A program made the position numbers and the translations under genes. From a virus, in the IMG/VR virus record IMGVR_UViG_3300021960_000137, positions 1 through 46,090 of that record: a stretch of DNA of 46,090 nt. The stretch is one strand, 5' to 3'. The notes under the pieces are model-generated. The model worked only from the letters and a program-made list of their open reading frames with translations. It was not told the origin of the DNA and did no database searches. This document shows, piece by piece, positions 1-46,090 of this stretch (position 1 is its first letter; each line of letters opens with the position of its first letter).

Positions 1-2081
1 CTGTCAATTGGGACTCTGCGTATAATTGGGGTGATCACGCTGGATTATACTCATTATTAGGGCATAACCATACGGAATCTGATATCACTGACTTTGGCAA
101 TTACGTGACCAGTATAACACATGATACAGTTAACACAAAACTCGTTGTAACAAATAGAGATTCTACTACAACTGATTTATCATTAGCGCAATATATTGAC
201 GATACTAACCTTGCTAGATTAGTTTCTGGTACATTAGACGGAGGTACAGGTGTGGCTACGTTTACTAGAGATGATTCTAGCACATTTACAGTTGATTTCT
301 CAGCATTTCTATCTGATGCCAATGATTATGTATCCTCAGCAAGTTTTAACACCTCCGATGGCGTCTTAACGCTTACAAGGTTTGGCGGCGAAACAGTTAC
401 CGTAGATCTCGACAATAGATACTTGACATCGTTTACTGAAACAGATCCTATCTACACGACTTCATCTTGGTACACCACTACAAATAACAGTAGTAATTGG
501 AATACTGCGTACGGTTGGGGTAACCATGCAAGTGCGGGGTATTTGACTTCATTTAACATAACAACACAGACTGATCCTAAGTATTTAAGAAGCGATACCG
601 CAGATACGGCGTCTGGTACGATTACTTTTTCATCTATATATAGCGGCGGTACTGGTGATTTTACCAATCTTAGTAATCCTAGTTATAAAGTGTCTGCAGG
701 ATCTGGGTATTGGAGAATACCTCATATTAGTAGCAGCAGTGTAACGTCTGGTGTTTATAATTTTGAAACTGGTAAAAGTGTTTACTGGGGTGAACCAGGC
801 GATACAGGAGATTATCGCTTTAGAGGTAGAAGATTATTTGGAGAAACTGGCGTACAAGCGCCTACATATTATGCTTTAACTAACACTGGGTATTATGTAG
901 ATCCCGCTGGTACAAGTAATTTAAACTTTATAACAGGAGTGGATTTTAAATCTACTTCAACCTCTGCAACACCACGATACGATACCGCTTTTTTTGTGCT
1001 TCAAGCGCAACACTGGTATGGAGATACAAACGGACAAATAATGTATCTTGGAGAAAATGCAAATGACGTACTTATAAGAGGACAAGTAGCAATAGGTGGC
1101 GAGGCTATTCAGTCAGGATACGCTCTTACAATGACTGGTTCAATTGATATGAATAATGGAACCGTTGATTATGTGGGTCAGTTACACTTCCAAGATAACG
1201 TTAGGTTTTATGATGACGGAAATGATAGTTATTTAAATTTTAAACACGGTAATACTTCTTACGGCGGTATTAAATTTTATGATGGCGGAAATATATTAAG
1301 AGGTTTTATATATAGTAGCACAGGTGGATTTGGATTATTAGACAACGACGGCCATTGGGCGGTTAGGACACAGACTGGAACTAGTCCTTTGGAACTTAGA
1401 TGTAATAATAATGTAGAATTTGAGGTTTATGATTCATATACACTTTCACCAGGTTCATCTCGTGCTCCTATATTCTATGACTCTAATGATACTAATACTT
1501 ATTTTGATTCAAATAGACTTGTAATTAGAGGTACCGATCCTACAGTAATACTAAGAGATACAAACCACAACTCTGCAATGCTTCATTGTAACTCCAATCT
1601 ACTGTACGTTCTTAGAGGGGGAAATGATACTACTACTTGGACACAAGTTAATGGACAATGGCCTGCTACATGGAACCTAACTAATAATTTGTATTCTGGT
1701 GGTGGAGCCGCTACTTTCGTTGGAGATGTAACAGCAAACACATCTGATAAAAGATTAAAAGAAAACATAAAGAACATACCGGACGCTATAGAAAAAGTAA
1801 AATCTCTTAATGGTGTTACTTTTGATTGGAAAGATAACCTTGAAGAAATACACTACACAAGACAAAGAATACACGATGTAGGAGTTATTGCCCAGGAAGT
1901 GCAAGCTGTACTTCCTGATGCTGTTAGACCAGCACCATTTGATACAGACGAAGAAGGTAACTCAAGATCTGGAGAAAACTACTTAACTGTTCAGTATGAA
2001 AAAATTGTACCGCTCCTTATAGAAGCCATAAAAGAACAACAACAACAAATTGAAGAATTAAAAGCACTCATAAACAAGTAA
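1..2081 (+). CDS. Tail fibre/tail spike with C-terminal S74 endosialidase-type chaperone domain (5' partial)
   Basis: The reading frame is already open at base 3, so the gene begins upstream of the window; the GTG at 105 is internal. Two copies of a tail-fibre motif are visible: NWDSAYNWGDHAG at the left edge and NWNTAYGWGNHASAGYL near 495-545. The middle is Gly/Ser/Thr/Asp-rich beta-type sequence typical of fibre shafts. The last ~110 residues are a peptidase S74 domain: SDKRLKENI starts at base 1743, followed by GVIAQEVQAVLPDAV and a terminal Gln/Glu-rich coiled coil. In this family the domain trimerises the fibre and then cuts itself off just before the conserved Ser, so Ser at 1743-1745 is the predicted cleavage point. 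The role is host-surface recognition. The receptor cannot be told from the sequence. Confidence 0.93.
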   Translation, partial: VNWDSAYNWGDHAGLYSLLGHNHTESDITDFGNYVTSITHDTVNTKLVVTNRDSTTTDLSLAQYIDDTNLARLVSGTLDGGTGVATFTRDDSSTFTVDFSAFLSDANDYVSSASFNTSDGVLTLTRFGGETVTVDLDNRYLTSFTETDPIYTTSSWYTTTNNSSNWNTAYGWGNHASAGYLTSFNITTQTDPKYLRSDTADTASGTITFSSIYSGGTGDFTNLSNPSYKVSAGSGYWRIPHISSSSVTSGVYNFETGKSVYWGEPGDTGDYRFRGRRLFGETGVQAPTYYALTNTGYYVDPAGTSNLNFITGVDFKSTSTSATPRYDTAFFVLQAQHWYGDTNGQIMYLGENANDVLIRGQVAIGGEAIQSGYALTMTGSIDMNNGTVDYVGQLHFQDNVRFYDDGNDSYLNFKHGNTSYGGIKFYDGGNILRGFIYSSTGGFGLLDNDGHWAVRTQTGTSPLELRCNNNVEFEVYDSYTLSPGSSRAPIFYDSNDTNTYFDSNRLVIRGTDPTVILRDTNHNSAMLHCNSNLLYVLRGGNDTTTWTQVNGQWPATWNLTNNLYSGGGAATFVGDVTANTSDKRLKENIKNIPDAIEKVKSLNGVTFDWKDNLEEIHYTRQRIHDVGVIAQEVQAVLPDAVRPAPFDTDEEGNSRSGENYLTVQYEKIVPLLIEAIKEQQQQIEELKALINK

Positions 2082-2085
2082 TTAC

Positions 2086-2093
2086 TATATTTG
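2086..2093 (+). promoter_or_regulatory. Possible Bacteroidetes-type -7 box (TATATTTG)
   Basis: TATATTTG fits the Bacteroidetes primary-sigma -7 consensus TAnnTTTG. It lies in the short gap after the fibre gene, about 20 bases before the next ATG. No TTG -33 element is found at the expected spacing, so this is a weak call in AT-rich DNA. Confidence 0.22.
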
Positions 2094-2113
2094 TATAACA
2101 TAAACAACTAGAT

Positions 2114-2473
2114 ATGAACTTAACTTACGAATGGAAGATTACGGCTTTGAAAAAAGCACCTTCGCTTGACGGCTTGTCAAATGTAATCACACACATTAGA
2201 TTTGACTACACAGGAACAGATGCAGACTCTGGAGAGTCACACACTTTTCACGGCGCTTGCCCTGTTGGAGCACCAAATCCTGAAAACTTTACCGAGATTA
2301 CAACGCTCACTGAGGCTGATGTAATTGAGTGGGCTAAAGCTAACCACCCTACCGATCACATGGATGAGGTGATCGCTAAAGCTATAGCTGAGAAACTAAC
2401 ACCCAAAAACGAAGAAGTAACTGAGCTTGAGTGGTTAATATCAGCTACTCCTGTTGTAGAACCAGAAGCATAA
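2114..2473 (+). CDS. Small conserved phage protein next to tail fibre
   Basis: A 119-residue protein beginning MNLTYEWKITALKKAP. Proteins with a TYxWKITAL start and a beta-rich body commonly sit beside fibre genes in marine phages and carry only domain-of-unknown-function labels; this is from memory. The body contains VITHIRFDYTGTDADSGESHTF and a later helical part (TEADVIEWAKANHP). No signal peptide or membrane segment is present. Its stop codon overlaps the next start (TAATG), suggesting translational coupling and a shared role in fibre or adhesin assembly. The function is not known. Confidence 0.75.
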   Translation: MNLTYEWKITALKKAPSLDGLSNVITHIRFDYTGTDADSGESHTFHGACPVGAPNPENFTEITTLTEADVIEWAKANHPTDHMDEVIAKAIAEKLTPKNEEVTELEWLISATPVVEPEA

Positions 2474-3261
2474 TGGCATTACAGAGTAGTGGAGCAATAT
2501 CTATATCGCAGATTAAAACAGAGCTTGGAAGTTCAAGTAACTCTTTAAGAACACTGTCTGCCGCAGCTGGAAAAGGAACTCCAGATGCTATGTCTGAGTT
2601 TTATGGGTATTCTTCTTACACCCCGCCAAATTATGTAAGTGGTGCTAGTTCTATAAGTGGAGGAGGAACTGCTTCAAATCCGTATGTTGTATCGTGGAGT
2701 GTTCAAGGTAGTTCTTGGAGTCAAAATAATTATAATTATTATTCTTATTTATATGGCTTATATTTAGAGGAAGATACATATTATTGTATTTATTATAATG
2801 ATGATCCTAGTTGGGCATTTTATGCATACTTTGGAGCTTCAGGTGTTTTTACTCCACCACTTACTTTTAACAATAACACTTCAGCTACGCAAGTGATGAA
2901 GATAAAATTTATTTCTGGTAACACTAACTTATACACTGGAAGTGGCGCGTTTAATGCAGTACAAGTTATTGGTGGTAATGGAGTTAGCCTTAATTACGCT
3001 AAATATAACAACGGAAGCGGAAGTGCTTGGAATCAAGTAGTAAACACTACAGCAACAACTAATAACTTTACGATGGCTGTTGGTAATGATTTTTATATTA
3101 GATCATATTTTAACCAAACTTATTTTGAAGCTTATGATTATGATGCTTGTATTGGTAACCAAAGTGAATATAATTGGGCTATTCAAGCAAATCAACCAGC
3201 AGCAAATTATCAAGTTACACTTTCAAATTATGTTATTCACGTTTGGTTTGAATTAGTATAG
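2473..3261 (+). CDS. Phage adhesin/tail-tip-like protein
   Basis: The start is placed at the ATG at 2473, which overlaps the preceding stop codon; an upstream in-frame start at 2431 would lie inside the previous gene. The N-terminus (SSGAISISQIKTELG, then SLRTLSAAAGK and MSEFYGY) matches a short helical module common at the beginning of phage adhesin and tail-tip proteins, where the usual form is SGAISLSQI/ISLSDY. The remaining ~210 residues are rich in Tyr, Asn, Ser and Gly with strong beta character and no catalytic motif. Length is 262 residues. It probably forms part of the receptor-binding apparatus with the fibre upstream; this is inferred from module and position. Confidence 0.72.
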   Translation: MALQSSGAISISQIKTELGSSSNSLRTLSAAAGKGTPDAMSEFYGYSSYTPPNYVSGASSISGGGTASNPYVVSWSVQGSSWSQNNYNYYSYLYGLYLEEDTYYCIYYNDDPSWAFYAYFGASGVFTPPLTFNNNTSATQVMKIKFISGNTNLYTGSGAFNAVQVIGGNGVSLNYAKYNNGSGSAWNQVVNTTATTNNFTMAVGNDFYIRSYFNQTYFEAYDYDACIGNQSEYNWAIQANQPAANYQVTLSNYVIHVWFELV

Positions 3262-3262
3262 T

Positions 3263-3400
3263 ATGGAAAATTTAGAACAAAAAATTAAAGAGCTAGCAAA
3301 ATATCTTGTTAATCCTGAAAATAGAAAAAATAAAGGAGAATATCTAGCAAATATGGCTATGTTTCGTTTTTTACGTAAATTACAAGAAGATGGACAATAA
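3263..3400 (+). CDS. Small hypothetical protein, 45 aa
   Basis: ATG at 3263 lies one base after the stop of the adhesin-like gene. It encodes a charged, mostly helical 45-residue peptide (starts MENLEQKIKELAKYLV, ends KLQEDGQ). Tight spacing and frame integrity suggest a real gene. No family is recognised. Confidence 0.5.
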   Translation: MENLEQKIKELAKYLVNPENRKNKGEYLANMAMFRFLRKLQEDGQ

Positions 3401-3488
3401 AATATATTTTATAGCAGATCGAGTGCAAACAAATTAAATCAACAGCAAAATAAGTAATATATAAACTATAATCAAATAATTTTTTATC

Positions 3489-3725
3489 ATGTCAAAGATC
3501 ACAGAAAAACAATTAGAGAATCTTCAAAAGAAAATTGCAACAATCCAAGAATTTCAAAGACAAATTGGAACGCTTGAAGGGCAAAAACACATTTTACTAC
3601 ATCAGCTAGTAGTTGCTCAAGATGAACTTCAAAAAATGCAAACAACTTTAGAAGAAGAGTACGGTAAAGTTTCTATCAATATCCAAGACGGAACTTACAC
3701 CGAAATTACCGAAGACGAAGCTTAA
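3489..3725 (+). CDS. Small coiled-coil protein
   Basis: A 78-residue protein, almost entirely heptad-like helix from residue 5 to about 60 (LENLQKKIATIQEFQRQ, LVVAQDELQKMQ), with an acidic tail ending EITEDEA. An 88-base gap precedes it; this gap is AT-rich and could hold a promoter. No signal or membrane segment is seen. Similar short coiled-coil proteins are frequent in marine phage late regions with no assigned role. An oligomeric structural or scaffolding accessory is possible, but nothing in the sequence fixes it. Confidence 0.65.
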   Translation: MSKITEKQLENLQKKIATIQEFQRQIGTLEGQKHILLHQLVVAQDELQKMQTTLEEEYGKVSINIQDGTYTEITEDEA

Positions 3726-3759
3726 TTGGTTAGCTTTAAAAAAACCAATAACCAAAACC

Positions 3760-4044
3760 ATGACCTATTTTTACAAAACCTACTCTTGGTCGCAAGGCGA
3801 TACAGGAGTACCCGAAGAAACCAGGACGCTTTGGGAGCACATCGCTGACAAAAAGAACTGGAGAATTGTTCAGTTACCAAATGGGTATTACCAGGCCGAG
3901 TACGAGCATGATGGACAATGGGTTGATGTAACACGCAGAGAAACAATTAAAACTTGTGAAGCTGCAATAGACGCATCGATCGAGCATTATCGCAAAAGAC
4001 TTGAGTTTTTGAAAGGACCCAAAGTAGTAAAAACCTTTAACTAA
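3760..4044 (+). CDS. Hypothetical protein, 94 aa
   Basis: Begins MTYFYKTYSWSQGDTG and is rich in aromatic and charged residues. The middle (WRIVQLPNGYYQAEYEHDGQWVDVT) looks like a small beta-sheet. The C-terminal third (TCEAAIDASIEHYRKRLEFL) is helical. There is no signal peptide, membrane segment or catalytic motif that I can name. It sits just upstream of the chaperonin operon. An opposite-strand reading frame covers part of this stretch, but plus-strand orientation agrees with all neighbours. Confidence 0.6.
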   Translation: MTYFYKTYSWSQGDTGVPEETRTLWEHIADKKNWRIVQLPNGYYQAEYEHDGQWVDVTRRETIKTCEAAIDASIEHYRKRLEFLKGPKVVKTFN

Positions 4045-4051
4045 CCACACT

Positions 4052-4068
4052 TTTATAAATTTAATTAA
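4052..4068 (+). promoter_or_regulatory. AT-rich TTTATAAATT box directly before groEL-like gene
   Basis: TTTATAAATTTAATTAA ends at the groEL-like ATG. A near copy (TTTATAAATTAATATA) precedes the gene at 7320. It may be a phage promoter element, or simply the A/T-rich leader used for initiation in Bacteroidetes. Confidence 0.3.
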
Positions 4069-5634
4069 ATGGAATATAATCAACCAAGTGAGATTGTTAA
4101 AGATCTTTCATTTGGCGAATCAGCCAGTGAAAAAATAATAAGTGGCGTTGACAAACTAGCTAATGCTGTTAAGTCAACCCTTGGCGCTTCAGGTAAGTGT
4201 GTAATTTACGAAGATGCTCTTGGTAAACCAGTTATAACTAAAGACGGTGTTACTGTAGCCGAATCGGTTGTACTTTACGACCCAGTTGAAAACATGGGTG
4301 CTACACTAATTAAAGAAGCCGCCAAAAATACAGTGAAAGAAGCGGGTGACGGTACGACAACTTCTACCGTCCTCGCTCAATCACTACTAAGACAGGCAAA
4401 AAATGCCTTAGACAATGGTGTCAAAATAAGGGAACTTCATGACGCTTATAATTCTGGATTAGATTTTGTAAATACATATTTAGATAAAAACAAAATCGAA
4501 GTAGAAGGAAGTATGTTGAGAGATGTTGCTACTATATCTACAAACAACGACTTAGTTTTAGGTAGTATGATTTCTGAAGCATACAACAAAGTTGGTAAGC
4601 ACGGTGTTGTTTTAATGGAAGAGTCTGAATCTGAAACAACATACTTTGAAATAGTTGATGGAGTTCAGTTTGACTCAGGTTTAAAATCACCGCACTTAGC
4701 TACAAACGAAGACAACGACAAGTCTGAATTAGAAAATCCATACATACTAATTGTAGCGTCACCAATCCCTAGCATAAGAAAAATACAAGCTGTACTAGAA
4801 CATGTTATAAAAGAAAAGCGCAGCTTATTAATCGTGGCAGAAGTTGAACAACAACCATACGCTGCTTTATTAACAAACAAAGTAAAAGGTAATATCAAGA
4901 TTAACATTGTTGATGTTCCTGGCTTTGGTTCTACAAAAAGAGACACAATAGAAGATCTAGCTGCATTAACTGGCGCAACTATTATAGATGAACAGTTAGG
5001 TGATGATCTTGATTTGATTCAACCTGAAGTATTAGGTGAAGCTATTAAAAGTGTCACTGATGCAAATAGCACGGTAATAACAATAGAAACCGTACCGCAA
5101 GAAGCTTTAGACCGTATAGATACTGTACAAAAGAAAATACAAAATGAAACTAATCCTTATATCAAGAAAAAGCTTGAGCAAAGATTGGCGATGTTATCTG
5201 GATCTGTAGGTATTATTAAAGTTGGCGCGAATAGTAAGGTTGAGTTGAAAGAAAAAAAAGATAGGGTGGAAGACGCTATCTACGCTGTTAAGGCGGCATT
5301 GCAAGAAGGTATTGTGCCTGGCGGTGGGGTTGCTTTGATTAATGCAATACAAAAGATGAACTCAAAAGATAATGTTGATCTTTATTTTCAAAGAGCTTTG
5401 TTATCACCTTTTAGTACAATATTAGAAAACGCTGGCATAGAAGTACCGAGCGATTTTACTTATAGAAAAGGTTGGGGTATAAATGTTATAACTGGCAAAC
5501 CTGTAAATATGATTAAAGCAGGTATTATAGATCCAGTTCTTGTAACAAAGACAGCGCTAAAAAATGCTGTAAGTGTAGTTAACACGATTATTTCTGCAGA
5601 CTGTGTTATCAGTAATAAAAGGATAGAGCAATGA
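4069..5634 (+). CDS. groEL-like: Phage GroEL-like chaperonin (Cpn60)
   Basis: A 521-residue group I chaperonin subunit, expected to form an ATP-driven folding ring. The equatorial nucleotide-binding motifs are present: TLGASGKCV (~38), TKDGVTVAE (~58), GDGTTTSTV at 93 with the phosphate-binding Asp94, VEDAI carrying the catalytic Asp equivalent, and PGGGVALI near 420. The apical motif VDGVQFDSGLKSPHLATN replaces the aromatic residues usually used for substrate and GroES binding (bacterial form GYLSPYF). The Gly-Gly-Met tail is absent. Its stop overlaps a GroES-like gene, giving a chaperonin operon. Phage-encoded chaperonins usually fold capsid proteins; that is inferred here from location in the late module. 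Confidence 0.96.
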   Translation: MEYNQPSEIVKDLSFGESASEKIISGVDKLANAVKSTLGASGKCVIYEDALGKPVITKDGVTVAESVVLYDPVENMGATLIKEAAKNTVKEAGDGTTTSTVLAQSLLRQAKNALDNGVKIRELHDAYNSGLDFVNTYLDKNKIEVEGSMLRDVATISTNNDLVLGSMISEAYNKVGKHGVVLMEESESETTYFEIVDGVQFDSGLKSPHLATNEDNDKSELENPYILIVASPIPSIRKIQAVLEHVIKEKRSLLIVAEVEQQPYAALLTNKVKGNIKINIVDVPGFGSTKRDTIEDLAALTGATIIDEQLGDDLDLIQPEVLGEAIKSVTDANSTVITIETVPQEALDRIDTVQKKIQNETNPYIKKKLEQRLAMLSGSVGIIKVGANSKVELKEKKDRVEDAIYAVKAALQEGIVPGGGVALINAIQKMNSKDNVDLYFQRALLSPFSTILENAGIEVPSDFTYRKGWGINVITGKPVNMIKAGIIDPVLVTKTALKNAVSVVNTIISADCVISNKRIEQ

Positions 5635-5888
5635 GGGCGGTAAATAATTATGTTGTTATAGAGAAAATAAAAGAAGAACCAAAAAAACAAAACGGTCTTC
5701 TTATAACAGATACGCACACTGACGATATTAGATACTTAAAAGGTAAAATACTAAGCGTTGGTAATCTAACTGAGGGTATAAAAGAAAATGATATTATATA
5801 CTACGACAGACACGCTGGACACGGTATAGAATACAATGAAAAGTTATACCACGTTGTAAGGCAACAAGATATTGTGCTTGTGGTATGA
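5631..5888 (+). CDS. groES-like: Phage GroES-like co-chaperonin (Cpn10)
   Basis: An 85-residue single Cpn10 domain: VNNYVVIEKIKEEP strand at the N-terminus, a mobile-loop region around 16-32 with hydrophobic tripeptide LLI (residues 23-25), then GKILSVGNL, IKENDIIYYDRHAG and a closing YHVVRQQDIVLVV. The hydrophobic tripeptide corresponds to the IVL that docks on GroEL. The ATG overlaps the groEL-like stop by 4 bases, so the two are co-translated and probably work together as ring and lid. It is slightly shorter than bacterial GroES (~97 residues). It could also pair with host GroEL, as T4 gp31 does. Confidence 0.9.
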   Translation: MRAVNNYVVIEKIKEEPKKQNGLLITDTHTDDIRYLKGKILSVGNLTEGIKENDIIYYDRHAGHGIEYNEKLYHVVRQQDIVLVV

Positions 5889-6325
5889 AACTCTCAGCAG
5901 AGGATTTAAGGGATTTAAATTTACTTAAATACTATAGATTAATTAGAAGATGGGTTTGTAAGCAATACGGCTTAAAAGATGCCGATTTAGAATTACTTAT
6001 TTATCTCGACTGCAAAGGTCTTTTTAAAAGAGACGACTTTATAAATGGTGTATTTACGTACACGTGGGACAAGCATCGATGGGAAAGACTTCGAACAGAA
6101 GGATGGATTGATGTTTGGAAAGAACGTAATAGAAAAGACAGTAAGTACGCACTTTATAAAACATCGATGAAAACTAGATTGATGATAAACAGGATATACA
6201 AAATCATGTTAGGTGAAGAAGATATACCTATTACTCAGTCTAATGTTTTTTACAAAAACAAAAGCTATAGCGACAAAGTATATAACAAAGCTATAGATGA
6301 TATGATTAAAGATAAAGAAAGATGA
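5885..6325 (+). CDS. Winged-helix-like putative DNA-binding protein
   Basis: A 146-residue, mainly helical, basic protein overlapping the groES-like gene by 4 bases. The pattern LLKYYRLIRRWVCKQYGL, ADLELLIYLDCKGLF, LRTEGWIDVW and YALYKTSMKTRLMINRIYKIMLGEE resembles the arrangement of MarR-type winged-helix proteins: a helix, a LELL-type helix-turn-helix, a beta wing, and a YxLS-like region followed by a long helix. I infer DNA binding, either as a late transcription regulator or an accessory packaging factor. The next gene overlaps its stop (ATGA). No closer family assignment can be made by eye. Confidence 0.6.
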   Translation: MKLSAEDLRDLNLLKYYRLIRRWVCKQYGLKDADLELLIYLDCKGLFKRDDFINGVFTYTWDKHRWERLRTEGWIDVWKERNRKDSKYALYKTSMKTRLMINRIYKIMLGEEDIPITQSNVFYKNKSYSDKVYNKAIDDMIKDKER

Positions 6326-6597
6326 AAAAACTATTACTAATTTCAGCTTTCTTTTTGGCTAGTTGTTCTTCAGTGAAGGTCGTGTCTTCAGAAGATATAA
6401 CATCTAGGACTCAATGGTTAGAGTCTAGCGAGGATAATCCAATTATCAACGTTATTCAGAAAGTTTACGCTAATGATGATCTTGAGATTGTCATTAAAAA
6501 AAAATACACGACAGACTACGTTAAGATAATGCGACGTAATGGTAAAAAGATTATTAACAAAAAAACCAAACTAAATTATGCCTTACAACAAGACTAA
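6322..6597 (+). CDS. Small phage lipoprotein
   Basis: A 91-residue protein with a lipoprotein signal: MKKLLLISAFFLASCSS, with lipobox LASC and Cys15 as the lipidation site. The mature part is basic and short, containing VIQKVYANDDLEIVIKKKY, with no named domain. It should be anchored in the outer or inner membrane facing the periplasm. Candidate roles known for small phage lipoproteins are superinfection exclusion and an outer-membrane spanin. The lysis genes are 29 kb away, so the first looks more likely, but this is only an inference. Confidence 0.7.
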   Translation: MKKLLLISAFFLASCSSVKVVSSEDITSRTQWLESSEDNPIINVIQKVYANDDLEIVIKKKYTTDYVKIMRRNGKKIINKKTKLNYALQQD

Positions 6598-6661
6598 AAA
6601 ATCGGGATCAAAAAAGAAGTGTTCAAAGTGCGGAAAAGTTCACGCAGGTAAATGTAAATAA
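6578..6661 (+). CDS. Tiny zinc-finger-like basic peptide, 27 aa
   Basis: ATG at 6578 overlaps the end of the lipoprotein gene and encodes MPYNKTKKSGSKKK followed by CSKCGKVHAGKCK. The CxxC-x3-HxxxxC spacing resembles a zinc knuckle. It is far below normal gene-calling length, but position within a tight run of small genes and the concentrated Cys/His/Lys content suggest it is expressed. Nucleic-acid binding is the natural guess. Confidence 0.45.
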   Translation: MPYNKTKKSGSKKKCSKCGKVHAGKCK

Positions 6662-6678
6662 ATCTAAATTTAAAAAGT

Positions 6679-6918
6679 ATGAAAGTAATTTTAATTTTAT
6701 TAGTTGTTCTACTAGTAATCGGTGGTTTGTGGTTTTTGGCTATGAAAGCTAAAAGCAAAGGTTTGTTAGAAGATAAAGATGGTGATTTTATCCCAGATGT
6801 TATCGAAGACAAAATTGACGACGTTAAAGAAAAAGTTCAAGACGTTAAAAACACAGTCAGTGAAAAAGTAGAAAACACAAAGACTAAAGTTAGAAACGCT
6901 AAAAAAGCTTTAAAGTAA
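6679..6918 (+). CDS. Single-span membrane protein with helical tail
   Basis: A 79-residue protein with an N-terminal hydrophobic segment (VILILLVVLLVIGGLWFLAM, residues ~3-22). It is followed by an acidic motif DKDGDFIPDVIED that resembles a calcium-binding DxDxD loop, and then a charged amphipathic helix rich in Lys, Glu and Val to the end (KEKVQDVKNTVSEKVENTK). The tail looks like the helical repeats of stress-type or YtxH-like proteins. The function is unknown. A holin or membrane-modifying role cannot be excluded, but the stronger holin candidates are next to the amidase. Confidence 0.65.
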   Translation: MKVILILLVVLLVIGGLWFLAMKAKSKGLLEDKDGDFIPDVIEDKIDDVKEKVQDVKNTVSEKVENTKTKVRNAKKALK

Positions 6919-6922
6919 AATA

Positions 6923-7186
6923 ATGGCAAGACTTGATAAATCTAAAATGGCTTGTAACAAGCCGAAAAGAACACCAAGTCACCCAACTAAATCGCATGTA
7001 GTAAAAGCATGTTCAAATGGACAAGAGAAGATTATTAGATTTGGGCAGCAAGGAGTTAGTGGAGCAGGAAGCAAAACTGATGCAAAGTCTAAAGCGCGAC
7101 GCAAGAGTTTTAAAGCGCGGCATGCTAAGAACATTGGTAAAGGCAAAATGTCTGCGGCTTACTGGGCTGACAAAGTAAAATGGTAG
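6923..7186 (+). CDS. Small very basic conserved phage protein (DUF6321-like)
   Basis: An 87-residue protein rich in Lys, Arg, Ser and Ala. It contains KMACNKPKRTPSHPTKSH, VVKACSNGQEKIIRFGQQG and a C-terminal block RRKSFKARHAKNIGKGK followed by MSAAYWADKVKW. This sequence type is widespread in marine and freshwater phages; I recall it under the label DUF6321, which should be checked. Conserved Cys and His could bind metal. The very high positive charge points to DNA or RNA binding, perhaps as a virion DNA-associated protein. Expression is likely, given its tight position between two other basic small genes. Confidence 0.75.
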   Translation: MARLDKSKMACNKPKRTPSHPTKSHVVKACSNGQEKIIRFGQQGVSGAGSKTDAKSKARRKSFKARHAKNIGKGKMSAAYWADKVKW

Positions 7187-7189
7187 AAA

Positions 7190-7300
7190 ATGAAAGCTAA
7201 AAAATCCCCTTGCTGGAAAGGCTACGAGATGATTGGTATGAAGAAAAAAGGAGGCCGTAAGGTTCCTAACTGCGTACCAAAAGCTCGTAATAAGCGATAG
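7190..7300 (+). CDS. 36-aa basic peptide with CWKGYE...PNCVP motif
   Basis: ATG at 7190 begins three bases after the preceding stop. The peptide is MKAKKSPCWKGYEMIGMK then KKGGRKVPNCVPKARNKR. The core C-W-x-G-Y-x-x-x-G-x-K-x-K-x-G-x-x-V-P-N-C-V-P recurs, in my recollection, at ends of various marine phage structural proteins. Here it is a free-standing minigene. The two Cys residues could form a metal or disulfide pair. Function is unknown. Confidence 0.6.
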   Translation: MKAKKSPCWKGYEMIGMKKKGGRKVPNCVPKARNKR

Positions 7301-7301
7301 C

Positions 7302-7319
7302 TTTATAAATTAATATAAT
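7302..7319 (+). promoter_or_regulatory. AT-rich TTTATAAATT box before the gene at 7320
   Basis: TTTATAAATTAATATA ends just before the ATG at 7320 and shares TTTATAAATT with the leader of the groEL-like gene at 4052. It is a possible phage promoter or an initiation leader. Confidence 0.28.
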
Positions 7320-7538
7320 ATGAATTTAATAAGAAAGATAAGCGTAGGCAGAGACTACAAAGACTCGGCTATGCACTACGCTGTAGGGCAGGAAGTATAT
7401 GGTGGTCACACTATTTGTGACATTATTGAAGATGAATATAAATATACTATTTACATAACAAAACAAAACGAGGTGTTACCTTGGAAAGATTTTAACAAAA
7501 ATATGGCGATAAGTATAGAATATAATCTTGAATACTAG
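7320..7538 (+). CDS. Hypothetical protein, 72 aa
   Basis: Contains YKDSAMHYAVGQEVYGGHTICDIIE and a short beta-type C-terminal part (YKYTIYITKQNEVLPWKDF). It looks like a small beta-barrel or SH3-like fold, but no family is recognised. It is immediately followed, with no gap, by the tandem GroES-like gene, so the two are probably co-transcribed. There is no signal or membrane segment. Confidence 0.65.
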   Translation: MNLIRKISVGRDYKDSAMHYAVGQEVYGGHTICDIIEDEYKYTIYITKQNEVLPWKDFNKNMAISIEYNLEY

Positions 7539-8165
7539 ATGAGAAGTTTAAATGCTTTTTTAGTAGAACCAAAAGAAACCAGGTACCAGAATACAACAAG
7601 AGTAAATGATATAGATCTTATACTGAATACAGAACTTCAGGATCACAAATTTGTCAGTCGCGTAGGCGTAGTATTAGAAACACCTATACTAGAAAAGACT
7701 GGTATTAAAAAAGGAGATGAAGTAATTGTTCATCACAACGTATTTAGACGTTTCCATAATATCAGAGGAGAAGAGGTGAATAGTAAAAGTTATTTCGAAG
7801 AAGACAAATACTTTGTGTTTCCTGATCAAGTATTCATGTATAAAAGAAATGATAAATGGAAGGCGTTAGATGGTTTTTGTTTTGTAAAACCAATACAGAA
7901 TAGAAAGCTTTTTTCTATGGAACCAGAAGAAGAGCTTATAGGCATAATTAAATATGCAGATAATACGCTTGCTAAAAATGGTATAAAAGTAAATGACCTT
8001 ATAGGATTTACACCTGATAGCGAATATGAATTTATCATAGACAACGAAAGGTTGTACAGGGTTCCAACTAATTCAATTTGTATTAAATATGAATATCAAG
8101 GAACAGAAGTTGAATATAATCCAAGCTGGTTACAAAGCGGTAGAAGAGCTAATACGGGTAGCTGA
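7539..8165 (+). CDS. Protein with two tandem GroES-like (Cpn10-fold) domains
   Basis: In 208 residues two Cpn10-like units can be traced. Unit 1 (residues ~1-105) has LNAFLVEPKE, then SRVGVVLETPI, GIKKGDEVIVHHNVF, and a closing YFVFPDQVFMYKR. Unit 2 (~108-190) has ALDGFCFVKPIQ, then ELIGIIKYAD, GIKVNDLIGFTPDSEYEF and LYRVPTNSICIKY. The order strand, loop, G-x-V/I strand, V-x-x-G/N-D strand and closing hydrophobic strand is that of GroES. Unit 2 has Asn in place of the usual Gly before Asp. It may be a second co-chaperonin or a structural protein reusing the fold. Its 3' end overlaps the TerS gene by 77 bases. The assignment is by pattern only. Confidence 0.65.
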   Translation: MRSLNAFLVEPKETRYQNTTRVNDIDLILNTELQDHKFVSRVGVVLETPILEKTGIKKGDEVIVHHNVFRRFHNIRGEEVNSKSYFEEDKYFVFPDQVFMYKRNDKWKALDGFCFVKPIQNRKLFSMEPEEELIGIIKYADNTLAKNGIKVNDLIGFTPDSEYEFIIDNERLYRVPTNSICIKYEYQGTEVEYNPSWLQSGRRANTGS

Positions 8166-8364
8166 AGAAAAGATTATCACTAATACCGAAGAAGATGTTT
8201 CTGCAGATAGATTAAAAAATGCTGCAGCTACAAAAAAATTAGCAATATTTGATGCTTTTGAAATACTTACACGTATTGAAAACGAGAAAGCATTGTTAGA
8301 AAATAAACCTATAGAAGACAAGAAAGAATCTTTTAAAGGTTTCGCTGAAAGAAGAAGCAAGTAA
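8089..8364 (+). CDS. terS: Terminase small subunit (putative)
   Basis: A 91-residue helical protein directly upstream of, and overlapping by one base, the large terminase gene. It has the pattern seen in small terminases of marine myo- and podoviruses: two helices with VSADRLKNAAATKKLAIFDAFEILTRIENEKALLE, then a basic C-terminal tail (FAERRSK). The role is recognising concatemeric DNA and regulating TerL. The ATG at 8089 lies within the preceding gene; no alternative start keeps the N-terminal helix. The call depends on position plus helical pattern. Confidence 0.72.
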   Translation: MNIKEQKLNIIQAGYKAVEELIRVAEEKIITNTEEDVSADRLKNAAATKKLAIFDAFEILTRIENEKALLENKPIEDKKESFKGFAERRSK

Positions 8365-10574
8365 TGGAATATCAACAGACCTTATATAAAATCGTTGAGC
8401 CAGTCAAACTAACAACAATACACCGTAGAAATAAAGCAAAGTCTTGGAAATACGGTTACGATAAAGAGTGTGGTATTGTAGTTATAAGTAGGACTGGTGA
8501 GATAGGAGATATATACGAAATACAAAACCTGCATATTGCGCTGCCAAAGCAAGCGGATGTGTATAGCAACAAATCCAGTAAATGGGAACGGTTTGATTAC
8601 CCGAAGGAGTTGCAGCGTATAAATACTATATTTGATTGGAGAGATGCTCCTACTGAGTTTAAAGATACGTGGGAGGAGTATATAGATGAAGAGTTTGAAA
8701 GACGTGAAAAAGGTTTTTGGTTTTTAAACAAGGATAAACCAACATACATAACAGGGACACATTACATGTATCTGCAATGGAGCAAGATAGATGTAGGTGC
8801 TCCTGATTTTCGTGAAGCAAACAGGTTATTCTTTATATTTTGGGAGGCATGTAAAGCTGACGAGAGGTGCTACGGCATGTGTTACCTTAAAAACAGACGT
8901 TCTGGGTTTTCATTTATGTCAAGTGCAGAAACTGTTAACCTTGCTACGATTACATCAGATTCTAGGTTTGGTATACTATCAAAGTCTGGATCCGATGCTA
9001 AAAAGATGTTTACAGACAAGGTTGTGCCCATATCAATCAACTATCCGTTTTTCTTTAAGCCAATACAAGACGGTATGGACAGGCCGAAGTCAGAACTCGC
9101 ATATAGGGTTCCAGCTTCAAAGCTTACAAAAAAGTCCATACAGAATAAAGAAAAAGAAATACTCGAAGGACTTGATACCACGATTGACTGGAAAAACACG
9201 GGTGATAACTCGTATGATGGTGAAAAGCTAGCATTATTAGTACACGATGAAAGTGGTAAGTGGGAAAGGCCTGACAATATATTAAACAACTGGCGCGTAA
9301 CAAAAACGTGCCTTAGACTAGGTAGTCGTATCATTGGTAAATGTATGATGGGATCAACATCCAATGCGCTGGACAAAGGAGGAGACAACTTTAAAAAGCT
9401 TTATTACGATTCAGATGTCACGCAAAGAAACCGCAATGGACAGACTCGCAGTGGATTATATAGTTTGTTCATACCTATGGAATGGAACTACGAAGGATTC
9501 ATCGATGCTTATGGAATACCTGTATTCGATACGCCAGAAACGCCGGTTAAAGGACCGATGGGAGAGAGTATTGACATTGGTGTAATAGAACATTGGGAGA
9601 ACGAAGTTGCAGGATTAAAAGAAGATCAAGACGCTTTAAATGAATTTTACCGACAGTTTCCTCGATCAGAGGAGCACGCGTTTAGAGACGAAACAAAAAG
9701 CAGCGTATTTAACCTGGCAAGAATATACGACCAAATAGATTTTAATGAAGAAGCAAAGTATCAAGGTCTTACTACCAAAGGTAGTTTCCAGTGGGAAAAT
9801 GGCATACAAGATACAAGGGTTATATTTGCGCCTAACAACGATGGTAGATTTAATATTTCTTGGATACCGCCTCTAAGTTTACAGAATAAATACGAAATAA
9901 GAAATGGTATTAGGTATCCTGGAAACGAGCATATAGGCGCGTTTGGCTGCGATAGCTATGATATATCTGGAACAGTAGACGGTAGAGGATCTAAGGGTGC
10001 GCTACATGGCCTTACTAAGTATAGTATGGAAGATGCGCCACCTAATGCTTTTTTCTTAGAATACATAGCTAGACCTCAAACTGCTGAAATGTTTTTTGAA
10101 GACGTTTTAATGGCATTAGTATTTTACGGTATGCCTATGCTTGCGGAAAATAACAAACCAAGATTGTTATATTATTTAAAACGCAGGGGATATAGAGGGT
10201 ATTCAATGAACAGGCCAGATAAAACATATAATAAGCTTTCTACAACAGAAAAAGAGATAGGCGGTATACCAAACTCAGGCGAAGACATTAAACAAGCGCA
10301 CGCTGCTGCAATAGAGAGTTATATACAAAAGTATGTAGGTCAGACTAGCGAAGGCAATTACGGTAATATGTATTTCAACAAAACACTTAATGACTGGGCT
10401 AAGTTTGATATAAATAAAAGAACACAGTTTGATGCAACTATATCTTCTGGTTTAGCTATAATGGCCTGCAACAGGCATTTATACACGCCTAAGCAAGAAA
10501 GACAAGCTGTAACGCTGGGTTTTGAATTTAAAAAATATAATAACAACGGATACATTTCAAAAATAATAGAATAA
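8364..10574 (+). CDS. terL: Terminase large subunit (DNA packaging ATPase/nuclease)
   Basis: A 736-residue packaging motor. The N-terminal ATPase has a deviant Walker A (LKNRRSGFSF, residues ~175-184, Lys176 upstream of the loop as in many TerL proteins) and Walker B LALLVHDES (~289-297, Asp295-Glu296). The C-terminal half has the nuclease start GAFGCDSYD near residue 527, where Asp is expected to bind metal. The protein is longer than T4 or lambda TerL, with an N-terminal extension of about 100 residues. It threads DNA into the prohead through the portal encoded immediately downstream. Confidence 0.93.
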   Translation: MEYQQTLYKIVEPVKLTTIHRRNKAKSWKYGYDKECGIVVISRTGEIGDIYEIQNLHIALPKQADVYSNKSSKWERFDYPKELQRINTIFDWRDAPTEFKDTWEEYIDEEFERREKGFWFLNKDKPTYITGTHYMYLQWSKIDVGAPDFREANRLFFIFWEACKADERCYGMCYLKNRRSGFSFMSSAETVNLATITSDSRFGILSKSGSDAKKMFTDKVVPISINYPFFFKPIQDGMDRPKSELAYRVPASKLTKKSIQNKEKEILEGLDTTIDWKNTGDNSYDGEKLALLVHDESGKWERPDNILNNWRVTKTCLRLGSRIIGKCMMGSTSNALDKGGDNFKKLYYDSDVTQRNRNGQTRSGLYSLFIPMEWNYEGFIDAYGIPVFDTPETPVKGPMGESIDIGVIEHWENEVAGLKEDQDALNEFYRQFPRSEEHAFRDETKSSVFNLARIYDQIDFNEEAKYQGLTTKGSFQWENGIQDTRVIFAPNNDGRFNISWIPPLSLQNKYEIRNGIRYPGNEHIGAFGCDSYDISGTVDGRGSKGALHGLTKYSMEDAPPNAFFLEYIARPQTAEMFFEDVLMALVFYGMPMLAENNKPRLLYYLKRRGYRGYSMNRPDKTYNKLSTTEKEIGGIPNSGEDIKQAHAAAIESYIQKYVGQTSEGNYGNMYFNKTLNDWAKFDINKRTQFDATISSGLAIMACNRHLYTPKQERQAVTLGFEFKKYNNNGYISKIIE

Positions 10575-12992
10575 ATGTCAAAAGTATTACCTAGAGGTAT
10601 ATTTCCTAGCCAAGCTGTTAGTGACGGAGAAAAAGCTAGCTTTGAGTATGGCTTAGAAGTTGCTAAGGCTATAGAAGGCGAATGGTTTAAGAGAGATTCT
10701 GGCAGTGTTAGATTCTATGCAAACCGAGATAATTTTCACAGGCTAAGACTTTACGCTAGAGGTGAACAGTCTATACAGAAATATAAAGATGAGTTGTCTA
10801 TTAACGGCGACTTGTCTTATCTTAATTTAGACTGGAAACCAGTACCTATTATTCCGAAGTTTGTAGACATTGTTGTTAATGGTATTGGCGAAAGATTATA
10901 TGATATTAAAGCTTATTCTCAAGATCCAGCAGCTGTTCAAGAAAAAACAAATTACTTGAATGACATATTGAGAGATATGCAAAACGCTGAACTACTTCAA
11001 ACTATACAACAAGAGTTTGGCGTTAACATGTTTAAAACAGATCAAGAAAATCTTCCGCAATCAACAGAAGAACTACAACTTCATATGCAATTAGACTACA
11101 AGCAGTCTATAGAGATAGCAGAAGAAGAAGCAATCAATAATGTTTTAGACTACAACAAGTACAACTTGTTAAAGAAAAGACTTGATTATGATTTAACCGT
11201 TGTTGGTATAGCTTGTGTTAAAAACACATTTAACACATCTGAAGGCATAAAGCTAGAATACGTTGATCCAGCTGATTTAGTTTATTCTTATACAGATTCA
11301 CCTTATTTTGATGATTTATATTATGTAGGTGAAATACGCAGAGTAAGTATTGTAGATCTTAAAAAACAATACCCAGACCTAACAGAAGAAGATATTAAAG
11401 ATATTGAAGGCAGTGGAAGTAATTCTATGCTTTATAACAAGTCTTATTCTTCGTCTGATGCTGAAGATAGAAACTACGTTTACGTACTTTATTTTGAATA
11501 TAAAACATTTAAGAATCAAGTATATAAAATAAAAGAAACATCAAGCGGCGGAGCTAAAGCTATAGAAAAAGATGACACCTTTAATCCTCCAGGCGACTCA
11601 AGAGCTAGATTTGAAAAAGTGTCTAGATCAATAGAGGTATTATATACTGGCGCAAAAGTAATTGGACATCACAAGCTTCTTGAATGGAAACTTGCCGAGA
11701 ATATGGTAAGACCAAAATCTGATACTACAAAAGTTCAAATGTCTTACAATATAGTAGCGCCAAGAATTTATAAAGGTAAAATTGAATCGCTTGTAAGTAG
11801 AATGACATCGTTTGCTGATATGATTCAACTTACGCATTTAAAATTACAACAAGTACTTTCTCGTATGGTACCAGATGGCGTTTATCTTGATGCCGATGGT
11901 ATTGCTGAAATTGATTTAGGTAATGGAACTAATTATAATCCACAGGAAGCATTAAACATGTACTTTCAAACAGGTAGTGTAATTGGTAGATCAATGACGC
12001 AAGACGGTGAGTTTAATCACGGTCGTATACCTGTTCAAGAATTACAGTCTGGTGCTGGTGGTAATAAAATAGGCGCTTTAATAAATTCCTACAATTATTA
12101 CCTACAAATGATTCGTGATGTTACAGGACTCAATGAGGCTAGAGACGGTAGTATGCCAGATGAAAGATCTCTTGTTGGTCTTCAAAAATTAGCTGCCGCA
12201 AATTCAAACACTGCTACAAGACACGTGTTACAATCGGGATTATATTTAACCCTTAAAACAGCTGAAGCTATTTCTCTTAGAATATCGGATGTTTTACAAT
12301 ATTCAAATACAACAGCTGCGTTTGTGGCTGGTATAGGCAAGTTTAATGTTGGTACGTTAAAAGAAATAGAAAAACTACACTTACACGATTTTGGCATTTA
12401 TTTGGAACTCGCTCCAGATGAAGAAGAAAAACAATTACTCGAAAACAATATACAAGTAGCATTACAAAGAGATCAAATATATCTTGAAGACGCTATTGAT
12501 ATTAGAGATATAAAAAATACAAAACTTGCAAATCAACTTCTAAAACTAAGAAGACGTAAGAAATCAGAAGAAGATAGAGTTAATCAATTAGAAAATATTC
12601 AAGCTCAATCAGATTCTAATGCCAGAGCAGCACAAGAAGCTGCCGCTGCTGAAATGCAAAAAGAACAGGCTCTTACTGAAGGAAAAGTTCAATTAGAGCA
12701 GGTTAAGGCAAATCTTGAAATGCAAAAGCTTGAAAGAGAGGCCGAGATTAAAAAACAATTAATGCTTCATGAGTTTGATTTAAACATGCAACTTAAACAA
12801 CTTGAAATGCAAGTGATTAATGGTAAAGAAGCTTATAAAGAAGATAGAAAAGATAAGCGTACTAAAATTCAGGCTACACAACAGTCTGAACTTATAGAAC
12901 AAAGAAAAGGAAATGTTGGTCCAAAAGATTTTGAATCTGCTGGATTTGATACGCTAGGTGGTTTCGGCCTTGAGCAATTTGAACCTAGATAA
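10575..12992 (+). CDS. Portal protein
   Basis: An 805-residue protein placed one base after terL and before the scaffold and capsid genes. Portal-like features include the N-terminal clip/wing region (FYANRDNFHRLRLYARGEQ, WKPVPIIPKFVDIVVNGIGERLYDI), KKRLDYDLTVVGIACVKNTF, EYVDPADLVY, and the stem/crown part (RDVTGLNEARDGSMPDERSL). The last ~150 residues form a long Gln/Glu/Lys coiled coil, similar to the barrel extension of podovirus portals. A dodecameric ring at one capsid vertex is expected. Length is close to P22-type portals (725). Confidence 0.9.
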   Translation: MSKVLPRGIFPSQAVSDGEKASFEYGLEVAKAIEGEWFKRDSGSVRFYANRDNFHRLRLYARGEQSIQKYKDELSINGDLSYLNLDWKPVPIIPKFVDIVVNGIGERLYDIKAYSQDPAAVQEKTNYLNDILRDMQNAELLQTIQQEFGVNMFKTDQENLPQSTEELQLHMQLDYKQSIEIAEEEAINNVLDYNKYNLLKKRLDYDLTVVGIACVKNTFNTSEGIKLEYVDPADLVYSYTDSPYFDDLYYVGEIRRVSIVDLKKQYPDLTEEDIKDIEGSGSNSMLYNKSYSSSDAEDRNYVYVLYFEYKTFKNQVYKIKETSSGGAKAIEKDDTFNPPGDSRARFEKVSRSIEVLYTGAKVIGHHKLLEWKLAENMVRPKSDTTKVQMSYNIVAPRIYKGKIESLVSRMTSFADMIQLTHLKLQQVLSRMVPDGVYLDADGIAEIDLGNGTNYNPQEALNMYFQTGSVIGRSMTQDGEFNHGRIPVQELQSGAGGNKIGALINSYNYYLQMIRDVTGLNEARDGSMPDERSLVGLQKLAAANSNTATRHVLQSGLYLTLKTAEAISLRISDVLQYSNTTAAFVAGIGKFNVGTLKEIEKLHLHDFGIYLELAPDEEEKQLLENNIQVALQRDQIYLEDAIDIRDIKNTKLANQLLKLRRRKKSEEDRVNQLENIQAQSDSNARAAQEAAAAEMQKEQALTEGKVQLEQVKANLEMQKLEREAEIKKQLMLHEFDLNMQLKQLEMQVINGKEAYKEDRKDKRTKIQATQQSELIEQRKGNVGPKDFESAGFDTLGGFGLEQFEPR

Positions 12993-13000
12993 AAAACAAC

Positions 13001-13020
13001 TTATTTTATAATATTATATT
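13001..13020 (+). promoter_or_regulatory. AT-rich element shared with 15702-15718
   Basis: The sequence TTATTTTATA-ATA-TTATATT ends directly at the scaffold ATG. The same element without the central ATA (TTATTTTATATTATATT) occurs at 15702-15718, just after the capsid terminator. A repeated motif at two gene-cluster starts suggests a late promoter. It could also be a translation leader. Confidence 0.4.
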
Positions 13021-14223
13021 ATGTCAGATTACAAAGTAAACTTAGTAAACGATGATACGCCAAGTACATCTGAAAGAGAAGAACAGGTTTTAGAAAACTC
13101 TGGTTTTTCAACAAAAGAAAACGATGGTGTATACAAGGTTAATTTAAACGAACCAAAAGATGCCATTCAAAAGCAAAGCACAGATGAGGTATCTGTTTCT
13201 GAAGGAGCCGAAACTGGCGAAGAAATGGGCGAAGAAGTACGGAGTACCGAAGAACCTACCGAACAAAAAGAAGAAGTCTTAGAACTAATAAAAGAAGATC
13301 AAGATGCCGAGTTGCAACAAACCCAAGAGCAAGGGCAGTATGAAGCCCAAAGCCAAGAAGCAGAGCTACAAAAAGAAGAAGTAGTTCAACAAATAGAACT
13401 TCCAGAGAATATTCAAAAAGTCATAGACTTTATGAAAGAAACTGGTGGTAGTTTAGAAGACTACGTTAGGCTGAACACGGACTATACCTCTGTTGATCAG
13501 CAAACTTTGTTAAGAGAATACTACAAACAAACTAAGCCTCATTTAGATAATGAAGAAATTAGTTTTTTAATTGAAGATAGTTTTTCTTTCGATGAAGACG
13601 TGGATGACGAGCGAGATATACGTAGAAAAAAACTCGCATATAAAGAAGAAATTGCTAAAGCTCGAAACTTTCTTATTGATTTAAAGGGTAAATATTACGA
13701 TGAAATTAAATTAAATTCAAAACTAGCCCCAGAACAAAAAGAAGCAGTAGAGTTTTATAACAATTATAAAAAACAGCAGGAAGAACTAACTGCTGTGCAG
13801 AACAAAGTTTCTGAACATTTCACAAAACAAACCGATCAAGTTTTCAATAATGAATTCAAAGGTTTTGATTTCAAGGTTGGAGACAACACGTATAGGTTTA
13901 AAGTGAATGACGTTCAAGAAACCAAACAGGTGCAAAGCGATATTTTAAATGCGTTTAAGACGTTCTTAGGCGAAGACAATATGCTAAAAGATGCCAAAGG
14001 TTACCACAAAGCTTTGTTTGCTGCTAGAAACGCTGATAAAATAGCAAATCATTTTTATGAGCAAGGTATGGCTGATGCTGTAAAGAAAATGGAGGCAGAA
14101 GCTAAAAATATCAACATGGATCCAAGAAAAATAAATCAAGGATTTGTTGATGCCGGAGGAATGAAAGTGAGAGCTGTTTCTGGCGATGATAGTTCAAAAC
14201 TAAGAATTAAAATAAAAAACTAA
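13021..14223 (+). CDS. Capsid scaffolding protein (putative)
   Basis: A 400-residue, highly acidic and coiled-coil-rich protein between portal and major capsid, the canonical scaffold position. Residues ~50-130 are a long Glu/Gln-rich stretch. Further on are IQKVIDFMKETGGSLEDYVRLNTDY, a DEERD-type acidic segment and long charged helices. The C-terminal ~60 residues (MADAVKKMEAEAKNIN, KLRIKIKN) are basic, as expected for the segment that contacts the capsid protein. No protease motif is visible. It would act inside the prohead and be removed on maturation. Confidence 0.82.
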   Translation: MSDYKVNLVNDDTPSTSEREEQVLENSGFSTKENDGVYKVNLNEPKDAIQKQSTDEVSVSEGAETGEEMGEEVRSTEEPTEQKEEVLELIKEDQDAELQQTQEQGQYEAQSQEAELQKEEVVQQIELPENIQKVIDFMKETGGSLEDYVRLNTDYTSVDQQTLLREYYKQTKPHLDNEEISFLIEDSFSFDEDVDDERDIRRKKLAYKEEIAKARNFLIDLKGKYYDEIKLNSKLAPEQKEAVEFYNNYKKQQEELTAVQNKVSEHFTKQTDQVFNNEFKGFDFKVGDNTYRFKVNDVQETKQVQSDILNAFKTFLGEDNMLKDAKGYHKALFAARNADKIANHFYEQGMADAVKKMEAEAKNINMDPRKINQGFVDAGGMKVRAVSGDDSSKLRIKIKN

Positions 14224-14244
14224 ACAAAAACTAAATTTTAAACA

Positions 14245-15648
14245 ATGGCTATTACATTAGGAAATGGAGTTGTTACTCCAACCCCGCAAAAAGCCGCTTT
14301 GCCAACTAACTACCTTGATTTTACTTCAAGCGCTGTTGCTGGATGGGCGCAACAATATCTACCTGAGCTTTACGAAGCTGAAGTAGAAAAATACGGAGAT
14401 CGCTCTATCGGTGGTTTCCTTAGAATGGTAGGTGCTGAAATGCCTATGTCATCTGATCAAGTAGTATGGTCAGAGCAAGGTCGTCTACACCTTTCTTACA
14501 CTGGAACTCTTGGAGCTGATATCGCAACTCCAGGTGCTGATGGTGGAACTAACTCTATCAGTGGTCTTGCTTCAGGACACGCTGTACGTCTTAACCAAAC
14601 TGTAGCTATCACTGATGGAAGCATCACTGCTAAAGCTATCGTTACTGAAGTAGGTTCTACTTCTATCAAAGTAAAAGGTTACAAAGGTGCTCTTGTTGCT
14701 GGTGCTTCAATGACTGCTGGTGCTGTAACTCTTTTCGTTTATGGTTCTGAATTTAAGAAAGGTTCTTCTAGCATGACCGAAAAAATCGAGCCACAATTCA
14801 AATCTTACACCAATAAGCCTATCATCCTTAAAGATTTCTATGAAATCTCTGGATCTGATGCTGCTCAAATTGGTTGGGTTGAAGTAAGTGGTGAGGCTGG
14901 TCAATCAGGCTACCTATGGTATGTTAAGGCTGAGGCTGATACTCGTAAGCGTTTCGAAGATTACTTAGAAATGTCTCTGGTTGAAGCTGAAAAATCTGCA
15001 ACTGAAATCCTTGATGGTATTTCTGGAACAGAAGGTCTTTTCGCTGCTATTCAAGATCGTGGACACTACAATGCTGGTGTTGATTCAACTGGTGCTGGTT
15101 CTGCTGCTGCAAACCTAGCTGATTTTGACAATCTTCTTAAAGCTCTTGACAAACAAGGTGCTATCGAAGAAAACATGCTTTTCGTTAACCGCGATTTAGC
15201 CCTTACTATCGACGATATGCTTGCTGGTATTGGTAACGCTAACTACGAAAACGGTACTTCATTCGGAGTATTCAACAACTCTGCCGATATGGCTCTTAAT
15301 CTAGGATTCTCTGGTTTCCGCAGAGGTTCTTACGATTTCTACAAAACTGACTGGAAATACCTTAACGATGCTTCTACTCGTGGAGCTGCTGACTTCGGTG
15401 TACGTGGTGTATTGATTCCTGCTGGAACTTCTTCTGTTTACGATCAAGTTCTTGGTAAAAACATCAAGCGTCCATTCCTACACGTTCGTTACCGCGCTTC
15501 TGAGGCTGATGATCGTCGTATGAAGTCTTGGATCACTGGATCTGTTGGTGGTGCTACTACTTCTGGAGATGATGTAATGCAAGTACATTACTTATCTGAA
15601 AGATGTTTAGTAGTTCAAGCTGCTAACAACTTCGTATTGTTTAACTAA
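14245..15648 (+). CDS. Major capsid protein (HK97-fold candidate)
   Basis: A 467-residue protein directly after the scaffold, in standard order. The N-terminus (LPTNYLDFTSSAVAGWAQQ, YGDRSIGGFLRMVGAE) and a later WLETRK-like region (YVKAEADTRKRFEDYLEMSLVEAEKSATEILDG) look like the N-arm/E-loop and spine helix of HK97-type capsids. A beta-rich insertion lies near residues 105-170 (VAITDGSITAKAIVTEV). Codons are visibly different from neighbours: many C-ending (ttc, tac, aac, atc, cgt/cgc) choices, as expected for a very highly expressed gene. A strong hairpin terminator follows. Confidence 0.9.
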   Translation: MAITLGNGVVTPTPQKAALPTNYLDFTSSAVAGWAQQYLPELYEAEVEKYGDRSIGGFLRMVGAEMPMSSDQVVWSEQGRLHLSYTGTLGADIATPGADGGTNSISGLASGHAVRLNQTVAITDGSITAKAIVTEVGSTSIKVKGYKGALVAGASMTAGAVTLFVYGSEFKKGSSSMTEKIEPQFKSYTNKPIILKDFYEISGSDAAQIGWVEVSGEAGQSGYLWYVKAEADTRKRFEDYLEMSLVEAEKSATEILDGISGTEGLFAAIQDRGHYNAGVDSTGAGSAAANLADFDNLLKALDKQGAIEENMLFVNRDLALTIDDMLAGIGNANYENGTSFGVFNNSADMALNLGFSGFRRGSYDFYKTDWKYLNDASTRGAADFGVRGVLIPAGTSSVYDQVLGKNIKRPFLHVRYRASEADDRRMKSWITGSVGGATTSGDDVMQVHYLSERCLVVQAANNFVLFN

Positions 15649-15664
15649 CAATCAACTGTAAGGT

Positions 15665-15703
15665 TTGCCCCTGTCTTTTGGCAGGGGTAACTCTTACTTT
15701 TTT
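15665..15703 (+). terminator. Hairpin terminator after major capsid gene
   Basis: Stem CCCCTGTC / GGCAGGGG (15668-15675 with 15680-15687) around a TTTT loop, extended by weak outer pairs. The main T run (15698-15703) comes after a short spacer. Confidence 0.65.
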
Positions 15704-15718
15704 ATTTTATATTATATT
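15702..15718 (+). promoter_or_regulatory. Second copy of AT-rich late-promoter-like element
   Basis: TTATTTTATATTATATT lies between the capsid terminator and the gene at 15724. Its first ten bases are identical to 13001-13010 and its TTATATT end matches 13014-13020. A gene starting behind a terminator needs its own promoter, which supports this reading. Confidence 0.4.
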
Positions 15719-15723
15719 TTATT

Positions 15724-16461
15724 ATGGCTAAAAAGCAAGATAATTGGGAGGTAAAAGATAGAGTATATCTTCTAAAAGGTGGCATTGCCCCATTAACGTA
15801 CACGATTAAATCAAAAAATATATTTTGGTTTGACGAAGAAAAAGGTTACGAAAGAGAACTTAAGTACACTACAAACCAAAAAACACCGTTTGTAGACGAA
15901 TTTGCAGGTCCTGAAAGATTAGGACACATTGTTTTTGAAGACGGAGCTTTAGTTGTTCCAAAAGAAAAACAACCATTACAAAAACTATTATCATTATATC
16001 ATCCTCAAAGAGACAAAATCTACTACGAGTATGATCCAGTAGAAGAAGCAGAGGATGAATTAGAAGTAATAGAATACGAAATTCAAGCCTTGATGCTCGC
16101 AAATCAGATGGATATCGAAATGATGGAAGCTATCATGCGTGTAGAGATTGGTTCTAAGGTCAATAAGATGACTTCTAAGGAGCTTAAAAGAGATTTCTTA
16201 ATCTTTGTCAAGGAAAATCCAAAACTGTTCATAGAACTTGCTAATGACGAAAATGTTGGTGTTAGAAACATCGCGGTAAAAGCAGTAGAGGAAAATATTA
16301 TCAAATTATCAGATGATCAAAGAACATTTAAATGGGCGAGCAACGGTAGAATACTAATGACCGTACCATTTGATGAAAACCCTTACTCTGCATTAGCCGC
16401 CTGGTTTAAAACAGACGAAGGTGTTGAAGTTTATCAAACAATTGAAAAACGATTAAAATAA
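15724..16461 (+). CDS. Structural-region hypothetical protein, 245 aa
   Basis: A soluble acidic protein. The first ~100 residues are beta-rich (DRVYLLKGGIAPLTYTIKS, FWFDEEKGYERELKYT, GHIVFEDGALVVPKEKQPL). The rest is helical (EYEIQALMLANQMDIEMMEAIMRV, SKELKRDFLIFVKENP). It ends in a segment where residues resemble a small folded lobe (GRILMTVPFDENPYSALAAWF). It stands alone between two terminators, so its level is probably set separately from capsid and connector. It could be a capsid decoration or vertex protein by position, but I recognise no family. Confidence 0.75.
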   Translation: MAKKQDNWEVKDRVYLLKGGIAPLTYTIKSKNIFWFDEEKGYERELKYTTNQKTPFVDEFAGPERLGHIVFEDGALVVPKEKQPLQKLLSLYHPQRDKIYYEYDPVEEAEDELEVIEYEIQALMLANQMDIEMMEAIMRVEIGSKVNKMTSKELKRDFLIFVKENPKLFIELANDENVGVRNIAVKAVEENIIKLSDDQRTFKWASNGRILMTVPFDENPYSALAAWFKTDEGVEVYQTIEKRLK

Positions 16462-16468
16462 AAAGCCC

Positions 16469-16493
16469 GGGGCCTTCGGGCCCCACTTTTTTT
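16469..16493 (+). terminator. GC-rich hairpin terminator with TTCG loop
   Basis: Perfect stem GGGGCC / GGCCCC around a TTCG tetraloop (16469-16484), then AC and seven T residues. A classic intrinsic terminator, conspicuous in AT-rich DNA. Confidence 0.88.
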
Positions 16494-16504
16494 AATATAC
16501 AAAA

Positions 16505-17218
16505 ATGGCTATAAACGTAAATAAAGTTTACAGGGTAGTTTTATCTATTCTAAACAAAGAACAACGCGGTTACTTAACACCAGATCAGTTCAATAGACTT
16601 GGAAGACAGGCACAACTAGACTTGTTTGAAAAGTCTTTTTATGATTATAATAGACAGCTTACCAAGCGCAGTATACAAGGTGTTAATAGCGAATACGGTG
16701 ATATAGCTGACAATATTGAAGAAAAAATAGATTTATTTGCTGAAAGCAGCATTGTGGCTGTTGCAGCTGGAAAATTTTCTGCGCCAAGCAATTTATACAG
16801 AACAATACAATTAGCCACAATAGATAGAAGCGCTGAAATAGAGAAAGTTAAAAAATCAGACTACACTTACATGTCATCTTCTAAGCTTACAGCGCCATCA
16901 GAAGATTTCCCTGTTTATTATTTTGATAAAGAGGTTTTTAATATTTTACCTAATACAATAACTGGATGTGTAATAGATTATATTAGAACTCCAGAAGATC
17001 CTGTATGGGGTTATACAATACCTGGAGTTGGTGAAACAAATGCAGGCGCTTATATATATGCGTCAGGCGCTTCAACAGATTTTGAACTCCATCAATCAGA
17101 AGAAACAAGCTTAGTAATCAAAATTCTTGCTTTAGCTGGTGTTGTTATAAAAGATCCTACAGTGATTCAAGTTGCTCAGCAGCAAGAAACAAATAATATA
17201 ACTTTAGAAAACTCTTAA
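16505..17218 (+). CDS. Head-tail connector/ring protein (putative)
   Basis: A 237-residue protein beginning MAINVNKVYRVVLSILNKEQRGYLTPDQFNRLGRQ, followed by AQLDLFEKSFYDYNRQ. The NKEQRGYLTPxxFN plus QAQ-x-x-LFE pattern occurs, as I recall, in a conserved structural gene of Bacteroidetes podoviruses including crAss-like phages, located just downstream of the capsid gene. The rest is mixed alpha/beta with CVIDYIRTPEDPVWGY. Position between capsid and tail-tube genes suggests an adaptor ring attached to the portal. No enzymatic motif. Confidence 0.65.
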   Translation: MAINVNKVYRVVLSILNKEQRGYLTPDQFNRLGRQAQLDLFEKSFYDYNRQLTKRSIQGVNSEYGDIADNIEEKIDLFAESSIVAVAAGKFSAPSNLYRTIQLATIDRSAEIEKVKKSDYTYMSSSKLTAPSEDFPVYYFDKEVFNILPNTITGCVIDYIRTPEDPVWGYTIPGVGETNAGAYIYASGASTDFELHQSEETSLVIKILALAGVVIKDPTVIQVAQQQETNNITLENS

Positions 17219-17221
17219 TAA

Positions 17222-18367
17222 ATGGGACTAATACCTAACGATTATACAGATTTTAAATATTACGCAGGCTCTGAGAGATTTATTGTAGCAGCTACGCCAC
17301 TGTATAGTTATACGGTTACGTTGTACGAGTCTCCATTGACAAAAAATGATATTAGACTTTATATTAATGAAGAACTAATAGACGACGGTACACAGCTGGT
17401 GGGTGTTAATTTAGAAGAATACTATACTCTTTCTAATAACACACTTCAAATAAATTCAAATCTAATTACTCTTGAATCTCAAGATGAAATTATTGTTGCT
17501 CTAAAAGAAAAGAAATACGGTAATTACAGATATACATCTTTAGCAGACGTTGTAAATAACTTTATGGTTGGATATGTTGGAGATGGTAAAATTATAAACA
17601 GAGCAAAAAGAACTGACGTATTATTTCATACAAAAAGAGCAATACAAGAGTTTGCTTTTGATATAATTAAAGTAGAAAAAATACAAGAGGTTGAAGTTGG
17701 TCCAAGTTTATCAATACCAATGCCTAAAGATTATGTTAACTATGTAGCCATATCTTATATAGACAATCAAGGTATTGAGCATCCTCTTCCAAGAGGTAGA
17801 TTTACATCTAAACCGTCTGAAGCGATTGCACAAGATAGTGACTTTAATTATACTTACGATAATGAAGACGGATTAATTACCACGACTTCTATTACTGACG
17901 ACAAATTTACGTCTTTAGACTTTAACAGTTTTTCTAAAACAAACATTAATGATAATTTCTTTTATAATTCTAATTATCCGGGAGAAAAAGTTGTTGAGTT
18001 TGGTAAAAGATTTGGTGGAGATCCAGAAGAAATGAATGCTAATGGTTATTTTATAATCAACGAAAACTCTGGAACAATACACTTTACAAGCAATTTAATT
18101 GGATCTGTTATTACTATAAAGTATATATCTGACGGACTTGGTACAGATAAAGAAATGAAAGTACATAAATTAGCCGAAGAAGCTATTTACAAATACGTGG
18201 CCCACGCTATACTTTCATCAATGACCCAAGTTCCTGAATACATTGTAAATAGATTTAGAAGAGAGCGTAGAGCAGCAATGCGTAATGCGAAACTTAGGCT
18301 ATATGATTTAAAACTACCAGAGCTTACACAGGTTATGCGAGGTAAATCAAAACAAATCAAACACTAG
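17222..18367 (+). CDS. Tail adaptor/tail tubular protein A-like (putative)
   Basis: A 381-residue protein with a beta-rich N-terminal domain (SYTVTLYESPLTKNDIRLYI). A central helical adaptor region follows (FHTKRAIQEFAFDIIKVEK then VEVGPSLSIPMPKDYVNYVAI and DNQGIEHPLPRG), and finally a helical C-terminus (HKLAEEAIYKYVAHAILS, VNRFRRERRAAMRNAKLRL). The pattern of helix, MPxDYVxYVxI and later RR/NAKLR helix is that of P22 gp4/T7 gp11-type adaptors in Bacteroidetes phages. It likely forms the ring between portal and nozzle. Gene order agrees. Confidence 0.7.
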   Translation: MGLIPNDYTDFKYYAGSERFIVAATPLYSYTVTLYESPLTKNDIRLYINEELIDDGTQLVGVNLEEYYTLSNNTLQINSNLITLESQDEIIVALKEKKYGNYRYTSLADVVNNFMVGYVGDGKIINRAKRTDVLFHTKRAIQEFAFDIIKVEKIQEVEVGPSLSIPMPKDYVNYVAISYIDNQGIEHPLPRGRFTSKPSEAIAQDSDFNYTYDNEDGLITTTSITDDKFTSLDFNSFSKTNINDNFFYNSNYPGEKVVEFGKRFGGDPEEMNANGYFIINENSGTIHFTSNLIGSVITIKYISDGLGTDKEMKVHKLAEEAIYKYVAHAILSSMTQVPEYIVNRFRRERRAAMRNAKLRLYDLKLPELTQVMRGKSKQIKH

Positions 18368-18371
18368 TTAA

Positions 18372-21300
18372 ATGCCAGAGATTAAAAATACTTTCCTTGC
18401 TGGAAAGATGAATAAAAGTCTTGATGACCGATTACTGCCAGAGGGCGAGTATCGAGATGCATTAAACATACAGGTTACAAAATCTGAAGGCGCCGATGTT
18501 GGTGTTATTCAAAATATAAAAGGAAACCAAAAAGTTAGTGGTGATGTTACTTTAGATGATAGTGCTAAAGTAATTGGCAGCTGCTTTGATGATCAAAATA
18601 ACGTAATATATTATTTTGTACATCAAAATGTTGGTGTTTCAAGCAAAATAATTAAATACGATAAAAAAGCAAATCCTCCTGTAGCTTCTGAAATTATTTC
18701 TTCAGACGTTTTAGCTTTTGACAGAGACTCTTTTGTGCAAGCTAATGTTGTAGAAAACTATTTGTTTTTTACAGATGGCGTAAATGAACCTAGAAAAATA
18801 GATACTACCATTAGCTATGATTCTAGCTCTATTGAAGAATACAACCTAACAGTTGCCAAACCAGCACCTCAACACGCCCCAACAGTATCAATTCAAACAA
18901 CTGATCCTAACGCTGGTAATTATATTGAAGAAAAATTTGTAAGATTTGCATATCGTTACAAGTTTTCAGATAACACTTATTCTGTTTATTCTCCATTTTC
19001 AAATATTGTTTTTGGTCTAGACACTGATGTTTTAACAGAGGATCAAATTAAGGATGCTTATTCTAAAGGTGAGCTTGATTTTTTAACTAATAAAGCCAAA
19101 ACAATAAGTATTCAAGCAAAAAGTCCAGGAGGCGCGATAGGATTTTTTCCTACATCTTACGGCATTGTCCAGGTTGATATATTAATGAAATCTTCTGATT
19201 CTCCAGCTGTGATGCTTTTAGATAGCGTGCAAGTTGATGAATTTGGAGCTGTTCCTGCTTTTATTTATAATTCTGAAAAACCAAAAATAACACTTCCAGA
19301 AAATCAACTTATAAGGGTTTATGATGAAGTACCTAAAACAGCTATTGCTCAAGAAATAGTTGGTAATAGAGTTGTTTATGGTAATTTCACGCAAGGTTTT
19401 GATATTAATACACGTGAAAGACTTCCTTTCGTTGTAAAAACAGAGCCAAAGAATATAAATTATCTAGGCGTTAAATCAAATAGAACATACGAGGTTGGTA
19501 TTATTTTTTCCGACGATTACGGAAGAACATCTCCCGTAATGTTTGGGCAAAATAAATCAATAACTTTAGATAAAATAGTAGAAGATAATTACAATTTACA
19601 ACTCGCTTTAGAGTTTAATAGTAATATTGATTATATAAAAAATAAAGGATTTAAATACTACAGTGTTGTTGTAAAACAAGCTGAACAAGAATATTATAAC
19701 GTATACACTCCTGGATTCGCGCATATAAATGGTAGAACTTATTTTTCAATATTTGGAGACAACATAAATAAAATACCAATTGACACGTCTACTTATAATT
19801 CAGAAACAAATATAAATTCTACAAAAACTAAAGTATCTATATCTTTAGTAAATAAATCGTTCTTTAACAAAACTACAACGTCTTCTTCAGATCCAATTAA
19901 AAAAACCGCAATAGACTACGACTTTGCAAATAATAATCAAGTTGGAGGCCAAGATGTGGTTGTTGGCAATTTCACAAATATAGTTGGTTACGCAACGGTA
20001 TCTCATATATATAATGAAACTGAAAATCTTGTTACTCCGTTTCCAGACGGCACAACAAGTAAGTTTGTAATAAACAACGGCGTAATACCAGACGCTGATC
20101 AACCAAACATTGCTGGCGATGGTACACCAACCGGCGGAACGTTTTCTGTTGGTTTTACTGCTAATGATTGCACTGGCGTGGTTGTTTTTGTTGATGGAGT
20201 TGAGCAATCATCTTCGCAGTTTGATTTTGATCCAACAGACGTATCTATAACTTTTGCACCGTCAAGCATACCAAGCACTGGTCAAACTATAGTAGTATTT
20301 TTTCAATACGATAATCTTGTAATTCCGGCAGACACAAGTAGATCAGCGGTGTCATTAACTGAGATTTCTGGCACGGCGGCTATAACTGTTGTAGGTGAAA
20401 TAGATATAAACGTTACAGACGACACGTACGCAACTAGTTCGACGTCTACAGATATTCAATTGGCATCCCCTGTTTATGGAAATCTTGAACCAGTAAAAAT
20501 AACAGGTATAGGAAATATAGACAATTTTTCCGTTATAAATAATGACATATTAGATGCAAGCACTGATTTGTTTGGTATATACAAAAAAGAAAATAAATAT
20601 TTATTAGGAGAAATAGATGGAGAGTACGGTGTTCAGCTTTATAGCACCCAACCCTCTTTGTCCATGAAATATACGGATTTAGGAATTCTTGAAACAAAAG
20701 GTTTTGAATCTGTTATAGATATTTATTACGAGACCGCCACGCAGGGTTTAATTAATGAATTAGAAAACGCTACTAATGAAAATAAATTTGTTGTACGTGT
20801 AAATTATTTTAATTGTATAAATTTAAAAACTCCATCAAGAAATTCAGAACCTAGTGTTATTTGGCAAGAATCAAGAATCAAAGGCGGATTTAACGAAACA
20901 AGCATGGACTATGGTGTTCAAGCGTACTTGACTAATGAAGATTATGGACTTATTAATAGAAAATCAAGTTTAATTTATTCTGGCGTATTAAATAATAATA
21001 CCAAAGTAAACAACACCAATCAATTTCCATCTGGAGACGCAATAACAAGAACATTAGACCCAACACATGGATCCATACAAAAACTTTATGCTGACACAGA
21101 TAACTTACTTATCTTTCAAGAAGAAAAAGTTTCTAAAGCGCTAATTGATAAAGATATTATATACACGGCAGAAGGTCAAGGCTTAACAACAAAGGGTGAA
21201 AATGTGATAACGCTTGAAAGAAGTTTTGCAACAAATTATGGCATAGGTAAAGATCCTCAAAGCTTTGCTGTTTATGCTGGTAGAAAATACTTTGTTGATA

Positions 21301-22022
21301 GGCCGAAAGGAGCTGTTTTAAGGCTTTCTGGTGATGGTATTACAGAAATATCTAATTATGGCATGCGTAGTTATTTTAGAGAAGAACTAAGCAATCCTAC
21401 AATAAATAAAGTTATAGGTAGTTGGGATATTTACAACAAGGAATATATATTAACTATTGATTCAGACTCTAGCGTTACTTTAGGTTTTGATGAATCAAAC
21501 AATGGTTGGGTTTCAAGATATAGTTATATACAAGAAAACGGAGGTAGTATAGATGGTAATTTTTATACTTTCAACAAAGGTCATTTGTACAAGCACAACG
21601 CGACAGAAAGTTATAACACTTTTTATGGAGTAACAGCCGCCGCTTCGACGATAGAACTTATATTTAACCAAAATGCCTCTGTAAACAAAAACTTCTATAC
21701 TATTAATTATGAAGGAACAAATACATGGGATATAAGTACTATAGAAACAGATACTCAAGATACTGGTTTAGAGATAAAAAGTAATATTAACGCTGTTGCT
21801 GACACAGATACTATTATTAATTTGTCTGCTTTTAAAAAATACGATGAAAAGTATTTTGCAAACATAATAAATAGCAGTCCAGTTAAATCAAACGAGGTTG
21901 TTTTTGGTAAAGATATATCTGGTGTTAAGGGTCATTTTATGAAAGTAACGCTTAATAATGAAGAACCAGGATACCAAGAGTTATTTTCTATATCAACAAA
22001 CTATAATGTAAATAGTTATTAA
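18372..22022 (+). CDS. Tail nozzle/tail tubular protein B-like (P22 gp10 / T7 gp12 type)
   Basis: A 1216-residue protein opening with NTFLAGKMNKSLDDRLLPE, then EYRDALNIQVTKSEGADVG and VIQNIKGNQKV. This F-x-x-GKMNKDLDERLLPxGEYRDAxN motif is a recognisable start of the stabilisation/nozzle protein in many podoviruses. The body is beta-propeller-like, with repeated YYFVHQNV, NRVVYGNF, VIGSWDIYNKEY and KHNATESYN elements. It is longer than T7 gp12 (794), owing to insertions rich in Asn, Thr and Ser. It should form the hexameric tail nozzle through which DNA leaves. Confidence 0.78.
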   Translation: MPEIKNTFLAGKMNKSLDDRLLPEGEYRDALNIQVTKSEGADVGVIQNIKGNQKVSGDVTLDDSAKVIGSCFDDQNNVIYYFVHQNVGVSSKIIKYDKKANPPVASEIISSDVLAFDRDSFVQANVVENYLFFTDGVNEPRKIDTTISYDSSSIEEYNLTVAKPAPQHAPTVSIQTTDPNAGNYIEEKFVRFAYRYKFSDNTYSVYSPFSNIVFGLDTDVLTEDQIKDAYSKGELDFLTNKAKTISIQAKSPGGAIGFFPTSYGIVQVDILMKSSDSPAVMLLDSVQVDEFGAVPAFIYNSEKPKITLPENQLIRVYDEVPKTAIAQEIVGNRVVYGNFTQGFDINTRERLPFVVKTEPKNINYLGVKSNRTYEVGIIFSDDYGRTSPVMFGQNKSITLDKIVEDNYNLQLALEFNSNIDYIKNKGFKYYSVVVKQAEQEYYNVYTPGFAHINGRTYFSIFGDNINKIPIDTSTYNSETNINSTKTKVSISLVNKSFFNKTTTSSSDPIKKTAIDYDFANNNQVGGQDVVVGNFTNIVGYATVSHIYNETENLVTPFPDGTTSKFVINNGVIPDADQPNIAGDGTPTGGTFSVGFTANDCTGVVVFVDGVEQSSSQFDFDPTDVSITFAPSSIPSTGQTIVVFFQYDNLVIPADTSRSAVSLTEISGTAAITVVGEIDINVTDDTYATSSTSTDIQLASPVYGNLEPVKITGIGNIDNFSVINNDILDASTDLFGIYKKENKYLLGEIDGEYGVQLYSTQPSLSMKYTDLGILETKGFESVIDIYYETATQGLINELENATNENKFVVRVNYFNCINLKTPSRNSEPSVIWQESRIKGGFNETSMDYGVQAYLTNEDYGLINRKSSLIYSGVLNNNTKVNNTNQFPSGDAITRTLDPTHGSIQKLYADTDNLLIFQEEKVSKALIDKDIIYTAEGQGLTTKGENVITLERSFATNYGIGKDPQSFAVYAGRKYFVDRPKGAVLRLSGDGITEISNYGMRSYFREELSNPTINKVIGSWDIYNKEYILTIDSDSSVTLGFDESNNGWVSRYSYIQENGGSIDGNFYTFNKGHLYKHNATESYNTFYGVTAAASTIELIFNQNASVNKNFYTINYEGTNTWDISTIETDTQDTGLEIKSNINAVADTDTIINLSAFKKYDEKYFANIINSSPVKSNEVVFGKDISGVKGHFMKVTLNNEEPGYQELFSISTNYNVNSY

Positions 22023-22023
22023 A

Positions 22024-22914
22024 ATGCAAGAAATTATTTTAGAATTTTTATTTGGACCAGAAGGCATTCAAAAAGGTCTTGCTCCTTTGGCTATCGCTGG
22101 TATAGCTCAAGGAGTTTCTTCACTTATAGGCGCTTTTTCTGCAGGTAAACAAAAAAGAGATGCAAGAAGAGCAGCTGCTCGATATGATCAGGATTTAGCA
22201 AGACTTCAAGCTAATAGACAAGAAATAATTGATCCGTATGCTGGAGTGCAAGATATGTCGTCTTTAATATCAAATCCTTTTGCAAACTTACAAGTAACTA
22301 CTCAGGCTGCTGAAATGCAAGCCGCGGAAACTGACATCTCTTTAGCAAGTACATTAGATACCCTTAGAGCTACTGGAGCTGGTGCTGGCGGTGCTACAGC
22401 TTTAGCACAAGCAGCGGCTAGATCAAAACAAGGTATAGCGGCTACTATAGCGCAACAAGAAGCACAGAACGCTCAGTTGAGGGCTTCTGGAGAGCAAGCT
22501 TTACAGCAGGCTAGATTAGGTGAGGCCAGAAGAGTGCAACAAGCGCAAGCTGCCGGACAATCATTTATGTTCGGTGTTAGAGAGTCTAGAGAAATGACCG
22601 AATTAGATAGAACTCAAGGCATGTTAGATCAACAGCGTATTATAGAGCAGCAAGCAAGACAGGCACAGAACCAGTCTATAGGGCAATTAGCTGGTGTAGC
22701 AGCGAGTTTTGGCGCTCAAGCTTTGGGCGGTACAAATCCATTTACGGGAAATCCTATTGGAGGTAGCGCAACTGGCGTTACAAGTTCTTTAGGTAGTGCC
22801 TCTAGTTATCTTCCTACTAATTTTAGCACAGGAGCAGCTAGTGGTTTAAGTTCTTCTTTTGCAAACCAATATGGAGGTCCTTTTTCTTCAATCAATTTTA
22901 AATATGGGAATTAA
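22024..22914 (+). CDS. Internal virion protein, T7 gp14-like (putative)
   Basis: A 296-residue Ala/Gln-rich protein. Near the N-terminus a hydrophobic stretch (LAPLAIAGIAQGVSSLIGAF) precedes long Ala/Gln/Arg helices (AGAGGATALAQAAARSKQGIA, RASGEQALQQARLGEARR, QQRIIEQQARQAQNQS) and a Gly/Ser-rich end. This composition, with one membrane-active segment, is typical of gp14-type ejected proteins that build the outer-membrane part of the DNA channel. It lies right after the nozzle and before two further internal-protein candidates, as in T7-like gene order. Confidence 0.7.
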   Translation: MQEIILEFLFGPEGIQKGLAPLAIAGIAQGVSSLIGAFSAGKQKRDARRAAARYDQDLARLQANRQEIIDPYAGVQDMSSLISNPFANLQVTTQAAEMQAAETDISLASTLDTLRATGAGAGGATALAQAAARSKQGIAATIAQQEAQNAQLRASGEQALQQARLGEARRVQQAQAAGQSFMFGVRESREMTELDRTQGMLDQQRIIEQQARQAQNQSIGQLAGVAASFGAQALGGTNPFTGNPIGGSATGVTSSLGSASSYLPTNFSTGAASGLSSSFANQYGGPFSSINFKYGN

Positions 22915-24149
22915 TGAGCTATAGAAATCCAACAATGATACAGCCCGCTGATCCGTTAGCGTTTAGTAAGGGTTTTGAACAAGCTTTTTCTCAACAACAA
23001 AATGCGTTTCAAGCAGAATTAGAAAAAAGAGAAAGATTAGCAAAAGAACAAGATGATGCGCTTGCCGCCGCGTACAGTATGGCAGATATGAGCCCAATAT
23101 ACGGGTTTGATACAGCTGTAAGTGAAGGTGCAATAAACATGTTTAACGACTATATAGATTCTAATGATTTTGCTACAGCTGACGCCTCTAAAAGAGCTAA
23201 AATACTACAAGATATAAAGTTAGCTAAAGCTAATTTCGCGAAGTTAGGAGAAATAATGGCTGTTGATAATAGTGAGTGGGATTTAAGAAATGATCCAAAA
23301 TTAACCGCACTCAGAACGGCGATATTAAAAGGTGAAAAACCTCAAATAAAAACAAAAGGTTTAGATTTTGAATTATCAGGAAGTTGGGGCAATATAAATT
23401 TAAAAGATTTAGGTAGCACTAGAGTATTTAACAAAGCTGCTTATCAAGAAGATTTAGATGCAAAAAATGACAGTTATTTTAAGGAATATCAGCAGGCTTA
23501 TGAAGCGGCCTATAGGTCAGGTAAAACAGATTCTGAATTAGCAGAACTAAGAAAAGTATATAAAGATCGCTATATGGGTATGTTTTCTAAGTATTTAGAA
23601 TCAAACGAAGATCTATCACAATATGTTAAGTTTAATGTAGGAAAAAGCTTTGATATAAATGAATCTATAAGTAATATGTTTGATTCTGTGGAAACAAATA
23701 TTATTGATCCAGGATTAATACTTAATAGACCTGTTAAAGAGGTAAAAGAGCAAAAGTTACCTACCGGATTAACAAAAGAACAATCTTCAACAGCTCTAAG
23801 CAATATACTTAACATTGATGAATCAACTAGAGATGAAAATAATATTATAACAAGTACAAGTCCTTTTTATGAATTAAGAATTAAAGGTCCAAATGATGTT
23901 GTTCCTATGAATTATAGATTTAGAAAGATAGAAGGAAAATACTTTTTTCAAAAACCAGGTATGGGTACGCCGGATGAAATAACCGAAGAAGAATTATACA
24001 ATTTGCTTGGTCATTCAAACGAGTATAAGCAGATGATCCAAGGAAAACAGCGTCTTGAAACACAGATAGGACTACAAACAGGCAATTTTGCTATTAGTGA
24101 AAACTTTGGAAAGCAAAGACCTGTTAAAACTTTTGATGGATCTAATTAA
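22914..24149 (+). CDS. Internal virion protein candidate, 411 aa
   Basis: The start overlaps the preceding stop (TAATGA-type junction at 22914). The protein is largely helical and charged: FEQAFSQQQNAFQAELEKRERL near the N-terminus, DASKRAKILQDIKLAKANF, and QQAYEAAYRSGKTDSELAEL. A small folded C-terminal part follows (YELRIKGPNDVVPMNYRFR). No transmembrane segment. By position between the gp14-like protein and the giant protein, it corresponds to the gp15 slot of T7-type phages, but no direct sequence similarity can be asserted. Confidence 0.6.
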   Translation: MSYRNPTMIQPADPLAFSKGFEQAFSQQQNAFQAELEKRERLAKEQDDALAAAYSMADMSPIYGFDTAVSEGAINMFNDYIDSNDFATADASKRAKILQDIKLAKANFAKLGEIMAVDNSEWDLRNDPKLTALRTAILKGEKPQIKTKGLDFELSGSWGNINLKDLGSTRVFNKAAYQEDLDAKNDSYFKEYQQAYEAAYRSGKTDSELAELRKVYKDRYMGMFSKYLESNEDLSQYVKFNVGKSFDINESISNMFDSVETNIIDPGLILNRPVKEVKEQKLPTGLTKEQSSTALSNILNIDESTRDENNIITSTSPFYELRIKGPNDVVPMNYRFRKIEGKYFFQKPGMGTPDEITEEELYNLLGHSNEYKQMIQGKQRLETQIGLQTGNFAISENFGKQRPVKTFDGSN

Positions 24150-24159
24150 ATAAAAACTC

Positions 24160-27100
24160 ATGTTAGAATATACCGTTAACGGCGAGCTTTATAATGTTCC
24201 CGAAGATTTAGAAAATAAATTCTTAGAAAAATATCCCAACGCTGTCAAGGTAGAAACTAGTCAGCCGGGAAAGATACCACCGCAGGTTCCGGGTGCGCCT
24301 GTGGAGACAACTGCAGCACCCGATATGGCTTCCAAATCGGAAGATACTTCATTGGAGTTACAAGAAATAAATAACGAAGAAAAAAGAAAACTTCCTTTTC
24401 TTGTAAGAAACGAATTATCAACAAGTGGTTTACCTTTTACAAGAGAAAATGTAGATTCTGCTTTAGCTAAACATAAAGCTAGAACAGAACGACCTATATC
24501 CGAAGCTATCAAAGAAGACGTTGACAAAGCTAAAAAAGATATTAATATTGCCAAGCAAAGCTTTTCTAACATCGTAAGTAATTTTTATAATGAAGATTTA
24601 GTAGAAGACGATCCTTTTGTAGCAGCTTTATCTTCTAACATGCCAATGTTACAGGGCCAAGCTAGGTTTTTTACGTCTCCAAGATTAAAAAGATTTTATA
24701 CTAGTATATCTTACGGAACCTTAGAAATGTTGGATAACTTAGGATTTGACTTAGACAAATCAAAAGCAGAAGTATCCAAAGAATTTTTAGAAGCTGAAAA
24801 AAGAACAAAGCAAGTTGTGGGTTTGACAGATGTAAAAGGCCCAGCAACTCTTTTAGCTGCTATAACTGGCGCGGGTTCAGAAGTTGGGTTTTCTATAGCA
24901 ACAGGCTTGGCAAGTGGAGGATATTTACCAATGGCTGAAATGATAGGTGGTATGGTAACTAACTATAATGTAGAGAAAGCCAAGTCTAAATATAAAGACT
25001 TATCTGAAGAAGATGCTGTAGAGCAATTAATAAAAGATAAAGACACTGATTTTTGGTTACCCACTACATTAGCTGTTCCTGCGGCATTAGCTGAAAGATA
25101 TGCTTTAAAAGGAACAACCAAATTTTTAACTAAGAATATAGCTTCTTCTGGCAAAAAAGAAATAGCAAAAAGTATTTTAATAAACTCTAATAAAGAAGGT
25201 GGAACAGAGTGGATTCAAGGAGCTTTAGAAACAGCTACATCATCTCTTGGTGCTAACTATGATCTAGAAATTGAAAGTGTAATAAACGGCGTTTCTGTGC
25301 CAACTAAGGTATTAAAATCTGCTCAAGATGCATTTGATTTTGCTTTTAGCAAGCAAGGTTTAGAAACTTATTTGCAAGGTCTTGTTGGTACTGGAGTTAT
25401 ATCATCTAGTAAAGCCGCTATTGACAAACTTGGTCCTGATGCTTATAGAGCATTAGCAACCACTAGATATGTTATGGACGAGGGTAAAGTTGAAAAACTT
25501 ACTGACGAAATAGCTGATCTTATAGAAAAAAAGAACACTGCTACTAATCCAGAAATGATTAAAATTTTTGAAGAGCAGATACAACAAAAAGAGCAAGAAT
25601 TAAAAGGTCAGGTTATTAATCAAGCTGGTTTTTTTGATGCTTTTGAAGAAGAAGATTACGACGAAATAAAAGATGCGAGTAAACTGTCTAGAGCACATGT
25701 TGAAAAAGTAAATGAACTTAGACAAGATTTAAATGACGGCATTATAGATGAGTCAGAATATAATGAACTCTATAATAATTATAAAGACAAATACAAGCAA
25801 GCTTTAAATAGAATAAAAAACGTAGTAGACAAAGCAAAAGAAAATATATCTCAAAAGAATATAGATATATCAAATAAAAACGAAGAGTTATTCGGTATAA
25901 TAACAAACCCAGAATCAAAGCCATCTCAAATAGATAGAGCAAGAAATGAAATTGCTTTAAATAACATGGGGCTTGTAAATAACCTTATTAATAGCAAATT
26001 TAATCCAGCCACCGCAGAAGCCTCTGGTTTTACCAGAGACATGTTTGAAAGTGCTGTTTATGAAGAATATTCTAAGCTAATAAATACCTATAATCCAGAA
26101 AGCGGCGTTCCATTTGGTGCATATTTAAAACAAAACTTACCAAAAAGACTTCCAAGGATATTTGAACAAGGTACAGAAAAGGCTGCTGATGGAGGTTTTG
26201 TATTTAAAGAAGACGTTTCTGAAAGAAGAGATATAATGGCAGAAGAGTCAGATATAGAAGTTGTTAAGCAAGAAGCTTCTAAATCTATGACCAAAGATCT
26301 TTCTATGCCAGCTGATTTAGTTTCTGAAATAGAAACTGGCGTTGCAAGTGTATTAGCCACAAAGCTTCCGCCTGTATCAGATCCAAAGTTTGTAAAAGAA
26401 TTATCTGAAGCTTTTAAAAACAAGTTTACAGAAATAGTAAAAGAACAATTTGGTAAAAAGAAAGAAGAATTTAGGCAATATCTTATAGATAATTTTGACA
26501 CCTTGTTTGATCAAATACCTCAAGAGGCTTTTAATAAAAGACTTCCTGGAATGTTTGAGGCTGTTACAGATGAAACTGGTAGACAAGTTAGAGAAAGAAC
26601 CGCTGTAGGTAAGGGTGTTTTTAAGAAAGCACAAATGACGCCTGAGCAGTTTGCCGATTATTTTACAGGCGAAGACGTTTATGCTTCATTAGCTTCTAAT
26701 AGAAAAGTTAAGCTTGCTGAAATTGTTGCTCAAGAACTTGGCAAAGACGCTACAGCTAAAGTTATTTTAAATCCAGAAGTAGCAACAAGATTTAGACAAA
26801 CTCAAGAATTATTAGGGCAAGAAGTTCCTGGAGGATTTGAAAGATCTATAGCGTTGGCTATTAAGAGACTAGATCAATTATCTGAAAATTTAGAAAAATT
26901 TAGAGAAGGAAAATTATTTAGTGGTCCTCTTGGTATGGCCACTTTTATTGTAGAGGTTTTTGCTAAAACACTGTCAAAACTGCTAAAAAGAGGCATGGGC
27001 TTTAATAAAGCAGTAGACGCAGCAGCGCAAAAAACAGTTAACGATCTTGGTATTGAATCTTTATTTGACAAAATAACTAGTGTTTTTAAAAGTATATTTA

Positions 27101-30100
27101 AAAAACCAGAGGATGCTACCGAAGAAAACGCTGAAAAAGCAGTAAACGCTGTAACAGATGTTCTTGATAAAGCATTAAAAGAAAAACTACCTGTAATTGT
27201 TTCTAATTTTAATAAAAGTTTAGAAAACCTTAGCGTAGAACAAAAAATAGAAAAATTAAAAATATTCTACGACAACGTTATAAAGCCATTAAAAGAAACG
27301 ACTACTAAAAGTATAGTTGATTTTACTGATGCAGATGCAACGTTAAATTGGATGCTTGAAAATATACCTAATATAAAAGATAAAAATATACAATATAAGA
27401 CAGAAGGTTCTGGTAGTGGTAAGTCAATCGTCTACATTACTAATAATATAAGTAAAAAATTAAGCACCTCTCCTCTTGGGCCAAAAACTAGAGATACTAT
27501 AAATAAAAAAGGCAGCGCTAAAAATATCTTAGATTACTTGTATTCTAAAACAGCGGCTAGAGATATAGGTGTTGAATTAAAAAATAAAAGCAACATACAA
27601 GTAATAAGTGATAGAACAGATAAAAACATAAACTCTTTAACGGTTTTTATTACAGATATGATTGAATCTGGCCGAATAGATGAGTTATTATTAATTCTTA
27701 GACTTCAAAAAGAATCATCAATTTCTCCTTTAAGACTTTCCGCTAGATTAAAATATATACAATCAGATTTTGATTCATCTTTAGAAGACAAAAGTACTGA
27801 ATCTATAAAACAAGGAACAGGATGGACATATGAGCATGTGACAACAACGGAGACTACGTATCAAGCGCTTAAAGAAGAAATACTGGCTGGTAGAACAGAA
27901 AAAATTAGAGAAATACTTGAAAAAGGCGTGGCTGCTTATATTTCTACTAAAATAGCAAATCAAAAAATAAACAAAACAGATTACAAGCAATCTAATGGCC
28001 CTAATTTTAATATACTTACAGATGATCCACTAGAAAGACTAACTAGATTTGATATCAAAGTTGAGCCTATAGAAAACAAAATAAAAATCAAAGATCCTGT
28101 ATCAAATAAAGAAACAACGGTTTCAGACGCAAGATCACTTCGCCCACAACAAATGATTGAAGCAAAAACTGGTGGGCAAATAAAAGCCACACAAGTTATT
28201 ACTAAATCTGAAGCTAAAGCACTAGAAAGAACAAGAAAGAAGTTTTTCAGGGGTATTATTTCTCCTGGCGCAGATGACGCGCATGGACTTGTTCAAGATT
28301 TCTATAGAAAAGGAAAATTAGGAGAAGAAGATCACACTTGGTTTAAAGAAAATTTCTTTGATCTGTTTGACGACGCTTCTATAGCAATGAATAAAAACAC
28401 GATTGCTAAACAACGTCATTACGAAAACATAAGAAAAAAGCACAAGCAAACTTTCAAAACCTTAAAAGAAAAAGTCATGGGTCCATTTGATAATGACATG
28501 ATTTTAAGGGTATACTTGTATACTAAAGCTGGTGTGACTGCTGAGCAGTTAGGATTATCTCAAAGTCAAGTTAACGACATGATGATGTATGTTAATGACA
28601 ATACTGATCTTCTTGATTTAGCCAATGACTTAAGACAGTTAAATAGTGGCGAAGAATTTTGGATTGTACCTGAAGACCCTAAAAACTTTACAGCTGGTAG
28701 ACTAGCTAACGATATAAGTGAAATATTAAACAAGAAAGATAGACAAAGATTTTTCGAAAAGTTTAATGAAGCTAAAGACGCTATATTCAGTGATGATTTC
28801 ATGAATAAAGTAGAGGCTGTTTATGGTAAAGAATTTAGAAACGCGCTGGGCGATGCTCTGTACAGAATGGAAACTGGTAGAAGCAGAAGTTCTGGCGTTG
28901 ATCCACAAGTTGGCGCGCTATGGAACTGGTTTAGAGGTTCTGTCGGTGTTACGATGTTCTTCCATACTAGATCTGCAATACTACAAACTATATCGTTTTC
29001 AAACTATATAGATTTAGAAAACAACAATCTTATAGCCGCATCGAAAGCTTTTGCAGATCAACGTCAATTCTGGGAAGACTTTATGTTCTTAATGAAAAGT
29101 GAGTATTTAGCCCAAAGAAGAGGTGGTCTTTCTACAGAAATAAACATGCAAGATTTAGCCGATGATTTAAACGCAGGTGGAGCAGTCGGTACAAGATCTA
29201 TAATATCTAAGCTTTTACAAGTTGGTTTTTCATTTACCCAGGCTGGTGATGCATTTGCTATATCTTTTGGCGGTGCTTCTTATTATAGAAATCAAGTTAA
29301 CGCCTACTTAAAACAAGGTCTTACAGAAGAACAAGCTCAAGAAAAAGCATTTAGAGATTTTGTTAGAAAAACAGAAGAATCTCAACAATCTTCAAGACCA
29401 GACAGGCTGTCTAAGCAGCAAGTAAGTATGTTTGGAAAGTTATTTTTAGCTTTTCAAAACATAACAGGTCAAATGACGCGTATACAGACAAAAGAAATAA
29501 AAGACGTTCTAGCTGGTAGAGGGAATAAATATCAAAAATTATCTAGGGTTGCTTATTATTTCACTATGCAGAACATAATGTTCTCTGTGTTACAAAATGC
29601 AATATTTGCGTTTATGTTCCCTGACGATGAGGAAGAAGAAGAATTATTAAAAACTAAAACTCAACGAGTAATTAATAACTCTTTAGACACTATATTAAGA
29701 GGTACGGGTGTTTATGGCGCCGTAGTTGCTATGGTTAAAAATGCAACTATGGAATTTATAGAGCAAGAGCGTAGAAGCTCTGAAGGCAAGGGTAGAGCCG
29801 ATCATATGTATACTATGATAGAAATAGCCAATGTTTCTGCACCAATAGGAATTAAAGCTAGAAAAATAGGTGCAATGATAGACTCTTATAGATACAACAA
29901 AGGTGTTCATGAAAGAATGGGTGCAGATATTGATAATCCAGCACTAGACATTATAGCCAATGGAGTTTCTGTAGGTGCCAACATTCCAGCTGATAGGATT
30001 TTAAATAAAATAAGAAATATAAAAGCAGCTCATGACGAGCAAACAGAGACTCTTCATAAAATATTATTATTAGCTGGTTGGAATACGTGGGACTTAGGAG

Positions 30101-30225
30101 TCAGTGGTCAAAGAGAAAAAGCAGCTGAAGTAAAAAAACAAATAAGATCAGAAAAGTCTAAAACTAAAAAAGCTAAAAAATTAGAAGGTTTGTCTGAAAA
30201 AGAAAAGCTAAGCATAGGTTTTTAA
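24160..30225 (+). CDS. Giant ejected virion protein (polyvalent, gp16-like slot), 2021 aa
   Basis: It begins MLEYTVNGELYNVPEDLENK, a short module common at starts of ejected phage proteins. Residues ~230-270 contain Gly/Ala-rich membrane-active stretches (TLLAAITGAGSEVGFSIATG). Residues ~587-680 look like a sigma-70 region-2 segment (NNMGLVNNLI, VYEEYSKLINTYNPESG, FGAYLKQNLPKRL). Long helical parts follow. Residues ~1570-1900 (VGALWNWFRGSVGVTMFFH, RSAILQTISFSNYI, FGKLFLAFQNITGQMTRI, YYFTMQNIMFSVLQNAIFAFM) resemble the membrane-embedded end of large polyvalent proteins (LPD38-like). No transglycosylase motif is seen. It probably travels with the DNA and spans the cell envelope during entry. 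Confidence 0.78.
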   Translation: MLEYTVNGELYNVPEDLENKFLEKYPNAVKVETSQPGKIPPQVPGAPVETTAAPDMASKSEDTSLELQEINNEEKRKLPFLVRNELSTSGLPFTRENVDSALAKHKARTERPISEAIKEDVDKAKKDINIAKQSFSNIVSNFYNEDLVEDDPFVAALSSNMPMLQGQARFFTSPRLKRFYTSISYGTLEMLDNLGFDLDKSKAEVSKEFLEAEKRTKQVVGLTDVKGPATLLAAITGAGSEVGFSIATGLASGGYLPMAEMIGGMVTNYNVEKAKSKYKDLSEEDAVEQLIKDKDTDFWLPTTLAVPAALAERYALKGTTKFLTKNIASSGKKEIAKSILINSNKEGGTEWIQGALETATSSLGANYDLEIESVINGVSVPTKVLKSAQDAFDFAFSKQGLETYLQGLVGTGVISSSKAAIDKLGPDAYRALATTRYVMDEGKVEKLTDEIADLIEKKNTATNPEMIKIFEEQIQQKEQELKGQVINQAGFFDAFEEEDYDEIKDASKLSRAHVEKVNELRQDLNDGIIDESEYNELYNNYKDKYKQALNRIKNVVDKAKENISQKNIDISNKNEELFGIITNPESKPSQIDRARNEIALNNMGLVNNLINSKFNPATAEASGFTRDMFESAVYEEYSKLINTYNPESGVPFGAYLKQNLPKRLPRIFEQGTEKAADGGFVFKEDVSERRDIMAEESDIEVVKQEASKSMTKDLSMPADLVSEIETGVASVLATKLPPVSDPKFVKELSEAFKNKFTEIVKEQFGKKKEEFRQYLIDNFDTLFDQIPQEAFNKRLPGMFEAVTDETGRQVRERTAVGKGVFKKAQMTPEQFADYFTGEDVYASLASNRKVKLAEIVAQELGKDATAKVILNPEVATRFRQTQELLGQEVPGGFERSIALAIKRLDQLSENLEKFREGKLFSGPLGMATFIVEVFAKTLSKLLKRGMGFNKAVDAAAQKTVNDLGIESLFDKITSVFKSIFKKPEDATEENAEKAVNAVTDVLDKALKEKLPVIVSNFNKSLENLSVEQKIEKLKIFYDNVIKPLKETTTKSIVDFTDADATLNWMLENIPNIKDKNIQYKTEGSGSGKSIVYITNNISKKLSTSPLGPKTRDTINKKGSAKNILDYLYSKTAARDIGVELKNKSNIQVISDRTDKNINSLTVFITDMIESGRIDELLLILRLQKESSISPLRLSARLKYIQSDFDSSLEDKSTESIKQGTGWTYEHVTTTETTYQALKEEILAGRTEKIREILEKGVAAYISTKIANQKINKTDYKQSNGPNFNILTDDPLERLTRFDIKVEPIENKIKIKDPVSNKETTVSDARSLRPQQMIEAKTGGQIKATQVITKSEAKALERTRKKFFRGIISPGADDAHGLVQDFYRKGKLGEEDHTWFKENFFDLFDDASIAMNKNTIAKQRHYENIRKKHKQTFKTLKEKVMGPFDNDMILRVYLYTKAGVTAEQLGLSQSQVNDMMMYVNDNTDLLDLANDLRQLNSGEEFWIVPEDPKNFTAGRLANDISEILNKKDRQRFFEKFNEAKDAIFSDDFMNKVEAVYGKEFRNALGDALYRMETGRSRSSGVDPQVGALWNWFRGSVGVTMFFHTRSAILQTISFSNYIDLENNNLIAASKAFADQRQFWEDFMFLMKSEYLAQRRGGLSTEINMQDLADDLNAGGAVGTRSIISKLLQVGFSFTQAGDAFAISFGGASYYRNQVNAYLKQGLTEEQAQEKAFRDFVRKTEESQQSSRPDRLSKQQVSMFGKLFLAFQNITGQMTRIQTKEIKDVLAGRGNKYQKLSRVAYYFTMQNIMFSVLQNAIFAFMFPDDEEEEELLKTKTQRVINNSLDTILRGTGVYGAVVAMVKNATMEFIEQERRSSEGKGRADHMYTMIEIANVSAPIGIKARKIGAMIDSYRYNKGVHERMGADIDNPALDIIANGVSVGANIPADRILNKIRNIKAAHDEQTETLHKILLLAGWNTWDLGVSGQREKAAEVKKQIRSEKSKTKKAKKLEGLSEKEKLSIGF

Positions 30226-30243
30226 AAATAATAAAATAAAAAA

Positions 30244-30399
30244 ATGGATTTACAAGATTTAAAAATATATTTACTTAATGGCTTTTCTTTAGTCATGTCT
30301 TTTACGGCTATAGAAATGACCTTAAAAATATTACTGTTAGTAGTCTCTATAGGCTATACAATACATAAGTGGTATGAAATGGCTAATAAGCGTAAGTAG
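30244..30399 (+). CDS. Small membrane peptide, possible holin, 51 aa
   Basis: ATG at 30244 lies shortly after the giant gene. The peptide starts MDLQDLKIYLLNGFSLVMS, with one weaker hydrophobic stretch, and has a clear transmembrane segment (LKILLLVVSIGYTIHKW) followed by a basic end, MANKRK. Short peptides with an E-x-x-LKIxLLxVSIGYT pattern recur in marine phages and are often considered holin-like. It overlaps the next gene by 26 bases in another frame. Confidence 0.6.
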   Translation: MDLQDLKIYLLNGFSLVMSFTAIEMTLKILLLVVSIGYTIHKWYEMANKRK

Positions 30400-30829
30400 T
30401 TTATTATTAAGTCTTTGTGTTTATTCCCAAGAAATAACCATTGGCAAGATTAGCAATAAAATAGTACATGGAGATTTAATTGGAAATAGAAACCTGGAAT
30501 TTGGTATTAAGAGCATATTAGAAGAGCTCGTACAGGATCAAGGTTATGATCTAGTTGAAAATAGTGAATCGATCCTAGAGGTCGATTTATTATATTTTGA
30601 CGTTAAAAGAACCAGTACCAACGCGGCTGTTTTCACAAAAACGAACAACCAAGTTGAGATAATAGCTGAAGGTCGGTTCAATGGCAAGAAAGTAAAAGTA
30701 AAAGCTACAGCCGACAATATTATTACGTCTACAATCATATTAAATAATCAAGGAACGTTCAATCAGCAGAGCGTTTCAACAGCTTTAAAAAGATTATGTA
30801 ATCAGATTATAGACAAACTAAAACTATGA
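30374..30829 (+). CDS. Exported protein, possible short CsgG/LptE-like domain
   Basis: A 151-residue protein with a flavobacterial-style signal peptide (MKWLISVSSLLLSLCVYSQ, cut before Glu20). The mature part shows a strand (EITIGKISNKI), a helix (LEFGIKSILEELVQDQGYDLV), two strands (SILEVDLLYFDVKRT, VEIIAEGRFNGKKVKVKATA) and a final helix (ALKRLCNQIIDKLKL). This alpha/beta order is like the periplasmic domain shared by CsgG, YajG and LptE-type proteins. It is only half the length of the CsgG-like protein at 33198. It starts inside the preceding small gene and overlaps the next by 4 bases. Role inferred: periplasmic partner of the exported-protein block. Confidence 0.6.
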   Translation: MKWLISVSSLLLSLCVYSQEITIGKISNKIVHGDLIGNRNLEFGIKSILEELVQDQGYDLVENSESILEVDLLYFDVKRTSTNAAVFTKTNNQVEIIAEGRFNGKKVKVKATADNIITSTIILNNQGTFNQQSVSTALKRLCNQIIDKLKL

Positions 30830-32541
30830 AAAAACTATTGTTTCTACTTTTGTTCCCAGTATTAACATTTGGACAAAGTTTTAACCTAAAACATGAAATA
30901 CTAGAACAAGGACCATTTGTAGTAGGAGACACAATAACAATAAAATACCAATTAATAGATAACACTAACTCCGTCACAGCAAGGCTACTTCAGTTTGATA
31001 TAGGATGGGATTTAGATAAACTAACTAGATTAGGAACACCTAACTGGCAACTTACAACCCCAGACAATAAGAGTTTTACTCATAATTATTGGTCTGGATA
31101 TACATATGTTAGCGCGCCTGGTTATGACTGGAGTGAACTAACTCAACAGCATGAAAATGGATGGACATATACTGGAGGAGGAAATGAAGGCGTAGCTAGA
31201 TTTACAATCCAAAGTGTAGACGATATTGGTCCTGAATTATTTTTACAGCAGTTTACTATAAAAGATATCACTGGTACTAACGCTACAGACTACACTGACG
31301 CTGTTAGATTTAACTGGGCGTATCTTATAGATTCAAATAACGTTAATACTTATGACGTGTTTCCAGATCCATCAAGAGAATTGGATCTTAATGCTAGCAA
31401 CTCTACCCCAGCTGGCACAGTAACGTTTCAGTTACAAACTCCAAACGCAGAAAACATATCAGATTACATGATTGTTATTGAAACCTTAGAGCAATACCAA
31501 TCAATGCAAGAAGGCACTCAACAATCATATAGTTATATTCAAGGTAATTTCAATGCTTCTGCCCAGTTTATAACAACAGAACTAAAACAAGATACACCTT
31601 ATATAGTAAATGTTTTTATAGCTGGTACGTATAATCAAGAAAATCAAACAAACGTATATCCTCAATGGCTAGATGATGTTGTAACTGTTTCTGATGTAAT
31701 GCAGACATTTAAGCAAGCTATAGGCACTGAGCCAGATGGTACAGGAAATGTTTTTCAATACAACATACAAAAACGCCTAGCAAACGTAGATCAGCAAGGT
31801 CCTAACGATCCTGTAGATTTTAAAGACAGTTATGCTTTACTAGCGCACATAGCTGGCGTATTAGATAATGCTGCGGATCAAAACAACAGTGAGGCTCAGG
31901 AATTTTATCCTATAACTTCGTTTGCAAACGGGTCAATGAACACATCTGGTTTCTTTGACACATTTGGTACACCTATAAATTCAGAAGAAGAATGGTTAGC
32001 ATCTAGAACGTTTACCTTAGAAAATGATCAACCTATCACATTTAATTTTGCACATGGATTAATGGGTGATGCAGATCTTTCTCATTCGACAACGCCAAAT
32101 TTAAATGCAGACACTGAAATATCAGCTTTAACTAAATCAAGAAGGATGCCAAATATACTTATGGCTGCACCACAAGAAACAATTGATTTAGATATTGTAT
32201 CAGAACTTGTAAACGGCGAGGTAGTACTAGAAATAAACTTAACAAAAGAAGATTTGGCTGGCATGCAATTTAACATAAGCTATGACAAGTCTATTCTAAT
32301 GTTTAAAGATATAATTTTTGACACTGGAAATACTATGACAAATTTTGCCAAACACTTTGACGACGGCAGAATAAATCTTGGTACAATAAATATAAAAGAG
32401 GAAAACGTTAAAACAGGCAAACCATTCAAACTCGTGTTTGTTCCGAAAGTATCAATTCAAAACACAGCTGGTCTTGTAACATTTAAAGTTACTGACGCTG
32501 TAAAACACAATGGAACAAAAGTAAACCTAAACATACAATAA
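30826..32541 (+). CDS. Secreted cohesin-like protein
   Basis: 571 residues with signal peptide MKKLLFLLLFPVLTFG cut before Gln17. Residues ~25-190 look like a cohesin/carbohydrate-binding-like beta sandwich (FVVGDTITIKYQLID, RLLQFDIGWDLDKL). A central part has a Fn3-like piece (GTVTFQLQTP) and a dockerin-like helical pair near 285-350 (VTVSDVMQTFKQAIG, VDFKDSYALLAHIAGV). The C-terminal ~120 residues are a second cohesin-like domain (GEVVLEINLTKEDLAGMQFN, ISYDKSILMFKDI, INLGTINIKEEN). A cohesin and a dockerin-like module in one protein could self-assemble outside the cell. It sits in a chain of exported proteins ending in the CsgG-like pore. Domain calls are by pattern. Confidence 0.65.
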   Translation: MKKLLFLLLFPVLTFGQSFNLKHEILEQGPFVVGDTITIKYQLIDNTNSVTARLLQFDIGWDLDKLTRLGTPNWQLTTPDNKSFTHNYWSGYTYVSAPGYDWSELTQQHENGWTYTGGGNEGVARFTIQSVDDIGPELFLQQFTIKDITGTNATDYTDAVRFNWAYLIDSNNVNTYDVFPDPSRELDLNASNSTPAGTVTFQLQTPNAENISDYMIVIETLEQYQSMQEGTQQSYSYIQGNFNASAQFITTELKQDTPYIVNVFIAGTYNQENQTNVYPQWLDDVVTVSDVMQTFKQAIGTEPDGTGNVFQYNIQKRLANVDQQGPNDPVDFKDSYALLAHIAGVLDNAADQNNSEAQEFYPITSFANGSMNTSGFFDTFGTPINSEEEWLASRTFTLENDQPITFNFAHGLMGDADLSHSTTPNLNADTEISALTKSRRMPNILMAAPQETIDLDIVSELVNGEVVLEINLTKEDLAGMQFNISYDKSILMFKDIIFDTGNTMTNFAKHFDDGRINLGTINIKEENVKTGKPFKLVFVPKVSIQNTAGLVTFKVTDAVKHNGTKVNLNIQ

Positions 32542-32542
32542 T

Positions 32543-32920
32543 ATGAAAAAACATTTGCTATACACGTTGTTTGCCTTAATTGCTATAACCTCTTGTGCTA
32601 AAGACGAGTTTTACATTGGCGATATTTATAATCTTGTACCAGAATCTTTAGTTATTAAAGAAAACGCTGGATTAAAACTTGAGAACTATATTGTAAAAGA
32701 TCAAGTAAGCGTCAATGTTAAACTACCTTCTCAAGGCGTTTATAGAATTAGAATAGAAGATATTTCTGGCAAAGTTGTTTCTCAAGAAAAAATAACCGCG
32801 GCACAAGGAGATAACATACTTAAAGTGTACGTGAATGCTTTGCCCAAGTCTTCTTATACGTTAAAAGTTACAACAGAGTTTAATCAAAAAATAGGTGATC
32901 AAATATTCTCAAAAATATAA
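32543..32920 (+). CDS. Lipoprotein with T9SS C-terminal-domain-like fold
   Basis: 125 residues. The N-terminus MKKHLLYTLFALIAITSCAK carries lipobox ITSC, with Cys18 as the lipid site. From residue ~50 the sequence VSVNVKLPSQGVYRIRIED, then ISGKVVSQEKITAAQGDN, ILKVYVNALPKSSYTLKVTT and a final QIFSKI follows the type A sorting domain of Bacteroidetes type IX secretion: G-x-Y-x-x-x-I-x-D-x-x-G-K, then G-x-N, then L-P-x-x-Y-x-L-x-V, then a Lys near the end. A lipobox and a sorting domain are rarely combined, so it may be just an Ig-like periplasmic domain. It lies one base after the cohesin-like gene. Confidence 0.68.
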   Translation: MKKHLLYTLFALIAITSCAKDEFYIGDIYNLVPESLVIKENAGLKLENYIVKDQVSVNVKLPSQGVYRIRIEDISGKVVSQEKITAAQGDNILKVYVNALPKSSYTLKVTTEFNQKIGDQIFSKI

Positions 32921-32923
32921 ATT

Positions 32924-33217
32924 ATGAGCGAAGAAAGTGGCGGGGGATTTTTAACCCAAATAAAAAATCAAGTAATAGCTGGTGTTGGTGTAGTGTTGAC
33001 TACTCTTTCAACCGTTTTTATAGATGAAATAAAATCTTTAGTTGGTATAAAAGATGAGGTAGAAGAAGTTGCGACACAAGAACAAGTTGCGCAACCAGAG
33101 ATTATTATTAATATACCTGAACAAAAGAAAGACACTGTAGTTAAAAAGGTTTATGTAGAACCTAAAAAAGAAAAAACAGAAACTGAAAAACGCAAAGATG
33201 AAGGGCTTGATTGGTAA
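32924..33217 (+). CDS. Single-span membrane protein with charged tail
   Basis: 97 residues. A hydrophobic helix (VIAGVGVVLTTLSTVFI, residues ~18-34) follows a short polar start. The rest is charged and flexible: acidic first (DEVEEVATQEQVAQPE), then Pro/Lys/Glu-rich (VYVEPKKEKTETEKRKDEGLDW), like a periplasm-spanning linker. There is no cleavable signal. It overlaps the CsgG-like gene start by 20 bases, so it is coupled to it. It might link the inner membrane to the outer-membrane pore, much as TonB-type tails do, but no TonB domain is present. Confidence 0.6.
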   Translation: MSEESGGGFLTQIKNQVIAGVGVVLTTLSTVFIDEIKSLVGIKDEVEEVATQEQVAQPEIIINIPEQKKDTVVKKVYVEPKKEKTETEKRKDEGLDW

Positions 33218-33923
33218 ATTTCTATTTTTATGGTTGGCTTCAATAGGAGCTCTCTATGGACAGGTTTTAGGCAAAACCGTAACAGAAGATTACACTGCAG
33301 ATTTTGAATCAAGAGAATCAATCTGGGACATCCCAGAATACAACGGGGATCCAACGACCGTGGCTTTGTTGAGTATCGGTGTTAATGACGAAGTATTAAG
33401 TCAATACCCTGAGCTCGGAGACTACAGAGTTGGACTTGGACTTACAAATATTACTACAGCATTTTTAGAAGAAACATTTCGTTTTGAATTTGTAGAAACA
33501 AAAGATGAAATAAAAGACCGTATGGTTAAGCAGTATAAAGCTAGCCAACGAGGCTTAACGGCTAATGAGATCAACATCGTAGGTAATATTATGCTTGCGA
33601 AGTATTTTTGTTATATAGAAGTGTATGATTTTTCTATATCAGAAGATGAAACACTTAATTTAAAAGATGGTGTAAAGAATACGCTTGTAACAAGATTAGG
33701 TTTGCAAGTTAAAATGGTTGATGCTGAGACTGGTTTATATATGACTGGCTCAGGATTAGGAAAAGCAACCACAACAAGAGAGCTAACATTACTTAATGAT
33801 GAAAACCTAGAAGACGTTAAATTTAATCAATCGTCAATAGGTACGTCTACAAAAAAGGCATTAGAAACTGCAGTTGCGAAAGTTGTAAAACGCATGATTC
33901 GCAAAGGCGTATTTGATCACTAA
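33198..33923 (+). CDS. csgG-like: CsgG-like outer-membrane curli-secretion pore protein
   Basis: 241 residues with signal peptide (GKFLFLWLASIGALYGQ, cut near Gln22). The mature sequence follows the CsgG/HfaB pattern: TVALLSIGVNDEVLSQYPEL, YRVGLGLTNITTAFLEETFRF, KYFCYIEVYDFSISED, LGLQVKMVDAETGLYMTGSG, LGKATTTREL, and a final FNQSSIGTSTKKALETAVAK helix. In bacteria CsgG makes a nonameric beta-barrel channel that secretes curli subunits. No lipobox Cys is visible here, although CsgG is normally a lipoprotein. At about 220 mature residues it is a little shorter than CsgG (262). CsgA/B repeats, CsgE and CsgF were not found nearby. The family call is by pattern, moderately strong. Confidence 0.75.
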   Translation: MKGLIGKFLFLWLASIGALYGQVLGKTVTEDYTADFESRESIWDIPEYNGDPTTVALLSIGVNDEVLSQYPELGDYRVGLGLTNITTAFLEETFRFEFVETKDEIKDRMVKQYKASQRGLTANEINIVGNIMLAKYFCYIEVYDFSISEDETLNLKDGVKNTLVTRLGLQVKMVDAETGLYMTGSGLGKATTTRELTLLNDENLEDVKFNQSSIGTSTKKALETAVAKVVKRMIRKGVFDH

Positions 33924-35266
33924 TGAAATGGTGGTATACTTTATATTTATTTTTTCTATTTATTTTATCGGCGCACTCGCAATCTTTAGTTCAGACATTT
34001 GTAGATCGCTGCACTGGAGAAATAAAAACAATAGTCATACCGCTTGAAGGTTCTACAGTTGTGGTTTTTTACAACAGATCAAGATCGTTTACTTTTAACG
34101 ATGTAAGGTCTGGTGAATTACAGGCTTGGTTAGAAGAAACATATGCTTGGTGGCAATCATTATCACCTTGCTCTACAAATCAAGTCGCACAAACAGCAAC
34201 TCAAACAACTACACAAAATGCAACACAAAACACGGCCTCTACAGCGGCTAGTTCAGTTAGCCCGCCAACTCAAGGAACGAATACAACAAGTCAAAGCAGT
34301 GGTACAGCGACTCAAAGCGGTAATACTGAATCTAGCTCATCAGCAGGAACAGGGGAAACCTCTAACTCCGGTGGAAGCAACGATTCAGGAGGTGACGGAG
34401 GCAGCCAAGAGTCTCAGGGAGAAACCAGTGAAGGAGAAAGTCAAGAGGGGAACGATAGTTCAGGAGATGACTCCGAGTCAACAGAAGAAAGCTCAGAAGG
34501 AGAAGAAAGTGAGAATGAAGAGGATTCAAATGATGATGATGATGGAGAAGAATCTGAAGATGAAGAAGACAGTGGGTCGGGATCAAAAAAATCAAACCCT
34601 GTAATTGTAGCCGCTAACATAGCTACAATGTCTGCCTTAGATGGCTCTATAAACTTAGTAACAAATGTGGGCTTATCTCAAGCGAGTTTATCTGGTGATA
34701 CTAGTAATTCCTTGAATATTATGATATGGGATAACCTACAGCAATTTAATCTCAATATAGCCACTTCTTTTATGAATAAAGAACAACAGGTGATTATTAG
34801 AGATGGAAACAAAACAAAAACTACGGGTGGAAATGTAAAAAGCGTAGTTACTACATCATTAAACGCAATGTATTCATTTGGTACTTTGAATGCGGCTTTT
34901 GGAAAAAGCAAGGTTTATTTGATGAAAAATAACTTAGCGGCTGGTTGGGCTTCTAATATTATGGCGATGAAAATCCAAAAAGATTTTATGTTTATGCCAA
35001 CAATGATAGGGTTTGCTACTAAGCCTTATGTTTTTTACAAGTACACTGTTTCACCCATGCTGGCTACGGCTTTAAATCCAGTTATGTATTCTACGAGTAC
35101 AAAACAATTTACTTATAATACAAACGCTATGTTCATTATAGGTTCAAGTGGAAGTTTTAATCTTACTAAAAACTTTTATGTAAACTTAGGATTTAATATT
35201 ATAGAAAGTACGGCTAACCTACCTATGACATGGGCGGCAACTATAGGAAGCAGATTCCAATTTTAA
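33923..35266 (+). CDS. Exported protein with acidic linker and outer-membrane barrel-like C-terminus
   Basis: 447 residues. The signal peptide is MKWWYTLYLFFLFILSAHS, cut before Gln20. A small N-terminal domain with two Cys follows (FVDRCTGEIKTIVIPLEG, ELQAWLEETYAWW, LSPCS). A low-complexity linker (~90-225) shifts from Thr/Gln/Asn/Ser-rich to Glu/Asp/Ser-rich. The last ~220 residues alternate polar and hydrophobic residues in strand-length blocks (VTTSLNAMYSFGTLNAAFG, FNLTKNFYVNLGFNII, TWAATIGSRFQF) and end in Phe, the outer-membrane barrel signature. Start overlaps the CsgG-like stop (TAATG). It may be an outer-membrane partner of the pore, or possibly a surface-exclusion protein. Confidence 0.62.
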   Translation: MKWWYTLYLFFLFILSAHSQSLVQTFVDRCTGEIKTIVIPLEGSTVVVFYNRSRSFTFNDVRSGELQAWLEETYAWWQSLSPCSTNQVAQTATQTTTQNATQNTASTAASSVSPPTQGTNTTSQSSGTATQSGNTESSSSAGTGETSNSGGSNDSGGDGGSQESQGETSEGESQEGNDSSGDDSESTEESSEGEESENEEDSNDDDDGEESEDEEDSGSGSKKSNPVIVAANIATMSALDGSINLVTNVGLSQASLSGDTSNSLNIMIWDNLQQFNLNIATSFMNKEQQVIIRDGNKTKTTGGNVKSVVTTSLNAMYSFGTLNAAFGKSKVYLMKNNLAAGWASNIMAMKIQKDFMFMPTMIGFATKPYVFYKYTVSPMLATALNPVMYSTSTKQFTYNTNAMFIIGSSGSFNLTKNFYVNLGFNIIESTANLPMTWAATIGSRFQF

Positions 35267-35288
35267 AACTAACTAACTAAACTAAACT

Positions 35289-35516
35289 ATGGCTTTTAAA
35301 GACATTTTTAAAGACGAAAACGAAATCAACGAAAAATCAGTTGTTGGTTTTGCTTCATTTGCAATTATGGTAATATTTGCTCTTGCAGATATTGTTACAG
35401 GATTTATTGGTAAAGATCTTGTGGTCCAAGAATTTATTTATAACAGTTTTGTTATAATTACGCTTGGATCTTTTGGTATTGGTGAAGCAGGTAAAATATT
35501 TGGTAAAAAAGAATAA
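35289..35516 (+). CDS. Holin candidate (two membrane helices)
   Basis: 75 residues with two hydrophobic segments: VVGFASFAIMVIFALADIVTGF (~18-39) and FIYNSFVIITLGSFGIGEAG (~48-67), a charged start (KDIFKDENEINEK) and a basic tail GKKE. It lies one base before the amidase, the usual holin position. The role is to permeabilise the inner membrane at lysis time and let the endolysin out. Identification is by size, topology and context; holins share little sequence. Confidence 0.75.
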   Translation: MAFKDIFKDENEINEKSVVGFASFAIMVIFALADIVTGFIGKDLVVQEFIYNSFVIITLGSFGIGEAGKIFGKKE

Positions 35517-35517
35517 T

Positions 35518-36012
35518 ATGGCATTTATAAAACCTAAAGGTATTATCGTACACTCAATGGCAGAATATTTAAAAATGCCTGAGGGTCCAATGGGAGCGCA
35601 TGACTTTTTAAAGTCTGTAAACCTATCAGTACATGGTTTCATTCATCCAAATGGAACTTATGAGAAAATGATTGAAACACCTAACAAAGCTGCACATGCT
35701 GGTAAATCTAAATGGGGTGATTTAGAAATGTTAAACGGGCATTTTCTAGGTTTTGAACTATTAGTGCCAGGTGAACATGACTTCTGTACGTTCTCAAAAG
35801 CTATTGAAACAGCTGGCACTTATACTCAAGCTCAGTTTGACAAAGCTGTTGAGGTATGCCAATGGTGGATTAAAGAGTATAATATTCCTGTAGAAAACGT
35901 AGTTAGACACTCAGACTGTTCTGGTGACGACGTAAGAGGTAAAGGTCAAGGTAAAACAGATCCAGGCTCTGCGTTTGATTGGGATGCTTTTAAAAAAGCT
36001 TTAGTAGCATAA
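35518..36012 (+). CDS. Endolysin: N-acetylmuramoyl-L-alanine amidase (amidase_2 type)
   Basis: The start chosen is ATG 35518, right after the holin-candidate stop; an upstream start at 35464 would lie inside that gene. It is 164 residues, similar in size to T7 lysozyme (151). Zinc ligands are visible: His12 in IIVHSM, His131 in VVRHSDCSG and Asp148 in KTDPGSAFDW. SVHGFIHPNGTYE and NKAAHAGKSKWG form the substrate groove, and FLGFELLVPGEHDF is the central strand and loop. It cuts the bond between muramic acid and the stem peptide. No signal peptide, so release depends on the holin. Confidence 0.93.
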   Translation: MAFIKPKGIIVHSMAEYLKMPEGPMGAHDFLKSVNLSVHGFIHPNGTYEKMIETPNKAAHAGKSKWGDLEMLNGHFLGFELLVPGEHDFCTFSKAIETAGTYTQAQFDKAVEVCQWWIKEYNIPVENVVRHSDCSGDDVRGKGQGKTDPGSAFDWDAFKKALVA

Positions 36013-36015
36013 AAC

Positions 36016-36354
36016 ATGAATAGAGCAAGTATTATATTGCTCTGTATTACGACTTTAGTTATATTTTTTATTTTAAAAGAACAACCTAAGCTTGATATAC
36101 AGAAGTATGAGGATCAGATCAATATGCTTCAATCTGAAATAAATCTATTAGAAACAGCTAATGATAGCTTAATAGTTAAAGCTGCTATTTTAAGTGAAAA
36201 AGTAACTGAGTATGATAATACTATAGAACAGCTTAATAATAAAATAGATGTTATACAAGATGAAACTAAAAAGAAACTTGATTCTATTGATCGTTATAAC
36301 AATGATCAGCTTCAAAAGTTTTTCGCAAATAGATACAAAGATACTATTAAGTGA
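36016..36354 (+). CDS. Inner-membrane spanin-like protein (i-spanin candidate)
   Basis: 112 residues. An N-terminal transmembrane helix (SIILLCITTLVIFFILK, residues ~5-21) is followed by a long periplasmic coiled coil (YEDQINMLQSEINLLETAND, KVTEYDNTIEQLNNKIDVIQD). This is Rz-type topology. It starts 3 bases after the amidase stop and overlaps the next gene by 95 bases in another frame, as Rz/Rz1 pairs do. Its role would be disrupting the outer membrane at the end of lysis. There is no sequence family to confirm it. Confidence 0.7.
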   Translation: MNRASIILLCITTLVIFFILKEQPKLDIQKYEDQINMLQSEINLLETANDSLIVKAAILSEKVTEYDNTIEQLNNKIDVIQDETKKKLDSIDRYNNDQLQKFFANRYKDTIK

Positions 36355-36670
36355 AAACGTAGCTAGACTTGTTGTAAAAGATCTAGTAACATATGATGGT
36401 CTTCTTGTACAGTATGATGTAACAAGGCAGCAAATAAAAACCCTTGAAGATAAATCATTGACGCTACAAGAGGTTATCGAAAACTTAAGGTTACAGATAG
36501 AAAATAGAAATCAAGTTATAAAGCAAAAAGACGAGCAAATACTGAACTACCAATCAATATCTGACGATCTTAAAAAAGCTTTAAAAAAAGAAAGAAGAAC
36601 TAAAAAGCTTTATAAAATAGGTTCGGCTATAGGCGTTTCACTGCTACTATCAAATATATTAACCAAATAA
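36260..36670 (+). CDS. Exported coiled-coil protein overlapping the spanin candidate
   Basis: The start chosen is ATG 36260, which gives a clear signal peptide MKLKRNLILLIVITMISFKSFSQ (cut before Gln23); a start at 36248 only adds four residues before it. The mature part is a coiled coil (LLVQYDVTRQQIKTLEDKS, ENLRLQIENRNQVIKQKD) ending in a short C-terminal hydrophobic segment (YKIGSAIGVSLLLSNIL) and Thr-Lys. It overlaps the i-spanin-like gene in the +1 relationship. The mature protein lacks Cys, so it is not an Rz1-type lipoprotein. It may be an unusual second spanin subunit with a C-terminal membrane anchor. It is the last gene before the convergent terminator. Confidence 0.65.
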   Translation: MKLKRNLILLIVITMISFKSFSQIDTKILLSENVARLVVKDLVTYDGLLVQYDVTRQQIKTLEDKSLTLQEVIENLRLQIENRNQVIKQKDEQILNYQSISDDLKKALKKERRTKKLYKIGSAIGVSLLLSNILTK

Positions 36671-36671
36671 A

Positions 36672-36705
36672 AAAGGGAGATCGAAAGATCCCCCTTTATT
36701 TTTTT
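36672..36705. terminator. Bidirectional terminator between late and early modules
   Basis: Stem AAAGGGAGATC / GATCCCCCTTT with one mismatch around a GAAA loop (36672-36697). A T run follows on the plus strand (36699-36705) and A runs lie on the left, which serve as T runs for the minus strand. It lies between convergent genes ending at 36670 and 36704. Confidence 0.85.
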
Positions 36706-38473
36706 ATCCGTCACATGATAAGCAATCCGGATCCATTGCCTTTGTAGCAATATCTCCTCTTAACACTGATTCGGTTCGCATGTAATACAACGTTTTAATT
36801 CCTTTTTTCCAAGCTTCCAAATGAACTTGATTTATCCATTTAGGCGTAGCCACAGAGGGAAACGCGAGATTCAAAGAAACAGACTGATCAACATACTGCT
36901 GGCGAATACCAGCTTGGTTAACGAGCTCGAGCTGATTTATCTCTTTGAATGTTTTAAATACGTCTTTTATTGTATCAAATCCATACTTCTCAATATCTTC
37001 AGCAGACTCAGATAGCTTTACAAGTTTACCTTGTACATATCCGTAATCTTCAAGCTCTGCAATATCTTGAACAGATCCTTTATCTTCTAATATCTTGTTC
37101 CAAGTCTCAGTGGTATTAATACCTATCTTTTTGAAGACTTTTTCTAACTCTTTATTTTTTCTAATAAATGTTCCTTTAGCAGACTGTTCTGTAAACACGT
37201 TTGCAGCCCAAGGTTCTATGCCCGGCGATACGTTTCCAGAAAGTTTTGAATTAGATACCGTGGGTGCAATAGCTCTAAGGTGTGTATTTCTAAACCCTGT
37301 ATCCCTACACCATAATGGTTCTCCATATACCTCAGCAAGGTCACGGGAAGCTCTCTCTGATTCAATTTTAAGTTGACTAAAAACGCGTCTTGTTTCAAAT
37401 TGTGCCTGCATACCCTCAAATGGTATTCCTTTTTGCTGTAAATAAGTGTGCCATCCCAGAACTCCCAAACCAAGAGCCCTTCCCTTTTCGGCACTACGCA
37501 CACTATTTTCAAAGCCTTTAAGCCCTTTCGCCCGCTGAATAAACTCTTCAAGTACGCCATCCAAAAACCAAATACTGTGGTATATAAGGTTAGTGTCTTT
37601 CCATTCATCATATTTAGCTATATTAACTGAACTAAGACAACATACAAAACTATGGTTTTCATCTGTATGTAGTGTTATCTCAGAACATATATTTGTCATA
37701 TGAACTTTAAGTCCGTTGTCTTTGTATGCTCTTGGATTACTTTTATTTGTATTTCCTTTAAAAAGGATATAAGGTTCTCCAGTTGCTTTACGTTTTTGTA
37801 ATAGCTTTCCCCATCGCGTCCTAGCATCAATATCTCCTTGTTCAAGTCTTCGCATAAACTTATCACCGACCACAGCGCACTGGTGGAGATTGAGCGACTG
37901 TCTATTAACGTCACCTTTTGGCTCTCTAATCTCAAGCCAGTCCAAGAAATCGGGGTGGTCAATATTGATATTAACTGATGCTGCTCCTCGTCGGACAGAT
38001 CCTTGATTAGTGGCAAGTATAGTTGAATCGTAAATCTTGCAAAACGGCACCACTCCGTCAGATGTTCCATTGTTTGTTATTTTAGCTCCGGCAGGACGAA
38101 TCATATTGATGCCTATACCAACTCCCCCACCGTGTTTAGCTAGTAGCATCATTTCTAAGTTTTTAGCACCAATCTCTTGAATACTATCACCTACATCAAT
38201 ACCAAAGCACGATATAGGTAATCCTCGATCAGTACCTGTATTTGAAAGAACTGGCGAAGCTAGATTTAGCCAGCCCTTCCATATATAGTCAAAAAATACT
38301 TCAGCAAGTTCCGGTTTGTACAACCTTCTAGCAACAGTTGACGCAACTCGCATATACGCATCTCTTGGGGTTTCCCATGGTAACAAGTAACCTCCTGTTA
38401 TTGTTTTTTTGTATACATCGGTATCGCCCCAAATAGGGTAATCCTCGCCTTTAATCCAATCGTTATTCCACAT
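36704..38473 (-). CDS. nrdA: Ribonucleotide reductase alpha subunit, class I, without ATP-cone
   Basis: Start chosen at ATG 38473, five bases downstream of the nrdB stop; a start at 38542 would run far into nrdB. It is 589 residues, against ~760 for bacterial NrdA, because the N-terminal ATP-cone (activity-control) domain is missing. Catalytic residues (numbered from this start): Cys89 in PISCFG, Asn261/Cys263/Glu265 in NICSEI, Cys278 in CCLSSVN, the radical-transfer Tyr pair in TLYYMRTES, and the C-terminal Cys pair in DCLSC. It reduces ribonucleoside diphosphates with NrdB and supplies dNTPs. Absence of the cone suggests it escapes dATP shut-off. Confidence 0.95.
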   Translation of the reverse strand: MWNNDWIKGEDYPIWGDTDVYKKTITGGYLLPWETPRDAYMRVASTVARRLYKPELAEVFFDYIWKGWLNLASPVLSNTGTDRGLPISCFGIDVGDSIQEIGAKNLEMMLLAKHGGGVGIGINMIRPAGAKITNNGTSDGVVPFCKIYDSTILATNQGSVRRGAASVNINIDHPDFLDWLEIREPKGDVNRQSLNLHQCAVVGDKFMRRLEQGDIDARTRWGKLLQKRKATGEPYILFKGNTNKSNPRAYKDNGLKVHMTNICSEITLHTDENHSFVCCLSSVNIAKYDEWKDTNLIYHSIWFLDGVLEEFIQRAKGLKGFENSVRSAEKGRALGLGVLGWHTYLQQKGIPFEGMQAQFETRRVFSQLKIESERASRDLAEVYGEPLWCRDTGFRNTHLRAIAPTVSNSKLSGNVSPGIEPWAANVFTEQSAKGTFIRKNKELEKVFKKIGINTTETWNKILEDKGSVQDIAELEDYGYVQGKLVKLSESAEDIEKYGFDTIKDVFKTFKEINQLELVNQAGIRQQYVDQSVSLNLAFPSVATPKWINQVHLEAWKKGIKTLYYMRTESVLRGDIATKAMDPDCLSCDG

Positions 38474-38477
38474 ATTT

Positions 38478-39446
38478 TTAAAATAAATCGTCCCAGTCTT
38501 CTCCTTCGTTTGCTTTAGAATAATCTGTAGGTCTAATAGCAAAAAAGTCAGTGTGTGTTACTCCTCCAGTTAAATGATAAAACCACTCAAGATTGTCTGC
38601 TGCTTTTGAGTCGTAATCAAAATAAGCATTTAGTTCTGTGTACCCAAGCTCAATAAGCTTTTCATTTAAACGTTTTTTAATAAACTGCTTAAGATCATAA
38701 GACTTGAGGTTTTCAATATCTCCCATCTCAAACATTTTGTCAATATAATTCATTTCTGCATCATGCATCGCGTCAGCAGCAGCAACTACGTCTTCTCTAC
38801 ACGCGCTCAATAAGTCTGGTTGCTCTTCACACATATGCCTAAATAATTGGCAACCCATCTTACTGTGTAAGCTTTCGTCTCTCACACTCCATTTCATTTG
38901 TTGACCAATACCTTTAAGAAGATTACGAAGCTGAAAACTATACAACACAGCGAACGCGCTATATAGAGAAACACCTTCTGCAAACGCAGAAAATATAGCT
39001 AAACTTTTACCAATACCAACACGGTCGTTGTTTTCACATGCTACAAGGTTTTCAAATCTTTCCATTGTTGCTGGATCATGTAAGAAAGCCTCAAAATCAT
39101 CAAGCCCAAGTGTTTCGTTTAAGTACGAGTAAGCTACAGCATGGATAGTTTCTTGACTACCAAACATCATAGCCATTTGTTGTATTTCGTGTTTAGGAAA
39201 CCAACTAACTACCTTTTGTGTCCAATAATCAGATACCGCACACTCTGTCTGCGCAAAACCAAGCAGTATATTACCAACTAAATTCTTTTCAGATTTATTT
39301 AATTTTTCGTTCCAGTCTTTAACATCACCAGACATTGGTATCTCAGTGTGCAACCAAAATGCCTGTGCTTGTTTTAGCCAACCTTCTGTATAATAAACTG
39401 GATACTCAAAAGGTTTATAGGCTACACGTTCATCAAATAATCCCAT
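38478..39446 (-). CDS. nrdB: Ribonucleotide reductase beta subunit, class I
   Basis: 322 residues. Di-metal ligands are visible: Glu68 (TECAVSD), Glu99 and His102 (QETIHAVAY), Glu157 (FAEGVSLY), and Glu191 and His194 (RDESLHS). The radical Tyr106 lies 7 residues after Glu99, as in class Ia proteins, so a tyrosyl radical is expected. The C-terminal DWDDLF is the tail that docks into NrdA. It lies upstream of nrdA in a minus-strand nucleotide-metabolism operon. Length is slightly below bacterial NrdB (~375), usual for phage versions. Confidence 0.95.
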   Translation of the reverse strand: MGLFDERVAYKPFEYPVYYTEGWLKQAQAFWLHTEIPMSGDVKDWNEKLNKSEKNLVGNILLGFAQTECAVSDYWTQKVVSWFPKHEIQQMAMMFGSQETIHAVAYSYLNETLGLDDFEAFLHDPATMERFENLVACENNDRVGIGKSLAIFSAFAEGVSLYSAFAVLYSFQLRNLLKGIGQQMKWSVRDESLHSKMGCQLFRHMCEEQPDLLSACREDVVAAADAMHDAEMNYIDKMFEMGDIENLKSYDLKQFIKKRLNEKLIELGYTELNAYFDYDSKAADNLEWFYHLTGGVTHTDFFAIRPTDYSKANEGEDWDDLF

Positions 39447-39448
39447 AT

Positions 39449-39610
39449 TTATTTTTCAATAATTAAAGCGATATCTACAAATGGTAAATAGAAAACCCAG
39501 GTATCATACTCTGGCTCTTCATAAACTCTAGATCCAAATAATATACCCGGATAAAAGCCTATACTGATCTCCCATTCTCTACCTCCCTTGTCCTCTGTAT
39601 CTTTTGACAT
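39449..39610 (-). CDS. Small conserved phage protein, 53 aa
   Basis: The ORF runs from ATG at 39610 to a stop two bases before nrdB. The protein begins MSKDTEDKGGREWEISIGFY and continues PGILFGSRVYEEPE, then VFYLPFVDIALIIEK. The GREWEISIGFYPG...LPFVD pattern is one I recall from many marine phages beside ribonucleotide reductase or thymidylate genes. The beta-strand-rich, partly hydrophobic end does not look like a full membrane segment. Function unknown. It overlaps the next upstream ORF by 32 bases. Confidence 0.6.
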   Translation of the reverse strand: MSKDTEDKGGREWEISIGFYPGILFGSRVYEEPEYDTWVFYLPFVDIALIIEK

Positions 39611-39722
39611 AATTTTTGCTTGTTTTAATTTTGCTTGATTTAGTTTTTGCGTTTATATTTTTTCTTCTTTTTTTAGGCTTAGGTATAAACACGACCAGAT
39701 TTGCCTTTTTTGCTTTAACCAT
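39579..39722 (-). CDS. Small very basic protein, 47 aa
   Basis: Begins MVKAKKANLVVFIPKPKKRR, with a middle NAKTKSSKIKTSKNYVK and end RYRGQGR. The AKTKxSKxKxSKNYxKxxRGQGR pattern is familiar from marine phage genomes. The dense Lys/Arg composition implies binding to nucleic acid. Its ATG overlaps the preceding stop within ATGGTTAA (39715-39722), a typical coupling junction, which supports it as real. Confidence 0.55.
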   Translation of the reverse strand: MVKAKKANLVVFIPKPKKRRKNINAKTKSSKIKTSKNYVKRYRGQGR

Positions 39723-39888
39723 ACACTTTTATGTTATAATAATTTTGAACTTCAACTAGCTCTTTAAATTTTAAATAGCCTTTTTGATCAATAGAAGACT
39801 TAATAAACTTATCTATTTGTCTTCCTACATAACGAAGCTTAGCTACTTCTTTTTCGCGTTGAGAATTAGCTCTATTACTCTGTGACAT
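39715..39888 (-). CDS. Small hypothetical protein, 57 aa
   Basis: Begins MSQSNRANSQREKEVAKLRY, then VGRQIDKFIKSSIDQKGYLK and ends NYYNIKVYG. It is helical and charged, without membrane or signal segments. The start lies inside the end of the DUF1064-type nuclease gene (46-base overlap), and the stop overlaps the next small gene. Together with its neighbours it forms a chain of coupled short genes. Unknown function. Confidence 0.5.
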   Translation of the reverse strand: MSQSNRANSQREKEVAKLRYVGRQIDKFIKSSIDQKGYLKFKELVEVQNYYNIKVYG

Positions 39889-40295
39889 TCGTCTTGATTT
39901 TGTGGTTTGTACAATGTAATATTCGGCATATTTTCTTGTATATACCTTTTAAATAATTTCCAGCGCATAGGAAAAGATTCGTTAGCACGCCCTTTACACT
40001 CAATAATAAAGCCATCGCCAACAAAGTCTGGAGTATACTTAACAGGAAGTACACGCTTATTACCGCGATTAGCAAAATCACCTTTACCATTTGACTGCCT
40101 TTCATAGCATTCAGACGTAAAATCAAAACCGTCAAGTAGCGTGTAAGTTTCACCTTCGTATTGTGCGTTTATTTTTGCTGCTTTTAAAGCCATGTACATG
40201 TGCCTTTCAAGGCCAGATGCAAAATTAATTCCATCATATTTTATCTTTTTAGCTTGTACAGGACCTTTTTTTCTTTGTCTCACTCGCTTCCCCAT
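39843..40295 (-). CDS. PD-(D/E)XK endonuclease, DUF1064/T7 endonuclease I-like
   Basis: 150 residues. Active-site pattern: Glu30 (FASGLERHMY), Asp90 (VKYTPDFVG), then Glu99 and Lys101 (FIIECKGR), the E...D...ExK order of T7 endonuclease I and DUF1064 proteins. The N-terminal ~20 residues are very basic (KRVRQRKKGP), suiting DNA binding. Likely role: resolving branched replication and recombination intermediates before packaging. It overlaps the upstream MazG-like gene by 16 bases. Confidence 0.82.
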   Translation of the reverse strand: MGKRVRQRKKGPVQAKKIKYDGINFASGLERHMYMALKAAKINAQYEGETYTLLDGFDFTSECYERQSNGKGDFANRGNKRVLPVKYTPDFVGDGFIIECKGRANESFPMRWKLFKRYIQENMPNITLYKPQNQDECHRVIELILNAKKK

Positions 40296-40669
40296 ATTTT
40301 GTCATTATCTAGCATATATCCATCATGACTTTCATCATAATGCAATCCATCATTTCCATTTTGACCTATAATATCCATACGTTCGTCGTCTTCTTCAAAA
40401 GCATGATTTGAACAAGGGTTGCTACGTCTTATAATTTCTTCTTGCCCAAGCTCTGTTAGCTCTTCTCTTGCGGCTTGAATATATAATATTGCATCCATAA
40501 GTTCTTCTTGAACGTCATTTAAATAACCAAGTAAATCTTTTTTACCTGATGTACGTTCATCATGCAACGTGCTTTTGTATTTTTTAAAACCAACATTAGA
40601 ACGCTCAACAAATTTATCTACTACGCGTTCTACAACTGGATCTCTAAAAGCTATTTCTTTTTTATTCAT
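40280..40669 (-). CDS. MazG-like all-alpha NTP pyrophosphatase-type protein
   Basis: 129 residues. The central helices carry DLLGYLNDVQEELMDAILYI, the EELxDAxxY metal-binding signature of the MazG/all-alpha dNTP pyrophosphatase superfamily. The N-terminal part (VVERVVDKFVERSNVGFKKY) is the helix that usually precedes it. The C-terminal ~45 residues are acidic and poorly structured (HAFEEDDERMDII). It probably hydrolyses a nucleotide or a modified dNTP. It overlaps the GIY-YIG/MazG fusion upstream by 4 bases. Confidence 0.68.
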   Translation of the reverse strand: MNKKEIAFRDPVVERVVDKFVERSNVGFKKYKSTLHDERTSGKKDLLGYLNDVQEELMDAILYIQAAREELTELGQEEIIRRSNPCSNHAFEEDDERMDIIGQNGNDGLHYDESHDGYMLDNDKIWGSE

Positions 40670-41505
40670 AATTGCTTTACAAATGTTCCATTAGACATTT
40701 TACCTTTTCTACTTTTAATTACGTTATAAGCTGATGTGACGCAATCCTCAATATCAACACCAACGAATACTGCAAGGTTAGTAAGAACAACAACCATATC
40801 GCCAATTGCATCAACGGCTTCTTCTTTGTTTTGTTTAAGTATAGCCTGAGCAAGCTCTCCGGCTTCTTCCATAAGTTTAACATACTGCGTTTTTTCATCT
40901 CCTTTATCATATATGCCACGTTCATCTGCCCATTGTCTGATCAATGGAAATATATCCCTCATTGACGGGCCGATAGTAGACTTATCTGGCATCGTTAGAC
41001 CTCCTATAAGGGACTTTTCATCGTTGAACTGATCCATAGGACCTCCCTGAATAAAAGCCTCATAAAAAGCCTTATTATATATGTAGCAACGATCGGGTGT
41101 ATATTGTGATCTGAATATATTGCTTATTATCCAGCGATTAGCTTCTTCTGTTAACTCAAAATGACCCAGATGTGTTGTCCAAGTATGACCTATATTTTCT
41201 TCTAAGAAAGCAGGAAGATCATCTATTGAAACAGGAAACGTCGTTGTTTGTTCTGTTGCATTTAATTTCATTTCTTTATTATTTAGATTTTTATATAGTT
41301 TACGATCTACTTTATAACCATACATCTGTTGAAGCTCTATTTCTTTAATTGAAACCTCATCTATATCTTCTGTCGTAAGAAGTATTTCATATTGGTTAGG
41401 TTTATATCCTTGCTGCTGCTCAACTCTCAACCTGGGATTTGTTGTCACACCAACTTTCTGGCCTGGTATATGGTAAATATAATATTTTTTATTAGAGTCT
41501 GTCAT
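40666..41505 (-). CDS. GIY-YIG-like nuclease fused to MazG pyrophosphohydrolase
   Basis: Start chosen at ATG 41505 so that the protein begins MTDSNKKYYIYHIPG, with only a 14-base overlap on the previous gene; the alternative at 41553 overlaps 62 bases and adds no domain. It is 279 residues. Residues ~7-75 look like a GIY-YIG domain: KYYIYHIPGQKVGVTTNPRL, Arg25 and Glu56 as likely active-site residues, and GYKVDR at the end. Residues ~185-279 are a MazG domain: Glu213-Glu214 and Glu217 in MEEAGELAQ, then Glu229, Asp232 and Asp236 in EEAVDAIGDM. The middle (FPVSIDDLPAFLEENIG) is unassigned. It probably hydrolyses NTPs and cleaves DNA; the joint use is unknown. Confidence 0.75.
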   Translation of the reverse strand: MTDSNKKYYIYHIPGQKVGVTTNPRLRVEQQQGYKPNQYEILLTTEDIDEVSIKEIELQQMYGYKVDRKLYKNLNNKEMKLNATEQTTTFPVSIDDLPAFLEENIGHTWTTHLGHFELTEEANRWIISNIFRSQYTPDRCYIYNKAFYEAFIQGGPMDQFNDEKSLIGGLTMPDKSTIGPSMRDIFPLIRQWADERGIYDKGDEKTQYVKLMEEAGELAQAILKQNKEEAVDAIGDMVVVLTNLAVFVGVDIEDCVTSAYNVIKSRKGKMSNGTFVKQL

Positions 41506-42151
41506 TGTATAGGTGTAAATTGTTAACAAAGTGATAGTATTGACCAACGTCAATAGACAGCCTCTGAGCTACAAGTTGTTGCAGCTTTGAAAAGCAATAC
41601 TGGTCATTAGGAAAACCGTACCATAAATCATTGGAACGCATCATAACGGACATGTAGAGTTTATTGTCCATTATATAAAAGTTTACGGCATAAGTACAGG
41701 GCGTATCAAAAGCATAATCAATGTTTTCTTTAGCATCATAGATGCTTATAGAGGCTTGCCGTGTTTGCGGATCGCGTTCAAGAAGATTAATTACATATTC
41801 AAGTTGATTATTACGTCTCCATTGTGATCCATAATTAGAATTTACGCGCCCATTTTCATCAGCCATACGCTGCCAAATAGCTGGTACTTTTCCGTATATT
41901 TCGCCAAGAGTAGAAAGCCTATTGTCACCTGATAAATACCACTCCCATTCAGCGTCAGCATACTTTTGGTTCCAAGGTCTATCGCGGTGATAAACAACAT
42001 TATCTAATGGATTTTCAATCCAAAAACCTATATTAAATAAAGCTTTTGTGTTTTGAAATTTAATACCACTGTGTTTAATAATTTCAAGCCAGTATTCAAA
42101 CGCGTGAGTTGCATTTTCAAAGTTCGTCCTCAGGTCTATATTTGTTTGCAT
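41492..42151 (-). CDS. Thymidylate synthase-family enzyme, predicted dCMP hydroxymethylase
   Basis: 219 residues, against 264 for ThyA and 246 for T4 dCMP hydroxymethylase. Family residues: catalytic Cys152 (FDTPCTYAV), Arg172 (MMRSNDLWYGF), Asp175, His213 and Tyr215 (NLHLYNDR). The position equivalent to the ThyA Asn that contacts the uracil base (N177 in E. coli) is Asp183 here (GFPNDQY). In T4 dCMP hydroxymethylase the corresponding Asp selects dCMP. So the substrate is probably dCMP rather than dUMP, giving hydroxymethyl-dCMP or 5-methyl-dCMP from methylene-tetrahydrofolate. It lies in the nucleotide-metabolism operon. Confidence 0.82.
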   Translation of the reverse strand: MQTNIDLRTNFENATHAFEYWLEIIKHSGIKFQNTKALFNIGFWIENPLDNVVYHRDRPWNQKYADAEWEWYLSGDNRLSTLGEIYGKVPAIWQRMADENGRVNSNYGSQWRRNNQLEYVINLLERDPQTRQASISIYDAKENIDYAFDTPCTYAVNFYIMDNKLYMSVMMRSNDLWYGFPNDQYCFSKLQQLVAQRLSIDVGQYYHFVNNLHLYNDRL

Positions 42152-42398
42152 AGTATAAATAAAATTCGAATATTTTTTTAATTACTTCGTTTCTGTCGTA
42201 TCTTTCTGGAGACTTATGTATTTTCTCTTTGATTTTGATATTAATGTGCCATGGTCCATTCTCGTTACTGTCAGCATATATAATGATTTTATTGTCTGTA
42301 CACCAGTACAATGCAAATCGTTCTTCTTTGTTTGGTTCGTATTCTCCATAATCGGGCGCTAATAAACTGCTAGTTGTCCAGTGTTTTTTCTTGGCCAT
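42117..42398 (-). CDS. Hypothetical protein, 93 aa
   Basis: Begins MAKKKHWTTSSLLAPDYGEYE, with a middle ALYWCTDNKIIIYADSNENG and PWHINIKIKEKIHKS, and a helical end (VIKKIFEFYLYYANKY). It has mixed alpha/beta character and no signal or catalytic motif. It starts one base after the primase-helicase stop and overlaps the thymidylate-family gene by 35 bases. Genes in this slot in related phages are also unassigned, from what I recall. A DNA-replication accessory is plausible by position only. Confidence 0.62.
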   Translation of the reverse strand: MAKKKHWTTSSLLAPDYGEYEPNKEERFALYWCTDNKIIIYADSNENGPWHINIKIKEKIHKSPERYDRNEVIKKIFEFYLYYANKYRPEDEL

Positions 42399-42399
42399 A

Positions 42400-44115
42400 T
42401 TATTCCCAAGGCATTGCTTCGTTTTCTATTAATACAGGTTCGTGCGGTATAAAACATCCAGACTTAGGTTCCCATTTAAAATGAGCCTCAGCTCCGTTTT
42501 CACCTAGGTTTTGAAACTTAACTTTAAGCACTTTTGCTTTAACAGTTTTAGCTTCATAGTCACGATGAACTAATATACCGTGGTAAGATGCGTCATACCA
42601 TTCACCTCCACCTTTAATGTTGTACATTGTAGGTTCTTCAATCTGTCCATCTTTGTCTTTGTACATTTTAGTTGGGTGTGCTACTACTATAACTAAAACA
42701 TCATATTTCTTACAGAATGTTTCAATTTTAGTTAAGTACTCCATTGTGTATCTATTGACGTCTTCTGTTTTAGCATCAACGTCTCTTACTTTGTTAAATG
42801 GATCAATAACTAAGCATTTAATGCCTTTGCGTTTTACGAGTTCAGCTCCCTTTCTAAGGACCGCTTCCAACGAATAACGGTCCATATCAATGAAATAAAA
42901 ATTATCATTTATATGTGTTTTTACTTGTTCCCACTTTGCGCTTCCAATGTCTGTCTTACTAGGCATTCCTTCCCACACTTTTCTAAATAGCTTGTGGGCA
43001 TGTAAGTAAGTAGGTGCATTTTCTGGAGAAGCATACGCTGTTTTCCAGCCATATAGCTTATTATATCCGACAACCATTTGATCGACAAAATCACTTTTAC
43101 CGGAAGAAGGAATACCAGTGACAGTAATAAACTGACCAGTATAAGTCGAAAAGATACGGTCAAAGTTATCAAGACCAACTTGATATCCAGGCTTAAAACC
43201 GTTATTGACGAAATCAACGATCTCGTGCTCGATGTCTTTAAATGTTGTAACATTCTCAAGCGGGACTGGTTTGGCGGTTGATATATGCTCTGCCAGTTTT
43301 TGTTTTCCATATTTTTGTAAATAATCGTTTGCGTCCTTGACGTCGTCGAAACTGAGTGTATAGCACAACTCTGCGCCAAGACGTCGTATTAGTTCAGACT
43401 GTAACGCTTGACCTGCTTCGTCGTTGTCTACAGCTATAATGACTTTGTCTTTATCAGAGAAATAATCTATACAGCTATCAAGATAATCTAAGTTGTTATT
43501 AGTAAGTGTAGCTCCATTAGGTACAGAAACAACGTTTTTAATACCAGCTTCATGAAATGAAAGAACATCCATTTCACCTTCAACTATAACAACGGTGTTA
43601 TAACCTACAGTGGCATCAATGTTGTAAAATACTTTTTCAGCTCCTTTAAAAAGCTTAAAGTTTTTTCTACCATCTCTGTATTTGATGTTGACTAGTTCAT
43701 TACCTATAAAGTAATTAAACTGAATTGTGTTTTCTTGTTTACCCGTTTGTGGCATAAACTCCAAACCCTCGCTGACTTTTAAATCATTAAGGGTTTGAAG
43801 AGATATACCTCTGCTGTCAAACCAAGCTACAACTTTCGGGTTTTGGATGAGTGGTGATTGATGATCGGGAGTTTCATAGATTTTATCTATTTCACCTCGA
43901 CGCTTATAAGTATGTAGCTGAAATGTTTGATGGCAGTTGTGACATGTTCCGAGACCACGTTCCCAATCATAACTAGCACACTTAAGCTTTTTATTCTCGG
44001 GTTTTCTATCGTGAGAACACAGAGGACAAGTACCTTGTGTTTTACCCACTTCAAGTTCATATTGATTGAATTTTTCAATCGCAAATCCATTGATCTCTAC
44101 GTTGTTAACGTGCAT
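42400..44115 (-). CDS. T7 gp4-type DNA primase-helicase
   Basis: 571 residues, close to T7 gp4 (566). The N-terminal zinc module has Cys30-x2-Cys33 (TCPLCSHD) and Cys58-x2-Cys61 (GTCHNCHQTF). The Toprim part has VVIVEGEMDV (Glu179) and IIAVDNDEAG (Asp230, Asp232). The DnaB/gp4-type helicase has Walker A TGIPSSGKSDF (334-341), Walker B CLVIDPFNKV and the VVAHPTKMYKD motif. It makes primers and unwinds DNA at the fork. It lies between the SSB-like gene and the thymidylate-family gene. Confidence 0.95.
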   Translation of the reverse strand: MHVNNVEINGFAIEKFNQYELEVGKTQGTCPLCSHDRKPENKKLKCASYDWERGLGTCHNCHQTFQLHTYKRRGEIDKIYETPDHQSPLIQNPKVVAWFDSRGISLQTLNDLKVSEGLEFMPQTGKQENTIQFNYFIGNELVNIKYRDGRKNFKLFKGAEKVFYNIDATVGYNTVVIVEGEMDVLSFHEAGIKNVVSVPNGATLTNNNLDYLDSCIDYFSDKDKVIIAVDNDEAGQALQSELIRRLGAELCYTLSFDDVKDANDYLQKYGKQKLAEHISTAKPVPLENVTTFKDIEHEIVDFVNNGFKPGYQVGLDNFDRIFSTYTGQFITVTGIPSSGKSDFVDQMVVGYNKLYGWKTAYASPENAPTYLHAHKLFRKVWEGMPSKTDIGSAKWEQVKTHINDNFYFIDMDRYSLEAVLRKGAELVKRKGIKCLVIDPFNKVRDVDAKTEDVNRYTMEYLTKIETFCKKYDVLVIVVAHPTKMYKDKDGQIEEPTMYNIKGGGEWYDASYHGILVHRDYEAKTVKAKVLKVKFQNLGENGAEAHFKWEPKSGCFIPHEPVLIENEAMPWE

Positions 44116-44135
44116 GTCTTAAACTGAAAATTAAA

Positions 44136-44444
44136 TTAAAATGGTAGATCGTCGTTTGCTACAGGAGACGCAGCCTGTTGTTGAGGTTGTCCGTCACGTG
44201 GAGTTGGTTGTGGTACAACACCATCAGTCCATACGACTTGTACATTGCCTAAATAAGTTTTAGCTTCTTTGGCATCACGCTCCTCTTTTGACTGAGCAAC
44301 CGTTATAGGTCCATCGTTACCAAACTTGTCTTTTTCATTGTTGATGGTAATAGTCAAAGGTAAATACTTACCTTTTTTACCATCGATAATCTTGTCTTTC
44401 GGTATGTCAGACAGATTAATACTTGTTTTTAAAATAATTGCCAT
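44136..44444 (-). CDS. Single-stranded DNA-binding-like protein
   Basis: 102 residues. A short OB-fold-like beta region (MAIILKTSINLSDIP, KYLPLTITINNEKDKFGND, KTYLGNVQVVW) is followed by a Pro/Gln-rich linker and the acidic, hydrophobic end NDDLPF. That tail matches the DDxPF tip by which bacterial SSB recruits partners. It is smaller than E. coli SSB (178). Its neighbours are the exonuclease and the primase-helicase, as expected for a replication and recombination SSB. Confidence 0.72.
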   Translation of the reverse strand: MAIILKTSINLSDIPKDKIIDGKKGKYLPLTITINNEKDKFGNDGPITVAQSKEERDAKEAKTYLGNVQVVWTDGVVPQPTPRDGQPQQQAASPVANDDLPF

Positions 44445-44446
44445 AT

Positions 44447-45178
44447 CTATAATGTATTGGTTTCTAAATACTGTTTAGGGTCAAACCCTTCTGTTTTATA
44501 AAACAAATCATATATGTGACTTGCTCTTTGCACTTTATCTTCTCCTGCTAGATAAAAATTATCTGAACATTCAAATATATTAATTTTATATGAAGTTTTG
44601 TCGATAGCAATAAAAATAAATTCATAGCCAAACAGGTGCCTGTAAATATAAGCTTGGCTATCGTAATTATACTTTTTAGCACTCCATTTAAAACCATCTA
44701 TATCTGAGGTTGTCTTGATGTCAATGATAAGCTTTTCACTGTGGTTTACAATGTCAGCTTTTCCTTTCCATTTGTTTCCAAACAACTCTGTAACGCCAGG
44801 CTTTTCATATTCATTACCCTCTGCCTGAATAAGATCTCTACAAATATCGTTATCAAGTATAATATCCCTAAGCTTTTCAATAACATCAACTTCATGTTGA
44901 AGCAGTATTAGTTCACCTTGAGATACCTCTTTGTATTCTTTATTGTTTCTGCTACTAGCCTTAACAACTTTAAACTTATGTAGTTTTTCAGGTTCAAGTA
45001 TACACGTGTGTAAGTAACCGCCAATAAGCATTGGAACTGTTTTTTCGGTTGGCTTACCTAGATCTAACGGGTTTTTGAAAAGAGTACCAATATCAGAGTT
45101 TGATAGGTACTTCTTTCCAAATTCACCGTAATAGTCCTCGTCATTTTTCAGACGGTCAAGCGCTTTGGCTTGGCTCAT
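44447..45178 (-). CDS. RecE/PDDEXK-type exonuclease
   Basis: 243 residues with the RecE-like PD-(D/E)XK layout (PDDEXK_12/DUF3799 type). Visible elements are His57 (GGYLHTCILEPE), Asp142 (KGKADIVN), Asp153 and Lys155 (LIIDIKTTSD) and the Tyr-x2-Gln motif (YNYDSQAYIYR). The enzyme is expected to chew double-stranded ends 5'-3' to make single strands. Its upstream neighbour (45180) is probably its annealing partner, and the SSB-like gene follows. This is a phage recombination cassette. Confidence 0.82.
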   Translation of the reverse strand: MSQAKALDRLKNDEDYYGEFGKKYLSNSDIGTLFKNPLDLGKPTEKTVPMLIGGYLHTCILEPEKLHKFKVVKASSRNNKEYKEVSQGELILLQHEVDVIEKLRDIILDNDICRDLIQAEGNEYEKPGVTELFGNKWKGKADIVNHSEKLIIDIKTTSDIDGFKWSAKKYNYDSQAYIYRHLFGYEFIFIAIDKTSYKINIFECSDNFYLAGEDKVQRASHIYDLFYKTEGFDPKQYLETNTL

Positions 45179-45179
45179 A

Positions 45180-45596
45180 TTATAATTGTTTTCTTAGTTC
45201 ATATTTACTTGCGTCAACAAAATCCTCTGATTCATCTTGGCCAAACACGCCTAACGCGTAGAAGCCTGTAAGCTTTAACACGATACGTGACATAGCTCGT
45301 TTTTCAGCCATAGCAAGTACATAACTTTGGCGGCAGTTTTTAGGTGATGCCTCTCCAAACGTAGTTATAATTTGCTCTCCGTACTGACCAACAGCTTTAA
45401 CAGCGGCTGATTCACCAGGCGTATATTCAATTACTTCATAATCAATATTGATATCAGCAGTTGCCTGTATTTTATCAATACCTGATCTTGTAATAATTGT
45501 CCAGCCTTGCGGAGACTTGAATGTGTCTTCTTGGTTGAGGTTGTATTTCTTGTACAACTCTCTTAGCATTTCGGTTTTGGTAAGTGTGGTGCTCAT
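45180..45596 (-). CDS. Putative recombination/annealing partner protein, 138 aa
   Basis: Sequence elements are LRELYKKYNLNQEDTFKSPQ, GWTIITRSGIDKIQATADI and TFGEASPKNCRQSYVLAMAE, followed by KRAMSRIVLKLTGFYALGVF and an acidic stretch (GQDESEDF). The GEASP-x-N plus AMAEKRAxSRxVLKLxG block recurs in phage recombination or DNA-repair clusters, from memory, and in proteins thought to bind single strands. It lies one base from the RecE-like exonuclease, as single-strand annealing proteins do. No catalytic motif. The annealing role is inferred from context, not shown. Confidence 0.55.
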   Translation of the reverse strand: MSTTLTKTEMLRELYKKYNLNQEDTFKSPQGWTIITRSGIDKIQATADINIDYEVIEYTPGESAAVKAVGQYGEQIITTFGEASPKNCRQSYVLAMAEKRAMSRIVLKLTGFYALGVFGQDESEDFVDASKYELRKQL

Positions 45597-45599
45597 GGT

Positions 45600-46090
45600 T
45601 TAATCATTTATAAAATCTAATACTTGGTTTGGGTCTACGTTATCTATTAGCTTATCAAGGGCTTCACGTTTAATCTGAGATACCCTAACAAAGTCAGCAA
45701 CACCTTGAATATCAAGTAGTTTTGCTATTTTTTTAGCAGGTATTTTATCACAGTCTAATCCGAAACTCATCCTCAACACATCGTATTCACGATCGTTAAG
45801 GTATTCCCTCATCAAAGATAATATATATTTGTTAAGTAAGTTAATATTATATTCCTTTGATTTGTCTTCTATATCAAAAGGTTTTTCTTCGTCCTCGTTT
45901 TCATCTATACTAGAAAATATAGAGTTAAAAAACATTTCTACAAGCTCACGATCTTTTCCTTCGTTTTTACGTATCTCATTTAACTTGTGTTCGGGTATAC
46001 GTATATCTCCCCTGTTAATGTCTATGTTGCGTCTAACGGATCCTTTTATTCGTTTTGATACAAAGCCTTTGATCTGTCTTTCTACATCAT
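45600..46090 (-). CDS. Phage sigma-70-like factor (N-terminus beyond window edge)
   Basis: The frame stays open to the right edge of the window, so the N-terminal part is missing; the ATG at 45935 is internal. Upstream of it the translation reads FVSKRIKGSVRRNIDINRGD, then IRIPEHKLNEIRK, matching sigma region 2.4/3 (promoter-contact helix, then the IRxPxH segment). The C-terminal half is region 4: YLNDREYDVLRMSFGLDC, then IPAKKIAKLLDI and VRVSQIKREALDKLI, the -35-binding helix-turn-helix. It probably redirects host RNA polymerase to phage promoters. It is the most upstream gene of the visible early operon. Confidence 0.85.
   Translation of the reverse strand, partial: DVERQIKGFVSKRIKGSVRRNIDINRGDIRIPEHKLNEIRKNEGKDRELVEMFFNSIFSSIDENEDEEKPFDIEDKSKEYNINLLNKYILSLMREYLNDREYDVLRMSFGLDCDKIPAKKIAKLLDIQGVADFVRVSQIKREALDKLIDNVDPNQVLDFIND

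Follow-up and report, generated by a model that had tools for sequence, protein, structure and literature searches.

Phage CsgG pores and phage cargo of the T9SS have each already been reported. A role in lysis has been proposed for the CsgGF of Methylophilales phage Melnitz (PMC9004378), and a sibling-capture idea has been put forward for pelagimyophages (PMC7029224); the modules of pelagiphages read as CsgF-CsgG-curlin-like, unlike the cassette described here. TARA_ERS488589_N000003, a T4-like marine Bacteroidetes virus, carries curli-like and surface-adhesion genes for which aggregation was proposed (PMC7198788). This is a single genome with annotated curli, for which no cohesin, dockerin or T9SS link was described (PMC7198788), and it may be a member of the module reported below. 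Cryophage, in turn, encodes proteins with a T9SS type A domain, one of them with PA14 (PMC7468147); this cargo consists of separate, variable genes, and neither CsgG nor curli is mentioned (PMC7468147). In the literature searched, we found no description of the linked module as a whole or of its alternation between T9SS tail and lipoprotein, none of a CsgG-fold protein outside the CsgG family or of cohesin/dockerin-like lectins in a phage module, and nothing relevant on cohesin in phages. The stretch of DNA analyzed here in its entirety (46,090 nt; hereafter, the window) comes from a virus contig of 46 kb on which terminase, portal and structural genes are present. It harbors a six-gene cassette which, with about even chances in our estimation, is a late surface-display (adhesin) module of Bacteroidota phages that uses host export routes, and not a curli secretion system.

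The cassette consists of six plus-strand open reading frames (30374-35266), designated g1 to g6 in order [Table 1], which form a tight array with successive junctions of a 4-nt overlap, a 1-nt gap, a 3-nt gap, a 20-nt overlap and a 1-nt overlap. Export features were found on all six products, namely a signal peptide on four of them, a lipoprotein signal on one and a single N-terminal span on another, and Gln is near-invariant within families at the predicted cleavage sites of the four signal peptides. The run of consecutive, touching or overlapping genes with export-type products that a preliminary description of this DNA had announced was thus borne out. On either side, the array is flanked by the gene for a 2021-aa protein, which closes the structural region, and by a lysis block made up of a putative two-span holin, an amidase and an overlapping spanin-like pair. 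The ribonucleotide reductase genes located beyond this block in the window adjoin the module in many relatives.

Table 1 Coordinates of the module, its neighbors and other features of the window.
Feature	Position	Strand	Description
Chaperonin gene	4069-5631		GroEL-type, phage-encoded (PHROG E 3e-137)
Upstream gene	24160-30225		2021-aa protein upstream of the module; PHROG unknown (E 2e-4), hardly any family match
g1	30374-30829	+	151 aa; Sec-exported, YajG/Lipoprotein_16 type, without lipobox
g2	30826-32541	+	571 aa; Sec-exported predicted surface protein
g2, parts	~32200-32493 (C-terminal cohesin)		Cohesin-like N-terminal part (by eye), dockerin-like middle, C-terminal cohesin
g3	32543-32920	+	125 aa; lipoprotein with C-A-K-D-E at the lipobox; mature part T9SS sorting-domain-like
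g4	32924-33217	+	97 aa; single N-terminal membrane span, flexible charged arm, C-terminal Trp
g5	33198-33923	+	241 aa; Sec-exported, CsgG-fold (predicted); Gln at predicted cleavage site, no lipobox Cys
g6	33923-35266	+	447 aa; N-terminal domain, linker, C-terminal barrel (~34601-35263)
g7	35289-35516	+	75 aa; two predicted spans, putative holin
g8	35518-36012	+	N-acetylmuramoyl-L-alanine amidase (endolysin); Pfam Amidase_2 E 3.7e-16, PHROG amidase E 5e-17
g9	36016-36354	+	N-terminal span and coiled coil, spanin-like inner-membrane protein; PHROG Rz-like spanin E 0.0034
g10	36248-36670	+	Signal peptide, coiled coil, hydrophobic C-terminal stretch; overlaps g9 as Rz1 overlaps Rz
Ribonucleotide reductase genes	36704-39446	-	Alpha and beta subunits, beside the lysis block

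Upon scanning IMG/VR with a g5 profile, at least 398 stretches were found to encode a relative, 80 of which were kept. Among the g5-anchored loci with enough flanking DNA, g1, g2, g4 and g6 were all present in 62 of 63, and in the reverse test anchored on g1 the partner genes were present in 59 of 59 loci, the two sets having many contigs in common. Because the module is kept in both sets, the six-gene array is not a product of chance, and the linkage presumed in the preliminary description proved tight when gene order was compared in relatives. Module-bearing contigs span ~5 kb to 178 kb. The isolated Flavobacterium phage immuto (160 kb) carries the module, and the only matches among 50,697 GenBank phage records were four Flavobacterium immuto records, in which the module genes are annotated as hypothetical except for one cohesin and one lectin name; no match was obtained by DNA similarity to GenBank phages. 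A bacterial origin of the module was considered and rejected, since, of 84,980 species genomes of bacteria and archaea, just two contained a relative, both times on a contig that looked phage-like by eye, with tail-collar-like, peptidoglycan-binding-type and topoisomerase-like neighbors. A CsgG gene was absent from both of these assemblies. With a mean pairwise identity of 0.72, g5 is the most conserved product, the partners ranging from 0.34 to 0.49 and g2 being the most divergent (0.34). Judged by these identities, the conservation of g5 would fit a core part of a machine, and the divergence of g2 a fast-changing, exposed protein.

The secreted protein g2, already described as cohesin-like, matched Pfam cohesin over residues 459-556 (24.4 bits, cut-off 24.1), and a Pfam cohesin was found in 14 of 25 g2 relatives. 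Where g3 is lacking, the C-terminal end of g2 is formed by a T9SS type A sorting domain (TIGR04183/PF18962) scoring above curated cut-offs, the domain exceeding the Pfam cut-off in g2 of the eight g3-less loci scanned. This sorting domain was not found in the g2 protein of the window. The g3 protein of the window, for its part, had sorting-domain scores of 18-24 bits (Por_Secre_tail, 23.6, below the cut-off of 27), and Por_Secre_tail was detected at E<0.01 in 13 of 27 g3 relatives. HHalign comparison of g3 with the sorting domains of g2 relatives yielded a probability of 91% (E 9e-7), against 0.7% for the control, and when an HMM built from the g2 sorting domains was run against all open reading frames, g3 was the only match beyond g2 itself. 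Such a sorting-domain-like end had been ascribed to this lipoprotein in the preliminary description. The lipobox Cys is kept in 65 of 65 distinct g3 relatives. The presence of g3 and that of the sorting domain were mutually exclusive in 76 of 76 loci (p 2e-12 in a Fisher test of the table, relatedness ignored), with g3 in 64, the sorting domain in 11 and a divergent g3-like lipoprotein in one; the apparent exception, L084, has such a divergent lipoprotein in the gap. As the g5 tree requires at least three changes between the g3 and T9SS-tail states, on well-supported branches, this exclusivity does not go back to one inherited event. To our knowledge, a lipoprotein with a sorting-domain-like fold has no precedent.

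The residues following the lipobox Cys of g3 are mostly [TA]-[KQ]-[DE]-[ED], with deviations in some relatives, and resemble the LES motif of the C-X-K-(D/E)2 or Q-A-(D/E)2 type (CAKDE in the window). They are close to K-(D/E)2, the minimal form of the lipoprotein export signal, which was described in Capnocytophaga and is common to the phylum (PMC5080379; Lauber 2016). As a delivery signal specific to Bacteroidota is present either on g2 or on its partner, host routes probably take g2 across the outer membrane. In contrast to Cryophage, the T9SS signal here resides on g2, or the lipoprotein g3 replaces it.

About eighteen loci encode a second g2-like protein. The g2 paralogues examined contain a dockerin-like region in common with g2, to which a C-type lectin, PA14/GLEYA or GEVED domain is joined in the majority; the module of the window has neither a second g2-like protein nor a lectin-bearing paralogue. 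A strict EF-loop motif was found in 39 of 91 distinct g2-type proteins, compared to 2.7 upon shuffling, and Dockerin_1 (PF00404) in two relatives only, where it was marginal (E 0.024 and 0.068). The exact EF-loop motif is absent from g2 of the window, whose Ca-binding loop is not intact. Immuto encodes a C-type lectin that bears a dockerin-like loop (gp13), a protein with another such loop and a start that is cohesin-like by eye (gp14), and a cohesin joined to a T9SS domain (gp15). As in the cellulosome, cohesin and dockerin-like parts are thus found on exported proteins; in contrast to the cellulosome, the cargo is of lectin rather than enzyme type, and the dockerin assignment is weak. Other exported products are encoded nearby: a secreted DNA/RNA non-specific endonuclease (Pfam E 2e-17) within or near the module in 24 loci (e.g., L018:9162-9770, L020 and, in immuto, L034:9935-10513) and, between g3 and g4 in some phages (L028:8845-9390, L017:8141-8635), a lipoprotein-like protein with a thrombospondin type 3-like end (E 3e-4 in L017, which was scanned).

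The position of the array beside lysis genes, as first described, was confirmed, holin-like and amidase genes adjoining it. Relatives of g7, which had no family match in Pfam or PHROGs, occur in 53 of 84 loci and in many of them adjoin or lie within the module; relatives of g9 occur in 13 of 84 loci, g8 to g10 being neighbors and g9 lying outside the module core. In L045, L049, L059 and others, holin-like and amidase genes are inserted between g4 and g5. The cassette might accordingly be read as a lysis module in which a CsgG-fold ring and the barrel permeabilize the outer membrane late in infection, with g4 or the cohesin protein aiding the breach, and the adjoining holin-like, amidase and spanin-like genes, their placement between g4 and g5 in several phages and the published proposal for phage CsgGF (PMC9004378) all speak for it. 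We nevertheless find it rather unlikely. Phages of the window type already own an amidase and a spanin-like pair beside the module, the adhesin domains and T9SS signals would have no evident role in lysis, and gene neighborhood suggests co-expression, not function. Sibling capture (PMC7029224) and aggregation (PMC7198788) suit the adhesin domains better than lysis does.

The preliminary description had further called g5 a CsgG-like protein, an assignment that held for the fold (Foldseek E 6e-7) and failed for family membership by sequence. An AlphaFold2 model of g5 (pLDDT 77.6) matched CsgG (4uv2) with an E-value of 6.4e-7, a probability of 1.00 and a TM of about 0.43-0.48, and the other best solved matches were PelC, HP0492, GNA1162 and FlgT. 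TM values were modest overall (0.3-0.5); the CsgG and PelC matches cover most of the chain, and a phage protein with the annotation CsgG ranks first among viral matches. In contrast, sequence searches of Pfam, PHROGs and the PDB with g5 returned no match, a Pfam scan of 17 g5 family members detected CsgG (PF03783) in none, and HHalign comparison of g5 with 11 CsgG sequences yielded a probability of 0.6%. Membership of g5 in the CsgG family was rejected upon failure of this profile-profile comparison, and likeness in fold alone was retained. As modeled, g5 is thus a predicted CsgG-fold protein outside the CsgG family by sequence. Like the CsgG of curli (type VIII) secretion, it is found near further exported proteins, in this case on a phage; its module partners differ, and no Pfam matches to CsgE, CsgF or curlin repeats were obtained among the module proteins scanned, in agreement with the absence of curli subunit repeats noted at the outset. 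The lipidated N-terminal Cys of CsgG is also absent, g5 of the window having instead a Gln that is invariant in the aligned family, although a Cys occurs near the g5 start in 14 loci. In CsgG, two beta-hairpins insert into the membrane and build a 36-strand barrel. Long strands were modeled in g5 at residues 136-155, 158-175 and 181-196, and in a rough hydrophobicity test against CsgG, which spoke neither for nor against a pore, the first hairpin was comparable and the putative second one more polar. By this rough measure, hairpin 1 could insert into a membrane, and hairpin 2 appears too polar to do so. A CsgG-like ring of g5 may be periplasmic, or may serve as the gate or anchor of a complex. 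The g5 fold likewise matches periplasmic proteins of the PelC, GNA1162, FlgT and YajG type, and g1 is YajG-like by sequence; unlike in the PelC/YajG-type cases, both types are here part of one phage module together with a barrel and a surface protein.

The last protein of the array, g6, had been predicted to end in a barrel, and its AlphaFold2 model indeed shows a 12-strand C-terminal outer-membrane barrel (blocks mostly at 80-94 pLDDT), preceded by an N-terminal domain with two invariant Cys residues and a disordered, Ser/Thr/Glu-rich linker. Foldseek matches were NanC, KdgM, FapF and OmpG. In FapF, the exporter of the Pseudomonas functional amyloid, an N-terminal domain and a flexible linker similarly precede a 12-strand C-terminal barrel, and a role in regulating the pore has been proposed for the periplasmic coiled-coil domain and the linker (PMC5557850). 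The likeness of g6 to FapF (TM(target) 0.46-0.58) is one of layout and fold only: the N-terminal domain of g6 has a mixed fold with Cys residues rather than consisting purely of coiled coil, no Fap subunits were seen, and the porins NanC and KdgM match g6 equally well or better. As to g4, a C-terminal Trp is present in 78 of 78 relatives (74 distinct sequences) and, in a protein otherwise changing fast, this invariance suggests a conserved docking pocket for it. Pfam PF03923 (YajG-type) was found in 17 of 18 g1 relatives, near the cut-off (best E 4e-6; 24 bits in the window, cut-off 25), Gln is invariant at the predicted g1 cleavage site, and a search of the PDB with a g1 profile returned chance PP2A matches only.

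Dedicated secretion, with a g5 ring acting as a CsgG-like outer-membrane pore for g2 or another product and g6 as an accessory pore, would agree with CsgG and PelC being the best fold matches of g5 over most of its chain and with the FapF-like layout of g6 (PMC5557850). It is unlikely in our judgment, because the export signals of g2 and g3 indicate host routes, g5 has no sequence link to CsgG, a more polar putative second hairpin and a cleavage site without lipobox, and no CsgE- or CsgF-like gene was recognized. The view of the CsgG-like protein as the exit channel of a product, put forward in the preliminary description, is not supported. Poorer still are the prospects of superinfection exclusion by a TraT-like envelope ring, in which the cohesin and lectin proteins would bind the host's own surface glycans. 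The TraT decamer is among the g5 fold matches, although weak (TM 0.22-0.23), surface-type proteins with lectin domains are encoded, and a similar suggestion was made for the T9SS cargo of Cryophage (PMC7468147); yet the fold match is common to many periplasmic lipoproteins, and late expression would act at the end of infection only. Finally, that these are virion or tail-associated proteins that merely look exported is highly improbable, the signal peptides, lipobox, T9SS domains and membrane barrel being at odds with cytoplasmic virion assembly even though the module lies directly 3' of the structural region.

According to the surface-display reading, which we favor, g2 would be carried outside the host cell by host routes during infection, as a scaffold or adhesin with cohesin and dockerin-like parts; certain phages would send a second g2-like protein, bearing a lectin, PA14/GLEYA or GEVED domain, to the surface as well. 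Two routes may be envisioned. In one, the T9SS sorting domain is on g2 itself; in the other, that of the window and most relatives, the surface-type lipoprotein g3 would supply the sorting-domain-like part in trans. On the periplasmic face of the outer membrane, g5 would form a CsgG/PelC-like ring, and g6 would be a barrel of the FapF type whose arm lies in the periplasm. From the inner membrane, g4 would act as a tether, docking by its C-terminal Trp on g5 or g6. Jointly, g5, g6 and g4 (and g1) might assemble, gate or anchor the surface complex. For g1, g4, g5 and g6, these display roles are guessed from the co-conservation of the genes. The expected outcome, with timing deduced from gene position, would be an adhesin coat on infected cells shortly before lysis, holding neighboring cells close or masking receptors. 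More specific, and doubtful in our opinion, is the proposal that a cellulosome-like cohesin-dockerin lectin coat, which dying Bacteroidota cells would be made to display through the host T9SS or the surface-lipoprotein pathway on the CsgG-fold ring and barrel, gathers fresh hosts before the burst.

The module occurs in hundreds of phage contigs and is almost absent among isolated-phage databases, which suggests that late remodeling of the host surface is a common strategy of phages that infect Bacteroidota, a group that ranks among the main bacteria in water. Because the isolated phage immuto (Flavobacterium sp. LMO8) has the module, the reason why CsgG-like genes occur in marine phages becomes directly testable. 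How Bacteroidota direct proteins to their surface can, in addition, be approached through the naturally occurring exchange of T9SS tail and surface-type lipoprotein.
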